Made by a program: the position numbers and the translations under genes. A stretch of 64,000 bases of DNA from a virus, in the IMG/VR virus record IMGVR_UViG_3300045922_000122, positions 21,622 to 85,621 of that record. The stretch is one strand, 5' to 3'. The notes beneath the pieces were generated by a model. It was not told where the DNA came from, made no database searches, and saw only the letters and a list, made by a program, of their open reading frames with translations. Numbering within the stretch: position 1 is the first letter of the stretch; each line of letters begins with the position of its first letter. Below, in pieces: positions 1-64,000 of this stretch.

Positions 1-2
1 TA

Positions 3-1712
3 GGAGATAAAACTGGTGAAAACCAGTTTTTATTTCCTTATAGTAAAGAAAACATGTCTGCTTTAAAACCAATATTAGAAAATAATAATAAAACATTTAT
101 ATTTCAAAATTCACAATTTGATTTAAGATTTTTAAGAAGAGATAATATTATAGTTACAAATATATTTGATGTATTTTTAGCAGAATGTTTATTAACTACA
201 AGTGTTCCAGAAAAAGAAAGACAATTAGGATTAGACTACTTAGTATTTAAATATACAGGAAACACATTAAATAAATCAGTAAGAGGAGTTATACATAGAG
301 AAAATCTAAGTTCAAGAGTTATAGTTTATGCTTGTGAAGACGTTAAATATATGTCTCAAGTAAAAGCTAAACAAATAGAAAAACTTAAAGAACTAGATTT
401 AATGAATGTAATGGATTTAGAAAATAAAGCTGCAATAGCTTTTTCTGCAATGTGTTATAATGGAATTAAATTAAATCAAAGTAAATGGAAGGAGGTTTCA
501 ATTAATGTAGAAAAAGATTTAAAGAAACAAATAGAAATTCTAGATAACATAGTTATTAAAGAGAAGAAGCTTATAAAATATTGTAGTAGATTTACTCAAT
601 CTAAGCTTTTTGATGGATTCAACGAAAGAGTAGTAAAAATTAATTGGGCTAGTGATTTACAAAAAAAGAAAGTTCTTATAAGTTTATTCGGTGATAGTAT
701 TGAAGATAGTTCTGATAGAACTTTACAAAAGTATAAGAAAAAACACAAATTAGTAGGTGAACTTATAAAGTTTAACAAACTTTCAAAATTACAAAGTTCT
801 TTTGGAAATGAATTTTTAAAACATATAAATCCAGTTACTAATAGGATACATCCAGAAGTATGGCAAATACTAAGTACAGGTAGAATATCTGTAAGCAATC
901 CAAATTTAAATCAAATTCCTGCTAAAGGAGAAATAGGAAACATAATCAGAAGTTGTTTTATACCTGAAGAAGGTAATGTTATTGTAGGTGGAGATTATTC
1001 AGGTATGGAATTAAGGATAATAGCTGAATTTAGTGATGACCCTGTATGGGTTAATGCTTTTATAGAAGGTAAAGACTTACATTCTTTATTATGCTCTATG
1101 ACATTTGGTATTCCAGAAACAGATGTTAAAAAACCATTTCCTTTAAAACCAGAAATGACTTATAGAGATGTACAAAAAACTATTAACTTTGGATTAGCTT
1201 ATGGAATGTCAGAATTTAAACTTGCAGATACTATAGATATATCTACTAAAGATGCTAAATCTATTATTGATAAGTTTTTTAGCCAAGTTCCTAAAGTAAA
1301 AAAGTTACTAGATACTTTTGGTAATTTAGCTAAAACTTATGGTAGAATAAGAACAGCTCCTCCATTTAGAAGAATTAGAGAATTTGAAAACTGGCAATTA
1401 GCTGTAGAAACTCAAGATTTTAAAAGGCTTGGAGAAATAGAAAGAGCTGGTAAAAATTCTCCTATTCAAGGTACAAACTCAGATATTATAAAATTAGCAA
1501 TGCACTTATTACAAACAGAAATAGATAGAGATAAGTTACCTATTAAGATTATTCTATCTGTATATGATGAAATAAGATGCGAAGCTCATAAATCTATAGC
1601 TGAATATTGGAAAGATAGAATGAATACTGTTATGCTAGAATCAGCTAAAACTGTAATAAAAAAAGTTCCTATAGTTGTAGATTGTAAAATTACTGATTGT
1701 TGGATTAAATAA
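3..1712 (+). CDS. polA: Family A DNA polymerase, 5' end cut by window edge
   Basis: Replicative DNA polymerase of the Pol I type, probably copying the phage genome. The three polymerase motifs are all present: motif A (DYSGMELR, near nt 990-1015), the O-helix motif B (KTINFGLAYG, near nt 1175-1205) and motif C (SVYDEI, near nt 1557-1575, with Tyr for the usual His). NPNLNQIP precedes motif A as in other family members. A 3'-5' exonuclease domain is indicated by NSQFDLRFL (exo II) and YACED (exo III). The ATG at 54 is not the real start: the frame stays open upstream to base 3 and encodes further residues, and exo I (DxE) must lie before the window. It is the first gene of the plus-strand block. 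Family call is firm; the missing N-terminus is inferred. Confidence 0.93.
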   Translation, partial: GDKTGENQFLFPYSKENMSALKPILENNNKTFIFQNSQFDLRFLRRDNIIVTNIFDVFLAECLLTTSVPEKERQLGLDYLVFKYTGNTLNKSVRGVIHRENLSSRVIVYACEDVKYMSQVKAKQIEKLKELDLMNVMDLENKAAIAFSAMCYNGIKLNQSKWKEVSINVEKDLKKQIEILDNIVIKEKKLIKYCSRFTQSKLFDGFNERVVKINWASDLQKKKVLISLFGDSIEDSSDRTLQKYKKKHKLVGELIKFNKLSKLQSSFGNEFLKHINPVTNRIHPEVWQILSTGRISVSNPNLNQIPAKGEIGNIIRSCFIPEEGNVIVGGDYSGMELRIIAEFSDDPVWVNAFIEGKDLHSLLCSMTFGIPETDVKKPFPLKPEMTYRDVQKTINFGLAYGMSEFKLADTIDISTKDAKSIIDKFFSQVPKVKKLLDTFGNLAKTYGRIRTAPPFRRIREFENWQLAVETQDFKRLGEIERAGKNSPIQGTNSDIIKLAMHLLQTEIDRDKLPIKIILSVYDEIRCEAHKSIAEYWKDRMNTVMLESAKTVIKKVPIVVDCKITDCWIK

Positions 1713-1724
1713 AATCTAAAGAAT

Positions 1725-2015
1725 ATGAAAAAACAAAATTTTGATAAATCAATAGAAATTATAAAAAAAGCAGTATCTGAATTATTACCTATTAAAGATT
1801 CTAGAAATAATGAAATTAGAGAGATTATAAATTATCTACTTGATTGTGCTGAAAATGGATATTGTTTAATTCCATTTCCAAATTCACAAGAATACATGGA
1901 AGAAGAATGGTTTGACAAAGAAGCTATTCTTGCTCTAGGTATTGAGTATAAAATAGGAGGTAGTGCTTATTTTATACCTATTAAAAGAATCATAAATAGT
2001 ATAAATAGTAAATAA
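1725..2015 (+). CDS. Small protein of unknown function (96 aa)
   Basis: Starts 12 bases after the polymerase stop in the same direction, so probably co-transcribed. The first half is a predicted charged helix; the second half holds aromatic and acidic residues (EYMEEEWFDKE). No family recognised. Codon use is AT-rich like its neighbours, supporting a real gene. Confidence 0.7.
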   Translation: MKKQNFDKSIEIIKKAVSELLPIKDSRNNEIREIINYLLDCAENGYCLIPFPNSQEYMEEEWFDKEAILALGIEYKIGGSAYFIPIKRIINSINSK

Positions 2016-2049
2016 ATAATAGTTATAAAAACAATAAAATAAGTTTATT

Positions 2050-2265
2050 ATGGAAAGAAATAGAGTTATTTGGGAAGGTTGGACAGTAAATGATTTTATA
2101 TCTAAATTAGAACCTATGTTCAATATGATAATGAAAAATCAAAGTCGTCAAAAACCTTTTACTTCTAAAGAAGAATTAAAAAAATGGTGTAAAGATAATC
2201 AACCTTATTACAAAAAACATATACCTGAAGTTTATAAATATTTTAAGAAAAAGGCAAATTTATAA
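2050..2265 (+). CDS. Small basic protein of unknown function (71 aa)
   Basis: Short Lys-rich protein with a Tyr/Lys-rich C-terminal half (NQPYYKKHIPEVYKYFKKK), which could bind nucleic acid, though nothing proves it. It sits in a same-strand run of small genes behind the polymerase. Family not recognised. Confidence 0.65.
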   Translation: MERNRVIWEGWTVNDFISKLEPMFNMIMKNQSRQKPFTSKEELKKWCKDNQPYYKKHIPEVYKYFKKKANL

Positions 2266-2276
2266 AAATACTACAA

Positions 2277-2525
2277 ATGAATAAATTAGATGAAATAATA
2301 GAGAAAAATAAGATTCAATTTTTAGAATCAAATAACAATATAAGCATAAATGATTTATGTAAAACAGTAGCAATAGAATTTGCTAAATACATTCTTGAAG
2401 AAGCTGCTGAAAATGTTAAATTTGAAACTGAATATTATGTAAATGATGAAGGTTTATGGGATACAAGACTAACAAATAAAATAGCAAAAGAGTCAATCAC
2501 ATCAGTAATAAATAAATACTTATGA
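2277..2525 (+). CDS. Small protein of unknown function (82 aa)
   Basis: Acidic, largely helical-looking protein. Its TGA overlaps the ATG of the next gene (ATGA), which indicates translational coupling. No family recognised. Confidence 0.65.
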   Translation: MNKLDEIIEKNKIQFLESNNNISINDLCKTVAIEFAKYILEEAAENVKFETEYYVNDEGLWDTRLTNKIAKESITSVINKYL

Positions 2526-2773
2526 GTAAAATATTAAAAAACTTAAATTATCAGTTAAAAACTGAATTTAAACATGATGCTGAAAAAGTTAAAGTTATTT
2601 ATGATTACTTAATTAAGAAATATGACGGACACATTTGGGAAAGTAAATGGAATCCTTTAGTAAGTACTAATTTTATTGGTAAATACCCTTATTATAAAAA
2701 AGTTTATAGTTTAACTGATATTGGTGAAATGGTTTTTAAACAATTAACAAATGAAAATACTAATAAACAATAA
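2522..2773 (+). CDS. Small protein of unknown function (83 aa)
   Basis: Coupled to the gene before it by a 4-base overlap and overlapping the next gene by 23 bases. The C-terminal YSLTDIGEMVFKQL resembles the end of a winged-helix fold (T.~.G..~~~~L), so a small DNA-binding protein is possible; this is only a resemblance. Confidence 0.6.
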   Translation: MSKILKNLNYQLKTEFKHDAEKVKVIYDYLIKKYDGHIWESKWNPLVSTNFIGKYPYYKKVYSLTDIGEMVFKQLTNENTNKQ

Positions 2774-3371
2774 AGAACAAGATACTATTAAAGCTATTCA
2801 AGTAGACGATTACTGGGTAGTTGTTGATACTAAAGATACTTATTATCAGAAAAATAAATTTGTTTACTCTTTAAATGGTGGAATTGGGTTTTTAGATAGA
2901 GATAATGAAAAATCTTATGTAATAAAAAATAATACATCTGATATTTGTTATGAGTTTACTTATACGGATAGTTGGTATAAAATCATAGCTTCAACTAAAT
3001 TCATTGACAAATCTATTCCTGTAATTAAGTTTGTTGAGAAAAGTGTTAATGAATTAGCTAAAGAATATCAAAATTCTTGGGGTAAATTTGAAAAAACTGA
3101 AGAATCTTATTATGCTTTTATAGAAGGTTTTAATCAAGCTAAATCTTCTGATAAGAAATATACAGAAAAACAATTAGAAGATGCTATTATAATGGCATTT
3201 GATATATCTGAATTTGGAATATTTAGAATATCAAGAGATAAATATAAAAATAGAATCATTCAATCAATAAACGAATCTAAACTACCTGATGTAATTAACT
3301 TAGAAATGGAAGATTCAAAACTTAAAACTAAATCAACTCCAGAAGGAGAAGTTATAGAAATTAAAGTTTAA
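2751..3371 (+). CDS. Protein of unknown function (206 aa)
   Basis: The N-terminal 90 residues look beta-rich, with many Tyr, Trp and Asp and alternating hydrophobics. The middle (ESYYAFIEGFNQAK) and C-terminal half look helical. It overlaps the preceding gene by 23 bases. Family not recognised; the AT-rich codon use fits neighbouring genes. Confidence 0.7.
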   Translation: MKILINNKEQDTIKAIQVDDYWVVVDTKDTYYQKNKFVYSLNGGIGFLDRDNEKSYVIKNNTSDICYEFTYTDSWYKIIASTKFIDKSIPVIKFVEKSVNELAKEYQNSWGKFEKTEESYYAFIEGFNQAKSSDKKYTEKQLEDAIIMAFDISEFGIFRISRDKYKNRIIQSINESKLPDVINLEMEDSKLKTKSTPEGEVIEIKV

Positions 3372-3393
3372 ATAAATTATTATTTGATGGTTG

Positions 3394-3409
3394 TTTAAAA
3401 CATAAATAA
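3394..3409 (+). repeat. Leader repeat copy 1 (TTTAAAACATAAATAA)
   Basis: A 16-base sequence just upstream of the gene at 3418, repeated exactly at 4254-4269, again just before a start codon. Bacteroidetes translation starts favour A-rich leaders rather than a strong Shine-Dalgarno, so it may be a shared ribosome-binding leader or a recombination remnant. Confidence 0.6.
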
Positions 3410-3417
3410 GAAAGATT

Positions 3418-3744
3418 ATGTACACATTTAAATTAAATTGTGATAAGTGGTTTGAAGACGATAAGATAAAAATAATATATTTAAAATACTATGATAATAA
3501 AAGACTTGCTGTATACATTAAAGACAAAGACGGTAAGGATTATTGTATTATAAAAAAAATTCTTATTGATAAAAATAATGAAAGTTTTGATATAGCAACC
3601 GATAAAATCAGAAATTTTGTACGAGATAAACTTCAAGAATGGATAACAGAAGAAGATGAAAAAGAGAGAGCAAGACTTGAAGCTATTGAACGTGAAAAAC
3701 TAGAGGAAAAAGAAAAAATAAAGAGATTAATGGATTTATTTTAA
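3418..3744 (+). CDS. Charged protein with coiled-coil tail (108 aa)
   Basis: The first 75 residues look beta-rich. From about residue 80 the protein is a highly charged helix (EEDEKERARLEAIEREK), a probable coiled coil. The start is preceded by the repeated A-rich leader at 3394. No family recognised. Confidence 0.7.
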   Translation: MYTFKLNCDKWFEDDKIKIIYLKYYDNKRLAVYIKDKDGKDYCIIKKILIDKNNESFDIATDKIRNFVRDKLQEWITEEDEKERARLEAIEREKLEEKEKIKRLMDLF

Positions 3745-3771
3745 ATCTTTAAAATTTAAACAAATAATAAT

Positions 3772-4002
3772 ATGTCAAAAAATAACGAAATTAAACTATT
3801 TAAGCAAACTACTGTTATCAACAGTTCTTATTTAGATAAACTTGCAAAAGATTAAGTCAGCAAAAGAATATCAAAGACTTTGCAGTATGACTTGGAAACA
3901 ATACTTTCAGGAGTTTATTTCAAAGAATTGTCAGATAATTTAGAGTTAACTAAAAAAGAATAAGATAATATTAGTGATGAAGAAAAATATGAGATACTAT
4001 AA
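3772..4002 (+). pseudogene. 76-codon reading frame interrupted by two TAA codons
   Basis: ATG at 3772 follows an A-rich leader like those of its neighbours. The frame runs to TAA 4000-4002, which overlaps the next ATG as TAATG, a junction this genome also uses at 57785, 60506 and 62198. Two further in-frame TAA codons lie at 3853-3855 and 3961-3963. Between them the frame encodes sensible charged helical sequence (VSKRISKTLQYDLETIL and LSDNLELTKKE). Each TAA is one C-to-T change from CAA, and Gln would fit both places. It is either a recently broken gene or one translated with stop readthrough; the sequence cannot decide. No family recognised. Confidence 0.55.
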
Positions 4003-4211
4003 TGGAAAATAATTTATATATTAGTCATAAACTAACAGAAGAAAATAAAAAAGCACTTTATAGCATGAAGCTACATGAAACTAAAGTTTTTAGCTGTGAG
4101 TATAATATTTACTTAATGGTAACCAGAGTACCTGGTGGTTGGATTTATGAATACAATGCTGAAAGGTTACATTATGCTATTTTTATTCCGTTTGATAATG
4201 AATTTCAATAA
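4002..4211 (+). CDS. Small protein of unknown function (69 aa)
   Basis: Starts within the TAATG junction of the interrupted frame upstream. The protein looks mixed alpha/beta, with CEYNIYLMVTRVPGGWIYEY in the middle and an aromatic C-terminus. Base composition is less AT-rich than the genes around the polymerase. No family recognised. Confidence 0.65.
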   Translation: MENNLYISHKLTEENKKALYSMKLHETKVFSCEYNIYLMVTRVPGGWIYEYNAERLHYAIFIPFDNEFQ

Positions 4212-4253
4212 GATTAACCAGTCGGCTATTGTTGAGAGGGCATTTTTGGATTA

Positions 4254-4269
4254 TTTAAAACATAAATAA
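4254..4269 (+). repeat. Leader repeat copy 2 (TTTAAAACATAAATAA)
   Basis: Exact second copy of the 16-mer at 3394-3409, nine bases before the ATG at 4278. The position relative to the start codon is similar in both copies. Confidence 0.6.
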
Positions 4270-4277
4270 TATTTAAT

Positions 4278-4547
4278 ATGAAAACATTTACAATTAAAAA
4301 AACTGACAATGATAATAATAATTTAGAAAATTTTAATAAAGCTATTGACAATGCAATTAATGATTTTATATTAGAAAATCACCGAATGCCTGAAATTATT
4401 ATTATAAATCCTGTCGATTTTGAAAAGTTTATACAGGCAATATGCCAAAAATATAGCTACTATGGTATACAGAATTTTTTCAACTATAAATGGTTGAGAA
4501 TAATTAGGTCGTATGATATTGATGAAGGATGTTGGGCTGTTTATTAA
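4278..4547 (+). CDS. Protein of unknown function (89 aa)
   Basis: Helical N-terminal half, then a beta-rich part starting MPEIIIINPVDFEKFI and ending in an Asp/Glu and aromatic tail (DIDEGCWAVY). The wording 'NPvDfekf' is common in small phage proteins of unknown role. The start at 4278 follows the repeated A-rich leader. Confidence 0.65.
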   Translation: MKTFTIKKTDNDNNNLENFNKAIDNAINDFILENHRMPEIIIINPVDFEKFIQAICQKYSYYGIQNFFNYKWLRIIRSYDIDEGCWAVY

Positions 4548-4581
4548 TTGTTTGATTGTTTTAAAAATAAAAGTTAAAAAT

Positions 4582-4746
4582 ATGGAAAATATAAATTTAA
4601 GTAAAAAATTAGAAAATCTTAAAAGAGATTTTGAAAGTATTATTGATGATGTTATTGAAGAAATTGAAAGTCTTGAAAACAAGTTAGAAGATAAAGAAAG
4701 TGAAATTGAGTTATTGGAAGAAAGAATTTCAGAATTAGAACAGTGA
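4582..4746 (+). CDS. Short coiled-coil protein (54 aa)
   Basis: Almost entirely an acidic heptad-patterned helix (IIDDVIEEIESLENKLEDKE), so a coiled coil is likely. The frame is open from 4513, but the ATG at 4582 is preferred: it lies after the stop of the previous gene and has an A-rich leader like its neighbours, whereas the earlier part encodes an unlikely Cys/Ile-rich stretch. Confidence 0.65.
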   Translation: MENINLSKKLENLKRDFESIIDDVIEEIESLENKLEDKESEIELLEERISELEQ

Positions 4747-4761
4747 AATTAAAATCATAAA

Positions 4762-4995
4762 ATGAGCAAACAAGCAAAATTTAAAGACCTTATTAATTTG
4801 TGTAATAAATTTGGTTGGGATAATATTATATCTGAATTAGAAAAGATTGTTTTACATTACGAAAACATTCAAGCACATTTATTTAGTGGTACTCCACAAG
4901 AGGTACGTCAGGCTGTAAAACTTCGTAAGACAATTATTAAGCAAAATTTAACAATTGCTAAATTAAAAGAATATCGTAAAAAACATGGACTTTAA
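4762..4995 (+). CDS. Small helical protein of unknown function (77 aa)
   Basis: Helical and basic towards the C-terminus (AKLKEYRKKHGL). The central SGTPQEVRQAVKLRKTII could be a DNA- or RNA-binding helix pair, but no family is recognised. Base use is less AT-biased than the polymerase gene. Confidence 0.65.
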   Translation: MSKQAKFKDLINLCNKFGWDNIISELEKIVLHYENIQAHLFSGTPQEVRQAVKLRKTIIKQNLTIAKLKEYRKKHGL

Positions 4996-5064
4996 TAAAA
5001 ATTATAATAAAAGTAGAAATAATTAAAATTATAATTTAAACTAAACCTTTAAAACAATAAAACT

Positions 5065-5364
5065 ATGAACACAAAAAAGATTCAAGAAAAAGAATATGAT
5101 ACACCTGTAATTCGTCAACCTGAGTTTCAAATAATTATTGAAACGTTACAAAGTGCCGTAGCTCGCTATGATGCTATTGTATCCGAAACAAAAAACAAAC
5201 TGCAAATGATTAAAACGTACAATGAACCTTCAACACTAAACGAAGCTGTAAAAGAAAAAGAGACTGAAAGTGTAACAGAAGAAATTAATCGTTTGCTTGA
5301 ACAATTAAATCTACTTAATGAAAAAGCAGAAGGAAATTTAAGGCACTTGAGAGAAATAGTTTAA
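5065..5364 (+). CDS. Coiled-coil protein of unknown function (99 aa)
   Basis: Long amphipathic helices with heptads, especially residues 70-99 (INRLLEQLNLLNEKAEG). It uses more GC-rich codons (CGT, GTA, ACG) than adjacent genes, which may mean a different origin. The preceding 69-base gap contains an A-rich leader (TTTAAAACAATAAAACT) similar to the repeats at 3394 and 4254. Confidence 0.65.
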   Translation: MNTKKIQEKEYDTPVIRQPEFQIIIETLQSAVARYDAIVSETKNKLQMIKTYNEPSTLNEAVKEKETESVTEEINRLLEQLNLLNEKAEGNLRHLREIV

Positions 5365-5397
5365 TTTTTTTAGCTTTAATTAAACAAAGCAGTAAAA

Positions 5398-5607
5398 ATG
5401 AAAATCCATATTTATAAATTAGTAAAAGAAATACTGAAAAATCCAGAGTTATATCATCAATGTATAGCTTGTAAAAATCCAGTTGATAAAAGACATGCTC
5501 AAGATGGTTGTCCTACTTGTGGTGGACATTATTTTGAAGCTGAAAAAGATAAAGATTTTTCACATTTAAAAGATATTTTAGAAGATAATCAAGAAATAGA
5601 AGTATGA
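5398..5607 (+). CDS. Small zinc-ribbon protein (69 aa)
   Basis: Two CxxC knuckles (C22-C25 and C38-C41: CIACKNP and CPTCGG) spaced 12 residues apart predict a zinc ribbon. The C-terminal 20 residues are acidic. The TGA overlaps the next ATG (ATGA), so the two genes are translationally coupled. Role unknown; small phage zinc ribbons often bind nucleic acid or RNA polymerase. Confidence 0.75.
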   Translation: MKIHIYKLVKEILKNPELYHQCIACKNPVDKRHAQDGCPTCGGHYFEAEKDKDFSHLKDILEDNQEIEV

Positions 5608-6155
5608 TAAACTCAAAAGAAAGACAATTTAACGTATTTAAATTAACAAGTGGGGATATTATATATGTTCCTATTTTAGAATTTGCTATTTTTAAAAATT
5701 ATAAAATAGTAAAAGAAGGAGTAAATAAAGACAGAGAAGTTATTATAAGTATAACTTATTATTCATTACTTAATTCAGCTAAATATCATACAAGAACTAG
5801 ACATTCTAGATTTAGAAGAGTTGCAGCAGCACATATAAATAACTTAAATTTAGAAGAAATAGCTAGAGCTTCTAGTATATATAGTAAGTACAAAGAAGAA
5901 TTTGAATATAATCCTATAACAAATGCTACTCCTATTAAAGATAAAGTAAGTGAAATTATTGAAGATTTATATTTAAAAAATAAATCTAATACTTTAAATG
6001 AAGAAGAATATCTATTTGAAATGGTAAATAAGTTAACTGATTTCACTAATTATAAAGATTTTATGTTTGAAAATTTTAAGTTAAAAGAAGATTATATTTT
6101 TCAATTAATACAATATGCAGATATTTATAGAGAAGTTAGGGGAAAAGTGGTATGA
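5604..6155 (+). CDS. Protein of unknown function (183 aa)
   Basis: Beta-rich, basic N-terminal part (residues 1-75, with RTRHSRFRRVAAAH near its end) followed by an acidic helical C-terminus. It is coupled to the zinc-ribbon gene and overlaps the glycosylase start by 41 bases, so it belongs to this DNA-metabolism group by position only. Confidence 0.7.
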   Translation: MINSKERQFNVFKLTSGDIIYVPILEFAIFKNYKIVKEGVNKDREVIISITYYSLLNSAKYHTRTRHSRFRRVAAAHINNLNLEEIARASSIYSKYKEEFEYNPITNATPIKDKVSEIIEDLYLKNKSNTLNEEEYLFEMVNKLTDFTNYKDFMFENFKLKEDYIFQLIQYADIYREVRGKVV

Positions 6156-6801
6156 AAAACTAGAAGACTATTTACTATCTAACTCTTTTAGAGAGTTAGG
6201 TAGTAAAATAGTTAATGAATATAAAATTAAAACTATATACCCTGAATATAATGATATTTTTAAAGCTTATAAACTTACAAACTATGATGATGTTAAAGTA
6301 GTTATTTTAGGACAAGACCCTTATCCTAATGGTGAAGCTGATGGATTAGCTTTTAGCGTCAAAGAAGATGATTACATAATAAAAATACCACCTAGTCTTA
6401 AAGCTATATTTGATGAAATAGAAAAAGATGTTTATGGTGGATTTAGAGTAGAACAAGATTGGAACTTAGAGAGATGGGCTAAACAAGGCGTTTTTTTACT
6501 TAATACTATATTAACTGTAGAAAAAGGAAAACCTAAATCTCATGCTTTATATGGTTGGGAAGAATTTACTAAAGTAACAATAGAAAAATTAAATGAAAGT
6601 GATAATCCTATATGCTTTATGTTATGGGGTAAAGATGCTAAATCTTATAAGAAATTTATAACTAATGAACATCATTTAGTTTTACAAAGCGGTCATCCTG
6701 CTACTAAATATTATGAAACAGATTATTGGTCAGGAAATAGACATTTTAGTAAGTGTAATAAATTTTTAATTCAAAACAATAGAGGTTCAATAGAATGGTA
6801 A
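6115..6801 (+). CDS. ung: Uracil-DNA glycosylase, family 1
   Basis: Removes uracil from DNA by cleaving the N-glycosidic bond, leaving an abasic site. The catalytic water-activating loop is GQDPY at residues 66-70 (Asp68), followed by GEADGLAFSV. The core strand LLNTILTV is at 128-135, and the HPATKY loop with His194 corresponds to HPSPLS. The residue after GQDPY is Pro instead of the common His. Length 228 aa is normal for the family. The start at 6115 overlaps the previous gene by 41 bases, but the N-terminus from there matches the usual start of Ung proteins. Ung genes are known in crAss-like phages. Confidence 0.93.
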   Translation: MQIFIEKLGEKWYEKLEDYLLSNSFRELGSKIVNEYKIKTIYPEYNDIFKAYKLTNYDDVKVVILGQDPYPNGEADGLAFSVKEDDYIIKIPPSLKAIFDEIEKDVYGGFRVEQDWNLERWAKQGVFLLNTILTVEKGKPKSHALYGWEEFTKVTIEKLNESDNPICFMLWGKDAKSYKKFITNEHHLVLQSGHPATKYYETDYWSGNRHFSKCNKFLIQNNRGSIEW

Positions 6802-6805
6802 AATT

Positions 6806-7030
6806 ATGGAAAAAGAAAAAAATGAATTTGTAAAAGAATTAGAAAATAAAATATTACTATTACAAGAAAAATGTGATATTTTACAACAAATAGTTGACAT
6901 AAATAATAAAATCATTTATGATAAACATAATAGTTTAAGTAATTTTAAACATAAAGTTGAATCTATAAGTATTTTTGAAAGGTTATTTAATTATAAAAAT
7001 ACTATAAGAAAAATATGGGAGAAAATTTAA
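6806..7030 (+). CDS. Small coiled-coil protein (74 aa)
   Basis: Residues 5-35 form a heptad-patterned helix (ELENKILLLQEKCDILQQIV), then a basic tail. It overlaps the following gene by 16 bases. No family recognised. Confidence 0.65.
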   Translation: MEKEKNEFVKELENKILLLQEKCDILQQIVDINNKIIYDKHNSLSNFKHKVESISIFERLFNYKNTIRKIWEKI

Positions 7031-7227
7031 ATAAAGGAAGAAAATATTTTAAATTTGAATGTATACCTATAATAATAGCAGCATATTCTGTTGAAGCTGC
7101 TATTAAGAAGGCTAAAGAAATATTTGGAGAAAAGTTATACGAAGATAGAGTTGTTTGGGAACAACTAGCTACAATTAAAAAAATGGATTTTAATTTTGAA
7201 GATAGAAAGGATATAATAGAAGTATGA
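7015..7227 (+). CDS. Small protein of unknown function (70 aa)
   Basis: Pattern of strand, helix and acidic tail: FECIPIIIAAYSVEAAIKKAKEIFGE resembles small phage proteins in which a strand is followed by an AA-x-KAKE helix. It overlaps both neighbours (16 bases upstream, 4 bases downstream) and is therefore part of a tightly coupled group with the ACP-like gene. Confidence 0.65.
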   Translation: MGENLNKGRKYFKFECIPIIIAAYSVEAAIKKAKEIFGEKLYEDRVVWEQLATIKKMDFNFEDRKDIIEV

Positions 7228-7466
7228 CTATAACAATAGAAATAATTAAAGAAGCTTTAGAAGAAGTCTTAAAAAAGACTTTTTCTGAAAAAGAAATAAC
7301 TGAAGATACTAATCTATATATAGATTTAAGTATGTCAGAAATAGATAAAACAGAATTAGTGTTGGCTTTAGAAGATAAGACTAATTTAATGATACCTTAT
7401 GAAGAAGAAGAATCTTGGGTAAAAGTTAAAGATATATTAAACACGTTAAACAAATTAAATAAATAA
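7224..7466 (+). CDS. Acyl-carrier-protein-like protein lacking the usual serine
   Basis: Aligns by eye over its whole 80 residues with bacterial acyl carrier protein: an N-terminal helix, the loop, helix II (TELVLALEDKTNLMIPYEEE at 43-62) and helix III (VKVKDILNTL). In true ACPs helix II starts with D-S-L and the serine carries phosphopantetheine. Here the corresponding residues are S38-E39-I40, so the serine position is glutamate and a serine sits one residue earlier. Acyl carriage is therefore doubtful; the fold may be used as a protein partner. It overlaps the previous gene by 4 bases. Confidence 0.7.
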   Translation: MTITIEIIKEALEEVLKKTFSEKEITEDTNLYIDLSMSEIDKTELVLALEDKTNLMIPYEEEESWVKVKDILNTLNKLNK

Positions 7467-7470
7467 AATT

Positions 7471-8019
7471 ATGGGAACATCTAATTTTCACAATGTTAAT
7501 GCAAGTAAAATTTATGCAATTCTAGAAGATTCTGAAAGTATGGTATCTGATTTTATACATACTATAGATAACATACAAGAAGATTTAAAAGAAAAAGGTT
7601 ATAAAGAAGTTGATGAAAAAGCTATTGATGAGTTAAGAGCTTATCCTGCTAGAGTAATAGCTGAAAAAACAGAAATTAAAACTATTGAAAATATAGATTT
7701 AGAAATATCTATTACTATATGTGCTGTTGTTAGGTCTGGATATTATGAAGGATTTAATTTAGATTGGTATATTGTATATTCAGACTCTAATAACTATAAT
7801 TTAAAAGAATTAGATATAGAAACTATTTTTAATAATAATGATTATGAATTTGAAAATAAAGAAAAAGAAATAGAAGAAACTAAAAATTGGATTGAAAATA
7901 CTAAAAATAATCTTATAAAAGAACTAGAAGAAATATATGAAAGTATTTCTACAAGTTTAGTAGTAACTGCAAGATTTAGTAATGGAGAAACTATATACGA
8001 AAAAGCTAATAATAATTAA
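7471..8019 (+). CDS. Protein of unknown function (182 aa)
   Basis: Mixed protein with a central beta-rich part (residues 70-115, SITICAVVRSGYYEGFNLDW) and a long acidic helix near 130-165. No family recognised. It lies 4 bases after the ACP-like gene and 2 bases before the pyrophosphohydrolase, so it is probably part of the same transcript. Confidence 0.7.
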   Translation: MGTSNFHNVNASKIYAILEDSESMVSDFIHTIDNIQEDLKEKGYKEVDEKAIDELRAYPARVIAEKTEIKTIENIDLEISITICAVVRSGYYEGFNLDWYIVYSDSNNYNLKELDIETIFNNNDYEFENKEKEIEETKNWIENTKNNLIKELEEIYESISTSLVVTARFSNGETIYEKANNN

Positions 8020-8021
8020 TT

Positions 8022-8585
8022 ATGAGTAAAGAATTAAATCAAGTAAAGGAATTTCAAAATTCTTTTGGTCAACCAATTTTAAGTTTTAAAGATAATATTT
8101 CTGCCGATAGAGCAAGACTAAGGCTTGGTTTGATACTAGAAGAATTACATGAGCTAGCAATAGCTTTAGGAGAAGAAATTAATTTTAGATGGCAGCTAAA
8201 AAAACTATTAGAAGAAGAACCTATTAGTACACCTATAATGTCTAAAGTTAGTCAAGCAGATGCTTTAGCTGATTTAGAATATGTAGTTAAAGGAACTATA
8301 TTAGAATGTGGACTAGGAGATGTTTTTGATGAAGTGTTTGATGAAGTTCATGCTAGTAACATGAGTAAAACTATATCTGAAGAACAAATAGAAAAAGAAA
8401 AAGAAATTTTAACTAAATCTAATATTGATTATAATATGGTAAAAACTAAGAATAACAGATATATTATTATAAGAAAAGAAGATGGTAAAGTAATTAAACC
8501 TTCTACTTATAAAAAAGCAGATATAGCTGGTATATTAGAACGCTTTAAAATAAAGTTATCTGCACAAAGACCTTTGGACATTTAA
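8022..8585 (+). CDS. MazG/PRA-PH-type nucleoside triphosphate pyrophosphohydrolase
   Basis: All-alpha NTP pyrophosphohydrolase of the kind common in phages. The first metal-binding helix has LEELHEL (Glu40, Glu41, Glu44) and the second has QADALADLEYV (Asp80, Asp84). EVHASNMSK at 108-116 is the typical end of the phage PRA-PH-like group, and FQNSFGQP near the N-terminus is its usual start. The likely role is cleavage of unwanted nucleotides to nucleoside monophosphate and pyrophosphate. The last 60 residues form an extra basic tail. It is the last gene of the plus block before the convergent terminator. Confidence 0.85.
   Translation: MSKELNQVKEFQNSFGQPILSFKDNISADRARLRLGLILEELHELAIALGEEINFRWQLKKLLEEEPISTPIMSKVSQADALADLEYVVKGTILECGLGDVFDEVFDEVHASNMSKTISEEQIEKEKEILTKSNIDYNMVKTKNNRYIIIRKEDGKVIKPSTYKKADIAGILERFKIKLSAQRPLDI
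8102..8128 (+). repeat. Dispersed TGCCGATA-type motif, copy in pyrophosphohydrolase gene
   Basis: TGCCGATAGAG followed by TAAGGCT. It is one of five similar 27-base segments read on the plus strand (others at 35705, 43346, 61195, 63846). Here it lies in the coding strand of the gene. Confidence 0.4.
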
Positions 8586-8635
8586 AATATTGGAATGTAG
8601 AGGGGCTTAACTTCCCTCTATTACTTCCAGTATTC
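8586..8635. terminator. Long hairpin between convergent gene blocks
   Basis: Inverted repeat in two steps. TAGAGGG (8598-8604) pairs with CCCTCTA (8614-8620) around a 9-base loop; outside a small internal loop AATATTGGAA (8586-8595) pairs with TTCCAGTATT (8625-8634) with one G-U pair. It begins at the stop of the plus-strand gene and covers the stop codon of the minus-strand 1665-aa gene. It fits a bidirectional terminator; no long T tract is present, so factor-independent action is not certain. Confidence 0.7.
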
Positions 8636-11600
8636 TTCTCCAGACCATATAGTTATATTTCTAACAGCTTCACTTGTAACAGGAAATAATTTACCTATAT
8701 ATTTAATAGGTTTGTACTTCTTTTGCATTTCTTCGCTTCCTACAAGTACACCAACAGTATTACCAGTAAAATGAGCTGTAAAATTAACAACATCTGTAAG
8801 TGTAGCTGTTACAGCAAATGGACTTTTTACAATAGCATTAAAAGAAATAGGGTTAACAAAAAATGCTAATTCGTCTTTAAATCTAGTAACTGTTTTTATA
8901 GTAAATTTTCTAAAACCATCTAATTCTTCATCATCATCATCTCCGCCTTTTACTAATACTACTAATGCAAATACACTTAGAAGTGCTTGAAGCTCCATTA
9001 TAGAAGCTTTTACATTTCCTTTCATAAGAGATACATAAGCTTCTTTAGCTCTTTTTATATCTTCAGGGTTATTAATATCTCCACCCATTTTCGTTATTAA
9101 AAAATTTCTATTCTCTTCTTGTAATAAATCAAATTTATTTTCAAATATCTCATCCAAATTAGTACCTATACCAACAATCATACCTAAAGTTTTAGTAGCA
9201 TTTTTAATTATGTTATCTGATATAAAATCTTTAAAAGCTCTATATCTTCCTATTTCAAATTCCTCTGTATTAACATTATATTTTAAACTACCTCCTCTTG
9301 TAGAAAGTAATCTAGGAATCCAATTTCTAAATTGCATTAATGCTCTACCTAATATATATTGATTAACTAACATTATATCATAAGTAGGAGCTACACCCAT
9401 TATAGTTTTAGATACTTCTAATACTTTTCTTCTAAATTTTAAATATTCTTCATTAGAAGCAGCATCAGTAAGACCTTTAATATATAAAGTATCACCTTTT
9501 ATTTCAGTTAAATCTTTTATAGACTTAGAACCTTTAGGAAGTTTACTTAAATGTTTTATCTTACCATCAGCATCAATACCATGAGATTGTAGCATTGCTA
9601 ATAATATTGAATTTATAATAAGGCTATCTGTACCTTTTTGAAGAGCATATATTTTATCATAGGTAAAAAATTTCTCTGCTGCACTTACAGAAAGATTATT
9701 AGCTTTATTAAATCCTTCCATATCACCCATAATATCAAAATATCTTAAAGTAGCAAGTAAATCTTTATTCAAAGCACCTGAAGTAAATGCTCCTATACCA
9801 TGTAAAAATTGACTTCTTGTATAAAAAGTACCTTTAGCTCCTTCTATCAAAGCATTAGTAATACCACCAAAAGCATTAGCAGAAGCTGATACAAAGTTTA
9901 ATCCTAGAGCTTTAGCAGAAACATATTTTAATATTTTATTAAATACTTTAAAAGCACTAATTTCAAAATCATAATCCTCGTATATTACATTACCATCAGC
10001 ATCTCTTTTTATATTACCTTTATCATCGTAAACTGGTCTTTTTCTTTTTATTGTAAAAGATTTATCTGTTTTGATATTCAATCCATAAATAGCTTCAGCC
10101 ATAAAATCTCTAAAGGCTTCTAAAGTATTACTTTCTAAAGCACTTTTAGTTTTATATACACCGTTTTCTTTTTTAGGTCTACCTAATAAATCTGTTACAT
10201 ATAGTTTTTCTAGTTTTAAAGCTTCATATAATAAATGTGCAGAATCTTCTATTTCTCTCATGTGAACGTTATTATAATATTGCATTGCCCACAAAGAAAG
10301 AACTTTTCCTAAATCTGTTGAAGCTTTTTGCCCTAACTTTTCAGTATAAGGTATAGGTATTTTATAATCTATTTCTCCTGTAATAGTATTAAGCTCACCG
10401 TAATTACCTTGATAACTAGCACTTATTTCGTTGAAAAATCTATCTTTAAGTCCAGATATAGCACCTATTCCTACATTATTTAATTGCTCTATAAAGCTTT
10501 GCATTATTTGCGGTATAAAATTTCCTTCATATTCTAGACCTAAATCTTTTCTACTTTTAATTATAAAGTCAGTAAATAAATCATAAAATTCTTTTAATTC
10601 TGGAGTTTTTTGAATAGTTTCATATTCTTTAGACTTAGGTAAATCTTCTTTAAGTCTTAAATAATAACTATTTTTATTTAAATAAACATAAGAATATTTT
10701 TCTGCATTGTATTTTTTATCAAAAAGTTCTACTTTTTCTTTTACTAATTTTTCTTTTTGTTCTTTAGGTTCATTTTTAAAATACTCTTCCCAGTATTTTT
10801 TATTAGATTCAGCAGCTTTATTAAAAGCTTCTTTATCAAAATTATAAAACTTCTTTAAAGTATTGTAATCTTTTTCTTCTCTAGCCTTTTTTATAGCTTC
10901 AAATATACTTCTATCGTATTTATCTATTAAGATAATATTACCTTTATAATCTCTTTTTATCATGTAATTAAACATGTCTTTTAAAGGTATACCTCTAGAA
11001 ATAGAATATTCTTCTAATTTTTTAACAGCACTTTCTATCTTTTTATTAAATTCATCTATAGCTACTTTTGTTTTATTTTTACTACCTATTACTAATTTAT
11101 AAAGAGCTTGTATTTTTGGATGCTGTTGAGTAGAAAAACTATTAAATAATTTTGTCCATATTCCTATATCAGCTTGAGGTAAATCGCTACCAGTAATATT
11201 TTCATTAGCTAAAATTCTTTTTACTTCTGTTTTTACTTTGTCTTCAAATAAGTCCTTACCTTCTTCTATAAGTTCTCTAAACCTATTTATCTTTTCTCTT
11301 ATAGTATTATAATGTTCATCTGGTATATTTTTTCTATATTGATTAAAGTTTATAGATTTATAAAATTCAAAAGAAGAGTTCATTGCTGCTAATCTACTAA
11401 TGTTAGTTTCTAACATCATATTTTGCAACTCGTAAATAGCAGTATTTAAAAACTTATCTATATTTTTAGTAAGCTGTAAATTTGTAATAGTTTCATTTAA
11501 AGTCTTTATTCTATTTGTATTTTTAACTTTTTCTTCTTCTGTAGTAGCAGGTACTTTAAGTATCTTATCTCTTTCTTTAATTAAACCATCTATAATACTA

Positions 11601-13618
11601 TCTATTGTTTTATTTCCTGTACGTTCTTCTTCTATAGGAATTGGATTTAAATACTTTTTATCTTCATTGTATTGTAAATTTCCTATTTCAATTCCTGTAA
11701 CTTCCCAATCAACTGGTTTTTTATCTTTAAAAATAGTCTTAACATTTAAGTTAATAGGTATAAGTCTAGTTTTACCTTCTTGATTAATACCATAAGCTTT
11801 TTCAAGTATGTTTCCATATTCTTTTGCTTGGTTAAGGTATTCTTCTTTTTTAGTTTTATATAAAGTATCGTATATAACTTTACCGTCTTTTTTAATAAAT
11901 TCTGTAAATTTATAATCTATTATATCTCTTTTTAATTTACCATTTTCTTTATATATTACTATTAAGTCTACAGTACCAGCGACCTTTTTTTCTTTATCTC
12001 CTATAATTTGTTCTGTTAAAAATATACTTCCTTTAGGATATTTATTTACTAAAAGTTCTGCAAACATTTCAATTTTAGCAACATCTTCTATTAATATACC
12101 ATCTACAACTTCTCTAGGAATGTTAATATTCTTCTCTCTCATTTCAACAGCTCTATTAATAGCTTTTTGTAGCTGTTGATGCCCTAAAATACCATATCTT
12201 TTATTTACATCATCGTGAATACGTTGCAAATCTGACCTATTTATATCTTTATTGCCTTTGACTTTTCTTGTAACAGTAGTTTTAAATTCTACACCATCTT
12301 CGCTATAATAAAATTCTTCTTCTCCTTTAGAGTTTATTCTTGAGTTTCTAACAATCCTCCTTTCTCTTATCTTATCGGCAGCATTTTTAATTTCCCTTAA
12401 ATCTTCTTCTGAATATTCACTAACTTGTAAAGCACTTAAATCGTTTTCTATATTACTACCATCTGTTATTAAATCGCTAGTATCTTCAAACAGAATTTTC
12501 ATTGCTGTATAGTCAAAAGTATTAGTCTTAAATTTATTAAATAGATTAGTTAAATATTCTATTATTTTATCAAAAATACTTTTAACTTTATTTATTTCTT
12601 TAGTAAGTCTATCAAATTGTTCTTTAGTTAAATCTGTTCTACCTGCCCTATACTGACGCATTATACTTGCAGTTATTAATTTAACAGCAGCTTCTTCTTT
12701 AAATTCTAATTCTGTTGTATATATACCTGCATAATCTTCAAGTACTTGTTTATAAGTTTCAGTATTTTTAACTTCGCTCATCATTTTTTGGTACAAATAA
12801 GTACCTCTCATCATCCATAAAATAACGTGAGCAGTTTCTTCTGGTATAGTATCTGCATTTCTATTTTTTTCTAAAACTTCTACTATATATCTAAGATTTC
12901 TTTTTAAATATACAGCTCTACCAAAAGCATCAGGTATAGGATTTCCTTCAGCATCTTTTATGCTATCTAATCCTTTAACATCTACACCTAATTTTCTAAG
13001 AAAATTTACCAATTTATACTCTAAATTAGCATCTTTTCTTGTAGGATAATTATTTTTAATTTCAGCAGTAACTCTATTATATTCTCCAGTAACAGATACA
13101 TTTATATTTAATAAAGGATATTTTGCTTCAAATTCTTTTTTAAGTCTAGCTGGACTAATTCTATAACTAAATGTACGATTTTCACTATTAAATTGTTCTA
13201 ATTGTTTTTGTGCAGCAGAACTTTTAATGCTATAACTAATATCTTCTTTTATATTTTTAGCTACATTATCCATTTCTTTAATATAAGCTTGCTTTAAACT
13301 TTCAATATCTAAAAGTTCTATTTTAGGACTGTAAGTTAATTTTATTTTACCTTTTTCAGCAGGTTCTGTAGTTACTGAAATAGCTGGATGGTTTTTATAT
13401 TTAGCTTTTTCTATACTAGCTACATCTTTATATACAAGTATACTTTTTATACCATCATTAAGTTTTTTAAGTATTTCTACAGAAGGTATAGTATTAACAT
13501 CTGTATTTGTCTTTTTGTTATAGTCTAATATTATAGCATCTATAACCAAAGAAGGTAAATTGTAATATCTTTGTATTTCTTTGTATCTAGTATGATTTCT
13601 ATTATAACAAATATTCAT
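8621..13618 (-). CDS. Large polyvalent-type virion protein with PD-(D/E)XK-like motif (1665 aa)
   Basis: Last gene of the minus-strand block. Residues near 530-575 read as a PD-(D/E)XK nuclease core: an upstream Glu in FLTEQI, Asp551 in GTVDLIVIY, and Asp568/Lys570 in DIIDYKF, as in RecB/Cas4-like nucleases. Near residue 260 IPEETAHVILW looks like a zincin helix whose first His is Glu (EETAH, His264), so metal peptidase activity is unlikely there. Much of 650-1000 is charged helix. Hydrophobic, Gly/Ala-rich stretches near 1240-1280 and 1545-1560 may touch membranes. In crAss-like phages the large proteins beside the RNA polymerase gene are packaged and ejected; this one fits by position. The nuclease call is motif-based. 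Confidence 0.75.
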   Translation of the reverse strand: MNICYNRNHTRYKEIQRYYNLPSLVIDAIILDYNKKTNTDVNTIPSVEILKKLNDGIKSILVYKDVASIEKAKYKNHPAISVTTEPAEKGKIKLTYSPKIELLDIESLKQAYIKEMDNVAKNIKEDISYSIKSSAAQKQLEQFNSENRTFSYRISPARLKKEFEAKYPLLNINVSVTGEYNRVTAEIKNNYPTRKDANLEYKLVNFLRKLGVDVKGLDSIKDAEGNPIPDAFGRAVYLKRNLRYIVEVLEKNRNADTIPEETAHVILWMMRGTYLYQKMMSEVKNTETYKQVLEDYAGIYTTELEFKEEAAVKLITASIMRQYRAGRTDLTKEQFDRLTKEINKVKSIFDKIIEYLTNLFNKFKTNTFDYTAMKILFEDTSDLITDGSNIENDLSALQVSEYSEEDLREIKNAADKIRERRIVRNSRINSKGEEEFYYSEDGVEFKTTVTRKVKGNKDINRSDLQRIHDDVNKRYGILGHQQLQKAINRAVEMREKNINIPREVVDGILIEDVAKIEMFAELLVNKYPKGSIFLTEQIIGDKEKKVAGTVDLIVIYKENGKLKRDIIDYKFTEFIKKDGKVIYDTLYKTKKEEYLNQAKEYGNILEKAYGINQEGKTRLIPINLNVKTIFKDKKPVDWEVTGIEIGNLQYNEDKKYLNPIPIEEERTGNKTIDSIIDGLIKERDKILKVPATTEEEKVKNTNRIKTLNETITNLQLTKNIDKFLNTAIYELQNMMLETNISRLAAMNSSFEFYKSINFNQYRKNIPDEHYNTIREKINRFRELIEEGKDLFEDKVKTEVKRILANENITGSDLPQADIGIWTKLFNSFSTQQHPKIQALYKLVIGSKNKTKVAIDEFNKKIESAVKKLEEYSISRGIPLKDMFNYMIKRDYKGNIILIDKYDRSIFEAIKKAREEKDYNTLKKFYNFDKEAFNKAAESNKKYWEEYFKNEPKEQKEKLVKEKVELFDKKYNAEKYSYVYLNKNSYYLRLKEDLPKSKEYETIQKTPELKEFYDLFTDFIIKSRKDLGLEYEGNFIPQIMQSFIEQLNNVGIGAISGLKDRFFNEISASYQGNYGELNTITGEIDYKIPIPYTEKLGQKASTDLGKVLSLWAMQYYNNVHMREIEDSAHLLYEALKLEKLYVTDLLGRPKKENGVYKTKSALESNTLEAFRDFMAEAIYGLNIKTDKSFTIKRKRPVYDDKGNIKRDADGNVIYEDYDFEISAFKVFNKILKYVSAKALGLNFVSASANAFGGITNALIEGAKGTFYTRSQFLHGIGAFTSGALNKDLLATLRYFDIMGDMEGFNKANNLSVSAAEKFFTYDKIYALQKGTDSLIINSILLAMLQSHGIDADGKIKHLSKLPKGSKSIKDLTEIKGDTLYIKGLTDAASNEEYLKFRRKVLEVSKTIMGVAPTYDIMLVNQYILGRALMQFRNWIPRLLSTRGGSLKYNVNTEEFEIGRYRAFKDFISDNIIKNATKTLGMIVGIGTNLDEIFENKFDLLQEENRNFLITKMGGDINNPEDIKRAKEAYVSLMKGNVKASIMELQALLSVFALVVLVKGGDDDDEELDGFRKFTIKTVTRFKDELAFFVNPISFNAIVKSPFAVTATLTDVVNFTAHFTGNTVGVLVGSEEMQKKYKPIKYIGKLFPVTSEAVRNITIWSGEEYWK
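12371..12380 (-). repeat. Minus-strand TGCCGATAAG occurrence
   Basis: A copy of the TGCCGATA core on the minus strand inside the 1665-aa gene. It is followed by ATAAGAG but lacks the TAAGGCTGG end seen in other copies, so it is a weak member. Confidence 0.25.
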
Positions 13619-13621
13619 ATT

Positions 13622-14017
13622 TTAATAGCATTTATCTAACATTTCTTTTGTTTTATCTACACCATGTACAGCAGCAAATATTCTAATAGCAGCTTCAGCT
13701 TCTTCTATTGTATTAACATTAAATGCTTTTAATGTTATTTCTTTAACAATGGGCGAAGATAATAATTTTTGTTTAAAATTACTAATTAAATTTTCAATAT
13801 TATTTTTATCAAATTGACTGGTTTCTGCTTTAGTAATATTATTATTTTTAACAAATTCTCTAAACCCTTCTATATCTTTTCTACCTGTTTGATTTACATA
13901 ATCAGTAAATGTTTGTATAGCTTGTTGTTTTTGTTCAGGTGTTATAGTATTAACACTTTTATATAATTCTTCTAAAGAATTATATCTTACTCCTCTATAT
14001 GTTGGTTTGCAGCTCAT
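13622..14017 (-). CDS. Small protein sharing a segment with the giant polyprotein (131 aa)
   Basis: Contains KDIEGFREFVKNNNI around residues 48-62, almost identical to QDIEGFREFVKNDNI near the C-terminus of the 5323-aa protein. The underlying DNA is also similar (near 13845-13885 and 16675-16715). The start CKPTYRGVRYNSLEELY is typical of a small folded N-terminal motif. ATG overlaps the previous stop (4 bases, ATGA). It probably accompanies the large virion proteins; function unknown. Confidence 0.7.
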   Translation of the reverse strand: MSCKPTYRGVRYNSLEELYKSVNTITPEQKQQAIQTFTDYVNQTGRKDIEGFREFVKNNNITKAETSQFDKNNIENLISNFKQKLLSSPIVKEITLKAFNVNTIEEAEAAIRIFAAVHGVDKTKEMLDKCY

Positions 14018-16314
14018 TGTTTTTCTGTTTTATTATTTTGTTGATTTAAAAGACCTATACCAATAGCAGGAGGAATTATACCAAAAGCTTTTATTTCTCC
14101 TTTACCTTCTTTAAACTTTTTAGGTATATCAAATTCATACCAAGTATTACCTTTACTATCTGTAACTTTTTTAGGTTCTACGCCAAATAATTTTTTAATA
14201 ATCTTAGGTTGTTCTGCATATTTTTTAAGAATAGTTTGATGTTCAGGAGAATAATTTACTGAAGTTTCTTTTTTTCTATATCCTTGCACTTTAGCAGCAG
14301 TTTCAGGAGTAGGCAATCTTACTTTATTTATATCGCCTCTTTTACCTGCATAATCTACTAACTCTTGTAAATATCTTTTCTGATGATTTTTATCTAATAG
14401 TTGTTTTTGAGTAAAGTTTTCTATTTCTGCTTTTTTCATTAAATTAAATTCTTTTTGTTTTTTAGCCTCATTAAAAGCTCCTAACTTTAAAAGTTCTTTT
14501 TCTTGATTTTCCATATTCATTAAAGCTTTTAATTCAAAATCTTTATCAAAAGATTTTGGCATAATTCTATGAGTACCTTGAAAAGCATCAGATTGTATTT
14601 GAGTTACTGTTAATACATCAGGAGTTTCCTCATCTCTTAAAAAATGAATATGACCTAATGTTTCATCTGGATTACCATGAGCATTTGAACCTCTACCAAA
14701 TTTATTTTTATTTCCTAATATAAGAGTTTTGTTTTCTAATGGTAAAGATTTTGTATAATTTATAGCTGCCTCTTTATTTGGAAAATTTAAACCAAATATT
14801 CCTTCTATTTCATATTTACCCGAATTTTTATGAAAATATATTCTACTAGGGTCTTCAATAGCTTGTAAAATTTCTTTTTTATTACTAGGATATCCTATGT
14901 TCTCTAAACCATAATCACTCCTATAGTCAACAAGTCGTCTTTCTAAAGGAATAAGGTTTTCTTGTATTAATTTTCTAAAATCATTAAAATCCATTTTTTT
15001 AGGAATGTTTTCTCCTAACCATTGTTTAACTAAAGCTACTTTTTCAGCACCTCCTGATTCTTTACCTATAATTGATAAAGCTTGTTCTATGTTTATTAAT
15101 CCTGTTTTAGGTTCTACTATTTTACTAATAGGACCATCAGACATTGTAGATTTTAAATGTAGTCCAGGTAATTCTTCTAATTGCCAAGTTTTATCTTGTT
15201 TTTCAGTAGTATTATATTTTTGTATTAAAGCTTTGTTATCTAATATTTCTTTATCAAGTTTAGAAATAGCTTCTTCTTTACTTAATCCTTTTACAGCATC
15301 ATAGGAATCATCTAACTTTTTAAATTTACCTGTTTTGTATAATTTATTCCATATACTTAATCCAACAAGATTTAAAGGGTCTGTTACAATATCTTCTACA
15401 ATACCAGCTTTATTCTTCTTACCTTTAATAGCATCACTAAAAGAATAATCATCTTTATAAGCAGCTTGTACCATTTTAGAAGGTATAGTTAATGGATTTA
15501 GTATTTTAGAAGCATCACCTAATTTACTCATTATAGGATTATCAGCATACTCTTTTAACATTTCTTGCTTTTCTCTATCACTATAATCAGGAGAATTTAA
15601 AATGTTTTTAATTGTTTGTGATGGATTTTGTTCTATTAATGAAGTCAAACCTCTTTTAGTATCTGCCCATAAAGAAGATTGATATTTAGGATTTCTTTTA
15701 ACGAATTCTTCTTCTTTACTCGTCATTGAATTTAACCATTCAGCTCTACTTAAATTTCCTTGCGGTTTATTTTTAATTAATTGTTCAGAAACATAATCTA
15801 ATGATTTTTTTTCATATTCTTCATCAAGTCTTTTTGGATAATTTGTTTCTGTATTACCAAGACTTTTTGCAAAAGGTGTTAAATATTTTTGTATATAATC
15901 ATATTTAGGATTTGTTTTTTCATATTCTCTTTTATACTTTAACCAATCAGGAGCTTTATCTTCTACTACAAGTTCTTTTAAAGGAGTAGCTATATAAGTA
16001 TTAGTATTTTTATCATAAGTCATTAATTTACCTGAATTATATAAATCTTTATATTCTTTAGAAGATATATCATACTCTTTAATAATACCTTTTTCATCTT
16101 TAACTTTAATTTTCTTACTAGGAATAAGACTACCATCTTCTGCATAATCAGACATTACTGGTAATGTATCTACAAAAGCATCTACACAACTCCAGCACTT
16201 ATCTTTAATCATACTTTCTACTTTTGCTCTATCTTTTTTAGGTATAATTACAATATCTCCGTATGAATTACGAATTGCTAATTCACCGCCTTCTACTTCT
16301 ATTTGTTTTTTCAT
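14014..16314 (-). CDS. Polyvalent-type virion protein (766 aa)
   Basis: N-terminus has EVEGGELAIRNSYGDIVI, a motif repeated in crAss-like internal proteins. The C-terminal 250 residues hold GHIHFLRDE, then TQIQSDAFQG, then LPTPETAAKVQGYR and LKKLFGV-type wording (IIKKLFGVEPKKV, GNTWYEFDIPKKF), which I recognise from large polyvalent phage proteins that are injected with DNA. The biochemical role of that domain is not established. The very end has a hydrophobic stretch (IIPPAIGIGLL). One base separates it from the giant gene, so the two are co-transcribed and probably act together. Confidence 0.75.
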   Translation of the reverse strand: MKKQIEVEGGELAIRNSYGDIVIIPKKDRAKVESMIKDKCWSCVDAFVDTLPVMSDYAEDGSLIPSKKIKVKDEKGIIKEYDISSKEYKDLYNSGKLMTYDKNTNTYIATPLKELVVEDKAPDWLKYKREYEKTNPKYDYIQKYLTPFAKSLGNTETNYPKRLDEEYEKKSLDYVSEQLIKNKPQGNLSRAEWLNSMTSKEEEFVKRNPKYQSSLWADTKRGLTSLIEQNPSQTIKNILNSPDYSDREKQEMLKEYADNPIMSKLGDASKILNPLTIPSKMVQAAYKDDYSFSDAIKGKKNKAGIVEDIVTDPLNLVGLSIWNKLYKTGKFKKLDDSYDAVKGLSKEEAISKLDKEILDNKALIQKYNTTEKQDKTWQLEELPGLHLKSTMSDGPISKIVEPKTGLINIEQALSIIGKESGGAEKVALVKQWLGENIPKKMDFNDFRKLIQENLIPLERRLVDYRSDYGLENIGYPSNKKEILQAIEDPSRIYFHKNSGKYEIEGIFGLNFPNKEAAINYTKSLPLENKTLILGNKNKFGRGSNAHGNPDETLGHIHFLRDEETPDVLTVTQIQSDAFQGTHRIMPKSFDKDFELKALMNMENQEKELLKLGAFNEAKKQKEFNLMKKAEIENFTQKQLLDKNHQKRYLQELVDYAGKRGDINKVRLPTPETAAKVQGYRKKETSVNYSPEHQTILKKYAEQPKIIKKLFGVEPKKVTDSKGNTWYEFDIPKKFKEGKGEIKAFGIIPPAIGIGLLNQQNNKTEKQ

Positions 16315-16315
16315 A

Positions 16316-19300
16316 TTATTTTAAAGTTTTTGAATTAATAACTAAACCATTTTTTGCTTTAATTTGACCTTGTTTACCAGTCATTTTAATAGTTCCATTA
16401 CTTATTTCTATATCAATACCTCCTCTTTCATGGGAAGCTCCTTTAAATTCTTTAACAATTTCCCATTTACCGCCTTTTGTAAATTTATTAAAACTCATTC
16501 CATCTTTAGCACAAGGATTACCTTCTTCATCTGTATATGTTATTTCAGATTCATCAATAACATCAAACCCTAAAGTTTTATATATTTCATTAGCTAATTG
16601 AAGATTTTTATCAAATAATTCTTCTACCTGTTGATTAATATTTTCATATTGATTATTTTCTACTATATTATCATTTTTAACAAACTCTCTAAAACCTTCT
16701 ATATCTTGTTTACTTCCTAGTATATGAACTTGTTCTGGTCTAAATACTACAAAAGATTCATCATTAGTCCCTTCTCCTGTATTAATATATACAAATCCAT
16801 CAAATTTTGAATTTAATAATTTATTTTCAACTATTTTTTTATCATTAATATCAGGAATTTCTTTTCCATTAAAAGTAGATTTATTAGGGTAATTATTTTT
16901 TACTTTAAACCAATCATCACCTTTTGGAACATCATAATCTTGATTTATTCCAGTTTCAAAACCAGCATTTTGTATATCTTTTATAAACCTTGCAGGAGAT
17001 TCATCTCCAGAATCTCTTTTAAATAGAGGATTTTTAATGTTTATAATACTCAAATACAATGATTTACCTTTTTCTTCAGCATATAATTTTCTAGTTAAAG
17101 CAGCTTTTTTAGAACCAAAATGAATAAAATTATTATTTTTTGGTATATATCCATAATGATAAACAATATCTTTAACTTTACTATCAGGAAATATAGTATC
17201 TAAATAAGCAGAATATTGTTCTAGAGTTCCAATAGAGGCTAATTCACGATATTGATTAAATAATTCTTTTACTCCTGTTTTAATCTGATTTTCTCTTTGA
17301 TTAAAAATACCACTAGCTCTATTTTGAAGTTCTCTTAATCTTTCAGAACTAAAACCAACTTCACCTGTTTCTAAATCAACTCTTTTTAGAAAAGCATCTG
17401 TAAGTATTTGTGTTAGTTCTTGTTTTTGTAGTTTAGATAATGAATTAAATTTATCCATTATCCATTTTACAAATTTAGTCCACCAATTCCAAGCTTCACC
17501 TCTTTGTTTAACAGCTTGTTCGCCAATAGACTGAACAAGAGCTTCTTCACTTCCCCACTTTCTAATAGCTTCTTGAACTATTGGTGTGTTTCTAAACCAA
17601 GCTATATAATGGTGAGCGTATTCGTGTGGTAATGTATCTATTCTTTGGTTTAAAGCATCTATAAGAACAGTACCGGCTTTAATATTAGCTTGACCTATTA
17701 TTCTATTAAGTTCATCTTTTTGAAATTGTATATTTCCAATTTTTTCAAAATATTTATATTTTCTAATAGCTTCATTAGAAATTACTTGATATAAATAAGA
17801 AGCATCAAAATTTGTAGATTTTAAAAAGTTTAAAACAGTATTATATTTATTAAATTGAGAATGAGCTTTATATCTATTTAAGATTAAATCTGAAAAAGTA
17901 TCTACTTTACTTATAGTATCTAATTTATTTATAGATAGATTTTTTACAATATTGTCTTTATTACTCCAATATTGTTTTAATAAAAATGCTGCTTGTTCAT
18001 TTGATTTATATTTAGATAAAATATTATAAGGTAAGTATGACCTTAAAGTATATTGTTGATTTTTATCAAACTTTTTAATAGCATTTTCTATACCTTCAAG
18101 TTTTACTTTTTTAGTAAAAGAAGCAAATAATCTTGAAAGCGAATAAACTTTATTTACATATTCATTTATTGATTTTAATTTTTGTAAATACTTCTCTCTT
18201 TTATCTAATAAATCATTTATAAAATCTTCAGATTTTAAATACTTATCTAAAGATTGTAAAGATTCTTCAAAATTATTGTAAGATATACGATTTTCAAAAC
18301 TATCACCTATTACTGACTTAACTAAAGAACGTAAACTAAAAGTACTTGTTTTTTTAGGTAGATATTCCCTAGTTTTTAATTTTAACTTGTTTTCATAATA
18401 TTTAATAACTTGTTTTTCTTCTTTTGAAGATAAAGGCTTTTCTTTAACTTCTTTTTTTCTGTTTTCTATTTCTTTTATATATTCTTCTATATAATTTTTT
18501 TCTTCATATTCAGAATTTTTTATTTCATTTTCTAAAAGATTAATATATTCTTTTGGATTACTAATATTTTGTTCAATGTATTCTCTAAACGGAGGCGTTG
18601 CATCCGCACCTGCCCATCCTTGAGCTTCTAATATACGATATATAAATCTACCTGCTTCTTTTGGACTTAGATTATAGTTAGCTTGAATATCATCTAATGT
18701 TAAAGGAATAAGTCTTGGTTTATATGTTTCTTTAACTTTTACATGTGAACCTAATCCAAAAAATTCATTAGATATAAACTCATGTTGAGGCATATCATAA
18801 ATATAAATAGCATTATTTATAGCTACAGCAGAAACATAATGAGTTATATCAAAATTTCCAAGAGGTGATTTTACAAAAACACTTAATTGGTCTCCATTAG
18901 GAGATGAAGGGTAAGGATTTAAACCTATTTTTTTTAAATATTCTGTAGATTCTTTTGCTGTAAAATTACAAATACCGTTAGGACATAAAGTATCTTGGTT
19001 TTCAAATAATTCAAATTTATTTATTTCATCTGGTATTGTTTGATTGAAAACATTTTTATCTGTTTCCCATGTAGGATTATTAGTAATATTTAATCCTAGT
19101 TCAGGATAAAGAGATTGTATTTTTTCTTGTAATTCTTTTACTAAGTTTAAATCTAAAGGATAATAATTATTATTACTAATTTGATTAAATGTTTGATTAT
19201 TACTTTTATTTATATATAAACCAACGCCGTTAAACGGTTGATATTCTAATCCTTTATCTAATAAATATTTTCTAATAGCACCTTCTCCAACAGAATTATG

Positions 19301-22300
19301 ATTAGAATTTGCATCATTTTCGTTATCAGCGATAAAAAATTTAACTCCTTGAGATAATGCTAAATCAATAGCTTTTTTAGTTTTTTCTAAATTTTCAGCT
19401 TGATTAGGTCTACCTTTACCATTTACAGAAATCATTATAGTTTCACCAGCTTTAAATGAAGTTCTAGTACCACCAAAAGCATTGGCATATTTATATGTAC
19501 TTGTACCTGGTTCTCCATAAGCTATAATACCATCTGCATAATCAGCTTTTATTTGGTCTTTTGGAAATTTAGCATTAATATTTATAGGATTTGATTTTTT
19601 AATTGGTAAATTAGTAAATTGTTTATTAGAATAAATCTCAGAAGCTGTTTGTCTTTGTCTATTGGGTTCACTTAACAAATTTTGATTATTACCTACTTCA
19701 TTAATTGTATTAGTAGAATTAATACTACCAGAATTTAAATTATTAATATCAGTAGTCCATATTTTACCTTTTATATTAGCTATAACAGGTAAAGGTATTT
19801 CTTGATAAATATAAAATCTACCAGAGCCATCTAATCCAATTCTTTCATAAAGTCTGTAAATATCATTATTGTCTGTTGTTTTTATAAAAGGAGCTGCTTT
19901 ATAATCATTTACTCTTAATATTAATTTAGAAGCTTTACTATAACTAACATAAGGAACTATATCTGAATTTCTCCAGTTGTTTATGTAAAAATTTCTTCTG
20001 AATATATTAAAAGTATTAATATGTGCATTAATATCTATTTTATCTAATATAGTTTTAACTACCTTTCTAGAAATTACTGCTGGAAGTATTTGATTTATAC
20101 TAAATTGCGTAAAGTTATAACCAGATTGAAGCATAGAAAACTTAATTAAATCTGTTGCTAAGCTTAAATCTTTACCTCCTCTATTAAACATATCTTCTAT
20201 AGCAGAAGCTATTTCTTGCATAACATAAGCATTAAAGTTTCTATTAGATAGTCTTATATTATCTATACCATCTCCATCTGGATTTATCATAGGTATTAAA
20301 TAATCAAGTCTACTATCTTTAACTTCTTCTTGATATTTTTTAAGTCTTTTAGGTAAACTTTCATCTCCTTTAAATAAAGATTGCCAATTAGCAAATTTTT
20401 CTCCAGATGTTAATATAGATATTTTAAAATCATTCTTTAAAAGTTTAGATACTTTATTTCTATTTTTAGATTTAAAAACTCTTTCTAAAAGTTCTTCTCT
20501 AAAAGAATCTAGACTATAAACAACTTCATCAAATTGTTCTGTAAAAATAAGGTCTTTAAATGTAAATAAAGAAGCATTATATACTTTTTTAAACGAATCT
20601 AAAAATGTAAATTGTAAATATCTATCTAGATTTTTAAAATTACCACTAGTTAAAATTTCTCTATTTGTTTTTAATAAATCTTTTACAGCATCTGTACTTC
20701 CTAACCCTCTAGTATCAAAAGAAAATGCACTTCGCATTTGACTTATTTTAAAAGCAACTTTTTTATAGGTTAAGAAGTCTTCTAATATATTTTGTTGTAC
20801 TTGTCTATTAAATTGTTGTAATTGCTCTAATGTAAGTTTATTGTATTTATAATCACCATATTTAGTTTTTAATTGTTCTAGTTCATCTTCTTTAGTAGAA
20901 ATCATAGTAGATATTGATTTATGTCTACTTATTATTTCTACATATTCTCTTATTATAGGTTGGCTTATAAAGTATAATGCTGTTTGAGAAGGTAATCCTG
21001 CTGAAACTAAGAATAGAAAAACATCTGCTGTTTCAGCATTTAGATTAAACCTTTCCATAACTTCTGGGTTCTTTACAACGTCTACTGCTAAAGAAACACC
21101 TTGTCCTAATACATTAGATATTTTTTCATTAGTAGGATTACCATTTTCATCTACTGTATATATATTACCTAGACTGTAATATCCATTTGAGTCTTTTTCT
21201 ATTCCTTTAAAATTTATAGAAAAGTTTAAAACTTCATCATCAAGTTTAAGATTACTATTTATTCTAATATCAGCTATTTGAAATAAAGGATGACTTTTGT
21301 TAGCTAAAGCAAATATACCAACTAATCCTTTACCATACCAAAACATATTTCTAAGAGTAGAAATTGTTTTGAAATTAAGTAAATCTGTAAAGCTATAATT
21401 ATTAATAACTCTATCAGGATAAAACTCTTGTAATTTCTTTTCTATAACTAAAGATAAATCTTTATATTTACTAATACTGTTAGGTTCAAGTTTATCTTTA
21501 GGACTTCTACTTTCTAATAAAGCTATTGTATATTCCAGTATTTTATTTTGCAAAGCTTTTTCTCTAAGTTCTGGATTATTTAGATTTTCTTCATTAGGTT
21601 CTACATAAATATATTCATATTTTTTAAGATTTTTATTTTCTTCATTTTTTCGTCTATTAAAATTAATTAAAGCTAATTTAAGATTAGATATAGCTGTTTT
21701 AGTATCTTCACTATATGATTTATATGCTTTAGATTCTTTAAGTTTACCTAATTCACCTTTATCACTTTTTAAACTATATGAATTTAAAGCTTGTAATAAT
21801 TCTGTAAAGGTATAATTACTAGATTTTAATAAATTTTTTATAGCAATTCTATCATCTTCATCTGTATAATTAAAATACTCATAACTATTTTCAAAATCTT
21901 CTAAATCTATTTTATCTACTTTTTTTCTTATAAAATTAGGAAAATAAATATTAATTTTATCAAAGTCAAAGTCAGAACCTACTTTTTTAGTAATACCGCT
22001 AGGAACAATACAAGTATTACCGTAAGACTTAGGTAAAAATCCTTTAACAACTATACTTTCTAAAGAGTTAAGTTGCTCTGTAGGAATACGAAAGCCATAC
22101 ATTTTTAAATTATTAGGGTCTATCTTATTTATAGTTTGACCTTCAGAAAGAATGTTACCAAAATAATAAGGTAAATATATTTCCATAGTTTTACCATTTT
22201 CATAAAACTTTAATCCATTAGATTTATATTTACCATTAATTCTTTCTCTTACTTTTAATTCTGTTCCTGTATCTGGAAATTGAACTAAAGATTTACCAAA

Positions 22301-25300
22301 TCTTTTTTGATTAACTGCTTTATTTTCAAATATAGAATATAGAATTGGTTCTAATTTGTTATAATTAACTAATAAATCTAAATATACAGGTTTTCCTTTT
22401 TCAAGACCTTCTAATTCCAATATAAGAGCTTCTATTTGATTATCAGGTATTTCTCCTCTTGAATTAATTTCTTCTATTAATAATTTCTTTAAAGCTTCTC
22501 CACCATCAGAAAATACAGCTCTACCATTTTCATATTTTAAATTTAATTCTTGTTTTACTTTATCTAAATAATAATCTGTTAAATCAGATTGTGCTTTAAA
22601 TAAATCTCTTACAGCTTCTTCTATAGTTAGAACTTTATTTTTAATAGTAATAGTACCTTTTTTAAATGTTCCTTTGTCTGCTAAATCTGTAGCAATGATA
22701 GCAGCTTCTTGCGTACCTCTAGAAGTTTCTTTTGCATCTTTAGGAGAATTTTCTACTTGTATTCCTATACTTTCTATTGGTATTTCTGTAACAAGTTCAT
22801 TGTCTATATCTGCTATTTCTCCAGATTCATTATAAAGAGGTTGACCTTGATATTTACCTTTTTCTCCTTTTTTTAATTTAAACCCTATTTTATTTCCACT
22901 TCTAAATACACCAATATCAATTTGGTTATTCCTCATTTTTTCCAATAGAGAGTAAAGAGCAGGGAAAGCTTCTGAATCCTCTTTAATAGCTTTTATTAAA
23001 GTAGGACTTAATCTAAGTAAAGCAAATTTAACATAAAAAGGTTTTAATTCTTCTTCACTAGAATTTCCATATATAACAGGTTTAATACTAGGTAATATAG
23101 AATTAGCTTCTTCTCCTTTACTTTCTAATTCCCAAGCTTTATTCATTTCTTCAGACCAACTATCTGACCTGAATAATAAATCTCTATATAAATCATCTAA
23201 TATAATACCGAAAGAATCAGTTTCATCTATTTCATCGTAACCTTTTACACCTAAAATACTTAATTCTTCTTTTACTGAAACTATGTCTTCAAATGTAACT
23301 ACTTTTACTTTTAATCTGTCTTCTCCTGTTTTACCATCTACTCTAGGCATATAAGTATCCATATATTCATTTATAACAGGAGTATTAATAACTTGTTTAG
23401 TAGTAGCAACAGCACCTGCATACCTTTTAAACATATCTATAAAACTAGCTGTTAAATCTGGTATATTACCTTTATATTTAGTAATATAATAAGCAGGATT
23501 TCCAAAGAGTACTTTTGTTTGTTCTATTGCACTTATAATATAATTAGTAGTAAAAGCAGTAACTACTTTTTCTATTTGTTCTTCTGTTAATTCTTTTTCT
23601 TTACCTTCTTTTATATTTAATACCTCTCTTAAAATTTCTTTACTTACATTAATTTTATTAGATTTAATTATTCCATTATTTTTAAATAAGTTATAATTAG
23701 ATGTAATTTGAAATTCTACATAATCTTTTATCTTATTTTTTACAACTTCTTCACTATCAATTATATTTATAGTATTACCATTTTTATCTCTAATATTTTT
23801 AAATATAACTAAATCGTTTAAAAATTGTTCTCCATTTACTATAATTTTATCTTTATTTTTCTTTTGTTTTATAATTTCTAATTCAGTTAAATAATATTTA
23901 TATAACTGGTCTACAGTTTGCTTTACCATATCAAACTTACTATAACCAGATATATTTATAAAAAAGTTATCTAAACTAAATGTTCTAAAACTTTTCTTAT
24001 CTCCTGTAATTAAAAAGCTAAAGTTTTTAGATAGTATATTATTAAGTTCTACAATTAGAAAATCTTTAAAACTTAATTGTGAAACATCTTGACCTGTTTC
24101 AGCAGCTTTACTCATACCATTAGTAATACCTACTCTTATGGCATTTTTCTTTTTTGAAATTCTTTCTAATATTATACTATCTCTAGCGTATATATTAGTA
24201 TTTTTATTTAAAAAGTTAGGTATTATCCCTGAAGAAAGTTTATATACTAATCTAGATATGTAATTATGTAGAGTAATAGAATAAATCATTTCTCCTTTTG
24301 AAGTAACAGCTACGTTTTCTACAACATCTTCATTAAAAGAAGATTCTAATTCTACTAATCTCTTTAATCTACTTAAAGAAGTATTAGTATAGAAATCTTT
24401 ACTTCCTAATTTATCTAAAGTTATCTTTTCTGATTTTAAATCGTTTATTAATAGAGTTATACTTTTTAAATCTTCTATTCCATTTTCAGAATTTAAATAA
24501 TTTTTAACAGCTTCTTTATTTTCAAATTTTATACCTAGTTTTTCTAGAAAATCTAATTGTTGAGTTGTAGTAGAAGCTAAATATTCTTTTCCTTTTTTAG
24601 TTAATCTTATTGTTCCATTTTCTCTATAAACTAAATCATTATTTATAGTTAATAGATTATTTAACCACTTTCTTAAAGTAATATCTTGAGTTTTAGTGGT
24701 ATTTGTATTAACTCTATTTACAGTACCGTCTCTATTTACTATTAAATTTTCAAAGTTTTCTTTATGTTTAGAAAAAGAATTGTAAAAAGAAACTATAAAT
24801 TGTGCACTATAATAATCTCCATTTTTAGCTCTATCTTCTAATAAATTTAATAGATTATAAAGTTTTCTAAAGCCTGTATCTTTACTATTTAAAAGCCTAC
24901 CTTTAATTTCTTCATAACTAATAGAATTAGCTAATTTATTCATTAGCTTATTTATAAATTTATCATATTCATAAGTATCAGCAAAAGAAGCTAAAACTAA
25001 TCTTAAAGGAGTTTTTATTTTAGATTTTTGATTTATTAAATACGCTTCTTTATAACTTTCATTAGATACTTCTTTACTAATAACCTCATCTTTACCTAAA
25101 GATAAATCTGATTCTTCTTCTGAAATGTCATCTTCTTCTATATCTTCCTCACTTGGTTGTGTATAACCTAAAGCTTTTATAAAATCTTTATGAATAACTA
25201 CTGCTTGTTGTAATATTTCTTTCTTTCTTTCATAAGGAAGTTCTTCAAATTTTTGTGTTAACCCATCTTCTTCTAACATTTCTTTAAATGAAGCGTTATA

Positions 25301-28300
25301 TATAGGTCTTATTATTTCCTTAAAATCATCAGAATTAAAAAGATAAAGAATTTTTATATCATTAGCTAATAATTTAGATATTACTTTATTATGTATTCTT
25401 TTAGCTACAGCAGCATTATTAATATTTCTAACAGAATCTAATTTAGAAAACATTAAATTTTCTCTTACTTTTTTAGCATTTTTAAATTCTCCTCTTTCTA
25501 TTCTTGCATAAAAATCTTCTATTTTTTTATTAGTATTTAAAGAAAAAGCAGCTTTTATTAAATTTAATATTTTTCTAAATAGACTTTCTTGTTTTTTAGA
25601 CTTAGCTTTTTTGTTCAGCATATAAATAGCAAACCCTTCAGCTAGTCCTTCTTCTGCTTCTTTATCAGTAGCATCAGGTTTATTATTTATTAATCTCCAT
25701 TCATCCCATAATTCTTTTTGTTCTTCTTTAGATATTAATAAATTTGATACATAGTGAAACGCTTCGTGGTATTCTGTTCCTTGTTCTCCCATCGTAGATA
25801 GAAGTATTTTACCATTACTTAAAATTCTACCACTAGCTATACCTTCAATAAGATTATCTACTCTTTCATAAGATTCTCTATCTGTTATATCTATACCTAA
25901 AGTTTCAACCAACCAATTTTCAGCTTCTTCTATATTTATAGTATCTAAAATACCTGTATAAATTCTAAAAGCAGAATTGATAGCATCATCAATAGCTTTA
26001 TCAATATCAGAAAAATTATTAGAATTAGTTTTAGGCTTAGCTTCAGGATTTATATTAGGGTCATTTAAATCAACTTTAGGAGCTTCTCCAAAAAACCCTT
26101 CTAAACTTGCTTCATTTTTTATATTAGATTCTTGAGCTTTTTTCTCTAAATTTTGTTCAAATTCTTTAGTAATTTTAAAACTATATTTAGGTTTTCCTAA
26201 AATAGGTAAAATATTATCTTCTATTTCTTTAATAATTTGTTCTACAGATTTGGTTTCCATATTATTTCCACCAAAATCTAAATTTATCTTATTTTCAAAT
26301 TCATCTACTTCAGGAATCCTTTCTTTAGTTTCTATTTTAAATTTTCTATTTTTAACATCTACTATAACATTAAAATTATTATCTTCTCTAATTGCAGTTA
26401 TTTTAGTAACTTTAGATTTATTATCTTCTGTTTGAGGAATAGTATTATTTATGGTTTCTTTACTTTCTCCCGATAAGGTAGAATCAGGAGAAAGTGGATT
26501 AGGTTCAAATGTAGCATACCCTTGTTGAAATCTTCTAACTTTATCGTTTATAATATCATCTTCAGTAGCATCTTGCTTAATCCTTAAAAATGTAGTCAAT
26601 GGAATATCTTCTATTTGCCTAGTAGTACCATTAGGCATTAATGGAGAAGTTAAATAATGTTTATAACTATCCCATTCTGTTTCTTCAAAACTATAACCAT
26701 TCCATAAAACTGATTTATACTTAGGTAAGTTTTCTTCTTTATTTTTATTATTAAGTAGAGCTAAAATTCTATTATTTACATTTAGTACTTTTTTCTGTAA
26801 AGTTTCAATTATTTCATCTTTATTTTCTTCTAAAGTATCTAAAGTTATAACTTTATTTTGTAATACTAAAACATCTTCTTTTATATCAAAAGGAATTACA
26901 GAATTTTCAGATAAATAAACTATATTTTCTATATAAGTAATTAAATTTTTATAACTTAAATTTAAACTTTCAGTTGTCTTTGCCTCTTTTGCTTTTTCAC
27001 TAGCTGTATTAGGTAAAGTACTTCTATAGTTTTGTAAGTAAGCTTTAACTAATTGATATACAGTTTCTGCTTCTTGTCTATTTATTTTTCTAGTAATAGC
27101 AGGTATCCAAGTATTTCCAAGTTTAAATAACACTCTACCAGCAGGATATACTATTCTTCTTTCGCCAGCAGTTATAGTTCTATTTGTTTTACCTTTTTCA
27201 GATTTCTCTCCTATAGATACTAATATATTTAACTTATCAGCTATATCACTTTCTTTTTCTACAATAGTACCTACTACAGAATTTTTAGTTTTATTACTTA
27301 TAGGTTTACCAGGATTAAAAGATGTTATATTAAAAAAGAAGTTCTTATTACTATTCTTTTTAATAATATCTCTAATTTGTTTATGTACTTCTAGAGCATT
27401 ACTTAATATTTCAGCTTTAGTTTCTTTGCTAAGGTCTTTGTTAAAAAAGCTATATCTAGGAGAATTAGTATCTTTAAAATTTAAAGATAAATCTCTAAGT
27501 TTAGCATATACAACACCTCCATAAGCTATAACTGGTTTGTTTTCAGAATCTACTAAAACAAGTCTTATATCATCTTCATTATGATTTACTCCTTCTATTT
27601 TAGGGTCATTATAAACAGAATTAGGCTTTCCTAAACCATAAACTTCATCGTTTATAGTAACAGACATGAATTTATAGTTTTTAGGGTCTTCATTTATTCC
27701 TATATTCTCTAACCATCTAAAAAATCTACGTTCTTCTATAACTGGATTAGAACTTTCACCAGGTTTACCATAATCACCTCTTTCACTATCTCTACCTGTA
27801 GAAACAGCCCAACCGTATAAATCTACATAAGTAGCTTGATATAAGTATGAATCATTTTCTAAATCCTCGTCTAATTCATTATCTAAAGTCTCTATAACTC
27901 CTTTATTGGCAACACTAAATTTCTTTTGTACTTCTTTTTCAGTTTTAGCTTTTTCTTCTACTAAATTTTTATATTCTTTTTTCAAAGAATCTGCTTGTAC
28001 TTTAAAGCTAGATAAACTAGACAATTTCTTTAAAAGAGAGTTATAATAACCTAACTTACTTTTTTCTTCAAGTATAGCAACTTTTCTTCCTTCTAAAAAG
28101 TTTATCTTACCAAAATAATCATAACTTAATTCAAATAAAGCTTCTATATCTTTTTCTAAATCTTTATCTAATATTTTATTACTTGTAAAATAAGCATGAA
28201 GTCCATCTATAGTTTTTTCAGGTAATAGTCCTTCAGGTATTCTTTTAATAATATCAGATAATAAAGAGTTAAATCCTTTCTTTAAATCAGTAGTTTGACT

Positions 28301-31300
28301 ATTTATAGATTCTAGTTCAATATTTAATTTATCTATAATAGTTTTAATGTCTTCTTCATATTTACTTAAATCTTCTTTTACTTTGTCAAACTTATTTAAA
28401 GTTTCTTCATATAATTTTATTTTATCTTTTATTTTCTTTAAGTATTCAGGATTATCTACATTTTTACCAGTAGGAGCTGCTTTTTTAAATTCATTATATG
28501 AAGCTTTAACTTCTTCTAATTCTTTATTTAAAACTTGTAATGCTTCATAAACATTAGAATTTTCTTGTTGAATTAAATTAAGTCTTTCTTGTTTAATTGA
28601 TTTTAAATTTTCTAATTGTCTTAAAATTTCAAGTCCTCTTTGAAGTAGTCTGTAAGTTTTATCTTTAGCTTGTTTAGAATTAAATCTATTAGAAGAAGTT
28701 CTTTCAGTATATTCTTTATTAACCTCTTCAAATTCTTTTTGTAAAGTATCTATATTTTCATTAATTGTAGATAGATTTATTTCTTTTAAATTATTAACAG
28801 CATCTTGTTGTTCTGCAATTAAAGATTCTAAAGAAATTATTCTAGCTTGATACTGTCTATTTATTCTATTTATTTCATCTTGACGTTGTAAATATTCTGA
28901 ATTTACATAACTTATAGTATAACGTACTGTTATTTTTTCAGATTTATTTTTATCTGTAGTTTTTTCTGTTTCTTGTGTTTCTTCTGCTTCTTCTAATTCT
29001 TCTGGTGAAGTTGTATAATTTCCTTCTTCTAATCTTTTTTTATATTCTTCTCTATCTTTTTTACTGTAAAAAGATTCTTCGTAAAAAGCTACACCTGTTT
29101 TTTCTAAATTTTCTCTTACTTGTTTTACAAAATTAGCAGCAGATTTTGTTTTTATTCTTTTAAAAGTAGTACCATCTTTTTTTCTATAAGTAAGTTCTAC
29201 AAATATCCAATTGCCCTTACTATCTTTTACCTGTTCATATAAAGTATTAGGGTCTCCTTCTTTGTAAAAAAGTCTTTTTACAGGACCTTTATCAGTACTA
29301 AGAACAATAGCACCAGATAAAAATTTAGAAGATAATTCAGAACTAGCTCTCTTTACTATTGGTGTTTTTAATTCTTTAGCTTCCTTAGTAAGAGCTTCTA
29401 CTTCTGGAAAATAAGTCTTTTCTAAAACATCATCTCCATCAACATAAGTATTTAAATTTTTATATAACTGAGCTACTTCACTATTTACAGCCTTTTTTTC
29501 AGCATCTTTTTCTTTTTTCTTTTCTAGTAAACTTAAAGCTTTTTTCTCTCTTCTGTACTCTTCTAGTTCTTCATTAGTAACCATTTTATAATAAGCTTCT
29601 ACTAATTTAGTTCTAAAATCAGAGAGAGTTAATAAGTCTAATCCTTTTTCTGCTTCTTTTTTACCATTTTCTTTATCTTTTTCTATTAATGCTAAATCTT
29701 CTAGAAAAGCATTTCTACTATCTTTATCTAACATTACTCTAGAAAAATCTTGTAAATCAACAGCACTTCTCCAATCTCTTTCTTGTTCAAATTCAGATTG
29801 TTTTTCTAGTAATAAATCTCCGTACTTATCAATACTTTCTTTTAAAGCATCTCTTAAATCTTCTAAATTAGTATATCTTTTACCTTTAGTAAAAGATATT
29901 AAATCTAATAAATCATTTCCTTCTTTTTGTAGTTCTTCATCTATAAATTCATTATTGCTAAGTTTGTCTAAAACTCTTTTTAGTAAGTTTTCGTATTCAG
30001 CTTTAGCTTTAATTTCTTTTCTAAAATTATATCTAGAGCTTGTTTTTCCTTTAGTAGCTATTTGTTGTAATTCTCTTAATAATTTGTTACCTCTTTCTAA
30101 AACATCTTCTGTTTGTACAACGTTTAAGAATAATGACTTTCTAGTATCTTCTGAATAATTAGAAAATCTATAATTTATACTTTGATATAATTCTTCAAAT
30201 TTATCTATTCTTTCAGATATTTTCTTTAATCTATTTCTCATTTTGCTAACTAGAGCTTCATCACTCAAGTCGTCAAAAGGAGATTTAGTAACTTCAGTTT
30301 CTTTACCGTTAATATTTTCAGTAACAGTATAAGAAAGCATTTTTCTTAATTCAGAAGCAGCTTTTTCTATACCTATTTTAGGTTCTTTTTGTAATTCTTC
30401 TCCTAAAGATAATTTATTTTTAATTTCATTATATCTATTTATTAAATTAGCTATAACTCCATCTTTTTTTATATTAGATAAGTTTCTAGGGCTTTCATCC
30501 AAATTTTCTACATTTTCAGGTAGGTCGCTAAAATCTAAAGATTCTAAGATTTGTATACTCTTTTCTATAAATTCTAATTCTTCTTTATATTTATTAATAG
30601 TTTCAGCACTAGAACTACCTTCTAATATAGAATTTAAATCATTTATTTTTTCTTTTAAAACATCTAATTGACCTATATCAGAAAAAGCAGCTACCATATT
30701 AGCTAGTTGTACTTTTTCTTGAGTTCTTGCTACTGCTTCAAATCCTTTAGCGTATGCCTCATTTTTTGATTTTTGTATTGCAGCATCACTTACCATGTAA
30801 TCGAATAAACTTCTAAATTTATCATTAGTAGCATATTCGTTAGCTTTAGCAATAGCAGCATTTGTAGCTTTTAAGCTTTCATTATATTCTCTTATTCCAT
30901 TAGCAATACCACCACCAATTCCAATTCTTAAATTACCTTTATCATTTCTTTTAATATAAGGCAATCCTAATCCGCCAAATATAAAACCACCGAAAGCATT
31001 TTCCCAACCTTCAGCACTTCCATAAGCTTCTTCAAGTCCTTTAAATATAGAACCTATTATAGTTTTAGTATTTTCTAAAGCCTCTTTATCTGTTCTTAAA
31101 TCAAAGTAATCTTTAGTTCCCTCTGCTGTTGCAAACTGTAATTGTTCTTGTGTCATTTCAGCAAATGGATTTTTACCGCCAGATATTATATATTTAGCTA
31201 TCTTTTCAGCTTTTGACATTTGCTTAGTAGCAAAAGAAAGCCCTTCTTTAGTTGTAGATTTTGTTATTATATCTGTAAGAACTTTGGAATTTAGTTTTAC

Positions 31301-32287
31301 TCCACCAGTTAATAAATTTTTAAACTGAACATAATCAAAAAGACTTAATGCAGCAACATTAATTCCAAATATAGTATTTTGTAAATATTTCTTTTCTTCT
31401 TCTAATCTTTTTAATTCAAATTCAGGTATATTTTCACCATATCTATATTTTAAATTTTCTAATTGTTCTTGTTCCCATTCTCTACCATTAGATAAAGCTT
31501 CTATTCTAGCTTCACCCATTTTTCCTAAAATACTACTACCTATTTGATTTATAGCTGTCCTAGTTTTTATTTTACCAGCCATTTGTATAATATCATCTGC
31601 TATTTGTTCTACTCTCATAGGATTAGCTTCCATAGCAGTTAACATTCTTTTAGCGGTAGTTTTTAAAGTAGTGCTGCCTTGACCTTCTATCTTAGCTAAA
31701 GCATTTACAACTTTACTATATTTTCCTAATTTATTTAATGATAATAAAGCCCCTAAAATATTACCAGTTAAAACTGTTGCTCCTAAAGCACCTACTAAAA
31801 ATCCAGCATTTTCAAATTGATGTAGCCAGAAATTAGCAGTACTAAGTTTTTCATAAAAAGGTTTATTTTTATCTGCTTCAGTATCATAAAGTATATTATT
31901 AGTTCTAACTTCTTCTAACCATTCATCTAAACTAGAAGAAAAAGGATTATCTACAAAATCATTAAATTCTATCTCACCATCCTTACCACCTTTTGCCAAA
32001 TTTGCAATACCAGCTACAGTTCCTACAAAAGTATCTAAAAATGTACTACCTGCTATAGCTCCAAATACTTTTCCGCTTCTCCATAATTTATTAGAAAACG
32101 GTTGTAATAAAGCTGCTTCTTCATAAAGATTAGCAGTAGGCATTATATTATTAACGCCAAAATTATACAAATCTTCTTGAAGCTTTTTATTTACATTATA
32201 GTAAATAGGAGCACCTGATTCTTTAGTAATATCGTATTTAACTGTATCTTTTTTTGGAGTAATGTCTGAACTTCTAATGATTTCCAT
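16316..32287 (-). CDS. Giant virion polyprotein with RNA polymerase and protease motifs (5323 aa)
   Basis: Probably packaged in the virion and ejected to transcribe early genes. Seen in order: hydrophobic segments at 74-98 and 161-183; long coiled-coil stretches to about 1400; a zincin helix HEAFH at 2174-2178; the RNA polymerase metal motif DFDFD at 3439-3443 (GSDFDFDKINIYF), as in the crAss-like phage phi14:2 gp66; an AFGGTRTSF/ISVNGKGRPNQ domain near 4250-4370; a Cys/His pair (Cys4440, His4483, Asp4498) like a thiol peptidase; a second zincin helix HEYAHH at 4888-4893; an ADP-ribosyltransferase-like domain from VYHYGY (His5044) to RPEQVHIL; and a SHERGGI end motif. It is far longer than the roughly 2200-aa gp66, so it looks like a fusion. 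Self-cleavage is an inference. Confidence 0.85.
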   Translation of the reverse strand: MEIIRSSDITPKKDTVKYDITKESGAPIYYNVNKKLQEDLYNFGVNNIMPTANLYEEAALLQPFSNKLWRSGKVFGAIAGSTFLDTFVGTVAGIANLAKGGKDGEIEFNDFVDNPFSSSLDEWLEEVRTNNILYDTEADKNKPFYEKLSTANFWLHQFENAGFLVGALGATVLTGNILGALLSLNKLGKYSKVVNALAKIEGQGSTTLKTTAKRMLTAMEANPMRVEQIADDIIQMAGKIKTRTAINQIGSSILGKMGEARIEALSNGREWEQEQLENLKYRYGENIPEFELKRLEEEKKYLQNTIFGINVAALSLFDYVQFKNLLTGGVKLNSKVLTDIITKSTTKEGLSFATKQMSKAEKIAKYIISGGKNPFAEMTQEQLQFATAEGTKDYFDLRTDKEALENTKTIIGSIFKGLEEAYGSAEGWENAFGGFIFGGLGLPYIKRNDKGNLRIGIGGGIANGIREYNESLKATNAAIAKANEYATNDKFRSLFDYMVSDAAIQKSKNEAYAKGFEAVARTQEKVQLANMVAAFSDIGQLDVLKEKINDLNSILEGSSSAETINKYKEELEFIEKSIQILESLDFSDLPENVENLDESPRNLSNIKKDGVIANLINRYNEIKNKLSLGEELQKEPKIGIEKAASELRKMLSYTVTENINGKETEVTKSPFDDLSDEALVSKMRNRLKKISERIDKFEELYQSINYRFSNYSEDTRKSLFLNVVQTEDVLERGNKLLRELQQIATKGKTSSRYNFRKEIKAKAEYENLLKRVLDKLSNNEFIDEELQKEGNDLLDLISFTKGKRYTNLEDLRDALKESIDKYGDLLLEKQSEFEQERDWRSAVDLQDFSRVMLDKDSRNAFLEDLALIEKDKENGKKEAEKGLDLLTLSDFRTKLVEAYYKMVTNEELEEYRREKKALSLLEKKKEKDAEKKAVNSEVAQLYKNLNTYVDGDDVLEKTYFPEVEALTKEAKELKTPIVKRASSELSSKFLSGAIVLSTDKGPVKRLFYKEGDPNTLYEQVKDSKGNWIFVELTYRKKDGTTFKRIKTKSAANFVKQVRENLEKTGVAFYEESFYSKKDREEYKKRLEEGNYTTSPEELEEAEETQETEKTTDKNKSEKITVRYTISYVNSEYLQRQDEINRINRQYQARIISLESLIAEQQDAVNNLKEINLSTINENIDTLQKEFEEVNKEYTERTSSNRFNSKQAKDKTYRLLQRGLEILRQLENLKSIKQERLNLIQQENSNVYEALQVLNKELEEVKASYNEFKKAAPTGKNVDNPEYLKKIKDKIKLYEETLNKFDKVKEDLSKYEEDIKTIIDKLNIELESINSQTTDLKKGFNSLLSDIIKRIPEGLLPEKTIDGLHAYFTSNKILDKDLEKDIEALFELSYDYFGKINFLEGRKVAILEEKSKLGYYNSLLKKLSSLSSFKVQADSLKKEYKNLVEEKAKTEKEVQKKFSVANKGVIETLDNELDEDLENDSYLYQATYVDLYGWAVSTGRDSERGDYGKPGESSNPVIEERRFFRWLENIGINEDPKNYKFMSVTINDEVYGLGKPNSVYNDPKIEGVNHNEDDIRLVLVDSENKPVIAYGGVVYAKLRDLSLNFKDTNSPRYSFFNKDLSKETKAEILSNALEVHKQIRDIIKKNSNKNFFFNITSFNPGKPISNKTKNSVVGTIVEKESDIADKLNILVSIGEKSEKGKTNRTITAGERRIVYPAGRVLFKLGNTWIPAITRKINRQEAETVYQLVKAYLQNYRSTLPNTASEKAKEAKTTESLNLSYKNLITYIENIVYLSENSVIPFDIKEDVLVLQNKVITLDTLEENKDEIIETLQKKVLNVNNRILALLNNKNKEENLPKYKSVLWNGYSFEETEWDSYKHYLTSPLMPNGTTRQIEDIPLTTFLRIKQDATEDDIINDKVRRFQQGYATFEPNPLSPDSTLSGESKETINNTIPQTEDNKSKVTKITAIREDNNFNVIVDVKNRKFKIETKERIPEVDEFENKINLDFGGNNMETKSVEQIIKEIEDNILPILGKPKYSFKITKEFEQNLEKKAQESNIKNEASLEGFFGEAPKVDLNDPNINPEAKPKTNSNNFSDIDKAIDDAINSAFRIYTGILDTINIEEAENWLVETLGIDITDRESYERVDNLIEGIASGRILSNGKILLSTMGEQGTEYHEAFHYVSNLLISKEEQKELWDEWRLINNKPDATDKEAEEGLAEGFAIYMLNKKAKSKKQESLFRKILNLIKAAFSLNTNKKIEDFYARIERGEFKNAKKVRENLMFSKLDSVRNINNAAVAKRIHNKVISKLLANDIKILYLFNSDDFKEIIRPIYNASFKEMLEEDGLTQKFEELPYERKKEILQQAVVIHKDFIKALGYTQPSEEDIEEDDISEEESDLSLGKDEVISKEVSNESYKEAYLINQKSKIKTPLRLVLASFADTYEYDKFINKLMNKLANSISYEEIKGRLLNSKDTGFRKLYNLLNLLEDRAKNGDYYSAQFIVSFYNSFSKHKENFENLIVNRDGTVNRVNTNTTKTQDITLRKWLNNLLTINNDLVYRENGTIRLTKKGKEYLASTTTQQLDFLEKLGIKFENKEAVKNYLNSENGIEDLKSITLLINDLKSEKITLDKLGSKDFYTNTSLSRLKRLVELESSFNEDVVENVAVTSKGEMIYSITLHNYISRLVYKLSSGIIPNFLNKNTNIYARDSIILERISKKKNAIRVGITNGMSKAAETGQDVSQLSFKDFLIVELNNILSKNFSFLITGDKKSFRTFSLDNFFINISGYSKFDMVKQTVDQLYKYYLTELEIIKQKKNKDKIIVNGEQFLNDLVIFKNIRDKNGNTINIIDSEEVVKNKIKDYVEFQITSNYNLFKNNGIIKSNKINVSKEILREVLNIKEGKEKELTEEQIEKVVTAFTTNYIISAIEQTKVLFGNPAYYITKYKGNIPDLTASFIDMFKRYAGAVATTKQVINTPVINEYMDTYMPRVDGKTGEDRLKVKVVTFEDIVSVKEELSILGVKGYDEIDETDSFGIILDDLYRDLLFRSDSWSEEMNKAWELESKGEEANSILPSIKPVIYGNSSEEELKPFYVKFALLRLSPTLIKAIKEDSEAFPALYSLLEKMRNNQIDIGVFRSGNKIGFKLKKGEKGKYQGQPLYNESGEIADIDNELVTEIPIESIGIQVENSPKDAKETSRGTQEAAIIATDLADKGTFKKGTITIKNKVLTIEEAVRDLFKAQSDLTDYYLDKVKQELNLKYENGRAVFSDGGEALKKLLIEEINSRGEIPDNQIEALILELEGLEKGKPVYLDLLVNYNKLEPILYSIFENKAVNQKRFGKSLVQFPDTGTELKVRERINGKYKSNGLKFYENGKTMEIYLPYYFGNILSEGQTINKIDPNNLKMYGFRIPTEQLNSLESIVVKGFLPKSYGNTCIVPSGITKKVGSDFDFDKINIYFPNFIRKKVDKIDLEDFENSYEYFNYTDEDDRIAIKNLLKSSNYTFTELLQALNSYSLKSDKGELGKLKESKAYKSYSEDTKTAISNLKLALINFNRRKNEENKNLKKYEYIYVEPNEENLNNPELREKALQNKILEYTIALLESRSPKDKLEPNSISKYKDLSLVIEKKLQEFYPDRVINNYSFTDLLNFKTISTLRNMFWYGKGLVGIFALANKSHPLFQIADIRINSNLKLDDEVLNFSINFKGIEKDSNGYYSLGNIYTVDENGNPTNEKISNVLGQGVSLAVDVVKNPEVMERFNLNAETADVFLFLVSAGLPSQTALYFISQPIIREYVEIISRHKSISTMISTKEDELEQLKTKYGDYKYNKLTLEQLQQFNRQVQQNILEDFLTYKKVAFKISQMRSAFSFDTRGLGSTDAVKDLLKTNREILTSGNFKNLDRYLQFTFLDSFKKVYNASLFTFKDLIFTEQFDEVVYSLDSFREELLERVFKSKNRNKVSKLLKNDFKISILTSGEKFANWQSLFKGDESLPKRLKKYQEEVKDSRLDYLIPMINPDGDGIDNIRLSNRNFNAYVMQEIASAIEDMFNRGGKDLSLATDLIKFSMLQSGYNFTQFSINQILPAVISRKVVKTILDKIDINAHINTFNIFRRNFYINNWRNSDIVPYVSYSKASKLILRVNDYKAAPFIKTTDNNDIYRLYERIGLDGSGRFYIYQEIPLPVIANIKGKIWTTDINNLNSGSINSTNTINEVGNNQNLLSEPNRQRQTASEIYSNKQFTNLPIKKSNPININAKFPKDQIKADYADGIIAYGEPGTSTYKYANAFGGTRTSFKAGETIMISVNGKGRPNQAENLEKTKKAIDLALSQGVKFFIADNENDANSNHNSVGEGAIRKYLLDKGLEYQPFNGVGLYINKSNNQTFNQISNNNYYPLDLNLVKELQEKIQSLYPELGLNITNNPTWETDKNVFNQTIPDEINKFELFENQDTLCPNGICNFTAKESTEYLKKIGLNPYPSSPNGDQLSVFVKSPLGNFDITHYVSAVAINNAIYIYDMPQHEFISNEFFGLGSHVKVKETYKPRLIPLTLDDIQANYNLSPKEAGRFIYRILEAQGWAGADATPPFREYIEQNISNPKEYINLLENEIKNSEYEEKNYIEEYIKEIENRKKEVKEKPLSSKEEKQVIKYYENKLKLKTREYLPKKTSTFSLRSLVKSVIGDSFENRISYNNFEESLQSLDKYLKSEDFINDLLDKREKYLQKLKSINEYVNKVYSLSRLFASFTKKVKLEGIENAIKKFDKNQQYTLRSYLPYNILSKYKSNEQAAFLLKQYWSNKDNIVKNLSINKLDTISKVDTFSDLILNRYKAHSQFNKYNTVLNFLKSTNFDASYLYQVISNEAIRKYKYFEKIGNIQFQKDELNRIIGQANIKAGTVLIDALNQRIDTLPHEYAHHYIAWFRNTPIVQEAIRKWGSEEALVQSIGEQAVKQRGEAWNWWTKFVKWIMDKFNSLSKLQKQELTQILTDAFLKRVDLETGEVGFSSERLRELQNRASGIFNQRENQIKTGVKELFNQYRELASIGTLEQYSAYLDTIFPDSKVKDIVYHYGYIPKNNNFIHFGSKKAALTRKLYAEEKGKSLYLSIINIKNPLFKRDSGDESPARFIKDIQNAGFETGINQDYDVPKGDDWFKVKNNYPNKSTFNGKEIPDINDKKIVENKLLNSKFDGFVYINTGEGTNDESFVVFRPEQVHILGSKQDIEGFREFVKNDNIVENNQYENINQQVEELFDKNLQLANEIYKTLGFDVIDESEITYTDEEGNPCAKDGMSFNKFTKGGKWEIVKEFKGASHERGGIDIEISNGTIKMTGKQGQIKAKNGLVINSKTLK

Positions 32288-32327
32288 TTATTTTATTTTA
32301 TTTATTTAATTACTTACTTTGTTAACT

Positions 32328-34646
32328 TTATTTTTTATTTTTAGTAGCTTCGTAAGCTTCTTGGTCTTTTAAAGTAAAACCACTTCTATCTTCGTCAAAA
32401 ATCAACCAATATTGTTTTTTACTTAAATCTATTTGTTTACCACCTACATTAATAACATCATTCATTAAAGGAAGCTTATATTTATTTGCATTTTGTGCTC
32501 TAACGTAATCTAAATAAACATCAAAAGGAGTTTGATTACGAATTATATTTTGCAACATATTATTATAAACCGAACTAGCTGGTATAAATATTTTTTTGGT
32601 ATTATTTCCACTAGTTACATTAAGTATAACTCCTGGCTCTAACCCTTCTTTAGTCATTAAAGGAGCTTTAACATAACCAGCTGTAACTTGTATACTTTCT
32701 TTTAATTTATCATCACTTTTAAAAGGGGTCATTGAAGATAATATACTTTTTAAAGTAAGTCTTTGACCTAAAGTATTATTAGATAATTCATAACCAGTTA
32801 TATCTCCAAGCCTACCAAATAAATTATTTTTATCAGATAGTTGTTTTAATAAAGTTTCAGAACTTTCTAATTCTTGTTGAGTTTGACCTATTTTTGTATA
32901 AGTTTTAATAACAGATACTTGATTTTTGTTATCATTAAATTCTTTAGTATATTTTTCAATTTCACTACTTATTCCTTTTATTTCTTTAGGAACTGTTGTA
33001 AATTGTGTCTTTACTTCTAAATTATCTGATTTTGTAATTGAATACCAATCTCCAAAATTTCTAGGCTGTTCTTTTTTATTCTCTTTATATTCTTTTAATT
33101 TTTCTTCTTCAGTTTTAAGATGATTAAAATATTTATTTAATTTATCTTTACCTATTTTTTGTTCTAAAAATTCTCTATATTCATTAGCAGTATTAACATA
33201 ATCTTGATATTTTAAATCATCAAATTTTAATTTTTCTATAGTAGAAGCTATTTCGTCTCTTTTAGCTTTATCTTTTACATGCGGCAATGCTCTTTGTAAA
33301 AGTTCTATAGCTTTACTGATAGGAGTTATTCCTTTAGCTTCTTCTTCTGGTGTAGTTTTAAATTTTTCTAAAGTAACTTTTGCTGATATATTCTTAATAT
33401 ATTCAGGAGCAGTTTTATCTACACCATTTATAGCTTCTGCTACTTTAACTAAAGCAGAAATTGCTAAATTATCTTTATTTTCATCTTTAAATAAAATATC
33501 AGAACTTAAATCATATTCTTTTTTAACTCCTGGTTGTGGATAAACTATAACATCTGAATCAGGTGTACCGCCACCTTTACCACTACCATCAAGATTAGAA
33601 TAAGTAGTACTAGTTTCTCTTTCAATATTACCATATTTATTATATGCAAATCCAAACAATTCTCTACTTTTATCTTCTTTAATTCCTTGTTCTACTATTA
33701 AAGGTGCTAATCTAGGTTCTTGTATTACCTTATTGGCTATATAATCCACATCTAAACCAGAATTTTTCATCATTAATTTAGCATCTCTTTCAAGAGCTTT
33801 TTCATTATTTCTATATTTTCTAGGTTCTTTTCTTAAAAGTTCTAATTTTGTTTCTTGCAAATTTTTATTTAAATAAACTAAAGCTTGCTCTGGAGTAGCA
33901 TTATGAGATTTAACTTTTGCCCAAAAATCTAAATAATCTTTAACTTCACTATCATTTAATACTCCTTTAACTATACTTCTAATAGTATTCTCAGGTATAA
34001 ATTTAATTAATGATTGAATTTTTGCTACCTTACCATTAAAATCAGAAGTAGGGTCTTTTACTATTTTTTCATATTCTTCTTTAAATTTATAGTCAGTTAC
34101 ACCTGAAAAAGCATTAGTTAATTTTTCTATAAAATTTACAGTTTTAGGAGGTTGTAGAGTATAATTACTATAACCTATAATATTACCACTAACAGGGTCT
34201 TTACGAAATCCTTTATTTTCTTTATATAAATTATCTACATAAGCTTTAATAGTTTCAGCTTCAATAGTAGTTATATCTTTTCTTTTATCTATTTCTTCTC
34301 TATACTTATTTCTATCTTCTACTTGCTGTATTATATCTTTATAATCTTTAGCAAAATCTTTAATTGCTTTTCTAACAATTCTTCCTCTATTTTCATAATC
34401 TCCTAGTTTAGAAGCTTCTTCTATATAACTATAAGCTTTTTCAAAAGCTGCTTTTTTTGCAGCAATATCATTTTCAGCATTTAAAGATTTCAAATTATCA
34501 GCAGCTTCTTTTAAAGAATCATATAAAGCTAGATTTTCATCATAATCTTTTATTAATCTATCTTGAAGTTCTTTGTATTCTTTATGAGAGCCTTCAACAT
34601 AAGGTTTAACAAAAGGAACATATTGCAAAGGTTGTACTAAACTCAT
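32328..34646 (-). CDS. Putative internal virion (cargo) protein (772 aa)
   Basis: Long, mainly helical and charged protein without signal peptide. The first 130 residues are continuous predicted helix (KEYKELQDRLIKDYDENLAL and on). A Gly-rich linker with Asp/Ser lies near 355-365 (LDGSGKGGGTPDSD), and the last 200 residues look more beta-rich. It lies directly upstream of the giant polymerase gene in the same transcript. In crAss-like virions, proteins coded here fill the capsid or tail as cargo. That role is inferred from position; no enzyme motif is visible. Confidence 0.65.
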   Translation of the reverse strand: MSLVQPLQYVPFVKPYVEGSHKEYKELQDRLIKDYDENLALYDSLKEAADNLKSLNAENDIAAKKAAFEKAYSYIEEASKLGDYENRGRIVRKAIKDFAKDYKDIIQQVEDRNKYREEIDKRKDITTIEAETIKAYVDNLYKENKGFRKDPVSGNIIGYSNYTLQPPKTVNFIEKLTNAFSGVTDYKFKEEYEKIVKDPTSDFNGKVAKIQSLIKFIPENTIRSIVKGVLNDSEVKDYLDFWAKVKSHNATPEQALVYLNKNLQETKLELLRKEPRKYRNNEKALERDAKLMMKNSGLDVDYIANKVIQEPRLAPLIVEQGIKEDKSRELFGFAYNKYGNIERETSTTYSNLDGSGKGGGTPDSDVIVYPQPGVKKEYDLSSDILFKDENKDNLAISALVKVAEAINGVDKTAPEYIKNISAKVTLEKFKTTPEEEAKGITPISKAIELLQRALPHVKDKAKRDEIASTIEKLKFDDLKYQDYVNTANEYREFLEQKIGKDKLNKYFNHLKTEEEKLKEYKENKKEQPRNFGDWYSITKSDNLEVKTQFTTVPKEIKGISSEIEKYTKEFNDNKNQVSVIKTYTKIGQTQQELESSETLLKQLSDKNNLFGRLGDITGYELSNNTLGQRLTLKSILSSMTPFKSDDKLKESIQVTAGYVKAPLMTKEGLEPGVILNVTSGNNTKKIFIPASSVYNNMLQNIIRNQTPFDVYLDYVRAQNANKYKLPLMNDVINVGGKQIDLSKKQYWLIFDEDRSGFTLKDQEAYEATKNKK

Positions 34647-34662
34647 AATTTTTTAATCTTAT

Positions 34663-35481
34663 TTAATCTGAATTTTTATTTCTTTTTTGTTTATTTTCTT
34701 GCTCATTTTCTTCTTTCTTATTTATACCGTATAAATAACGTAATATAAAAGGTAAATACGCATCACTTCTTTCTGCTGTACCTCTACCAGCATTCATTCT
34801 AGCTATTTGAATTTTTTCTTTTTCAACATCGTAAGCTCTTGAAGAAGCTAAATTACCCATTAACCCTTGTAACCAAGCATTAGCAGCAGCTTGTTTATTA
34901 GCAAGTTTAACATTTTCTCCTAATGTCTTCATTTCAAGATACTTATTTAAAGCATCTGCTTTTCTAAGTCTATATTCATTACTTATTTGAGTATTAGTAT
35001 TATTAATAGCAGCATCAGTTTGCATTTGATTTACTGTAGCTTGATTCATTTTATCCATAGCTTCTCCAGTAATAGCTAATCTTCTAGCAAACCTATCTTG
35101 AACATTACTACTAGACCTATCTATATTAACTCCAGCAGTTTGAGCTTCTTTACTAATCATGTATTTATTATACGGTAATAAATTTAAATTACGCATATAT
35201 GCAGGTTGAGGAATATCAGGCATATAAGCAGATTGTTGTCTATCAGCATTTTTTAAATTAGCTAGATAGACTATTGTATTCATGGCTTGCTCTGGAGATA
35301 GAATTTTATTAATATCGCTATAATCTCTATAAACTTTTTCTTCTTTTACATCAGGTCTAGGTAAGTAGCTAGGAACTTCAAATTTAGGAAGCTTAAATTC
35401 TTTAATATTAGGAATATTAATATTAGCTTTTCTTGGTTCTATAGGTTCTATTTTAATAGGCTTTCTTTTAATTGGTGGCAT
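34663..35481 (-). CDS. Putative internal virion protein, proline-rich start (272 aa)
   Basis: Residues 1-50 are a Pro/Ile/Lys-rich extended region (IKRKPIKIEPIEPRKANINI). Residues 120-230 are Ala/Gln/Asn-rich helix (MNQATVNQMQTDAAINN). It ends in a Glu/Lys/Asn-rich tail. No family is recognised. Position between the 341-aa and 772-aa genes suggests an ejected or capsid-internal protein. Confidence 0.65.
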   Translation of the reverse strand: MPPIKRKPIKIEPIEPRKANINIPNIKEFKLPKFEVPSYLPRPDVKEEKVYRDYSDINKILSPEQAMNTIVYLANLKNADRQQSAYMPDIPQPAYMRNLNLLPYNKYMISKEAQTAGVNIDRSSSNVQDRFARRLAITGEAMDKMNQATVNQMQTDAAINNTNTQISNEYRLRKADALNKYLEMKTLGENVKLANKQAAANAWLQGLMGNLASSRAYDVEKEKIQIARMNAGRGTAERSDAYLPFILRYLYGINKKEENEQENKQKRNKNSD

Positions 35482-35485
35482 TATT

Positions 35486-36511
35486 TTAACCTTTCTTTTT
35501 TAAAATATTTTCAACTTGTTTTTGTAATTCTTGGTCTTGAAAAGCAGCTTCTATTAAACTGTTTATTCTTGTTACCATAGCTTGACCTGTTTTAAAAGTC
35601 AATGGATTATTACTATCAAGCTTCTTTTCAAATTTACCTTTATAACTTCCTAACTTACTAGCTATATTAGCATAAGTTGGATTTTTAGGGACTTTTATTT
35701 TTATTGCCGATAAAGCAGAAATAAGGGCTGGAGATGCTTTTAACCTATCACTAAACACTCGTTCTCCTCCAATTCCCATTACTCCTCCATTTTCATGAGT
35801 TTGACCAACAGCTCTAGTCATATCAGAAGCCAGATTTTCTTGACCTTGCAATTGAGCATCTGCTCCTTGTACTACTTCATTATCTTCTACTTCATATTGA
35901 GGTAACATGCCACCATTAGAAAATATATAACCACCTTTTCTATACATACTAGTATATACTCCAGTAGGTTTAAATCCTTGAGCTATAGCATTTTCATTAT
36001 TATTAACAGCCATATCAGAATATTCTTTATTTCTACGCAATCTAGCTCCTTCTATTTCTCTATTAACTTTAGCTGTATTTTGGGAATTAGTAATAAGGCT
36101 ATATGTACCATAACCTAAAGCACCAACAATAGCACCTATTGGACCACCAATAGAAGCACCCATAGAAGCTCCTTTTAAAGCACCACTAGCAAAAGCAGAT
36201 AAATTATCTTGAACTTTATATTCTCTACCGTAAATATCTGTTTTGGTTTGTTGTGTAACATTATCTAGAATACCACCTGCAACTCCAGCTGTTGTACCAA
36301 CAGCACCCATAGTATTAAATTCTTGTGCAGATGCAGGTATAGCCTTATTATTATTAATATAAGGTTTACCAAAAGTTACATTATTTAAATAATCAGGATT
36401 TCCTTGTATGTTTAAGTTAGGAGTATAACTAAACATAGATTTATTAGGATTTCTCCAACCAAATCCTTGTCTTATATAATCTATATAAGGGTCATTATTA
36501 TTAACAGCCAT
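35486..36511 (-). CDS. Putative ejection protein with membrane-active glycine-rich segment (341 aa)
   Basis: Residues 70-135 contain alternating Gly/Ala stretches (GAVGTTAGVAGGILD and GASMGASIGGPIGAIVGALG), which could insert in membranes as ejection proteins do. Around 215-260 is a motif shared by crAss-like internal proteins: GGMLPQYEVEDNEVVQGADA, later THENGGVMGIGGERVFSDRLK. A similar HE(N/R)GG(V/I) motif closes the giant 5323-aa protein. Function is inferred from these and from its place between the muzzle gene and the cargo genes. Confidence 0.65.
   Translation of the reverse strand: MAVNNNDPYIDYIRQGFGWRNPNKSMFSYTPNLNIQGNPDYLNNVTFGKPYINNNKAIPASAQEFNTMGAVGTTAGVAGGILDNVTQQTKTDIYGREYKVQDNLSAFASGALKGASMGASIGGPIGAIVGALGYGTYSLITNSQNTAKVNREIEGARLRRNKEYSDMAVNNNENAIAQGFKPTGVYTSMYRKGGYIFSNGGMLPQYEVEDNEVVQGADAQLQGQENLASDMTRAVGQTHENGGVMGIGGERVFSDRLKASPALISALSAIKIKVPKNPTYANIASKLGSYKGKFEKKLDSNNPLTFKTGQAMVTRINSLIEAAFQDQELQKQVENILKKKG
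35705..35731 (+). repeat. Dispersed TGCCGATA-type motif, copy in 341-aa gene
   Basis: TGCCGATAAAG followed by ATAAGGGCTGG. It is read on the plus strand, opposite to the gene that contains it, so it is unlikely to be a protein-level repeat. Confidence 0.4.
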
Positions 36512-36513
36512 AT

Positions 36514-39500
36514 TTATCTAGTTACAGGTAGTATAGAAATTTCAATGTGCAATATACGAAATTCTTTTGATTTTTGCAAATTTAAAGCATTATTATAAGA
36601 AAGTTTTATTGCAAACCATTGGTCAACAAGTGGTGTAATTTGAGATTTAGGTTTATTTAAATCTATTTTACTAGTATCTAATTTTGAAAATTCAGTTATA
36701 AATGGTTGACCTGAATTAAATACATTTATAGCTAACCAATCTTTTAACTTGTTAAAATTCCAAAGTCCTTTTATAAGACGAATATTTGAAGAAAATAAAT
36801 TAGAAGGAGATAAAAGTACTACTGTATTTTGTATAGGAGTTGATTGGTAGCTGTTAAAAACTAAAATTGTAGTAGGCGGAGTATTTTGATAACGACCTTC
36901 TGCTCCAAGTCCTTTAAGTTCAGATAATATACTATCGGTTTGAAAACTAAGATTTACAAGCTGTACTCTATTCGTTTTAAAGCCGATAACTGGAGTAATA
37001 CTAAACTCATAGGGCGTAGCCGTTTCAGAAACAGGGTTGTCTACATCTGTAATAACTGTATTTTCATAAATACCTTTATTATCCTGATTCATTATAAAAT
37101 GATTAGAGCTATATATAAAGCTGAAGTTTATTATAGGAGGACTAATTGAATTATCTGTTTCTATTATTTTGTTACTTACTGCAATTAAAGATTGCCTCCT
37201 AACCATATATCTTATAGGAAAATAATCATGAAAGTAGGTAAAAACTTTATTGCTTATATCATAAGATATAGTAAAAGACTTATTAATAAAATAAGTTGTA
37301 TTATCATAACCTACTTCTACTTTTGTTCCAAGAGGACTATATAAAACCCATATATTATTTTCAAATCTTAATCTAGTACCTACATTGGCTTCAAAAGCAG
37401 TTTTTCCTGCTTCTGTTAATTCATAATATTTTTTAGTTATTATAAATCTATTAAACTCATAATCTATACCACAATGTATTCCAAACCCAGAATAAGGATT
37501 ATCTGGGACAGTAGCAGTTCTGTTAATATTAGTAAATGTTCTAGTTTTTATATCTAGATTTTCAAATAACCATCTAGACATACCTGAAAGTGATATTATT
37601 TGAGGAGTTTCTCCTATTAGTACGACTGCACCTTTTTTTCTATCTACAAATAAATATCCAAAAGAAGATAGTAAACAGCTAAATCTATCTAAATTTCCTA
37701 TACTACCTTCTTTTGAAGGAACATACTCCATAGCAGGTCTTTCAAATATATTACCTGCTCCTATAAAAGCTGTACTATTTCCTATATTTAATTGCTCATT
37801 TCCTACTGTTATAAAAGTAGAATTTTCTGTATTTATAATTAAATTTCTATCTACTCCTTGTATATTTGTTATAACTCCTTTATTTCTAGGTATTTCATAG
37901 TAATCATTTACCAACCATGTTTTCCAACCAATATCAGTAGATTCAGATTGTTCTGCTATTGTTCTATGTATTCTATAAGGAAATTCATCAATATTTTTAA
38001 GATAAGGATTATAGCATAATAAAGGTTTAATATCATTAATACTACTATAATCCATGTTATATTGTTTATTAGTTTCTATAACATAACTATCTATGTGCAT
38101 GTGATATTGAGAACCATTCTTAGGATAAAATTGTAATTCTGGTTTATTACCATTAGAAGTTCTTAAAGCATAGTTTATTAAAGATATATTTGGATAAACC
38201 CATAATGCTCTAACTCCAGCAAAGTTTTGACCTATAGGTTTATGTAAATTATTAGAAGTAATACCACCCCAACCTGTTGTATGAAAAGATGATATTGTAT
38301 TAAAGCAATCTCCTTTAAAAATATTTCCAGAAATATTATTATTTTTATCGTAATATATACCTGTATTTACCAGAGTTTGGTCAAACATATTTTCATAAAC
38401 ATTATTAGGTAAAGCCATTAAAAAGCTTAAATATGTTTGATTATATATACCATTAAAAGTACTAGCACTTCTAAAATTTATATTATTAGGATAAATTGAA
38501 CCAGTATTTATAGTTTCTATAGGAAATGTTTTATTATGATTTACTTTATTTGAAGGAGAAGGTGTAGAACAATTTACATCTACTAATAAAGTATCTTCTA
38601 AGAGTTCGTTTAATTCATTACCACTATTACTGTTTTTTACTAAGTATTTATAAGAATTTATTTTTCTTATTCTAACATCTATATTAATATTATTACTATT
38701 AGGTGTAAAAGTATTAGTATCTGAAACTTCTACTTGACTAGTTCTATAAGATTTTTGATAGTTATTAGTTCCTATAAGACCAGAATAATCATAAGTAAGA
38801 GCAACTTGTTTTTTATTTTGACCGTTATGCTGTATACTGTTAGGAACTGTTGCTATTCCAGTATTTAAAAGTAATTCATTTGATATAAATACAGGATTAA
38901 TATCTGGAGTATTTTTAAGTAAATTTAAATCATAAAATCTTATTAAAGCATTTTGAATATTATAGTTTGAGTCTCTATTTAAAACAAATGGAGTAAAAGG
39001 TTCTACAAAAAAATCAGAGTTACTATTATTATAATCTTCATAAAAAATATAATTTGCTCCACTGTACCAACTTTTATCGTACATTGCTACACCAGAATAA
39101 GATTGTCTAGCAGTACTTTGAAATGCAATAGCAGAACTTCCTATAACTGTGCTATTATTATAATCTCTTTTTGCATAAGATATAAACCAAGATTTTACAA
39201 AAGGTTTTATATTATTAGGTATGTCTACATTCTCTACTTTAATTCCTAAAGTAGGTAGCCATGTAATTCCTAAAGCATCATTATTAGCAGGTGAAATATT
39301 AAAACATAGATTTTCTCTAAAAAAATTAATAGAAGGAAATCTATGATGTCTAATAGGTTTATTTCTTAAATCTATTCCTCCTATACCACTACTATCATAT
39401 TCTGGTAAATTTGGATAAGTTTCAGTATTTTCCCAAAGTCCCATTTCTCCTACTGCTAACGGAGAAGTAGGAGTCAATATACTACAAGTATCTTCTACTT

Positions 39501-40848
39501 GAAACCTTTTACAATTTATATCTTGAGCTACTCCTAAATGATTTGTAGTATCTCTGTAACCTCCGCTTATTATATTAGCTTCAGTTAAGTTACTTAATGC
39601 AGGTATATGAAATCCTTCTGTAATAGTACCATCTATTAATTCTAAGTGTATATAAAAAGCATATACTTCTCTAGGTTGAAATGTCTTTTCAATATGATTA
39701 AACTCATGTTTTGCTGTTGAATTTTGCTGACCTACATATTTCTGTTTTGCAACCCATTTTATCCTTACTTTATTGGCATACTTTTGAAAATCTCTGAATT
39801 GATTTATTTTTACTCTTGCAGCATAAAGTCTTTTTACAACTTGTGTAAAAGCATAAACTTTAGTAAAAGTTATTGTAGGAGTAATTAAAGATTTATAATC
39901 TACATCTATTCCTTTATCATTAGTTAAAGTTACATTTATAGTGGAATTTCCTGATATAGTTACATCTTTTAATTCTTTACCATAAAGTACACCTTGACGT
40001 TTTATAATAGCATAAATTTTTATTCCTTTAAAAGTAGTATTTACTCCAGTTAAAGTTATGTTTATAGATTTTGAAGTTATCTTATCTTCTAAATCTCCTT
40101 GAACAGAATCTATACTAGAATTGGTATTACCTAAAGCAGATTCATATATATATATAGGATTAACAGTATTTAGTCCATTAGTAATAGCAAAATCTTCTGT
40201 ATAATATTTATATACTAAATAATAAGTACCATTAGGTAAATTACCACCAAAATCAGATATAGAAGTAACATTAGTATTAGGATTAGATAAATCAGGAAAC
40301 ATTAATATACTATTAATGTTAAATACGTTAGATAAAGCTGGATTAGCTAGAAAATTATCTACATTAATAAGCATAGGCTTATTATTATAATCAGTAGCAG
40401 CTACAATAGTCTGACCTAAATAATTTTTAGTATAATCTCCAGTAACAGGAAATTCTAAGCTAAAATTTAATTTGTTATTACTGCTAAATAAAATATCTCT
40501 TATTAATGGTATATATTTACCTTCTTCATCTAGTAATCCTATTTCACTATGAGTTGCATTGTTAATAGGTAAAGTATTATTATATAAAACAGAAAATATT
40601 AAAAATCTATCTTTATCTAATTGTACTTCTCCGCATTGTTTTCTGTAATAATTAACTCCTCCAGTACCTTGTACGGCTAAAGCATATTTATTTTGTCTAT
40701 TAGTTCCTTTTTTTTGAAAAGCTTTAAAACCACCTTCATTTATTGCTGCTCCTATAAGTTTAGAATTAATTCCATTTTTAGCATCAATTCCAAAACCTTC
40801 AGGCATATCTGAATTAGGAACATCTCTATTTAATCCTATATATTTCAT
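36514..40848 (-). CDS. Muzzle/tail-hub-type tail protein (1444 aa)
   Basis: Very long beta-rich protein with many Asn, Thr, Ser and Tyr and no coiled coil. Repeated strand patterns of the propeller or stabilisation type occur (DRNLIINTENSTFITVGNEQ, then DRKKGAVVLIGETPQIISLSG near residue 1070). In crAss-like phages the gene at this place, after the connector genes and before the cargo genes, is the tail muzzle protein that closes the tail and resembles P22 gp10-like stabilisers. The start MKYIGLNRDVPNSDMPEG fits a protein that begins inside the ring. The call depends on position, size and beta pattern. Confidence 0.75.
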   Translation of the reverse strand: MKYIGLNRDVPNSDMPEGFGIDAKNGINSKLIGAAINEGGFKAFQKKGTNRQNKYALAVQGTGGVNYYRKQCGEVQLDKDRFLIFSVLYNNTLPINNATHSEIGLLDEEGKYIPLIRDILFSSNNKLNFSLEFPVTGDYTKNYLGQTIVAATDYNNKPMLINVDNFLANPALSNVFNINSILMFPDLSNPNTNVTSISDFGGNLPNGTYYLVYKYYTEDFAITNGLNTVNPIYIYESALGNTNSSIDSVQGDLEDKITSKSINITLTGVNTTFKGIKIYAIIKRQGVLYGKELKDVTISGNSTINVTLTNDKGIDVDYKSLITPTITFTKVYAFTQVVKRLYAARVKINQFRDFQKYANKVRIKWVAKQKYVGQQNSTAKHEFNHIEKTFQPREVYAFYIHLELIDGTITEGFHIPALSNLTEANIISGGYRDTTNHLGVAQDINCKRFQVEDTCSILTPTSPLAVGEMGLWENTETYPNLPEYDSSGIGGIDLRNKPIRHHRFPSINFFRENLCFNISPANNDALGITWLPTLGIKVENVDIPNNIKPFVKSWFISYAKRDYNNSTVIGSSAIAFQSTARQSYSGVAMYDKSWYSGANYIFYEDYNNSNSDFFVEPFTPFVLNRDSNYNIQNALIRFYDLNLLKNTPDINPVFISNELLLNTGIATVPNSIQHNGQNKKQVALTYDYSGLIGTNNYQKSYRTSQVEVSDTNTFTPNSNNINIDVRIRKINSYKYLVKNSNSGNELNELLEDTLLVDVNCSTPSPSNKVNHNKTFPIETINTGSIYPNNINFRSASTFNGIYNQTYLSFLMALPNNVYENMFDQTLVNTGIYYDKNNNISGNIFKGDCFNTISSFHTTGWGGITSNNLHKPIGQNFAGVRALWVYPNISLINYALRTSNGNKPELQFYPKNGSQYHMHIDSYVIETNKQYNMDYSSINDIKPLLCYNPYLKNIDEFPYRIHRTIAEQSESTDIGWKTWLVNDYYEIPRNKGVITNIQGVDRNLIINTENSTFITVGNEQLNIGNSTAFIGAGNIFERPAMEYVPSKEGSIGNLDRFSCLLSSFGYLFVDRKKGAVVLIGETPQIISLSGMSRWLFENLDIKTRTFTNINRTATVPDNPYSGFGIHCGIDYEFNRFIITKKYYELTEAGKTAFEANVGTRLRFENNIWVLYSPLGTKVEVGYDNTTYFINKSFTISYDISNKVFTYFHDYFPIRYMVRRQSLIAVSNKIIETDNSISPPIINFSFIYSSNHFIMNQDNKGIYENTVITDVDNPVSETATPYEFSITPVIGFKTNRVQLVNLSFQTDSILSELKGLGAEGRYQNTPPTTILVFNSYQSTPIQNTVVLLSPSNLFSSNIRLIKGLWNFNKLKDWLAINVFNSGQPFITEFSKLDTSKIDLNKPKSQITPLVDQWFAIKLSYNNALNLQKSKEFRILHIEISILPVTR

Positions 40849-40853
40849 TATAA

Positions 40854-41753
40854 TTAATATATAAATCCTGTTAATTGTTCTGTTTTATCAAATAATTGAA
40901 TAGGTAAATCTCTTCTAAATCTAGCTTGTTCCCACATTCTTGTAAATCTTTCAGCTTCTTGTATAGAAGGTATTCTTACATTATTTGCAGCTCTTGCTCT
41001 CCAACCCATAGGTTCTATTTTAGAACCTCCCCAAAACATAGCATAAGCGTCTTGATAATTCATAAAAGGATGTTTATATCCTTTTTGCATAAGCATTAAT
41101 AATATATACCATTCTATTGCTTGTATATAATATTCATTATCTAAAACTCTTATAAATCCTTCATCGTCTACAGGAAAAGCAGTATATAAAATATCTATAT
41201 AACCTGACTCAAAAGAAGTTTGTAAATAATCTAATTTAGTATTATAATAATCTCCTTTAACTGAAGAACCTCTATTTATTTGATATTGAGCAGAAGCACT
41301 TATAAACTTTTCTTTAGCATCTATTTTAAAAGCTACTTCATTTATTTTATCTGCTAATTCTTGTGTAGGAGTAATAGCATAAGCAGCAATAAGTTGTTGA
41401 CTTTGTTGTTTAAGTTTATTTATTTCTAAAATTAAATATTGTGAAGCTATAGGTTCTATACTACTAAGATTTCTAGTCATAGGTATTCCAGCTAAATTAC
41501 TACCTAAAGGTAATAAAAATCCTTTATATAGTACAGCTAACAACCCTTCCATATAAGCAGGATAACAAGTTTTATAATTTTCTACAAATACATTTGTACA
41601 AATCTTTATTTCAAATCCTGCATGTTTACCTATAAATCTAACAGCTTGAGCAACCCAATCTTTAGCATCGTTGACCCAAGCTGAATTATTTATAGTATGA
41701 TTTGCAAAAAGTCTTTGTATTATGTAATTAGATGATATTGTTTTTACTTGCAT
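40854..41753 (-). CDS. Tail tube/connector protein (299 aa)
   Basis: Mostly helical, without signal sequence. Context gives the call: in crAss-like genomes the gene between the IHF-fold gene and the muzzle gene codes for a tail connector or stabilisation component. It has conserved-looking aromatic features (WGGSKIEPMGWRARAANNV near 240-262). Its start overlaps the preceding gene by 26 bases, suggesting coupling. Confidence 0.65.
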   Translation of the reverse strand: MQVKTISSNYIIQRLFANHTINNSAWVNDAKDWVAQAVRFIGKHAGFEIKICTNVFVENYKTCYPAYMEGLLAVLYKGFLLPLGSNLAGIPMTRNLSSIEPIASQYLILEINKLKQQSQQLIAAYAITPTQELADKINEVAFKIDAKEKFISASAQYQINRGSSVKGDYYNTKLDYLQTSFESGYIDILYTAFPVDDEGFIRVLDNEYYIQAIEWYILLMLMQKGYKHPFMNYQDAYAMFWGGSKIEPMGWRARAANNVRIPSIQEAERFTRMWEQARFRRDLPIQLFDKTEQLTGFIY

Positions 41754-42312
41754 TGTCTAAAGGTATATTAAGTCTATTAACTAATCCTTGCTTTTCGTAA
41801 TTCATAAATCTTTTTAAAGCTTTTGTATTTTGTTTCTTTATCCAAGCTGTTAAACTTCCAGGTTTATATCTACCATCTTCATTATGTAAAACTCTAACGT
41901 GCATTTCCATTATTACATAATAAGGGTCTGTATGAAAAACCATCCATAGTTCACCATCATCAAATATAGGCATACCTTCTGGACTAGTATCAATCCTAGT
42001 AGCAAGTTTACCTCCTCTGGCTAATATTTCAGCTTTTCTTTTATTAGATTCACCAAAATTTACAGCCATTTTACTAAAATTTCTTTCTACTCTAACAAAT
42101 CTAACATCAAATAATCCTGCTAAATCAAAAGTATAGTTTTCTAGTATCATTTTATCTAATACTTCATCATATACTCCTTTTAAAAATTTATTAATTGTAG
42201 ATTCTTTTAGTTTAGTATCTGTAGTTTTTACATAATTTTTTGTAAATATACCTAAAGTGTATATACCTTTTCTAAGCTGTTCCATCTTCGTTAACTTTAA
42301 TTTGTCTATCAT
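41728..42312 (-). CDS. IHF/HU-fold-like virion protein (194 aa)
   Basis: Residues 40-80 (FLKGVYDEVLDKMILENYTF then DLAGLFDVRFVRVERN) resemble the start of HU/IHF: a helix pair followed by a Gly-centred strand. Crassvirales genomes have been annotated with an IHF-like protein in this neighbourhood, later regarded as a structural ring or tail component. It may start at 42312 (MIDKL) or 42285 (MEQLRKG); the second gives a smaller overlap with the previous gene, whose stop is TAG at 42272. Confidence 0.65.
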   Translation of the reverse strand: MIDKLKLTKMEQLRKGIYTLGIFTKNYVKTTDTKLKESTINKFLKGVYDEVLDKMILENYTFDLAGLFDVRFVRVERNFSKMAVNFGESNKRKAEILARGGKLATRIDTSPEGMPIFDDGELWMVFHTDPYYVIMEMHVRVLHNEDGRYKPGSLTAWIKKQNTKALKRFMNYEKQGLVNRLNIPLDNASKNNII

Positions 42313-42916
42313 TATTAGGAGCTATTTTTGGTAAAACCATTTTTGTAATTGCATCTTCCCAATGTCCTTCTATAAAAGAATTACTTTCTAAATCAAAACA
42401 AGGTTTATTTGTTTCACAATCTATAAATTCTGTTAATTCTACTGGATTAGCAGGTACATATCTAATTCTAGATTTTTCTAAACCATTAACATTAAAATAT
42501 ACTAGTCTTTTATTTATCCATGTATAGTAAGGTAATTTAGAAGTAAACTTTCTATATTTTATTAAAGGTACTTCTGAAGGTTTTAAATAACCAAAAGGAA
42601 ACATACCTATAATATCTCCTACAAATTCAAATATAACTTCATCTTTTACATCTATAGGTAAAGGTATTTCTTTTTTACTTATTACTAAATTACATCCTAA
42701 ATCTATACCACAACATTCTGTACTAGATTTTTCTTCTACTTCTATACATAAACTAACTAAAGAACTTGTAGGAAAAGTTCTAGTTTTTTCATATTGTTGT
42801 CTTATTAAAGCTTGTCTTGCAGTTATAATTAATTCTCTAGCTTTAACTTGAGTAGGATAATCAAATGGTTTTCCTGCAATATCTGAAAGTATAGCTATAT
42901 AAGTTGATAAATTCAT
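42272..42916 (-). CDS. Connector/ring-type virion protein (214 aa)
   Basis: The ATG at 42916 overlaps the TGA of the spanin-like gene (ATGA), which decides the start; the frame is open further upstream but that part would encode an Ile-rich non-protein-like stretch. N-terminal helix (MNLSTYIAILSDIAG) and beta-rich remainder with several Cys residues. The stop is TAG. By order (lysis genes, this gene, IHF-like, tail connector) it is a ring or tail tube protein. Not recognised by motif. Confidence 0.65.
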   Translation of the reverse strand: MNLSTYIAILSDIAGKPFDYPTQVKARELIITARQALIRQQYEKTRTFPTSSLVSLCIEVEEKSSTECCGIDLGCNLVISKKEIPLPIDVKDEVIFEFVGDIIGMFPFGYLKPSEVPLIKYRKFTSKLPYYTWINKRLVYFNVNGLEKSRIRYVPANPVELTEFIDCETNKPCFDLESNSFIEGHWEDAITKMVLPKIAPNNDRQIKVNEDGTA

Positions 42917-43308
42917 AGTAATTGTATAATTAATAGAGTTTCTAAAAATAACAATATTGATAGCCCATAACAAATGTTAGTTAATCTGTTATTCTTTTTA
43001 ACTTCTGTTGTATATTTAGTATTTAAAATATTAAATTCTGTTTTATACCTATTTATTTCTTTTTTCGATTCGTTATGAGCAGAATCTTTTACTGAATAAC
43101 GTATACTCATATCTCTAATTATAGTATCTTTTTCTTTACTATTTTCTTCACAATCTTTTAAATCTCTTATAAGTAATCTTATTATTTTTTTATCATCTTT
43201 ACTTAAACAATCCAGCGTACCTTTGTTTTGCCCATTCAAATTCAATGGCAAATAAACTATCTGTAGTAATACTATCTGAATTAATAATATCTTTTTTTGC
43301 TTTTTCAT
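42913..43308 (-). CDS. Spanin-like protein, signal peptide plus C-terminal membrane segment (131 aa)
   Basis: N-terminus is a signal-like segment (KKILLIQIVLLQIVYLPL, ending near LNGQNKGTLDC). The middle (40-110) is charged coiled-coil-like helix. The C-terminal 20 residues (GLSILLFLETLLIIQLL) form a probable transmembrane helix. The gene overlaps the 119-aa gene by 110 bases in another frame, as Rz/Rz1-type pairs often do. The TGA overlaps the next ATG. Spanin function is inferred from topology and from the lysis context. Confidence 0.55.
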   Translation of the reverse strand: MKKQKKILLIQIVLLQIVYLPLNLNGQNKGTLDCLSKDDKKIIRLLIRDLKDCEENSKEKDTIIRDMSIRYSVKDSAHNESKKEINRYKTEFNILNTKYTTEVKKNNRLTNICYGLSILLFLETLLIIQLL

Positions 43309-43558
43309 TTTTATATATATTAGTAATGTAAGTGTTATTTATTCTTGCCGATAAAGAGCGATTAAGAGCAGAGTCTATTTTTTCATAATATAACTGTTTT
43401 AAGTCATACATTTTTTCAGCTTCATTATATTTCATTTCATATCTTTCTTTTTCTTTAATTATTAAATGCAATTTCCAATTTAAATATAAATTAACAATTA
43501 AAGATAGTATAAGTATAATTGTAGCAAATAATACTATTATTTTGGTTATTTTTTCCAT
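43199..43558 (-). CDS. Putative inner-membrane spanin (119 aa)
   Basis: N-terminal transmembrane helix (IIVLFATIILILSLIVNLYL) followed by a charged coiled-coil region (residues 33-75) and an end like WAKQRYAGLF. This N-in, C-periplasm form with coiled coil is the layout of an i-spanin. The out-of-frame overlap with the downstream 131-aa gene strengthens the pair idea. No motif proves it. Confidence 0.55.
   Translation of the reverse strand: MEKITKIIVLFATIILILSLIVNLYLNWKLHLIIKEKERYEMKYNEAEKMYDLKQLYYEKIDSALNRSLSARINNTYITNIYKNEKAKKDIINSDSITTDSLFAIEFEWAKQRYAGLFK
43346..43372 (+). repeat. Dispersed TGCCGATA-type motif, copy in spanin-like gene
   Basis: TGCCGATAAAG followed by ATTAAGAGCAGA, read against the direction of the gene. 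It is the least similar of the five plus-strand copies. Confidence 0.35.
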
Positions 43559-43566
43559 AATTAAAT

Positions 43567-44082
43567 TTATTTAAAATAGTATTCAATATCATTAGGTGCA
43601 GTTCTATTTCCACCAAAATAACCAGGAAGTTTAATAGATATACTTGTAGGTCTTTTCATTGTTTCGGTCATTCTTGTAAGTATGATTTTGTCATCATATT
43701 TATCTTTTACCATTAGCATATATCCTGACCTTATCTTTGATATTTTAACAACATAAGTTCTACCTGATATTATTGAGACCCCATCTTTTGTAACGTGTCT
43801 TTTACCGTTAACATAAGTATAACTCGCTATTTGAAACTTGCCGTTTACATATCTCCACCCAACTCTGCAACTTTGTATATGAGCAGGATTTTTCAATTTA
43901 CCATTGAGAAATAACTTGAAGTCCGCTATTCCTGCAAGTTTATTCAAATCATATTGGTCTTCTGACTTCAAATCGTACTTTGCAGTTTCGCAAAATGAAA
44001 ACTCAAAGCAGTATTTGTTCCTGAATAGTAACCCATACAATTGATTACTCCAATGATTTCCTTTTTTAATTTTTACTATCAT
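43567..44082 (-). CDS. Unknown protein in lysis cassette (171 aa)
   Basis: The ATG at 44082 lies just after the endolysin stop (TAACATG) and is preferred over an in-frame ATG at 44106 inside the endolysin gene. The protein is beta-rich with many Arg and Lys (residues 65-110 contain GWRYVNGKFQIASYTYVNGK). Composition is clearly less AT-rich than the tail genes downstream. No signal peptide. Role unknown; it is tied to lysis only by position. Confidence 0.65.
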   Translation of the reverse strand: MIVKIKKGNHWSNQLYGLLFRNKYCFEFSFCETAKYDLKSEDQYDLNKLAGIADFKLFLNGKLKNPAHIQSCRVGWRYVNGKFQIASYTYVNGKRHVTKDGVSIISGRTYVVKISKIRSGYMLMVKDKYDDKIILTRMTETMKRPTSISIKLPGYFGGNRTAPNDIEYYFK

Positions 44083-44083
44083 G

Positions 44084-44638
44084 TTATCTCCATTTACTAA
44101 AAACACTTATACCTTTTCGCATCCTTCTTTTTTTCCAAAAGCCATACCCATTTCTATCAGCTTCGCTGCCTATTGCAGCAGTAGGGCTTGTGTTACCTTC
44201 GATTGTGATTATGTAAGTAGGCTTCTTTTGAAGTACATAACCAACGTGTCCAATCCTGCCTAAATTCTGGTAGTACAATCCAAAGAAGTAAAACCCGCTA
44301 TCTTGAACCTGACTATAATCAACAACTTTACTTTTGGGAAACCAGCTTGGTGTCCATACATTACCGTATGGCTTCAATCCGCATACTACAAACCCATGCA
44401 CCATAAATGCCGCACAATATGAAGCCCTACTCTTTGGGTTTAATCCTGCACTTTTTAATACTGCTTCAACGTAAATTCCGTCATTCCTTCCTGTTAGTTC
44501 GGTTTTACCTATGAATTTTGATAATTCATTGATAAAACATTTAGCTTCACTTGTTACAGTGCTGCGGCAATAACCAACGCTGACAAGGCTAAGTAATAGA
44601 TACAGCGCACTGCTAAGGAGTATTTTCGTATTTCCCAT
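44084..44638 (-). CDS. Endolysin-type cysteine peptidase or amidase with N-terminal export signal
   Basis: Probable peptidoglycan hydrolase. The catalytic pattern of CHAP/NlpC-like enzymes is visible: Cys75 in ASYCAAFMVHGF, His131 in GHVGYV, and the polar residue after it in TIEGNTS (Glu147/Asn149). The first 25 residues (KILLSSALYLLLSLVSVGYC) are a hydrophobic export or signal-anchor segment, so the enzyme could reach the periplasm without a holin pore. It overlaps the upstream membrane-protein gene by 85 bases. Length 184 aa fits a single-domain endolysin. Confidence 0.8.
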   Translation of the reverse strand: MGNTKILLSSALYLLLSLVSVGYCRSTVTSEAKCFINELSKFIGKTELTGRNDGIYVEAVLKSAGLNPKSRASYCAAFMVHGFVVCGLKPYGNVWTPSWFPKSKVVDYSQVQDSGFYFFGLYYQNLGRIGHVGYVLQKKPTYIITIEGNTSPTAAIGSEADRNGYGFWKKRRMRKGISVFSKWR

Positions 44639-44913
44639 GCCGTAAGTTCGTTTAACTTATTTTGGTTGTAGTTGTTTTTGTACGCCCGATAAAGTGAAGG
44701 GTAATTAAATGCCATCATCAGTTGCACTAATCCTTCAAATACCACAATTCCGGCAATAACAAATATTATCTTTTGATATTGCCCAACTGTTAACACCTCT
44801 GCCGTTGGGTCTAATACGTGTATAAATTGTGGGCTGTAATAGAATATTAACAACCCTACTGGTGTCATCCAAAGGTTTGAGTAAAACCTTAACCAATTAA
44901 TTAATTTTTTCAT
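44554..44913 (-). CDS. Membrane protein, possible holin (119 aa)
   Basis: Three likely transmembrane segments: near 13-26 (LWMTPVGLLIFYY), 49-70 (IIFVIAGIVVFEGLVQLMMAF) and 100-119 (RCIYYLALSALVIAAAL). The C-terminal part overlaps the endolysin gene. Position next to an endolysin makes a holin or holin-like role plausible; no family motif is recognised. Confidence 0.6.
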   Translation of the reverse strand: MKKLINWLRFYSNLWMTPVGLLIFYYSPQFIHVLDPTAEVLTVGQYQKIIFVIAGIVVFEGLVQLMMAFNYPSLYRAYKNNYNQNKLNELTAWEIRKYSLAVRCIYYLALSALVIAAAL

Positions 44914-44916
44914 GTT

Positions 44917-45192
44917 TTAATCCTCGTATTTTCTTTTAATTTTGGTTTCTTTTGGCAGTATCATTTCTTTAAGTATAACTAACTTTTCGTCTTGTTCTTT
45001 TTCTTTTTGAGTATGAGCTTCTACATTAGTTTCTAACTTATCTAACCTGTATCTAATTAAACTATACTCTGCCTTTATTTCGGCCAAATCATTCTTAATT
45101 GATATTATCCCGCCAACTAAGGCAACACCAACTAAGTTTAATATCCAATCCTTGAATTTGTTAAAGGTTTCCATTTGTTTGTATTGGTTCAA
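44917..45192 (-). CDS. Membrane-anchored coiled-coil protein, possible holin partner (91 aa)
   Basis: One transmembrane segment (WILNLVGVALVGGIISI, about 17-33) followed by a heptad-rich helix (EIKAEYSLIRYRLDKLETNV) and a basic tail. This resembles small phage haemolysin/XhlA-like lysis proteins. In-frame ATGs exist at 45192 and 45174; both overlap the previous gene, and the second gives the smaller overlap. Confidence 0.55.
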   Translation of the reverse strand: MNQYKQMETFNKFKDWILNLVGVALVGGIISIKNDLAEIKAEYSLIRYRLDKLETNVEAHTQKEKEQDEKLVILKEMILPKETKIKRKYED

Positions 45193-45415
45193 ATTCTATA
45201 TTATCAAAACTTACACAGTCATTTATATCTACTAAACTAACTACTTCGGGATTTACCACAAACCAGTAGTTGCCATGTTTGTCAATGATAGGTTTAGCGT
45301 ATTGTTCCGTACCTTCATTAGGCATACCAAGTAATTGCCCAGCTTGTTGGTTTAACTGATTAAATTCAGCTTGAGTTGAACATTGATAGAATAGAGGGTA
45401 ATTAACTTCATTCAT
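45161..45415 (-). CDS. Small protein behind the receptor-binding gene (84 aa)
   Basis: Follows the LamG-like gene by 4 bases. It contains NYWFVVNPEVVSLVDINDCV and is rich in Gln/Asn at the start. It may be a chaperone or small partner of the preceding adhesin, as tail-tip genes often come in such pairs; no motif supports that directly. Base composition matches the less AT-rich island. Confidence 0.6.
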   Translation of the reverse strand: MNEVNYPLFYQCSTQAEFNQLNQQAGQLLGMPNEGTEQYAKPIIDKHGNYWFVVNPEVVSLVDINDCVSFDNIEFEPIQTNGNL

Positions 45416-45419
45416 AATT

Positions 45420-47033
45420 TTACAAGTTAAATTTTGTTTTCAATAAATTGTAAATTGCTGTGCGTTCTGCTGTGGTTAATATACCACTAATTACTATATC
45501 TCCTAAAAATAGGGTATTACTCCAAACTAAACCTGCATTATTTCGGGCTAATATATTGTACCCTGTACCGTTCATATTACCTGTATTATCAGCAGCTGCA
45601 AATTGCTGAATAGTTGTTGCTGCTACATTATTACTATACAATAATGTTTCAGGATTCGGTCTTGAAAAATCCCAGTCTCCCATAATTATTTGAACGTTTA
45701 AATTGCTGTTATTATAACTTGATACATTTTGACCTACATTTGCATTGACCCCAAATGAAAATGATGAATTATTAAGGTCGTTTATAGCAGCAGAAAAACC
45801 TTGATTTGAATTAAAGTTATTAGACAATTCTGTTAATACCCCAATAGCACTGTTTGAATTGCTGAATTTTCTAAACACAATAAAAATAGTAAATGCTCCT
45901 TCATTTATATTTAAACTTGGGGCTTGCATACCGTATGATGTTCCATCTCCTTGTATCATCGTCTTATCAACAACAGTAGCCTTTAACCCTGTTGTATTTG
46001 TATTTGTGCTTATTGTCCATGTTTCACCAGTAGCACTTACCCAACTATTTTGATTGTTGGCTCTGTTGTATTCATTCGGATTGAAGTCAACTAATACCGT
46101 GCCGTTAAAATCTTCACTTAACACAACTCTATAAATATATCCGCCTAATAATCTTGTGACTGAATTAACATTCATTAAAGCTCCTATACATAGAACATCT
46201 GGAGTTGCGTGAAGTGTTGGCACGGGAAATTGCGCTACTCCACTTTCATTTGTTGTCCAATTAATTGAATTAATATCGGTATCTACACTGTCATTAGATA
46301 ATCTGAACGTGTAATTACCTGAAACTGTATCAAACGTAAACCCAACCCAACCTGTATATACAGTACCGAATGTGGGTAACAAGTTGCTTGATGTTATTAC
46401 CCGAACAACACCAGCATTAATATCCCGATACACAAATCTTATTGTTCTATCTTGAAAACCTAATGCGTAATTGTCATTATTCCCCGCATTACCTTTACCA
46501 AGAATACATTTAGTAACTCCGATTGTGTTCCTTGACAGATAAGATACATAAGCAACAATGTTTATTTTGTTTGTAAAAGTATTTGCGGCTGAACTTGGTG
46601 TGGTAAAGTGATTAAAGCCAGTGGTAAAATCTGGTATGTAAGCATAATTTTGCCCTGTATGTCTTAATAATAGGGGTTGAGCAGTAGCTGTATTTTGAAC
46701 CACATCACCGACCGCCCCACACAAGTTGTATATCTTTGAACAAGCCCTACCGCCGGCAGTCTGACCAGTTCCGGTAGCATTTTTGTTACCCCAATGGGGT
46801 ATTAACATACTCTTGACACGCGAATGGATATCAGTAGTGCCAAGGATTGTTTTAAGTTGTTTGATTGTTTTATTAATGTCCGCTTTAACGCTATTGCTTA
46901 TAATAGCTCCATCTGCTTCCATTCTGTCAATAAACGCTTGCGCTTGCGGGTCTATCAGCCCTCCAACTTTAAAAGTTCTAAATCTACTTCTTACATTAGA
47001 CCTAGATGTTCTAGCTTTATTTTTTAAAAGCAT
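45420..47033 (-). CDS. LamG/concanavalin-like adhesion protein (537 aa)
   Basis: Probable receptor-binding or decoration protein. Two beta-sandwich-like halves are suggested: residues 130-290 (NIVAYVSYLSRNTIGVT and on) and 365-520 (GAFTIFIVFRKFSNSN, FLGDIVISGILTTAERTAIYNLLKTKF). The ending ERTAIYNLLKTKF is typical of LamG-like phage tail proteins. The first 60 residues form a helical attachment region (QAFIDRMEADGAIISNSV). DNA is richer in GC than the flanks, suggesting an exchanged host-range module. Confidence 0.7.
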   Translation of the reverse strand: MLLKNKARTSRSNVRSRFRTFKVGGLIDPQAQAFIDRMEADGAIISNSVKADINKTIKQLKTILGTTDIHSRVKSMLIPHWGNKNATGTGQTAGGRACSKIYNLCGAVGDVVQNTATAQPLLLRHTGQNYAYIPDFTTGFNHFTTPSSAANTFTNKINIVAYVSYLSRNTIGVTKCILGKGNAGNNDNYALGFQDRTIRFVYRDINAGVVRVITSSNLLPTFGTVYTGWVGFTFDTVSGNYTFRLSNDSVDTDINSINWTTNESGVAQFPVPTLHATPDVLCIGALMNVNSVTRLLGGYIYRVVLSEDFNGTVLVDFNPNEYNRANNQNSWVSATGETWTISTNTNTTGLKATVVDKTMIQGDGTSYGMQAPSLNINEGAFTIFIVFRKFSNSNSAIGVLTELSNNFNSNQGFSAAINDLNNSSFSFGVNANVGQNVSSYNNSNLNVQIIMGDWDFSRPNPETLLYSNNVAATTIQQFAAADNTGNMNGTGYNILARNNAGLVWSNTLFLGDIVISGILTTAERTAIYNLLKTKFNL

Positions 47034-47037
47034 ATTT

Positions 47038-47328
47038 TTATTTTTCTATTAATAAGTGAACAGTAATACTACCATTACCTGTTTTTCTAGCTAATTTTAT
47101 ATCAGATAATTTTTTAACCATTATAACTCTATCTTCTCCATCTAAAATTGGAAAATCGTCTGTATTATTAGGTATTACTAATATATCTTCACCTGACCTA
47201 TTTTTAACTTCTACTAATTTACAGTCTATATCGCCACCATTTATAGTAGGTGTTACAAAAGTAGTATTTGTTAGAGTTTGCTTTAAACAATAAGTTACAT
47301 CAGTAACTAATTTATCTAAAATTTCCAT
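47038..47328 (-). CDS. Small beta-rich virion protein (96 aa)
   Basis: Helical start (LDKLVTDVTYCLKQTL) then a beta-rich body ending SITVHLLIEK. It contains no membrane segment. It sits between two adhesion genes, so it is likely a virion component. A Bacteroidetes-type -7 box lies just upstream at 47335-47342. Family not recognised. Confidence 0.65.
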   Translation of the reverse strand: MEILDKLVTDVTYCLKQTLTNTTFVTPTINGGDIDCKLVEVKNRSGEDILVIPNNTDDFPILDGEDRVIMVKKLSDIKLARKTGNGSITVHLLIEK

Positions 47329-47334
47329 AGTTTA

Positions 47335-47342
47335 CAAATATA
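47335..47342 (-). promoter_or_regulatory. Putative Bacteroidetes -7 box (TATATTTG)
   Basis: Matches TAnnTTTG on the minus strand, seven bases upstream of the ATG at 47328. No clear TTG sits 19-21 bases further upstream, so the promoter is incomplete. If used, the mRNA would be almost leaderless. Confidence 0.35.
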
Positions 47343-47373
47343 ATAAATTTTATTTAATTTTTTATAAAAATTT

Positions 47374-48402
47374 TTAAACATATACAATTAAAACTGCAAT
47401 ATCTGCATCTACTGTTATGTCTGATGCTCCTGTATTATGAACAATTAAATCAATAGTATTATTACCTACATTTGTCATAGTACCAGTACAATAATGTAGA
47501 GAATAATAAGAATCGCCAGTATCATATTTTATATTAGCAGAATAAAGAGGACCGCTATTATTATTAACTGCAACCTTGTAATTAATAATTGTATCACCTT
47601 GAGGGTCAATTTTAATTCCACCTGTAATGTATAGTTTAAAATTAGTATTTTTAGGTTGGTTTATAGTTAAAGTAGCACAAGTTACTGTATCTCCTGCTCC
47701 TACATTAACATTATCATCAAAAACAGAATTACAATTAGAAACAGCATAAACACTTCCTGCTGTTATTTGAGAATTATCTGATAATGTTAAAATTAAAATT
47801 CCGTCAGTATCTATAATAGCAGAAACTACAGAAATTCCATTTGTTCCATTTTGACCAGCTGGACCTTGAGGACCTTGTGGTCCAGTTTGACCTACAGGAC
47901 CTTGTGGACCTTGAGGACCAACAGGACCAGCTGGACCAGTAGGACCTATCTGTCCTTGAGGTCCTTGAGGTCCAGTTAAACCAGTAGGACCCATTGGACC
48001 AGGAGGACCAGCTGGGCCATCATCTCCTTTATTAACTGTAATTACAGAACCATCTGAGAAAGTAATTAAAGTATTACCTAAGTTATCATTAGTAGAACTT
48101 ACTATTGTTATAGATTGTCCATTTTGACCAGGAGGACCAGGAGGTCCTTGTATTCCTACTCCAGCTGGACCTTGAGGACCTTGTGGTCCAGGATTACCTT
48201 TTTGAACAATTATTTTAGTATTATCAGATAAAATAAAATAAGAATCTCCATTAGGTTCATAACCAGTTTCTATTACTTTAAGTTCTGGACAATCACAACC
48301 ATTGTCTTTTTCTTTATTAATAGAAGGAAATATATCAAATCCAACTGACTTTGTTTGAGGTGTACTATTTTTATTAGTTTTACCAAATATGTTAAATTTC
48401 AT
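47374..48402 (-). CDS. Collagen-like fibre protein (342 aa)
   Basis: Two Gly-X-Y blocks, residues 69-95 (starting GNPGPQGPQGPAG) and 126-189, rich in GPQ and GPA, predict a trimeric collagen-like shaft. Three short beta modules flank and split them (YFILSDNTKIIVQKG, TLITFSDGSVITVNKG, LILTLSDNSQITAGS), clearly related to each other. The C-terminal 130 residues form a beta-rich head (SNCNSVFDDNVNVGAGDTV onward). Likely a fibre on the capsid or tail, binding host glycans. A Cys-rich spot (GCDCPE) is near residue 35. Confidence 0.8.
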   Translation of the reverse strand: MKFNIFGKTNKNSTPQTKSVGFDIFPSINKEKDNGCDCPELKVIETGYEPNGDSYFILSDNTKIIVQKGNPGPQGPQGPAGVGIQGPPGPPGQNGQSITIVSSTNDNLGNTLITFSDGSVITVNKGDDGPAGPPGPMGPTGLTGPQGPQGQIGPTGPAGPVGPQGPQGPVGQTGPQGPQGPAGQNGTNGISVVSAIIDTDGILILTLSDNSQITAGSVYAVSNCNSVFDDNVNVGAGDTVTCATLTINQPKNTNFKLYITGGIKIDPQGDTIINYKVAVNNNSGPLYSANIKYDTGDSYYSLHYCTGTMTNVGNNTIDLIVHNTGASDITVDADIAVLIVYV

Positions 48403-48405
48403 TTT

Positions 48406-48693
48406 TTATGTAATTAAAAACTTTATACGTTCTATCATTATATTAAAGTCAGCTAAAGAAATTTTATTTTTGTTTTCTATAGGAGTACCATCACTATGCT
48501 GTTTCCAATGCGTTAATACCCATTGATACATAACTAATTCTTTATAAATTTTAGCTTTATCTGGACATAACTTAACTTTATATCTAAATTCATTAAAATA
48601 TTCTTTTCCTAATTTAGAAAAATATACAGTTAAGTTAGATTTTATAATATCTAAATCTTTAGTTGATATTTTATTATTAACATTTACAACCAT
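48406..48693 (-). CDS. Small virion-cluster protein (95 aa)
   Basis: Helical and basic protein with aromatic residues in the middle (KELVMYQWVLTHWKQH). It overlaps the preceding 273-aa gene by 17 bases, so translation is coupled. No motif recognised; position suggests a minor structural or assembly factor. Confidence 0.65.
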   Translation of the reverse strand: MVVNVNNKISTKDLDIIKSNLTVYFSKLGKEYFNEFRYKVKLCPDKAKIYKELVMYQWVLTHWKQHSDGTPIENKNKISLADFNIMIERIKFLIT

Positions 48694-49498
48694 CTGAATT
48701 ACAAATCTTTAGCAAAGTTTTTATATTAGAATTAGCATCAGTATAAAGTTCACTTTCAAATTGTGCATATACAGAAAAAAGTCCTAAAAATAAAGAATTT
48801 AAAGTACTAACATCATCAGTTTTACATCTAGGACAACAATCTTCTTCTTTGATACTTGTTTTAGCTATTTTAGGTTGAAAGCATTTTAAAAATTCATAAT
48901 CAGATAAAGCATATAAATCTATTTCATAACCTGCATAAACTTTAACATTAGTTTGGTTTAAGATAAAAGTATTAGGAAGATTTTCAGATAATGTAACATT
49001 GTTAGTAGTAAAACTATTTACTGTTGTTATTTTAGAATTAGAACCTTGTACTACTTTAGTAATAGAAGTATCTGCAAAACCATTTCTTATACTTGTAAAA
49101 TTATTACCTGAAAATGTAGCATTTATTACATTAAGAGAAGTTAATGTACAGTTATTAGAATTGCTAGTTTCTATTAAAAACCAAACATAAGCTTTTAATT
49201 TATATATTCCTACATTAAACCCATTACTATAAAGAAAATTTCCTGAAAGTAAAGTTTTACCATTTACATAAAAATTATTCAAATCAGCAGAAAGAATAGT
49301 TAAACTAGAGTTTTGATAATCTGGATTTACTAATTTTAAATCTATATGGTCAACAGCAGATAGTAATCTATTAGTATTAGTATTACCATTACTGTACTTA
49401 GTAGAATTTGCTAAGTTATCTACTCCTGTAGTATCTTTATATGTTAAAATTTGATTAGTTTCATCAAACTCTAAAGTACCTTTTAATTCTATCGCCAT
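48677..49498 (-). CDS. Beta-rich virion protein (273 aa)
   Basis: Asn/Ser/Thr-rich, with repeating beta-strand patterns (FYVNGKTLLSGNFLYSNGFN) over residues 10-190, then a C-terminal helix and a CCPRCK-type Cys motif near 218-223 that could bind zinc. Starts MAIELKGTLEFDETNQILTY. No family recognised. Location between capsid genes and the fibre gene suggests a capsid or tail component. Confidence 0.65.
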   Translation of the reverse strand: MAIELKGTLEFDETNQILTYKDTTGVDNLANSTKYSNGNTNTNRLLSAVDHIDLKLVNPDYQNSSLTILSADLNNFYVNGKTLLSGNFLYSNGFNVGIYKLKAYVWFLIETSNSNNCTLTSLNVINATFSGNNFTSIRNGFADTSITKVVQGSNSKITTVNSFTTNNVTLSENLPNTFILNQTNVKVYAGYEIDLYALSDYEFLKCFQPKIAKTSIKEEDCCPRCKTDDVSTLNSLFLGLFSVYAQFESELYTDANSNIKTLLKICNSDGCKC

Positions 49499-49502
49499 TT
49501 TA

Positions 49503-50246
49503 TTAAGTTTGTTGTGCTATTAGTTGTATTTTATTGGGATTTTGTTCTGCCAATACAGAAGCGTAAATCAGCGTTGTTTTTATAATCTGAAAAACTACTT
49601 CTTCTGGAAACTCTATTTGAGCAGAAGCATTTATATTAGTATCGTTAGAACTATATTCGTATTTAATAGGTTGTTTAATATAATCTATAAAAAGTTGTTT
49701 TACATTAAAAAGTTTTTTACCTTTATATGAAGCAAATACAGTTATAGTATCTCCGTATATACTTGAAATAGGACTTTCTGAAACTGTTTTGTATATTGGA
49801 TTTTCTAGTTGATTATAAAGCTCATCTTGTTCTACTAATCTATTAGGAATTGTTTGTTCTTCTCCATTTTTACATCCTATAAGCAAAACAATGCTTCTAG
49901 AATTAAGAAGGTGTCTATAAGAAGGTTGTAAAAAATTAGGATTATTTGTTGGTTTAGGTAAGCTACCTGTAAAAAGAGTATAACCATTAATAGTACTTTC
50001 TGTTAATGGTGTTATTTGATGATTTACTACAGTAATAGCTCTAAGATTATCTAGAGAAGTTTGTATATCAGAATATCTTTCGTTTTCTCTTAAATCTTCT
50101 CTATCTGGAAAAACAAGTCTAATAAATTTATTAGTGCCACTATACCATAACCAATCTAATTCCCAAGTTTCCCAATCCCTTCCAACAAAGGCTGCAATAT
50201 TTTGCAGCCCTTGTTGTAAATGGATATAAGCTTCTTGTAAAGTCAT
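49503..50246 (-). CDS. Virion protein of unknown function (247 aa)
   Basis: N-terminus is helical and aromatic (YIHLQQGLQNIAAFVG, then RDWETWELDWLWYSG); the rest is mixed alpha/beta. Similar-sized genes follow the auxiliary capsid gene in crAss-like phages, but I recognise no motif. It begins one base before the stop of its upstream neighbour region, in a tight operon. Confidence 0.65.
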   Translation of the reverse strand: MTLQEAYIHLQQGLQNIAAFVGRDWETWELDWLWYSGTNKFIRLVFPDREDLRENERYSDIQTSLDNLRAITVVNHQITPLTESTINGYTLFTGSLPKPTNNPNFLQPSYRHLLNSRSIVLLIGCKNGEEQTIPNRLVEQDELYNQLENPIYKTVSESPISSIYGDTITVFASYKGKKLFNVKQLFIDYIKQPIKYEYSSNDTNINASAQIEFPEEVVFQIIKTTLIYASVLAEQNPNKIQLIAQQT

Positions 50247-50247
50247 A

Positions 50248-51609
50248 CTAGAAATTATACAAAGCTTGAGTTACAGGAGCTAGTTCTTTAATAATCGCTT
50301 CAAAAGCAGTAATTACGTTAGTTTGAGTTGTAGGTATAAAAATAGTAATTGAACTATTTTCAGACCTATTATGAGGCGCACCAGTTACTTGTGTAGACAT
50401 TGTAAACTGGATATTGTAACTGGTATAATTAAGGGAAGTATCAGCATATTTAGGTAATTGCTTCATACGTTTATCAACAGTATCAAACTGACCTCTATAT
50501 GCAATTAACCCATTTTCAATAGCAGCTACAGCATCTCCAGTACCTAAACCTTTAGAAGGAGCTTGTACTTGAGTATTAGTAGTATCGCCTACATAATATG
50601 CAGTTACAGGTGTGTTTTGTAACAATCCTTGAACAGCATAATTATAAACTCTATCTGTAAAATCAGAAATTAATTTAATACCCCAAGAAGTTGTTGCAGT
50701 CAACAAAGCAATATGACCTGCTTGAACGTTAGCTTGGCTAATAGTACCAGAAGAACCTTGATATTCTCTGTCTAAAGTTAAGGTAGTACCGCTAATAGAT
50801 ACAATTCTATATACAGTACCGTTAATAGCACTTGCAGGAGCATTAGCTAAGTTACCTTCTGGAGTATTAGCTATAGATATATATTGATTAACAGCAGCAG
50901 TCCAACCACCACCAGCAGGTAAAGCAGTAGCAAAGCTTAATACTTTAGAACCATTGGTTAAAGTTAATGTACCTGTATTAGTAGTGGTAGCTCCAAAAGT
51001 ACCATTACCTACTACAAAAGCAGTATGAGTTTTATCTAAAGCCTTGTTAACTTCATTAACAACACGGCTTAATACAGTATACTCATTTGCAGAAGCCTCA
51101 ATATTACCAACTCCATAATCTTCTTGATTGCGAATTTGGTCAGCTGCACTAGCTTCTTGCTGTACTGCTAATAAAGTAGCTTCACTACCTTGAGTTATAG
51201 TAGGCATATTAGTACCGTTTGTTACGCCATTAAACCCGATAAAGCTAACTTGTTTTACAGGTGCAACATAAGCTTGTTTAGTAACTCTAGTAATACCTCT
51301 ACGATTAATAGCATAAACTTGGACAGGAGTAGTTTTTCCCCCTTGAGAAATTGTAATAGTAGAATTTCCTCTAGCTGCAAAATCAGCAGCAGCTACAAGT
51401 GAGGCACTATTAGTTCCGTTTGTAATTAAGGTATCTTTACCTACTACAGCAGAGTTAATATTACCTCCTCCTGCATCTACAAAACCATAGATTGCTAAAC
51501 TTCCACTAGCTAACAGAGTAATATCAGTAGCTGTGTTTGGTGTTGATAATTGACCTTTGGCTGCGCCATATTCTGTAACGCCACCGCCTAAAATTAGTAC
51601 TTTTTTCAT
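50248..51609 (-). CDS. Putative auxiliary capsid or head protein (453 aa)
   Basis: Starts MKKVLILGGGVTEYGAAKG, then strands rich in Gly/Ala/Thr throughout, with no signal peptide. Codon use is less AT-biased than its neighbours and close to that of the major capsid gene, as expected for an abundant protein. It comes two genes after the capsid gene. A Shine-Dalgarno-like AAGGAAAAAAAG precedes the ATG. Function is inferred from position and composition. Confidence 0.6.
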   Translation of the reverse strand: MKKVLILGGGVTEYGAAKGQLSTPNTATDITLLASGSLAIYGFVDAGGGNINSAVVGKDTLITNGTNSASLVAAADFAARGNSTITISQGGKTTPVQVYAINRRGITRVTKQAYVAPVKQVSFIGFNGVTNGTNMPTITQGSEATLLAVQQEASAADQIRNQEDYGVGNIEASANEYTVLSRVVNEVNKALDKTHTAFVVGNGTFGATTTNTGTLTLTNGSKVLSFATALPAGGGWTAAVNQYISIANTPEGNLANAPASAINGTVYRIVSISGTTLTLDREYQGSSGTISQANVQAGHIALLTATTSWGIKLISDFTDRVYNYAVQGLLQNTPVTAYYVGDTTNTQVQAPSKGLGTGDAVAAIENGLIAYRGQFDTVDKRMKQLPKYADTSLNYTSYNIQFTMSTQVTGAPHNRSENSSITIFIPTTQTNVITAFEAIIKELAPVTQALYNF

Positions 51610-51649
51610 CTTTTTTTCCTTTTAAATTGTTTTACTTTATACTTATATT

Positions 51650-52603
51650 TTAATAAGTAATCTCTTTAAGTTGTGCTTTCATCTTTACTACAAACATACT
51701 TTTAGTAGGGTCTGACAAAAACACTATACATTCTTTTTCTGTAGAACCTACTAAGGTATCACCAAAGAAGTAAGATTCTCCTTCTTTAATTACAATACCT
51801 GTTTGTATTAATCTATACAATAAGGCTCTATTTTCTAAGTTTTTATCTTCTAAAGCATTTAGAAAAGCACCAGGATTAGCTTCTGCTTTTTCTGTTAATG
51901 CTATACATTTATCTATATATTTAACAGAATAGAATAGTTCATTAGGTTCTTTTAATACTTCTAATAACCAATCTATTTTTTCACAAGATTGTTCAGAAGA
52001 AGATTTAAATAAATCTGCAAGAGCAGAAGTAGCTCTAGTTTTAAGTTTAAAGTTTTCTTCTTTAGTTTTTTCAGCAATAGATAAATCTTCTAAAACAAAA
52101 TCATATAAATCTTTATTTTGTTTTTCTAATTCTGTAAAAGCTACTCTGCTATTTTGTTTAGCAAACATAACTTTTATATAATCTTCTAAATTTACAGGAA
52201 CTTTTATTTCTACTTCTGTACCATCTAATTTTACTTTTTCTATGGTATAAGAAGCATCTAATTGTAATTCTCTATCTACAAAAATAGTAAAATCTGCCCA
52301 ATATTGTGTCATTGCTTCATCATAACCAAAATCTTTAGGAGTTTTGTTTATTAATCTAGAAGCAAAATATCTTTCCTGATTAGTATCAAGTCCTCTAATA
52401 ATAGCTCTAGATACTTGACCGTTATAAGTAAGAAACTGGCTTCCTATTTTACCTTCATTTTTTCTTTCTTTTTTAGGCAAAGGATGATAGCTATTATCTT
52501 TATTAATTAATTTAAGAACATACTTTTGTTTAATTACTTTAGGAGTTCTTTCAGTAGTCTCTATTGCTACTTTTTCTGATTTTTTAATTTCTGCTGTTTC
52601 CAT
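51650..52603 (-). CDS. Virion protein following the capsid gene (317 aa)
   Basis: Basic N-terminus (KVIKQKYVLKLINKDNS), then helical middle with acidic clusters. Nothing matches an enzyme. The gene directly after the capsid gene is a conserved place for a virion protein in crAss-like phages. It is preceded by the capsid terminator and the tRNA-like element, so it must be expressed from readthrough or its own promoter, which I cannot see clearly. Confidence 0.65.
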   Translation of the reverse strand: METAEIKKSEKVAIETTERTPKVIKQKYVLKLINKDNSYHPLPKKERKNEGKIGSQFLTYNGQVSRAIIRGLDTNQERYFASRLINKTPKDFGYDEAMTQYWADFTIFVDRELQLDASYTIEKVKLDGTEVEIKVPVNLEDYIKVMFAKQNSRVAFTELEKQNKDLYDFVLEDLSIAEKTKEENFKLKTRATSALADLFKSSSEQSCEKIDWLLEVLKEPNELFYSVKYIDKCIALTEKAEANPGAFLNALEDKNLENRALLYRLIQTGIVIKEGESYFFGDTLVGSTEKECIVFLSDPTKSMFVVKMKAQLKEITY

Positions 52604-52632
52604 ATTATTTTAAGTTAAATGTTTAGATTTAG

Positions 52633-52710
52633 TGGTAGCATAAGGAATTGAACCTATTATCTTTAGATTAAATTCATAATCTAATGTTTTTCCGTTAAAC
52701 TATTACTACC
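52633..52710 (-). tRNA. tRNA-like element with abnormal anticodon arm
   Basis: Folds as a tRNA on the minus strand: acceptor stem GGTAGTA/TGCTACC with discriminator A (no encoded CCA), D arm with GTTT/AAAC and the conserved GG in the loop, and the canonical T loop GGTTCAATTCC. The anticodon arm is odd: TTAGA/TCTAA encloses 12 bases (TTATGAATTTAA) instead of 7, or the stem is 8 bp with a 6-base loop. The T stem has only three good pairs. It may be a degenerate tRNA, a tRNA-like processing signal or a tRNA with an unusual arm. Its 5' end is directly after the T tract of the capsid terminator. Confidence 0.5.
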
Positions 52711-52741
52711 AAAAAAAGAGGAGAGAGATAACTCTCTCCTC
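52711..52741 (-). terminator. Strong intrinsic terminator after the capsid gene
   Basis: Perfect 10-bp inverted repeat GAGGAGAGAG (718-727) and CTCTCTCCTC (732-741) with a 4-base loop, followed on the minus strand by seven T residues (711-717). It begins 7 bases after the capsid stop codon. It would limit readthrough and so give more capsid transcript than downstream transcript. Confidence 0.9.
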
Positions 52742-52747
52742 TAATAA

Positions 52748-54262
52748 TTAAGCAAGCCCGCATAGGAGTTTAAAGCAAGAACTAGGTCTCATGATTTGAA
52801 TACCACCAGTACGAACATTTTCAATACTAGTTTCATCTCTATCAGTAGCTCTGTAGACAGATTCTGGATAACCTAAAGGAGTATGAACGCCAGCTACAAC
52901 AAAGTTAATATTTTCACGACCTTCTTCAACTATATATTGTAAATTAGACTTGCCTTGATATACAGTTTGGTCAATGAAATAAAAATGGTGAGATGTTATA
53001 GGAAGACCTGTAATAGGATGTTTAGGAGAAGCTTGAGCTATAAGACCTCTATCAAACATAGGGTGATAATGTACAGTAAGCATTTGTCCGTCAACATGAC
53101 GAAAACTTGTAAAAAAAGAACCGTAAGTCATGTTGTAACTATTAGAACCTTGTGTAAATTGCTTACTGTCTATAAATTGAGTAAATCCTTTTAATTCATT
53201 TTTAATCATTTTATCAAAATCAGCCATACCACCTTTACCAGTGTAAATATGAATATCGGCTAATTCGTCAGTAATATTAAAAGTAATATCACGAACTAAA
53301 TTAAAGAATTTGTTATATGACAAAAATGAATATGTATCAGCATTACTTGTAGGAATTTGCTGGTCAATACCAGCACCAGAAGTAATAGGAATTTGAGTTT
53401 CAGCATCAACTGTATAAAAATCTCCTGTAGTAGATTTACCATATTGTGAAAACCAGATGTCATTTTCCCTTTGTTCGTTAAAGTTTAACATTGCCATATA
53501 AAGCTCATAATCCATATAAGATTTAAAAACTTTACCGTCAATAGGAATTTCAAACATCATTGTTTTTTTCTGTAGATTACCAGAGTACTTATAAGAACTT
53601 CTCATCAGAGAAATCATATTAGTAGCCATGCTAGGTAATTGACTTCTGCTTTCTACACCTTTAGATTTTTCAAAAGGAACTTTAGCAACACCACCTGCCC
53701 AAACAGCACCTTGTTGAACGCAACTTAAAGGTAATGAAAGTGTACTAGTAGAAGCAAATATTTTTAAAGTATATTCCCAACCATCACTAACACTAACAGG
53801 GTCTCCTACAACTATACATTGTAGTTTAGCTGATTCTGAATGAGGAGGATACAATAATTGTTGTCTGTAAAACCAACGGTCTGCAAACACAACTTTAAAG
53901 AGAGAACCTCCTGAACCAACTTTACCATTACTATAGCTACCAACTAACCTAACTACAATAGAAGTCTTTTTTGGAGCACCCATAACTGGATACTTGTACT
54001 CCATGTTAGCGTTGTCTAGTTTAACTCTACTAATAGTAGCAACACCTTTTCTAGCAGCATCTAGATTACCTTCTGTGTAAGCTAATACTGGGAAATTCTT
54101 TTTACCGTAATCCTTGTCGTTATACAACAAGTGAGTTACAACTGGAGATAGTAAAGCAGCTTCACTTTGTAAAGCTCTTGATAGTTCAGTTATTGAACTA
54201 TAGTCTTTATCACGATAAAAATCTTGATAAAGTCTTAATTCTGGATTTAATTTACCTGCCAT
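52748..54262 (-). CDS. Major capsid protein (504 aa)
   Basis: The most likely major capsid protein, of the HK97 fold expected in crAss-like phages. Length is right for this group; the sequence shows the typical mix of helix (DFYRDKDYSSITELSRALQS), extended loops, and beta-rich C-terminus (FVVAGVHTPLGYPESVYRAT). It has the highest GC among the structural genes, as for a highly expressed protein. It lies after portal and the putative scaffold and has its own strong terminator. No fold can be proven from sequence by eye. Confidence 0.8.
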   Translation of the reverse strand: MAGKLNPELRLYQDFYRDKDYSSITELSRALQSEAALLSPVVTHLLYNDKDYGKKNFPVLAYTEGNLDAARKGVATISRVKLDNANMEYKYPVMGAPKKTSIVVRLVGSYSNGKVGSGGSLFKVVFADRWFYRQQLLYPPHSESAKLQCIVVGDPVSVSDGWEYTLKIFASTSTLSLPLSCVQQGAVWAGGVAKVPFEKSKGVESRSQLPSMATNMISLMRSSYKYSGNLQKKTMMFEIPIDGKVFKSYMDYELYMAMLNFNEQRENDIWFSQYGKSTTGDFYTVDAETQIPITSGAGIDQQIPTSNADTYSFLSYNKFFNLVRDITFNITDELADIHIYTGKGGMADFDKMIKNELKGFTQFIDSKQFTQGSNSYNMTYGSFFTSFRHVDGQMLTVHYHPMFDRGLIAQASPKHPITGLPITSHHFYFIDQTVYQGKSNLQYIVEEGRENINFVVAGVHTPLGYPESVYRATDRDETSIENVRTGGIQIMRPSSCFKLLCGLA

Positions 54263-54284
54263 TTTGATTATTATTTATATTTTT

Positions 54285-55364
54285 TTACTTGCTCATTAAA
54301 AGCTTCAGTTCTGAAAGAGTTATACTATTATTTTTACCAGAACCGCCACCTTCAGATTTAAGTTTAACTCTTGGAGAACCTGCTGATTGTTGTATTTGCT
54401 TATTTTCTAATCCTTTTATTTTAAAGTCTTTAAAAATAAGATAATCTAAAAACAATCTTTGTTCATAAGTAAGATTTTGATATTTTTTACCAAGTTCTTC
54501 ACTTAATATAAAATTGTTAAACTCTTTTCTTTCAGATTCTGGTATTACATAATTATTAACTAATTTACCTTTTTTTACAATATCAGTAACAGTTTTAACA
54601 GTTTCTTCTATTTCTTTTTGTCTTCTTTGCTGTTCTTCGTATTCAGCTTGTTTTTTAGCATTAATTTTTTCAGATAAAGCTTGTTTTATTCTATTAGCTT
54701 CTTTTTCTACCTCATCTTCAAATTCATCATCATCTTTTAGAGCTTCAATTAAAAGTTTTGCTCTTCTTTCTGATATTCCTTTTTGTTTATAAACATCAAT
54801 TAAAAATTGAGTTTTTTCTTCATCGCTTTTATCTTCAAAAGATAAATCCATTTCATCTATGGCTTTTTCTTCTTTCCATGTAGAAATAGAACCGCCTTTT
54901 TGTAAATGTTCTATTAAATCTTTTACTATTGGGGCAGCTTCAAACAATTCATTAACAGCTGATTGTTTTACTTTTTCTTCTCTCTTGTCATAGAACTTTT
55001 TAATAGTATCTATACTATCGTCATTTAAATCTAAATCTTTAAAATCTTCATCTTCTTCAATGTTTATACCATAAGTCTTAGCTAAATAAGACAAAGGACT
55101 TGAAACATCACTGTCATCATCATTATCATCATCATTATTGTTACCACTTTGATTTTTACTTTGAGAAGTAGTACTTACGTTGCTTTTACCTGTATTACCT
55201 TGATTTGAACCTTCGTTGTCTTCATCATCATCATCTACATCATTATCTTCTTCTAGTTCAACGTCTACTAAAGAACTTGCAAACTTAGATTTTAAGCCTT
55301 CGGCTAAACTTGAAGGTATCGCTCCACCTTCGTTTACATCTGAATTTCTGTTAATTGTGTACAT
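54285..55364 (-). CDS. Putative scaffolding protein (359 aa)
   Basis: Residues 35-95 are extremely acidic and low-complexity (VELEEDNDVDDDDEDNEG, then Ser/Asn/Gln), and residues 110-290 form long charged helices. Such acidic helical proteins between portal and capsid genes are commonly scaffolds, which shape the procapsid and then leave. The C-terminal 25 residues are basic and Gly/Ser-rich. It could instead be a capsid-internal protein; no protease motif is visible. Confidence 0.6.
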   Translation of the reverse strand: MYTINRNSDVNEGGAIPSSLAEGLKSKFASSLVDVELEEDNDVDDDDEDNEGSNQGNTGKSNVSTTSQSKNQSGNNNDDDNDDDSDVSSPLSYLAKTYGINIEEDEDFKDLDLNDDSIDTIKKFYDKREEKVKQSAVNELFEAAPIVKDLIEHLQKGGSISTWKEEKAIDEMDLSFEDKSDEEKTQFLIDVYKQKGISERRAKLLIEALKDDDEFEDEVEKEANRIKQALSEKINAKKQAEYEEQQRRQKEIEETVKTVTDIVKKGKLVNNYVIPESERKEFNNFILSEELGKKYQNLTYEQRLFLDYLIFKDFKIKGLENKQIQQSAGSPRVKLKSEGGGSGKNNSITLSELKLLMSK

Positions 55365-55394
55365 ATAATTTTAATTTAAGAGTTTGTACTTGTG

Positions 55395-55402
55395 CAAATT
55401 TA
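55395..55402 (-). promoter_or_regulatory. Putative -7 box upstream of scaffold/capsid genes
   Basis: TAAATTTG on the minus strand matches TAnnTTTG. It lies in a 99-base gap between portal and scaffold genes, unusual in this packed cluster. No convincing TTG is found at the expected distance, so it is a weak promoter candidate. Confidence 0.35.
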
Positions 55403-55463
55403 ATAAAATTTTTATAATAACTATACATTTTTGTTCATTAAAATTTAGAACTTTATAGACCTT

Positions 55464-57785
55464 TTATTTTGGTTTATTACTTTTTGCTCTATCTTTTTTT
55501 AATTTTTCAATTTCTATTCTTTCATCTGATTTTCTTTTTTCTCTAGCTTCTGCTAATTTTTCTCTTTCTATTTGAATTTTAGCTAATATTTCTTCACGTT
55601 TTAGCTGAATCATCTGGTCATTATTAACTCTAATTTCATCTGGTATTCCGTTACTATTAGCATCGTTAAGTAACAAATCTACCTCTAATTCCATAGCTTT
55701 AAGTTCTCTTTCTCTAGCATCTTCTGTATCTATATCATATTGTTTTAAATTTAACTCTCTTTCTTTTAAAGAAAGTTCCATTTGTTTTGCAGCTTGTTCT
55801 GCTTCTAGATTTGCTTGTTGTTGCTCCATTAGCTTTTGTTCTAACATATCCAATTCTTTAGTTAATTCTACTATGTTAGTAGCAGCAGCTATTCTAGGTA
55901 ATATAGATAATTGTTGTGTTTGTTGTGCAATATTACCAAGTTGAGCCTTCATCATTTCAAGCTCTTTTTGATTTTTACTACTATTTTCACAAACCACTCC
56001 ATATTCTACTAATGGATATATAGTAGGGTCAATTTCATAATAAACTTCTTTAAATTTACTATTTAGGTAAGTTCCTTTTTTACCATTTCTCCAAGCAGCT
56101 TTACTTAACGTAATAAGACCGTTTAAATCTTCTAATATAGTATCTTCATGTTGTCTATATAATTCTTCTGTAGCTGTACTACTTCTATACAAAGCTTCTT
56201 CTGTTACAGCCTTACCGTCAGAAGCCATAGTTAATCCTTTTCTTTGTCTATTAAATCCTATAGCATCATCCCAATCTTCTTTTATAGCTCTTAAAATAGC
56301 ATAAAGTTCTTTTATGTATTGATATAAACTCATATCAAGAACTTTCATGTATTGCATAGCACTAATAGCTTGAGGATTAGTTTCATCTAAGAAGAAATAA
56401 CCATGAGCATCTGCATAGTACATTACAGTAAATTCATCCCAACCTTCTTTTTGAGGAATAAGACCTAAAGGAAAAAATGTTATTTTATCTTTATTCTTAT
56501 TTAGAACTTTTTCTAGATGATAATGAGCTATATTATATTTAATTTGATAAACTATACCTTTTTCTCCTATAGATTCTGGTATAATATAATTATTACCAAA
56601 AACTCTACCGTTATATTCTTTTACAGCTTTATTAGGATTACTCCAAGTACCTCTTTGATAAGGTATAGGTTGTACTCCTAATATCCATTTATTTGCTATT
56701 CTATAACCTTCCCATTCTTCTTTAACCCATTTTTCTTCTACTTCTTCAGTAGGTAAAGGTATATAATCTTCATCATAATATTCTACATATTCGTTACCAA
56801 AAGGGTCAATTCCTTTAACTTTTTTAATTAAAGCCATACTAGACCATTGTACATGCTCTACTATAAGACCCTCTATTTGTTGGTTCATCATATTATTAAA
56901 ATTACCAGTAACCATACCTCTAAGCATATCACTGGTAATACCACCACTTACAGATTGAAATCCTACTACGGCAAGTTCTTTTTCTAATTCTCCTACTATT
57001 TCATGAAATCCTTCTACTTCATAAAAAGTGTCTAGTATTTCACTCATAGTCATCATTACTGTTCTTTTTACAGCTTCTGATTCCTGAATATATCTTAAAT
57101 TAGGAGTATTAATAAAACTAATTTCTACAGGACTAATACATTCATATTCTAATTCTTCACCATTTACTCTTTTATAAGTTACAAATCTACCTAATACTAT
57201 AAATTCATATAAAGTTTCTCTTCTTATTTGGTCTATTTTATTATCTCGCATTATTACATTTAATGCGTGTTGACCCATTAAACTTAGTTCATTTTGTAAA
57301 TTACTTACTTGTTTATCTATTATTTCTTGAGGTAAAGGAGTTTGAGCTATATCTTCAGGTAATACTCCTTCAGCTATAAGACCATTAACAAAATCTCTTT
57401 TAAGTTTTTCTAAAGTTAGCTTATATTCTAAATCTTCTTTTTTATTTTTTATAAGACTATTAATAGCAACTACCATAGGATTAAAAAATCTTTGAGATAG
57501 TTCTCCCATTAGTCTTTGTATATTAGGACTTATAATATCTATATTTCTAATTCTAGAAGGATAGCCTTTTAATTCTGGTCTATCCATATTTAATGGATTA
57601 GTAACGTATGTATATACGCTTTCATCTAATTTACCAGCACAAGCTTGATGTAGAATAAAAGCATCAGTCCTACTCATTGGATAAAAGTTAGTTCTTCCGC
57701 ACCAATATTCTACATTTTTATTTTTCCATTCTTCTGTATTCTTTTCTTTTCTAGATACTTTTTGTTTTGGTCTTGATAAATTCAT
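55464..57785 (-). CDS. Portal protein (773 aa)
   Basis: Placed directly after TerL with TAATG overlap. Residues 1-600 have portal-type alternation of helices and strands (for example VTYKRVNGEELEYECISPVE near 203-222), and the C-terminal 160 residues form a long charged coiled coil (EQKLMEQQQANLEAEQAAKQ), unusual for small portals. Inside the coiled coil, residues 708-717 read DANSNGIPDE, a thrombospondin type-3/EF-hand-like calcium motif. Length suits crAss-like portals. The channel forms the vertex for DNA packaging and ejection. Confidence 0.8.
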   Translation of the reverse strand: MNLSRPKQKVSRKEKNTEEWKNKNVEYWCGRTNFYPMSRTDAFILHQACAGKLDESVYTYVTNPLNMDRPELKGYPSRIRNIDIISPNIQRLMGELSQRFFNPMVVAINSLIKNKKEDLEYKLTLEKLKRDFVNGLIAEGVLPEDIAQTPLPQEIIDKQVSNLQNELSLMGQHALNVIMRDNKIDQIRRETLYEFIVLGRFVTYKRVNGEELEYECISPVEISFINTPNLRYIQESEAVKRTVMMTMSEILDTFYEVEGFHEIVGELEKELAVVGFQSVSGGITSDMLRGMVTGNFNNMMNQQIEGLIVEHVQWSSMALIKKVKGIDPFGNEYVEYYDEDYIPLPTEEVEEKWVKEEWEGYRIANKWILGVQPIPYQRGTWSNPNKAVKEYNGRVFGNNYIIPESIGEKGIVYQIKYNIAHYHLEKVLNKNKDKITFFPLGLIPQKEGWDEFTVMYYADAHGYFFLDETNPQAISAMQYMKVLDMSLYQYIKELYAILRAIKEDWDDAIGFNRQRKGLTMASDGKAVTEEALYRSSTATEELYRQHEDTILEDLNGLITLSKAAWRNGKKGTYLNSKFKEVYYEIDPTIYPLVEYGVVCENSSKNQKELEMMKAQLGNIAQQTQQLSILPRIAAATNIVELTKELDMLEQKLMEQQQANLEAEQAAKQMELSLKERELNLKQYDIDTEDARERELKAMELEVDLLLNDANSNGIPDEIRVNNDQMIQLKREEILAKIQIEREKLAEAREKRKSDERIEIEKLKKDRAKSNKPK

Positions 57786-59968
57786 TATTTAAAAAATTGA
57801 TGTGTAAGTATTCTACTTATTTTTTGTTCTTTTCTTGTTTCAAGTCTTTTATAAATTAGTTCTCTTGAATGAAATCTTTGTATCCTAAAAGCAGCTATTC
57901 TATCAAAGTTTCCTTCACCATAACTTTCTAATTCTTTTAAAAGACCTACATCATATATTGTATGTAAATTTAATTTTACATTACCGTTTTCATCTACACT
58001 TCTTCTAGTTTCCAACCAATCTTTTATATATTCATCTCCAGTAAGTTTACGTTCATTATTTTTACCAGAACCAATGTGCATTCCAAATCCTCTTCTAACA
58101 CCACTATTAGCTGTTTTTATTCTTTCATCGTATGCTAATTCAAATTCAGTTTCCAGAAAATGTAAAAGTTTAAATCTTTTAGCATAATCTACTAAAGTCA
58201 TATCATCATTTTCAAAACCTATTTTAGCATTATAATACTCAGCTAATTCAAAAACTATCTTACAAAAAGCATCTTTACCTTTAGAAGGTCTTCCTACAAA
58301 CTGCGCAACAATTCTATCATCTAATCCTCTAGCTACAATATTATTAGGTCTACAATACACATAACAAGCTCCAACAGATACTCCAGTAGCAGTATCATCA
58401 TATCTATAAGTATCCACGTCTACAATATACATGTTTTTATAAACCTGATTTGTAGCAGGGTCTTTTGCTGGAGGATACCATATAACTACAGCACTTTCTG
58501 CCTTAGCACCTTTACTAACAGGATAATCCCAAAATGTAGGTAATTTTTCATTGACTACAAACTTTAGTTTTCCTTCTTGCGTTCTACAAAACTCTCCAAC
58601 AGTACCTAAAGCTATATGTAAATTATTAGCTTCTACATGATTACGCCATTCTCTTATACTAATAGTGTCAAATATATTATTACCATTTATAGCAAAGGCT
58701 TCAGATGGAGTAAAAGGGTGTTCCATTTTTCTTGCAATTAACCCTTTTGTATCTCCTTTATCTATAAAATTTACTTTTTGGTATTCTTCTTCATATTCTC
58801 TAGCTAGCCTAATTAAACTTTCACCTTTAGAAGTTATAAATCCCACATTATTCCAATAGTCAGGAATAAAAAGCCCGCAATAAGTTCCAGAAGCTCCTTC
58901 ATCCCAGACATTCTCAAATTCAAGTGCATTATATTTATCGCAATGAAAAAATATTTCTTTAAATCCTTCCCAGTCAGTATTATCACCGCCACCAGTACCA
59001 AACCATATAATTTGACCTGATGAATAAATACCATCACCTAAAGTATCCATAGTGGCTTGAGTAAAGTCCATAAGATTAGGAGCTTTACCTGATTCTTCTA
59101 CATATATTTCATCAGCATCTTTACCTCTAGCAACAGACTTATTTGCTCTAAAAGATACAGCTATAATTTGACTTAAATAACCTTGTTCTACTTCTACACC
59201 TCCTGGAGTTTTTTCTTTCCAACCTGCTTTTACATGGTCATCTAGATTTATAAGTCTTCTTTTAGTAAACGCAGTATGTTTATCTATAAAATCTAAGTTT
59301 TCTTTACACTTAGACATAATAGCATCATCTGTAAGATAAACCATATCATAAGCAGTATATAAAGTAGTAGATTTAGGATATAAATGATACCTATAAGAAC
59401 CGCTAAATGCTAATTTGTAACTAGCACCAAATCTTCTCTTTTTAGCTACTACTAAATTTTTACCACTACCATATAAAGTATATTTAACACCATTTTCTTC
59501 AAAATAATAAGGTCTTATTCTAATACAATCTGGTAATCTTAGATTTTTAAACTGTTCCAGACTAATACCTCCATCTCTAATTATATTAGGATAATCGCTA
59601 GCACCATATCTAGCAATTCTTTTTACCCAATAAAATATATAATCTCCATCCCAAAAATCAGGAAATGAATAACCTTTAGTTACTGCTTTTTTGTATAGTA
59701 TCTTTTTTTGTTTATGTTTATCTTTATCAGCAGTAAGTTTTATCCTACAAAAATTTAAATAACCATAATGCTCACCAGTTATAGTTAATCCATCTACAGT
59801 ATATCCTTCTATAAGCCTTTTTCTTTGTTCTAACCACCAGTCTCTATCAGAAGGATAACTACCATGTTTATTAAAATAATTAGCAGCTTCACTAAAAAGC
59901 TCTGTTCTAACATCGCTTAAGTCTATTAGTTTATCGCTGGAACTTATTTTCATATTATGGTCTTTCAA
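57785..59968 (-). CDS. terL: Terminase large subunit (TerL, 727 aa)
   Basis: Packaging motor and nuclease. The ATPase centre shows a Walker A-like AKKRRFGASYK at 175-185 and a Walker B region DEIYVEES near 286-293. The nuclease domain has IVDVDTYRYDD near 515-525 and GFENDDMTLVDYAKRF near 584-599, with acidic residues for metal binding. Length 727 aa is within the crAss-like range. It overlaps the preceding 183-aa gene by 14 bases and touches the portal start (TAATG). Confidence 0.9.
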   Translation of the reverse strand: MKDHNMKISSSDKLIDLSDVRTELFSEAANYFNKHGSYPSDRDWWLEQRKRLIEGYTVDGLTITGEHYGYLNFCRIKLTADKDKHKQKKILYKKAVTKGYSFPDFWDGDYIFYWVKRIARYGASDYPNIIRDGGISLEQFKNLRLPDCIRIRPYYFEENGVKYTLYGSGKNLVVAKKRRFGASYKLAFSGSYRYHLYPKSTTLYTAYDMVYLTDDAIMSKCKENLDFIDKHTAFTKRRLINLDDHVKAGWKEKTPGGVEVEQGYLSQIIAVSFRANKSVARGKDADEIYVEESGKAPNLMDFTQATMDTLGDGIYSSGQIIWFGTGGGDNTDWEGFKEIFFHCDKYNALEFENVWDEGASGTYCGLFIPDYWNNVGFITSKGESLIRLAREYEEEYQKVNFIDKGDTKGLIARKMEHPFTPSEAFAINGNNIFDTISIREWRNHVEANNLHIALGTVGEFCRTQEGKLKFVVNEKLPTFWDYPVSKGAKAESAVVIWYPPAKDPATNQVYKNMYIVDVDTYRYDDTATGVSVGACYVYCRPNNIVARGLDDRIVAQFVGRPSKGKDAFCKIVFELAEYYNAKIGFENDDMTLVDYAKRFKLLHFLETEFELAYDERIKTANSGVRRGFGMHIGSGKNNERKLTGDEYIKDWLETRRSVDENGNVKLNLHTIYDVGLLKELESYGEGNFDRIAAFRIQRFHSRELIYKRLETRKEQKISRILTHQFFK

Positions 59969-60506
59969 ACATACCTACATCTCCACCACCTCTAATTTTA
60001 GTAGTTAGAGAGGTTTTCTTAAATATTTTTTCTCTTAAAGTTTTTAAAGATTCTATAACAGAACCAGATTCTTTTATAACTTTAACAACATCTGCTGGTT
60101 TATACAATAAATTACCTTTATTATCTCTAGCAGAATAATCTACATTTTCAAGATATTTTATTGTTTTTTCAGCAGCTATAATATTACTGTTTAAATATTT
60201 ATAATCAAAATCATCTTTAATTTCTTCAAGATAAAATTCTATAGCTTCATCTATTAAACTATCTTTTTTCCAACTTTCCGGTAATCCTAGTAATACTTTT
60301 ATCTTCTCTTCCCTTATATCTAAATCCTGATAACTTTCAACATAAGAACTTCTAGGGTCAGCAAAGAAATATATAAAAGCTAGTTCTTTACTAGCAAATC
60401 CTTTTTTGTTTTTATTTCTATCTATAATTGCCTTAAAAGGCAATATCATTCTTAATTCAGGATTAAATACAGGAAACTCTCCTTCTAGTACTATTAATTT
60501 TATCAT
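59955..60506 (-). CDS. Conserved-position packaging-cluster protein (183 aa)
   Basis: Directly before TerL, the usual place for a small terminase subunit or crAss-specific packaging gene. It is mixed helical (EKTIKYLENVDYSARDN near 109-125) with a predicted central region rich in acidic residues and a Gly-rich end (TTKIRGGGDVGMFERP). There is no clear HTH. Start TAATG overlaps the previous stop by one base. Confidence 0.65.
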   Translation of the reverse strand: MIKLIVLEGEFPVFNPELRMILPFKAIIDRNKNKKGFASKELAFIYFFADPRSSYVESYQDLDIREEKIKVLLGLPESWKKDSLIDEAIEFYLEEIKDDFDYKYLNSNIIAAEKTIKYLENVDYSARDNKGNLLYKPADVVKVIKESGSVIESLKTLREKIFKKTSLTTKIRGGGDVGMFERP

Positions 60507-60730
60507 TACTTAAATACTCTCTCTAAATTTTTATCTATATCATACTTAACTTCATCATAAGTAGTTACTATAATTACAGCAAAGCATAAAAACCTGTAAG
60601 ATACAGGTCTATAACCTTTACCATCAATAATATAATTTAAAGTTTCTTTGTAAGGTATAATTGTAAAAAAAGATAAATCTATTTTAACATTTATTCTTTT
60701 CAGCGACTTTAGCCCTATTTTCTGTAGCAT
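60506..60730 (-). CDS. Small protein of unknown function (74 aa)
   Basis: Contains a hydrophobic stretch (YRFLCFAVIIVTTYDEV) that might be a membrane segment or just a strand. It overlaps the 90-aa gene upstream by 47 bases and the next gene by one base (TAATG). No family recognised. Confidence 0.55.
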   Translation of the reverse strand: MLQKIGLKSLKRINVKIDLSFFTIIPYKETLNYIIDGKGYRPVSYRFLCFAVIIVTTYDEVKYDIDKNLERVFK

Positions 60731-60956
60731 CTCTATATTTATTTAAGTGTTTAACAAATGTTTTAAGCTTTTTCTCACTAAATACAAATCTAGCTATATA
60801 AGGAACTCTTACTTCAGCATAAGTTCCATTATATACACTTAGTAATTGTATTGATAATTGTCTACGATATTCTTTATATATCTTAAAAGCTTCTTCTTTA
60901 TCTATACCATTCTTTTCAGCATGCTTTATAATTATTTGTTCTAAAATAGAATCCAT
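60684..60956 (-). CDS. First gene of structural operon (90 aa, unknown)
   Basis: Helical start (SILEQIIIKHAEKNGIDKEE) followed by AEVRVPYIARFVFSEKKLKTF, which looks like a strand-helix nucleic-acid-binding element. It is directly downstream of the best promoter in the window. Family not recognised. Confidence 0.65.
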   Translation of the reverse strand: MDSILEQIIIKHAEKNGIDKEEAFKIYKEYRRQLSIQLLSVYNGTYAEVRVPYIARFVFSEKKLKTFVKHLNKYRDATENRAKVAEKNKC

Positions 60957-60967
60957 TTATACCCCCA

Positions 60968-60998
60968 CAAAAATAATAAATTTAACTGTCATTTACAA
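60968..60998 (-). promoter_or_regulatory. Bacteroidetes-type promoter of the packaging/structural operon
   Basis: On the minus strand TTG (60996-60998) is followed after 20 bases by TATTTTTG (60968-60975), matching the host consensus of a -33 TTG and a -7 TAnnTTTG with about 19-21 bases between. Transcription would start only a few bases before the ATG at 60956, giving a nearly leaderless mRNA. Confidence 0.7.
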
Positions 60999-61026
60999 GT
61001 TTTTTTTATTGCATTAAATTTCTACT

Positions 61027-61284
61027 TTATAGACCTACTTTATATCCATAAGAACACACTTTACAAATAGCATACAACCCATCCTCTCTTTTTATTTGAT
61101 TATGAGGAGTTTCTTTCACACACATATCACAGTACTGGTACAAACTACTATTAACTTCTTCAATAACATTTATCTTTTTCAACTCTCTTTTTTCTGCCGA
61201 TAAGGGCAAGATAAGGCTGCGAATGTTAGTAACAGTACTATTCTTACTATCTTGTTTTAATTCATTTACATTAATATTTATCAT
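61027..61284 (-). CDS. Small zinc-ribbon protein (85 aa)
   Basis: Cys52-x2-Cys55 (YCDMCVKE) and Cys74-x2-Cys77 (ICKVCSYG) predict a zinc ribbon in the C-terminal half, with the first half extended. It overlaps the previous gene by 4 bases. Role unknown; regulatory proteins of this type are frequent among early genes. A copy of the TGCCGATA motif runs antisense through it. Confidence 0.7.
   Translation of the reverse strand: MININVNELKQDSKNSTVTNIRSLILPLSAEKRELKKINVIEEVNSSLYQYCDMCVKETPHNQIKREDGLYAICKVCSYGYKVGL
61195..61221 (+). repeat. Dispersed TGCCGATA-type motif, copy in zinc-ribbon gene
   Basis: TGCCGATAAGG followed by GATAAGGCTGCG. Read on the plus strand, opposite to the gene. GCC and GGC could pair as a small stem. 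Confidence 0.4.
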
Positions 61285-61511
61285 TTTATTTTATTAAGTT
61301 CTATATTTATCTTTTTTAGTATTTCTTTCCATATATCTTTATTAACATATTCTGTTTTTATAACTTGAGTTTCTGTATAGAACTCTATCTTATAATATCC
61401 AGATTCACTAATCCAAGATTGTATTCCTACCAAATACCCAAATATATATAGATGTAAAGTACCATCTATATATATTTTGAGTATTTTAGGTAGTTTTATT
61501 ACTTTTACCAC
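61281..61511 (-). CDS. Small beta-rich protein of unknown function (76 aa)
   Basis: Alternating strands (LKIYIDGTLHLYIFGYLVG and YKIEFYTETQVIKTEYV), then a short Lys-rich helix. It overlaps the zinc-ribbon gene by 4 bases. No family recognised. Confidence 0.6.
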   Translation of the reverse strand: MVKVIKLPKILKIYIDGTLHLYIFGYLVGIQSWISESGYYKIEFYTETQVIKTEYVNKDIWKEILKKINIELNKIK

Positions 61512-61551
61512 TTTTACTTTAAGTTTATTTGTATAATTTCTTTTTGAATTT

Positions 61552-61974
61552 TCATTTGATTATCTTTTCTTGCCTTAATTTAATATTTTCTTCTATTCTA
61601 TCTGCAATACTAGTATAATCAGCTTCATATTCTTCTGTATAAATAACCTTAGCTGCAATAGCATAAGCAGGAACAATTATAGGATTTTTCCATCTTCTTT
61701 CTGGGTCAAACCCTAAAAGTATAGCAGAGTGTTTAAACTCTTCTTTAATAAACACCATGTCCCCTCTTTTTAGTTCCATAGTAGTTTCATCTTTACCTAC
61801 ATTTTCTCCAACTTTAGCTACTACAAGAGGTCTTGCATAAGGAAATTCTTTGTTAATTTTATCTCTTGTAGCTTTGTCAATAATAAGAGATGTTGCTTCT
61901 GTAGCTGTAGGAAAAGCTACCACAATCAAGTCATTTTTGTTGATTTCTAGATTAAAGTTTTCTAAGTATTTCAT
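61552..61974 (-). CDS. GroES-like beta-barrel protein, uncertain (140 aa)
   Basis: Contains a pattern like the Cpn10/GroES barrel: NDLIVVAFP near the start, PLVVAKVGENVG in the middle and LKRGDMVFIKEE after it, then AYAIAAKVIY as the closing strand. The C-terminal 30 residues are helix. A co-chaperonin would assist capsid folding. The match is by eye and the inserted part between strands is longer than in GroES, so another small barrel is possible. Confidence 0.45.
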   Translation of the reverse strand: MKYLENFNLEINKNDLIVVAFPTATEATSLIIDKATRDKINKEFPYARPLVVAKVGENVGKDETTMELKRGDMVFIKEEFKHSAILLGFDPERRWKNPIIVPAYAIAAKVIYTEEYEADYTSIADRIEENIKLRQEKIIK

Positions 61975-62198
61975 ATCTGTTTTGTTTTATTAAGTTTAAC
62001 TAATTTCATTATTCCATTTTCTCTAATTAAATCATAATCATGATTTTTAACATATTCTCTAGCTAATTCTAAACCGCCTACAGTAATTCTATCTATAGCT
62101 ATTAAAAGAATTGCATTAATTTTTGCCATTTTATTAGCTTCTTCTTGAGTTTTAAGAAGAGCATTATACTCTTCTATTGGCATTGTTACTGTTACCAT
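61971..62198 (-). CDS. Small protein of unknown function (75 aa)
   Basis: Mostly helical, with start VTMPIEEYNALLKTQEEAN typical of many short phage proteins (MPxEEYnxLl), of unknown role. It overlaps both neighbours (4 bases downstream, one base upstream as TAATG). Confidence 0.65.
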   Translation of the reverse strand: MVTVTMPIEEYNALLKTQEEANKMAKINAILLIAIDRITVGGLELAREYVKNHDYDLIRENGIMKLVKLNKTKQI

Positions 62199-62512
62199 TA
62201 ATTTAATCTCCTCCTTATTATATTAGTGTTTAAAGATTTTTTGTAATTTATATAAATTCTATTAAATTCTTCTAAAGGTGTAAGTACATATCTTATATCT
62301 CCATTTATATAATTTATTACTGTTATATCTGAATTATCTATATCACTTAATTCATATTCAAGAAATTCCTTTAAATCAAAAGTACATTGAAAGTAATCTA
62401 GAACTTCATCTAAATTAATATATCCATCTACAATACAATTGTTTTGTACAGAATATTCGTCTTCACTTATTAATTCTGATACTATCATTTTGAATTTATA
62501 TTGATTGCTCAT
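62198..62512 (-). CDS. Acidic protein of unknown function (104 aa)
   Basis: Acidic mixed protein with several aromatic residues (DEVLDYFQCTFDLKEFLEYE). Ends in a basic tail. It overlaps the J-domain gene by 4 bases. No family recognised. Confidence 0.6.
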   Translation of the reverse strand: MSNQYKFKMIVSELISEDEYSVQNNCIVDGYINLDEVLDYFQCTFDLKEFLEYELSDIDNSDITVINYINGDIRYVLTPLEEFNRIYINYKKSLNTNIIRRRLN

Positions 62513-62973
62513 ATTAATCCTTTTTGTTTTAATTCCTCACTTTTATAATATGCCCATCCAGAAGAATATTTTAACTTTACTGCTAAATATTCTAAATGCT
62601 TTCTTTCAGTCATATAATTATTATTTTCTAAAAATTCTACAAATTTAAACCAAGTTATTCCTACTTTTTTGCCAGATTTTATTGCACCATCAAATATACT
62701 ATCAATAACATATTTTGCCATTTCATAATCTAGCTTTTCTCTTTTCGGAGTAGAATTAAAATTACATTTATTTTCATAACTTTTATTAACTACAGGAATA
62801 TAATTTGTTTTCTTAATATAGTCCCATTCTAAATTTAATTGCTGCATTTCTCTTAAATCACCACCTTTATCTGGGTGTAAAGATATTGCTAATTTTTTAT
62901 ATTTATCTTTAGCTTCATCAATACTACTATAATTAGTAAGATACTTAAAGTTAGGTTTTCTAAGAAATCTCAT
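62509..62973 (-). CDS. J-domain protein (DnaJ-like N-terminus, 154 aa)
   Basis: Residues 8-55 form a J-domain: an initial helix, the key HPD at 33-35 within AISLHPDKGGDLREMQ, and a third helix. It would stimulate host DnaK-type chaperones. The remaining 90 residues look helical with KKVGITWFKFVEFLEN. It overlaps the RepL-like gene by 14 bases, so both are translated together, which suggests chaperone help in replication-complex remodelling. Confidence 0.85.
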   Translation of the reverse strand: MRFLRKPNFKYLTNYSSIDEAKDKYKKLAISLHPDKGGDLREMQQLNLEWDYIKKTNYIPVVNKSYENKCNFNSTPKREKLDYEMAKYVIDSIFDGAIKSGKKVGITWFKFVEFLENNNYMTERKHLEYLAVKLKYSSGWAYYKSEELKQKGLI

Positions 62974-63436
62974 TATTTTCCTGTAGTAAATTTTTATTTG
63001 TATGTTCAGCTTCTAAATTCATTTTTATCAAATACTCTCTATTATTATCATTATTTTTACTAAAATACATAGGATTAACTTGATAATAACCTCTACCTAC
63101 CAATAATAAAAGATTTTTATCTTTTAATTTTTTAAAAGCCTTATTTACAGTATCTACACTATAACTAATATTAGCTTTTTTCATAATTTCTATAAACTCT
63201 TTTATAATATGTTTATTAGAAACTACATTATTATTACTATCCATTTTTTCTACTAAAAACTCTATCAAATTTCTAGGACATCCTTGTAAATCTGCTAATA
63301 TCTGCAAACAATTATGATACCTTTTACTATGTGAAGTTGTTACTTTTATATCATTAAAAACAGGAACACAAATACCATTATCATACTTATACTTTTCCAC
63401 ATATCTTATGTTTAAAACTTTTTTATTAACTGACAT
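62960..63436 (-). CDS. RepL-like winged-helix replication or regulatory protein (158 aa)
   Basis: Central helices (residues 70-110) followed by FKKLKDKNLLLLVGRGYYQV and NPMYFSKN, the wing and following NP motif typical of the Firmicute plasmid RepL family, which is reported in crAss-like phages. It would bind DNA, either at the origin or at its own promoter; the 20-base inverted repeats just upstream are candidates for its site. It is the first gene of the minus-strand early group. Autoregulation is an inference. Confidence 0.7.
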   Translation of the reverse strand: MSVNKKVLNIRYVEKYKYDNGICVPVFNDIKVTTSHSKRYHNCLQILADLQGCPRNLIEFLVEKMDSNNNVVSNKHIIKEFIEIMKKANISYSVDTVNKAFKKLKDKNLLLLVGRGYYQVNPMYFSKNNDNNREYLIKMNLEAEHTNKNLLQENNEIS

Positions 63437-63450
63437 TTTTTTGGAGTAAG

Positions 63451-63470
63451 TTATTGTACTCTGATTACAA
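63451..63470 (-). promoter_or_regulatory. Operator-like 20-mer, copy 1 (next to RepL-like promoter)
   Basis: Reads TTGTAATCAGAGTACAATAA on the minus strand. It immediately follows a putative -7 box (TACCTTTG, 63471-63478), so it would cover the transcription start of the RepL-like gene. 19 of 20 bases match the inverted copy at 63633-63652. Confidence 0.65.
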
Positions 63471-63478
63471 CAAAGGTA
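63471..63478 (-). promoter_or_regulatory. Putative -7 box of RepL-like gene (TACCTTTG)
   Basis: Matches TAnnTTTG on the minus strand, 35 bases upstream of the ATG at 63436. No clear TTG is found 20 bases upstream, so the -33 part is uncertain. Confidence 0.45.
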
Positions 63479-63632
63479 ACCAAATTACAATAACTTTTGT
63501 ATTATTTTCTATTAACATTACTATAACTCATTATAAATCAAATACTTAAAAATTTATTTGTTTATTTCTAAAATTTTATTATCTTACGACCCTGAAAAAT
63601 TCAAAATAGTTGTAATCTGAATCCGTACTGAA

Positions 63633-63652
63633 TTGTAACCAGAGTACAATAA
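63633..63652 (+). promoter_or_regulatory. Operator-like 20-mer, copy 2 (inverted)
   Basis: TTGTAACCAGAGTACAATAA, in opposite orientation to copy 1. A partial copy, TTGTAATCTGA at 63610, lies 23 bases upstream in the same direction, giving an iteron-like direct repeat. Confidence 0.65.
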
Positions 63653-63670
63653 GGACACCCTCTCAAGCCC

Positions 63671-63708
63671 AGTAAAATCTCAAAAGTTGCAATTTTTGAC
63701 CTTTTACT
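63671..63708. other. 13-bp imperfect hairpin in control region
   Basis: AGTAAAA (63671-63677) pairs with TTTTACT (63702-63708), and inside a 2x2 internal loop TCAAAA (63680-63685) pairs with TTTTGA (63694-63699), leaving the loop GTTGCAAT. No T tract follows on either side, so it is not a classic terminator; an origin or RNA structure is possible. Confidence 0.6.
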
Positions 63709-63845
63709 AAGTAGCTGACCCCGCCTCAAGGCTGGATGCAGTATTATATACAGAACTTACTGGTAGTACATACTGGTTAATTCTCTGGAAATAACTAAAT
63801 TAACTTTTTTAAAATCCTATTGGCAAAACAAAAGCTGCAATTTTA

Positions 63846-63872
63846 TGCCGATAGAGAAGAATGAAAGCTGGT
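63846..63872 (+). repeat. Dispersed TGCCGATA-type motif, copy in control region
   Basis: TGCCGATAGAG followed by ATGAAAGCTGGT. This is the only copy outside a gene, so it may show the motif's real context. Confidence 0.4.
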
Positions 63873-64000
63873 CGGTCAAATCAGCTAATAACGTTCTTAT
63901 TAAATCATGATAGACAATGTCTGGTTGATGATAATGCGATTTTTATTTTTTTTTTTTTAATTTTACAAAGTTTGGGTATGATAAAAAAGGTGTAACAACT

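What the first reader, a model, noticed from the sequence alone, without database searches (positions are those of the whole stretch)
16316..32287. A single 5323-residue protein joins an RNA polymerase motif with two zincin motifs, a thiol-peptidase-like pattern and an ART-like end
The frame is uninterrupted over 16 kb. DFDFD at 3439-3443 matches the metal-binding motif of the crAss phage virion RNA polymerase (phi14:2 gp66). HEAFH (2174), HEYAHH (4888), Cys4440/His4483/Asp4498 and VYHYGY...RPEQVHIL (5041 to about 5190) are seen in the same protein. That is much longer than gp66 and looks like a fusion of polymerase with a polyvalent-protein toolkit. The proteases might cut the polyprotein after ejection, freeing the polymerase.
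Basis: partly seen in the sequence, partly recalled or inferred. Interest (0 to 1): 0.85.

Follow-up and report, generated by a model that had tools for sequence, protein, structure and literature searches.

The report
crAss-phage polymerase with mobile add-on domains
[quoted passage not shown] that much is known, but it also carries a tail of protease-like and ADP-ribosyltransferase-like domains that turn up at different places in the giant proteins of related phages, once with both zinc-protease sites broken.

Summary
In detail: one uninterrupted 5323-aa ORF (minus strand, 32287 to 16316) carries every quoted motif. The phage is crAss-like. Residues 2882-4090 are a two-barrel virion RNA polymerase; the profile matches phi14:2 gp66 (PDB 6VR4) at E=9e-116. 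Most of the extra length is not toolkit: residues 1-700 match crAss001 gp47, and zincin 1 (2088-2291) is an old crAss domain found in split and fused genes. Fused giants of 4400-5000 aa already exist in named crAss-like phages. Only the last ~1200 aa is an added toolkit (unidentified alpha/beta domain, papain-like triad, zincin 2, ART-like end), absent from the nearest polymerase relatives. Zincin 2 recurs in 31 viral contigs; in those read in detail it lies after, before or inside the polymerase core, or in a neighbouring protein. In one relative it sits inside the polymerase and both zincins have lost a metal-binding histidine. Both zincins here keep a candidate third ligand, so activity is plausible. 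That proteases free the polymerase is untested and the comparative evidence is mixed. Silent sites argue against recent transfer. It is a new variant of a known kind: vRNAP-fused polyvalent giants as in N4 and P23-45.

The parts
16316..32287 (-). whole giant cargo protein, 5323 aa
30188..32287 (-). aa 1-700: N-terminal region homologous to crAss001 gp47 (virion protein); hydrophobic stretch aa 164-182
   Evidence: (E 6.5e-23)
25415..26026 (-). aa 2088-2291: zincin 1 (HEAFH 2174-2178, candidate third ligand E2213), at the hinge between the gp47-like and polymerase parts; widespread in crAss-like phages
25754..25768 (-). HEAFH motif of zincin 1
20018..23644 (-). aa 2882-4090: two-barrel virion RNA polymerase core, homologous to phi14:2 gp66 (6VR4)
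21959..21973 (-). DFDFD catalytic metal-binding motif (aa 3439-3443)
21557..21931 (-). aa 3453-3577: variable insertion site just after DFDFD; about 20-25 aa in L001/L002, about 760 aa with toolkit in G010, also occupied in G006
19208..19528 (-). aa 4254-4360: unidentified alpha/beta domain at the start of the C-terminal toolkit (no family found)
   Evidence: low-confidence model
18758..19156 (-). aa 4378-4510: short shared linker (4378-4416) plus papain-like domain, C4440/H4483/D4498 invariant in the two members known
17297..17842 (-). aa 4816-4997: zincin 2 module (HEYAH 4888-4892; GSEEALVQ third-ligand helix), at varying positions in crAss-like giant proteins
17612..17626 (-). HEYAH motif of zincin 2
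16661..17224 (-). aa 5022-5209: ART-like domain with conserved start (FPDSKVKDIVYH) and end (EQVHILGSKQDIEGF) and a divergent middle
8621..13618 (-). 1665-aa RNA-polymerase-associated protein homologous to crAss001 gp49 (next conserved gene of the transcription block)
13622..16314 (-). two interposed ORFs (766 aa and 131 aa) between the giant and the gp49-like gene; not seen at this place in L001, cr118 or cr50

Best explanation
The gene encodes a packaged cargo protein of a crAss-like phage. Two virion proteins that other crAss phages encode separately, the gp47-like partner with its hinge zincin and the gp66/gp50-like two-barrel virion RNA polymerase, are fused into one chain, and a C-terminal module of polyvalent-protein type (unidentified alpha/beta domain, papain-like peptidase, zincin 2, ART-like domain) has been added. 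Likely course: the protein is packed in the capsid, threaded partly unfolded through the tail, and refolds inside the cell, where the core transcribes early phage genes. The toolkit enzymes act in the same first minutes, either cutting the chain into working parts or, slightly more likely, modifying host proteins. Shown here: polymerase homology, the fusion, conserved catalytic residues, and the varying position of the zincin 2 module. Inferred from relatives: packaging and ejection. Not shown: any peptidase or ART activity or target.
For: RNAP core profile to PDB 6VR4, E 8.8e-116 over about 1030 positions; the weak AlphaFold model still ranks 6VR4 first, Foldseek E 2.9e-12. tblastn hits in 124 phage records, mostly crAss-like, many annotated RNA polymerase. 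Colinear with crAss001 gp47 then gp50, and phi14:2 gp67 then gp66. Structural genes are crAss-like: MCP, portal, TerL. crAss001 gp47, gp49 and gp50 are virion cargo by mass spectrometry (PMC10172136). The toolkit is absent from the nearest RNAP relatives L001 and L002 (core 45.5% and 41.7% identical), while aa 4384-4972 is 66% identical to G005, whose core is only 23% identical. Zincin 2 lies C-terminal to the core in G005, G007, G008; inside the core in G010 and G006; upstream of it in G011 and G012; in a different ORF in G001, G003, G004, G014. 31 viral contigs carry it.
Against: AlphaFold models of both regions are low confidence (mean pLDDT 48.5 and 47.6), so no fold is shown directly for the toolkit; Foldseek of the toolkit gives nothing at E<=0.001. 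The ART assignment rests on sub-threshold Pfam hits of relatives. The papain-like assignment rests on a triad conserved in two sequences. Codon-level identity is close to that expected from codon usage, so transfers are not recent, and protein constraint explains part of the high module identity.
Confidence: 0.8

Rival explanations
1. Self-processing polyprotein: zincin 1 at the hinge and zincin 2 or the papain-like domain cut the ejected chain and free the polymerase.
For: Zincin 1 lies at the boundary between the gp47-like and polymerase parts, and gene splits fall on either side of it: after it in crAss001 gp47, before it in G005/G007/G008. Catalytic residues are conserved in nearly all zincin 1 copies. 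Iyer 2017 argues MPTases autoprocess polyvalent proteins, with P1 DdrB processing as the example.
Against: Zincin 1 is kept where the polymerase is already a separate gene (crAss001). Fpv20 is fused with no zincin 1 detected; G010 is fused with both zincins missing a histidine while its polymerase core stays recognisable in full. N4 vRNAP is packaged unprocessed. Zincin 2 sits inside the core or in other proteins elsewhere.
Confidence: 0.3
2. Host-directed effectors: zincin 2, the papain-like and ART domains modify host defence or transcription proteins and only ride with the polymerase because it is ejected first.
For: Positions relative to the polymerase vary, the accessory end is absent in the closest relatives, the ART middle is divergent, and ART-PolyVal is the best family hit; zincin 2 also occurs in proteins without the polymerase.
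Against: No target or activity is known; zincin 2 itself is strongly conserved in sequence, unlike typical fast-changing effectors.
Confidence: 0.45
3. Ordinary fused crAss virion RNA polymerase in which the C-terminal end is only spacer or structural sequence with decayed domains.
For: Fused giants are common in crAss-like phages, and two zincins have decayed in G010.
Against: In the window itself all catalytic residues are intact, and zincin 2 is 50-90% identical across phages, including ones whose polymerase cores share only about 17-28% identity with the window.
Confidence: 0.15
4. Assembly or frame artefact joining separate genes.
For: The length is extreme.
Against: Uninterrupted frame; colinear single ORFs in independent records (L001 3725 aa, L002 3853 aa, G010 5392 aa); fused giants in named genomes.
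Confidence: 0.02

Closest known systems
phi14:2 gp66 virion RNA polymerase (PDB 6VR4) and upstream gp67
   Same: Same two-barrel polymerase core with D-F-D-x-D; same gene order, partner upstream of the polymerase.
   Different: Separate genes in phi14:2 (1797 and 2180 aa), no zincin 1 detected in gp67 and no C-terminal toolkit; here one 5323-aa chain.
crAss001 gp47/gp50/gp49 cargo proteins
   Same: gp47 has the same N-terminal region and zincin 1; gp50 the polymerase; gp49 matches the 1665-aa neighbour; all are virion cargo by mass spectrometry.
   Different: Three separate genes, gp47 on the opposite strand from gp49 and gp50; no zincin 2, papain-like or ART end found.
Fused crAss-like giants: cr118_1 (4946 aa), cr50_1 (4774 aa), cr10_1 (4460 aa), Flavobacterium phage Fpv20 gp33 (4419 aa)
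   Same: Polymerase and a long N-terminal part in one polypeptide; zincin 1 in the first three.
   Different: None has zincin 2 by profile; Fpv20 lacks a detectable zincin 1 and has a C-terminal HEVIH that the zincin 2 profile does not match.
N4-type vRNAP polyvalent proteins (Iyer 2017, PMC5512222)
   Same: Virion RNA polymerase fused to a zincin, sometimes to an ART; proposed autoprocessing.
   Different: N4 polymerase is the unrelated single-subunit T7-like type; the paper does not contain the words crAss or papain.
P23-45 gp96 (5002 aa, PMC10770324)
   Same: Giant virion protein joining a two-barrel RNAP with a metallopeptidase domain.
   Different: Tail tape measure protein of a long-tailed phage; polymerase at the N-terminus; no ART or papain-like domain mentioned in the passages read.

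Membership tests
crAss-like two-barrel virion RNA polymerase | Homology to phi14:2 gp66 across the core | tested here: met
   Profile vs 6VR4 E 8.8e-116; tblastn; Foldseek rank 1 despite a weak model
crAss-like two-barrel virion RNA polymerase | DxDxD catalytic motif in aligned position | tested here: met
   DFDFD 3439-3443 aligned with DFDID of gp66
crAss-like two-barrel virion RNA polymerase | Two double-psi beta-barrels in one chain | tested here: inconclusive
   Implied by homology to 6VR4; own model pLDDT 48.5
crAss-like two-barrel virion RNA polymerase | Packaged in virion, active on DNA template | not testable with these tools
   Known for relatives phi14:2 and crAss001
Crassvirales-like phage | crAss MCP, portal and TerL | tested here: met
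   phrog_11589, phrog_6547, phrog_6681; TerL 34% to Flavobacterium phages such as Fpv20
Zincin metallopeptidase (both domains) | HExxH plus downstream Glu ligand in a conserved helix | tested here: met
   Alignments; among the relatives G010 breaks both motifs
Zincin metallopeptidase (both domains) | Metal binding and proteolysis | not testable with these tools
   Needs purified protein
Papain-like cysteine peptidase | Cys-His-Asp triad in alpha-beta order | tested here: inconclusive
   Triad invariant in 2 sequences; low-confidence model places Cys just before a helix and His/Asp on strands
ART-PolyVal (PF18760) | Pfam score above gathering cut-off | tested here: not met
   Window region no hit; three relatives 18.6-19.8 bits against a cut-off of 31.2
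Polyvalent proteins | Several unrelated enzyme domains in one polypeptide | tested here: met
   Domain map, (papain and ART assignments tentative)
Polyvalent proteins | Delivered into the host with the DNA | not testable with these tools
   Inferred from virion cargo status of crAss001 homologues

The most novel reading that the evidence does not exclude
crAss-like virion RNA polymerases act as carriers for exchangeable, enzyme-bearing accessory cassettes. The same zincin 2/papain/ART toolkit is plugged in after the core, before it, into a permissive loop right after the catalytic DxDxD, or into a neighbouring cargo protein, so that phages deliver varied host-modifying enzymes together with the first transcription machine.
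Probability: 0.4. Interest if true: 0.75.

Novelty: new variant of a known kind. Interest (0 to 1): 0.5.

Why it matters
crAss-like phages are the most abundant viruses of the human gut (PMC10172136), and their giant cargo proteins are mostly unexplained. The result separates what is old (polymerase, gp47-like partner, hinge zincin) from what varies (C-terminal toolkit), gives a list of catalytic residues to mutate, and offers natural controls: phages with the same polymerase but split genes, no zincin 1, or two dead zincins. That makes the long-assumed autoprocessing of vRNAP-fused polyvalent proteins directly testable.

Tried and rejected
Recent recombination at near-identical DNA junctions (idea): rejected, because identical-codon counts at conserved residues are near the codon-usage expectation (z 0.1 to 2.1 for the toolkit comparisons); the J2-versus-G015 line in that script was mis-registered and is not used. 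AlphaFold of core and toolkit: both too weak to read folds from. Foldseek of the toolkit: nothing significant. Pfam, PHROGs and NCBIfam scans of the window tiles: no confident family. Viral scans with the ART or papain peptide alone: no relatives, patterns being taken from a single sequence. The alpha/beta domain at 4254-4360 was suspected to be Rossmann/SLOG-like; no support found. Bacterial origin of zincin 2: only 4 MAG contigs in GTDB, their origin not examined. Drobysheva 2021 (phi14:2 RNAP) could not be read.

Full report
Observation. The ORF spans 16316-32287 on the minus strand, 5323 aa, without a stop. All quoted motifs are present at the quoted residues, apart from a shift of one for VYHYGY. 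By composition one expects 0.012 HExxH and 0.002 DFDFD. The record is an 85.6 kb virus contig with crAss-type MCP, portal and large terminase; TerL is 34% identical to Flavobacterium phages such as Fpv20.

Polymerase. tblastn of aa 2401-3800 finds 124 phage records, mostly crAss-like, many annotated RNA polymerase. A ten-row profile of aa 2891-4090 and homologues matches PDB 6VR4, the phi14:2 virion RNA polymerase gp66, at E 8.8e-116 over about 1030 positions. The AlphaFold model is weak (pLDDT 48.5), yet Foldseek ranks 6VR4 first at 2.9e-12. The double-psi barrels are therefore established by homology, not by the model.

Why it is so long. The protein is colinear with crAss001 gp47 (aa 36-556 and 2146-2224) followed by gp50 (3034-3882), and with phi14:2 gp67 (24-200) followed by gp66 (2899-3791); the N-terminal profile hits gp47 at 6.5e-23. 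It is thus a fusion of two known cargo proteins. Giants of 4946, 4774, 4460 and 4419 aa containing the polymerase exist in cr118_1, cr50_1, cr10_1 and Fpv20. [quoted passage not shown] In crAss001 gp47, gp49 and gp50 are virion cargo by mass spectrometry (PMC10172136). The neighbouring 1665-aa protein matches crAss001 gp49 and the 1978-aa protein of L001 (40% identity).

Zincin 1. aa 2088-2291 is conserved with an intact HExxH in 13 distinct records, in crAss001 gp47 as well as in fused giants, with EExLA[ED]xF downstream. The candidate ligand is E2213, with an acidic residue four positions on, as in thermolysin-type zincins (established knowledge). It lies at the hinge between the gp47-like and polymerase parts; gene boundaries fall after it in crAss001 and before it in G005, G007 and G008. 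It was not detected by this profile in Fpv20, phi14:2 gp67 or G006, and in G010 it reads HEAFE.

Toolkit. Past aa ~4090 the nearest polymerase relatives, L001 and L002 (core identity 45.5% and 41.7%), end or diverge. The window continues with an unidentified alpha/beta region (4254-4360), a linker and papain-like triad (4378-4510), a helical region, zincin 2 (4816-4997) and an ART-like end (5022-5209). aa 4384-4972 is 66% identical to G005 by BLAST (68% in the MAFFT alignment), where C4440, H4483 and D4498 are invariant. The ART segments of three relatives have ART-PolyVal as best Pfam hit, below its cut-off.

Mobility of zincin 2. It is found in 31 viral contigs and in 4 metagenome-assembled bacterial contigs. 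Thirteen records besides the window were read in detail. Zincin 2 follows the polymerase core in G005, G007 and G008; lies inside the core in G010 (core 3224-3921, zincin 2 4323-4482, core 4686-5226) and, with weaker support for the second half, in G006; precedes it in G011 and G012; and is in a different ORF in G003, G004 and G014 and in G001, whose ORF runs off the contig; in G002 and G009 the ORF is cut at its 5' end, so its partner is unknown. Core and zincin 2 identities are only loosely linked (Spearman 0.40 over 36 pairs): window to G005 is 23% in the core and 71% in zincin 2; G003 to G007 is 71.5% and 64%. G005 to G007 (41% and 72.5%) suggests zincin 2 evolves more slowly than the core, so identity alone does not prove exchange; position changes and absence from the nearest relatives carry the argument. 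A test of silent sites found codon identity close to expectation, so exchange, if it occurred, is not recent, and the earlier idea of DNA-level junctions was dropped.

Mechanism. Iyer et al. 2017 (PMC5512222) describe polyvalent proteins and N4 vRNAP fused to zincins and ART, and propose autoprocessing. The window is the crAss-type counterpart. For self-release: the hinge position and conserved residues of zincin 1. Against it as a requirement: split genes keeping zincin 1, a fused gene without a detectable one, and G010, where both zincins have lost a histidine (HEAFE, NEYAH) while the polymerase core is recognisable in full. A host-directed role for the toolkit is slightly preferred (inference). 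No activity has been shown for any of these domains.

Limits. The toolkit folds are not shown by any confident model. The number of papain-like sequences is two. Counts refer to the searches run here; the collections may leave out records very near the window, and the key structural paper on phi14:2 was not readable. Relative records are contigs of unknown completeness.

Noticed in passing
L034/L035 (G010), giant ORF of 5392 aa: Toolkit inserted inside the polymerase core right after the DxDxD block; both zincin sites have lost a histidine (HEAFE and NEYAH).
   Followed up: partly
L029 (G006), ORF of at least 6385 aa: A stretch like the papain-module linker starts about 45 aa after DFDFD and zincin 2 follows, before the second half of the core; a second likely insertion inside the polymerase.
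   Followed up: partly
13622-14017 and 14014-16314: Two ORFs (131 and 766 aa) between the giant and the gp49-like gene; the small one repeats the ART-end motif (GRKDIEGFREFV), the larger shares a short stretch at 83% DNA identity with a gene upstream of the polymerase in L001.
   Followed up: no
52632-52710: ARAGORN calls a tRNA-His with anticodon atg, unusual for His, beside the major capsid protein gene.
   Followed up: no
36514-40848, aa 381: HEFNH motif in the 1444-aa protein matching a virion structural family (phrog_15100).
   Followed up: no
L003 (cr108_1) 10903-22493: Polymerase split into two annotated ORFs at the DxDxD motif, about 290 bases apart; an intron or insertion is likely.
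   Followed up: no
L011 (MT835645) around 20001: Zincin 2 relative (46% identity) in a contig with only short standard-code ORFs; possible stop-codon reassignment.
   Followed up: no
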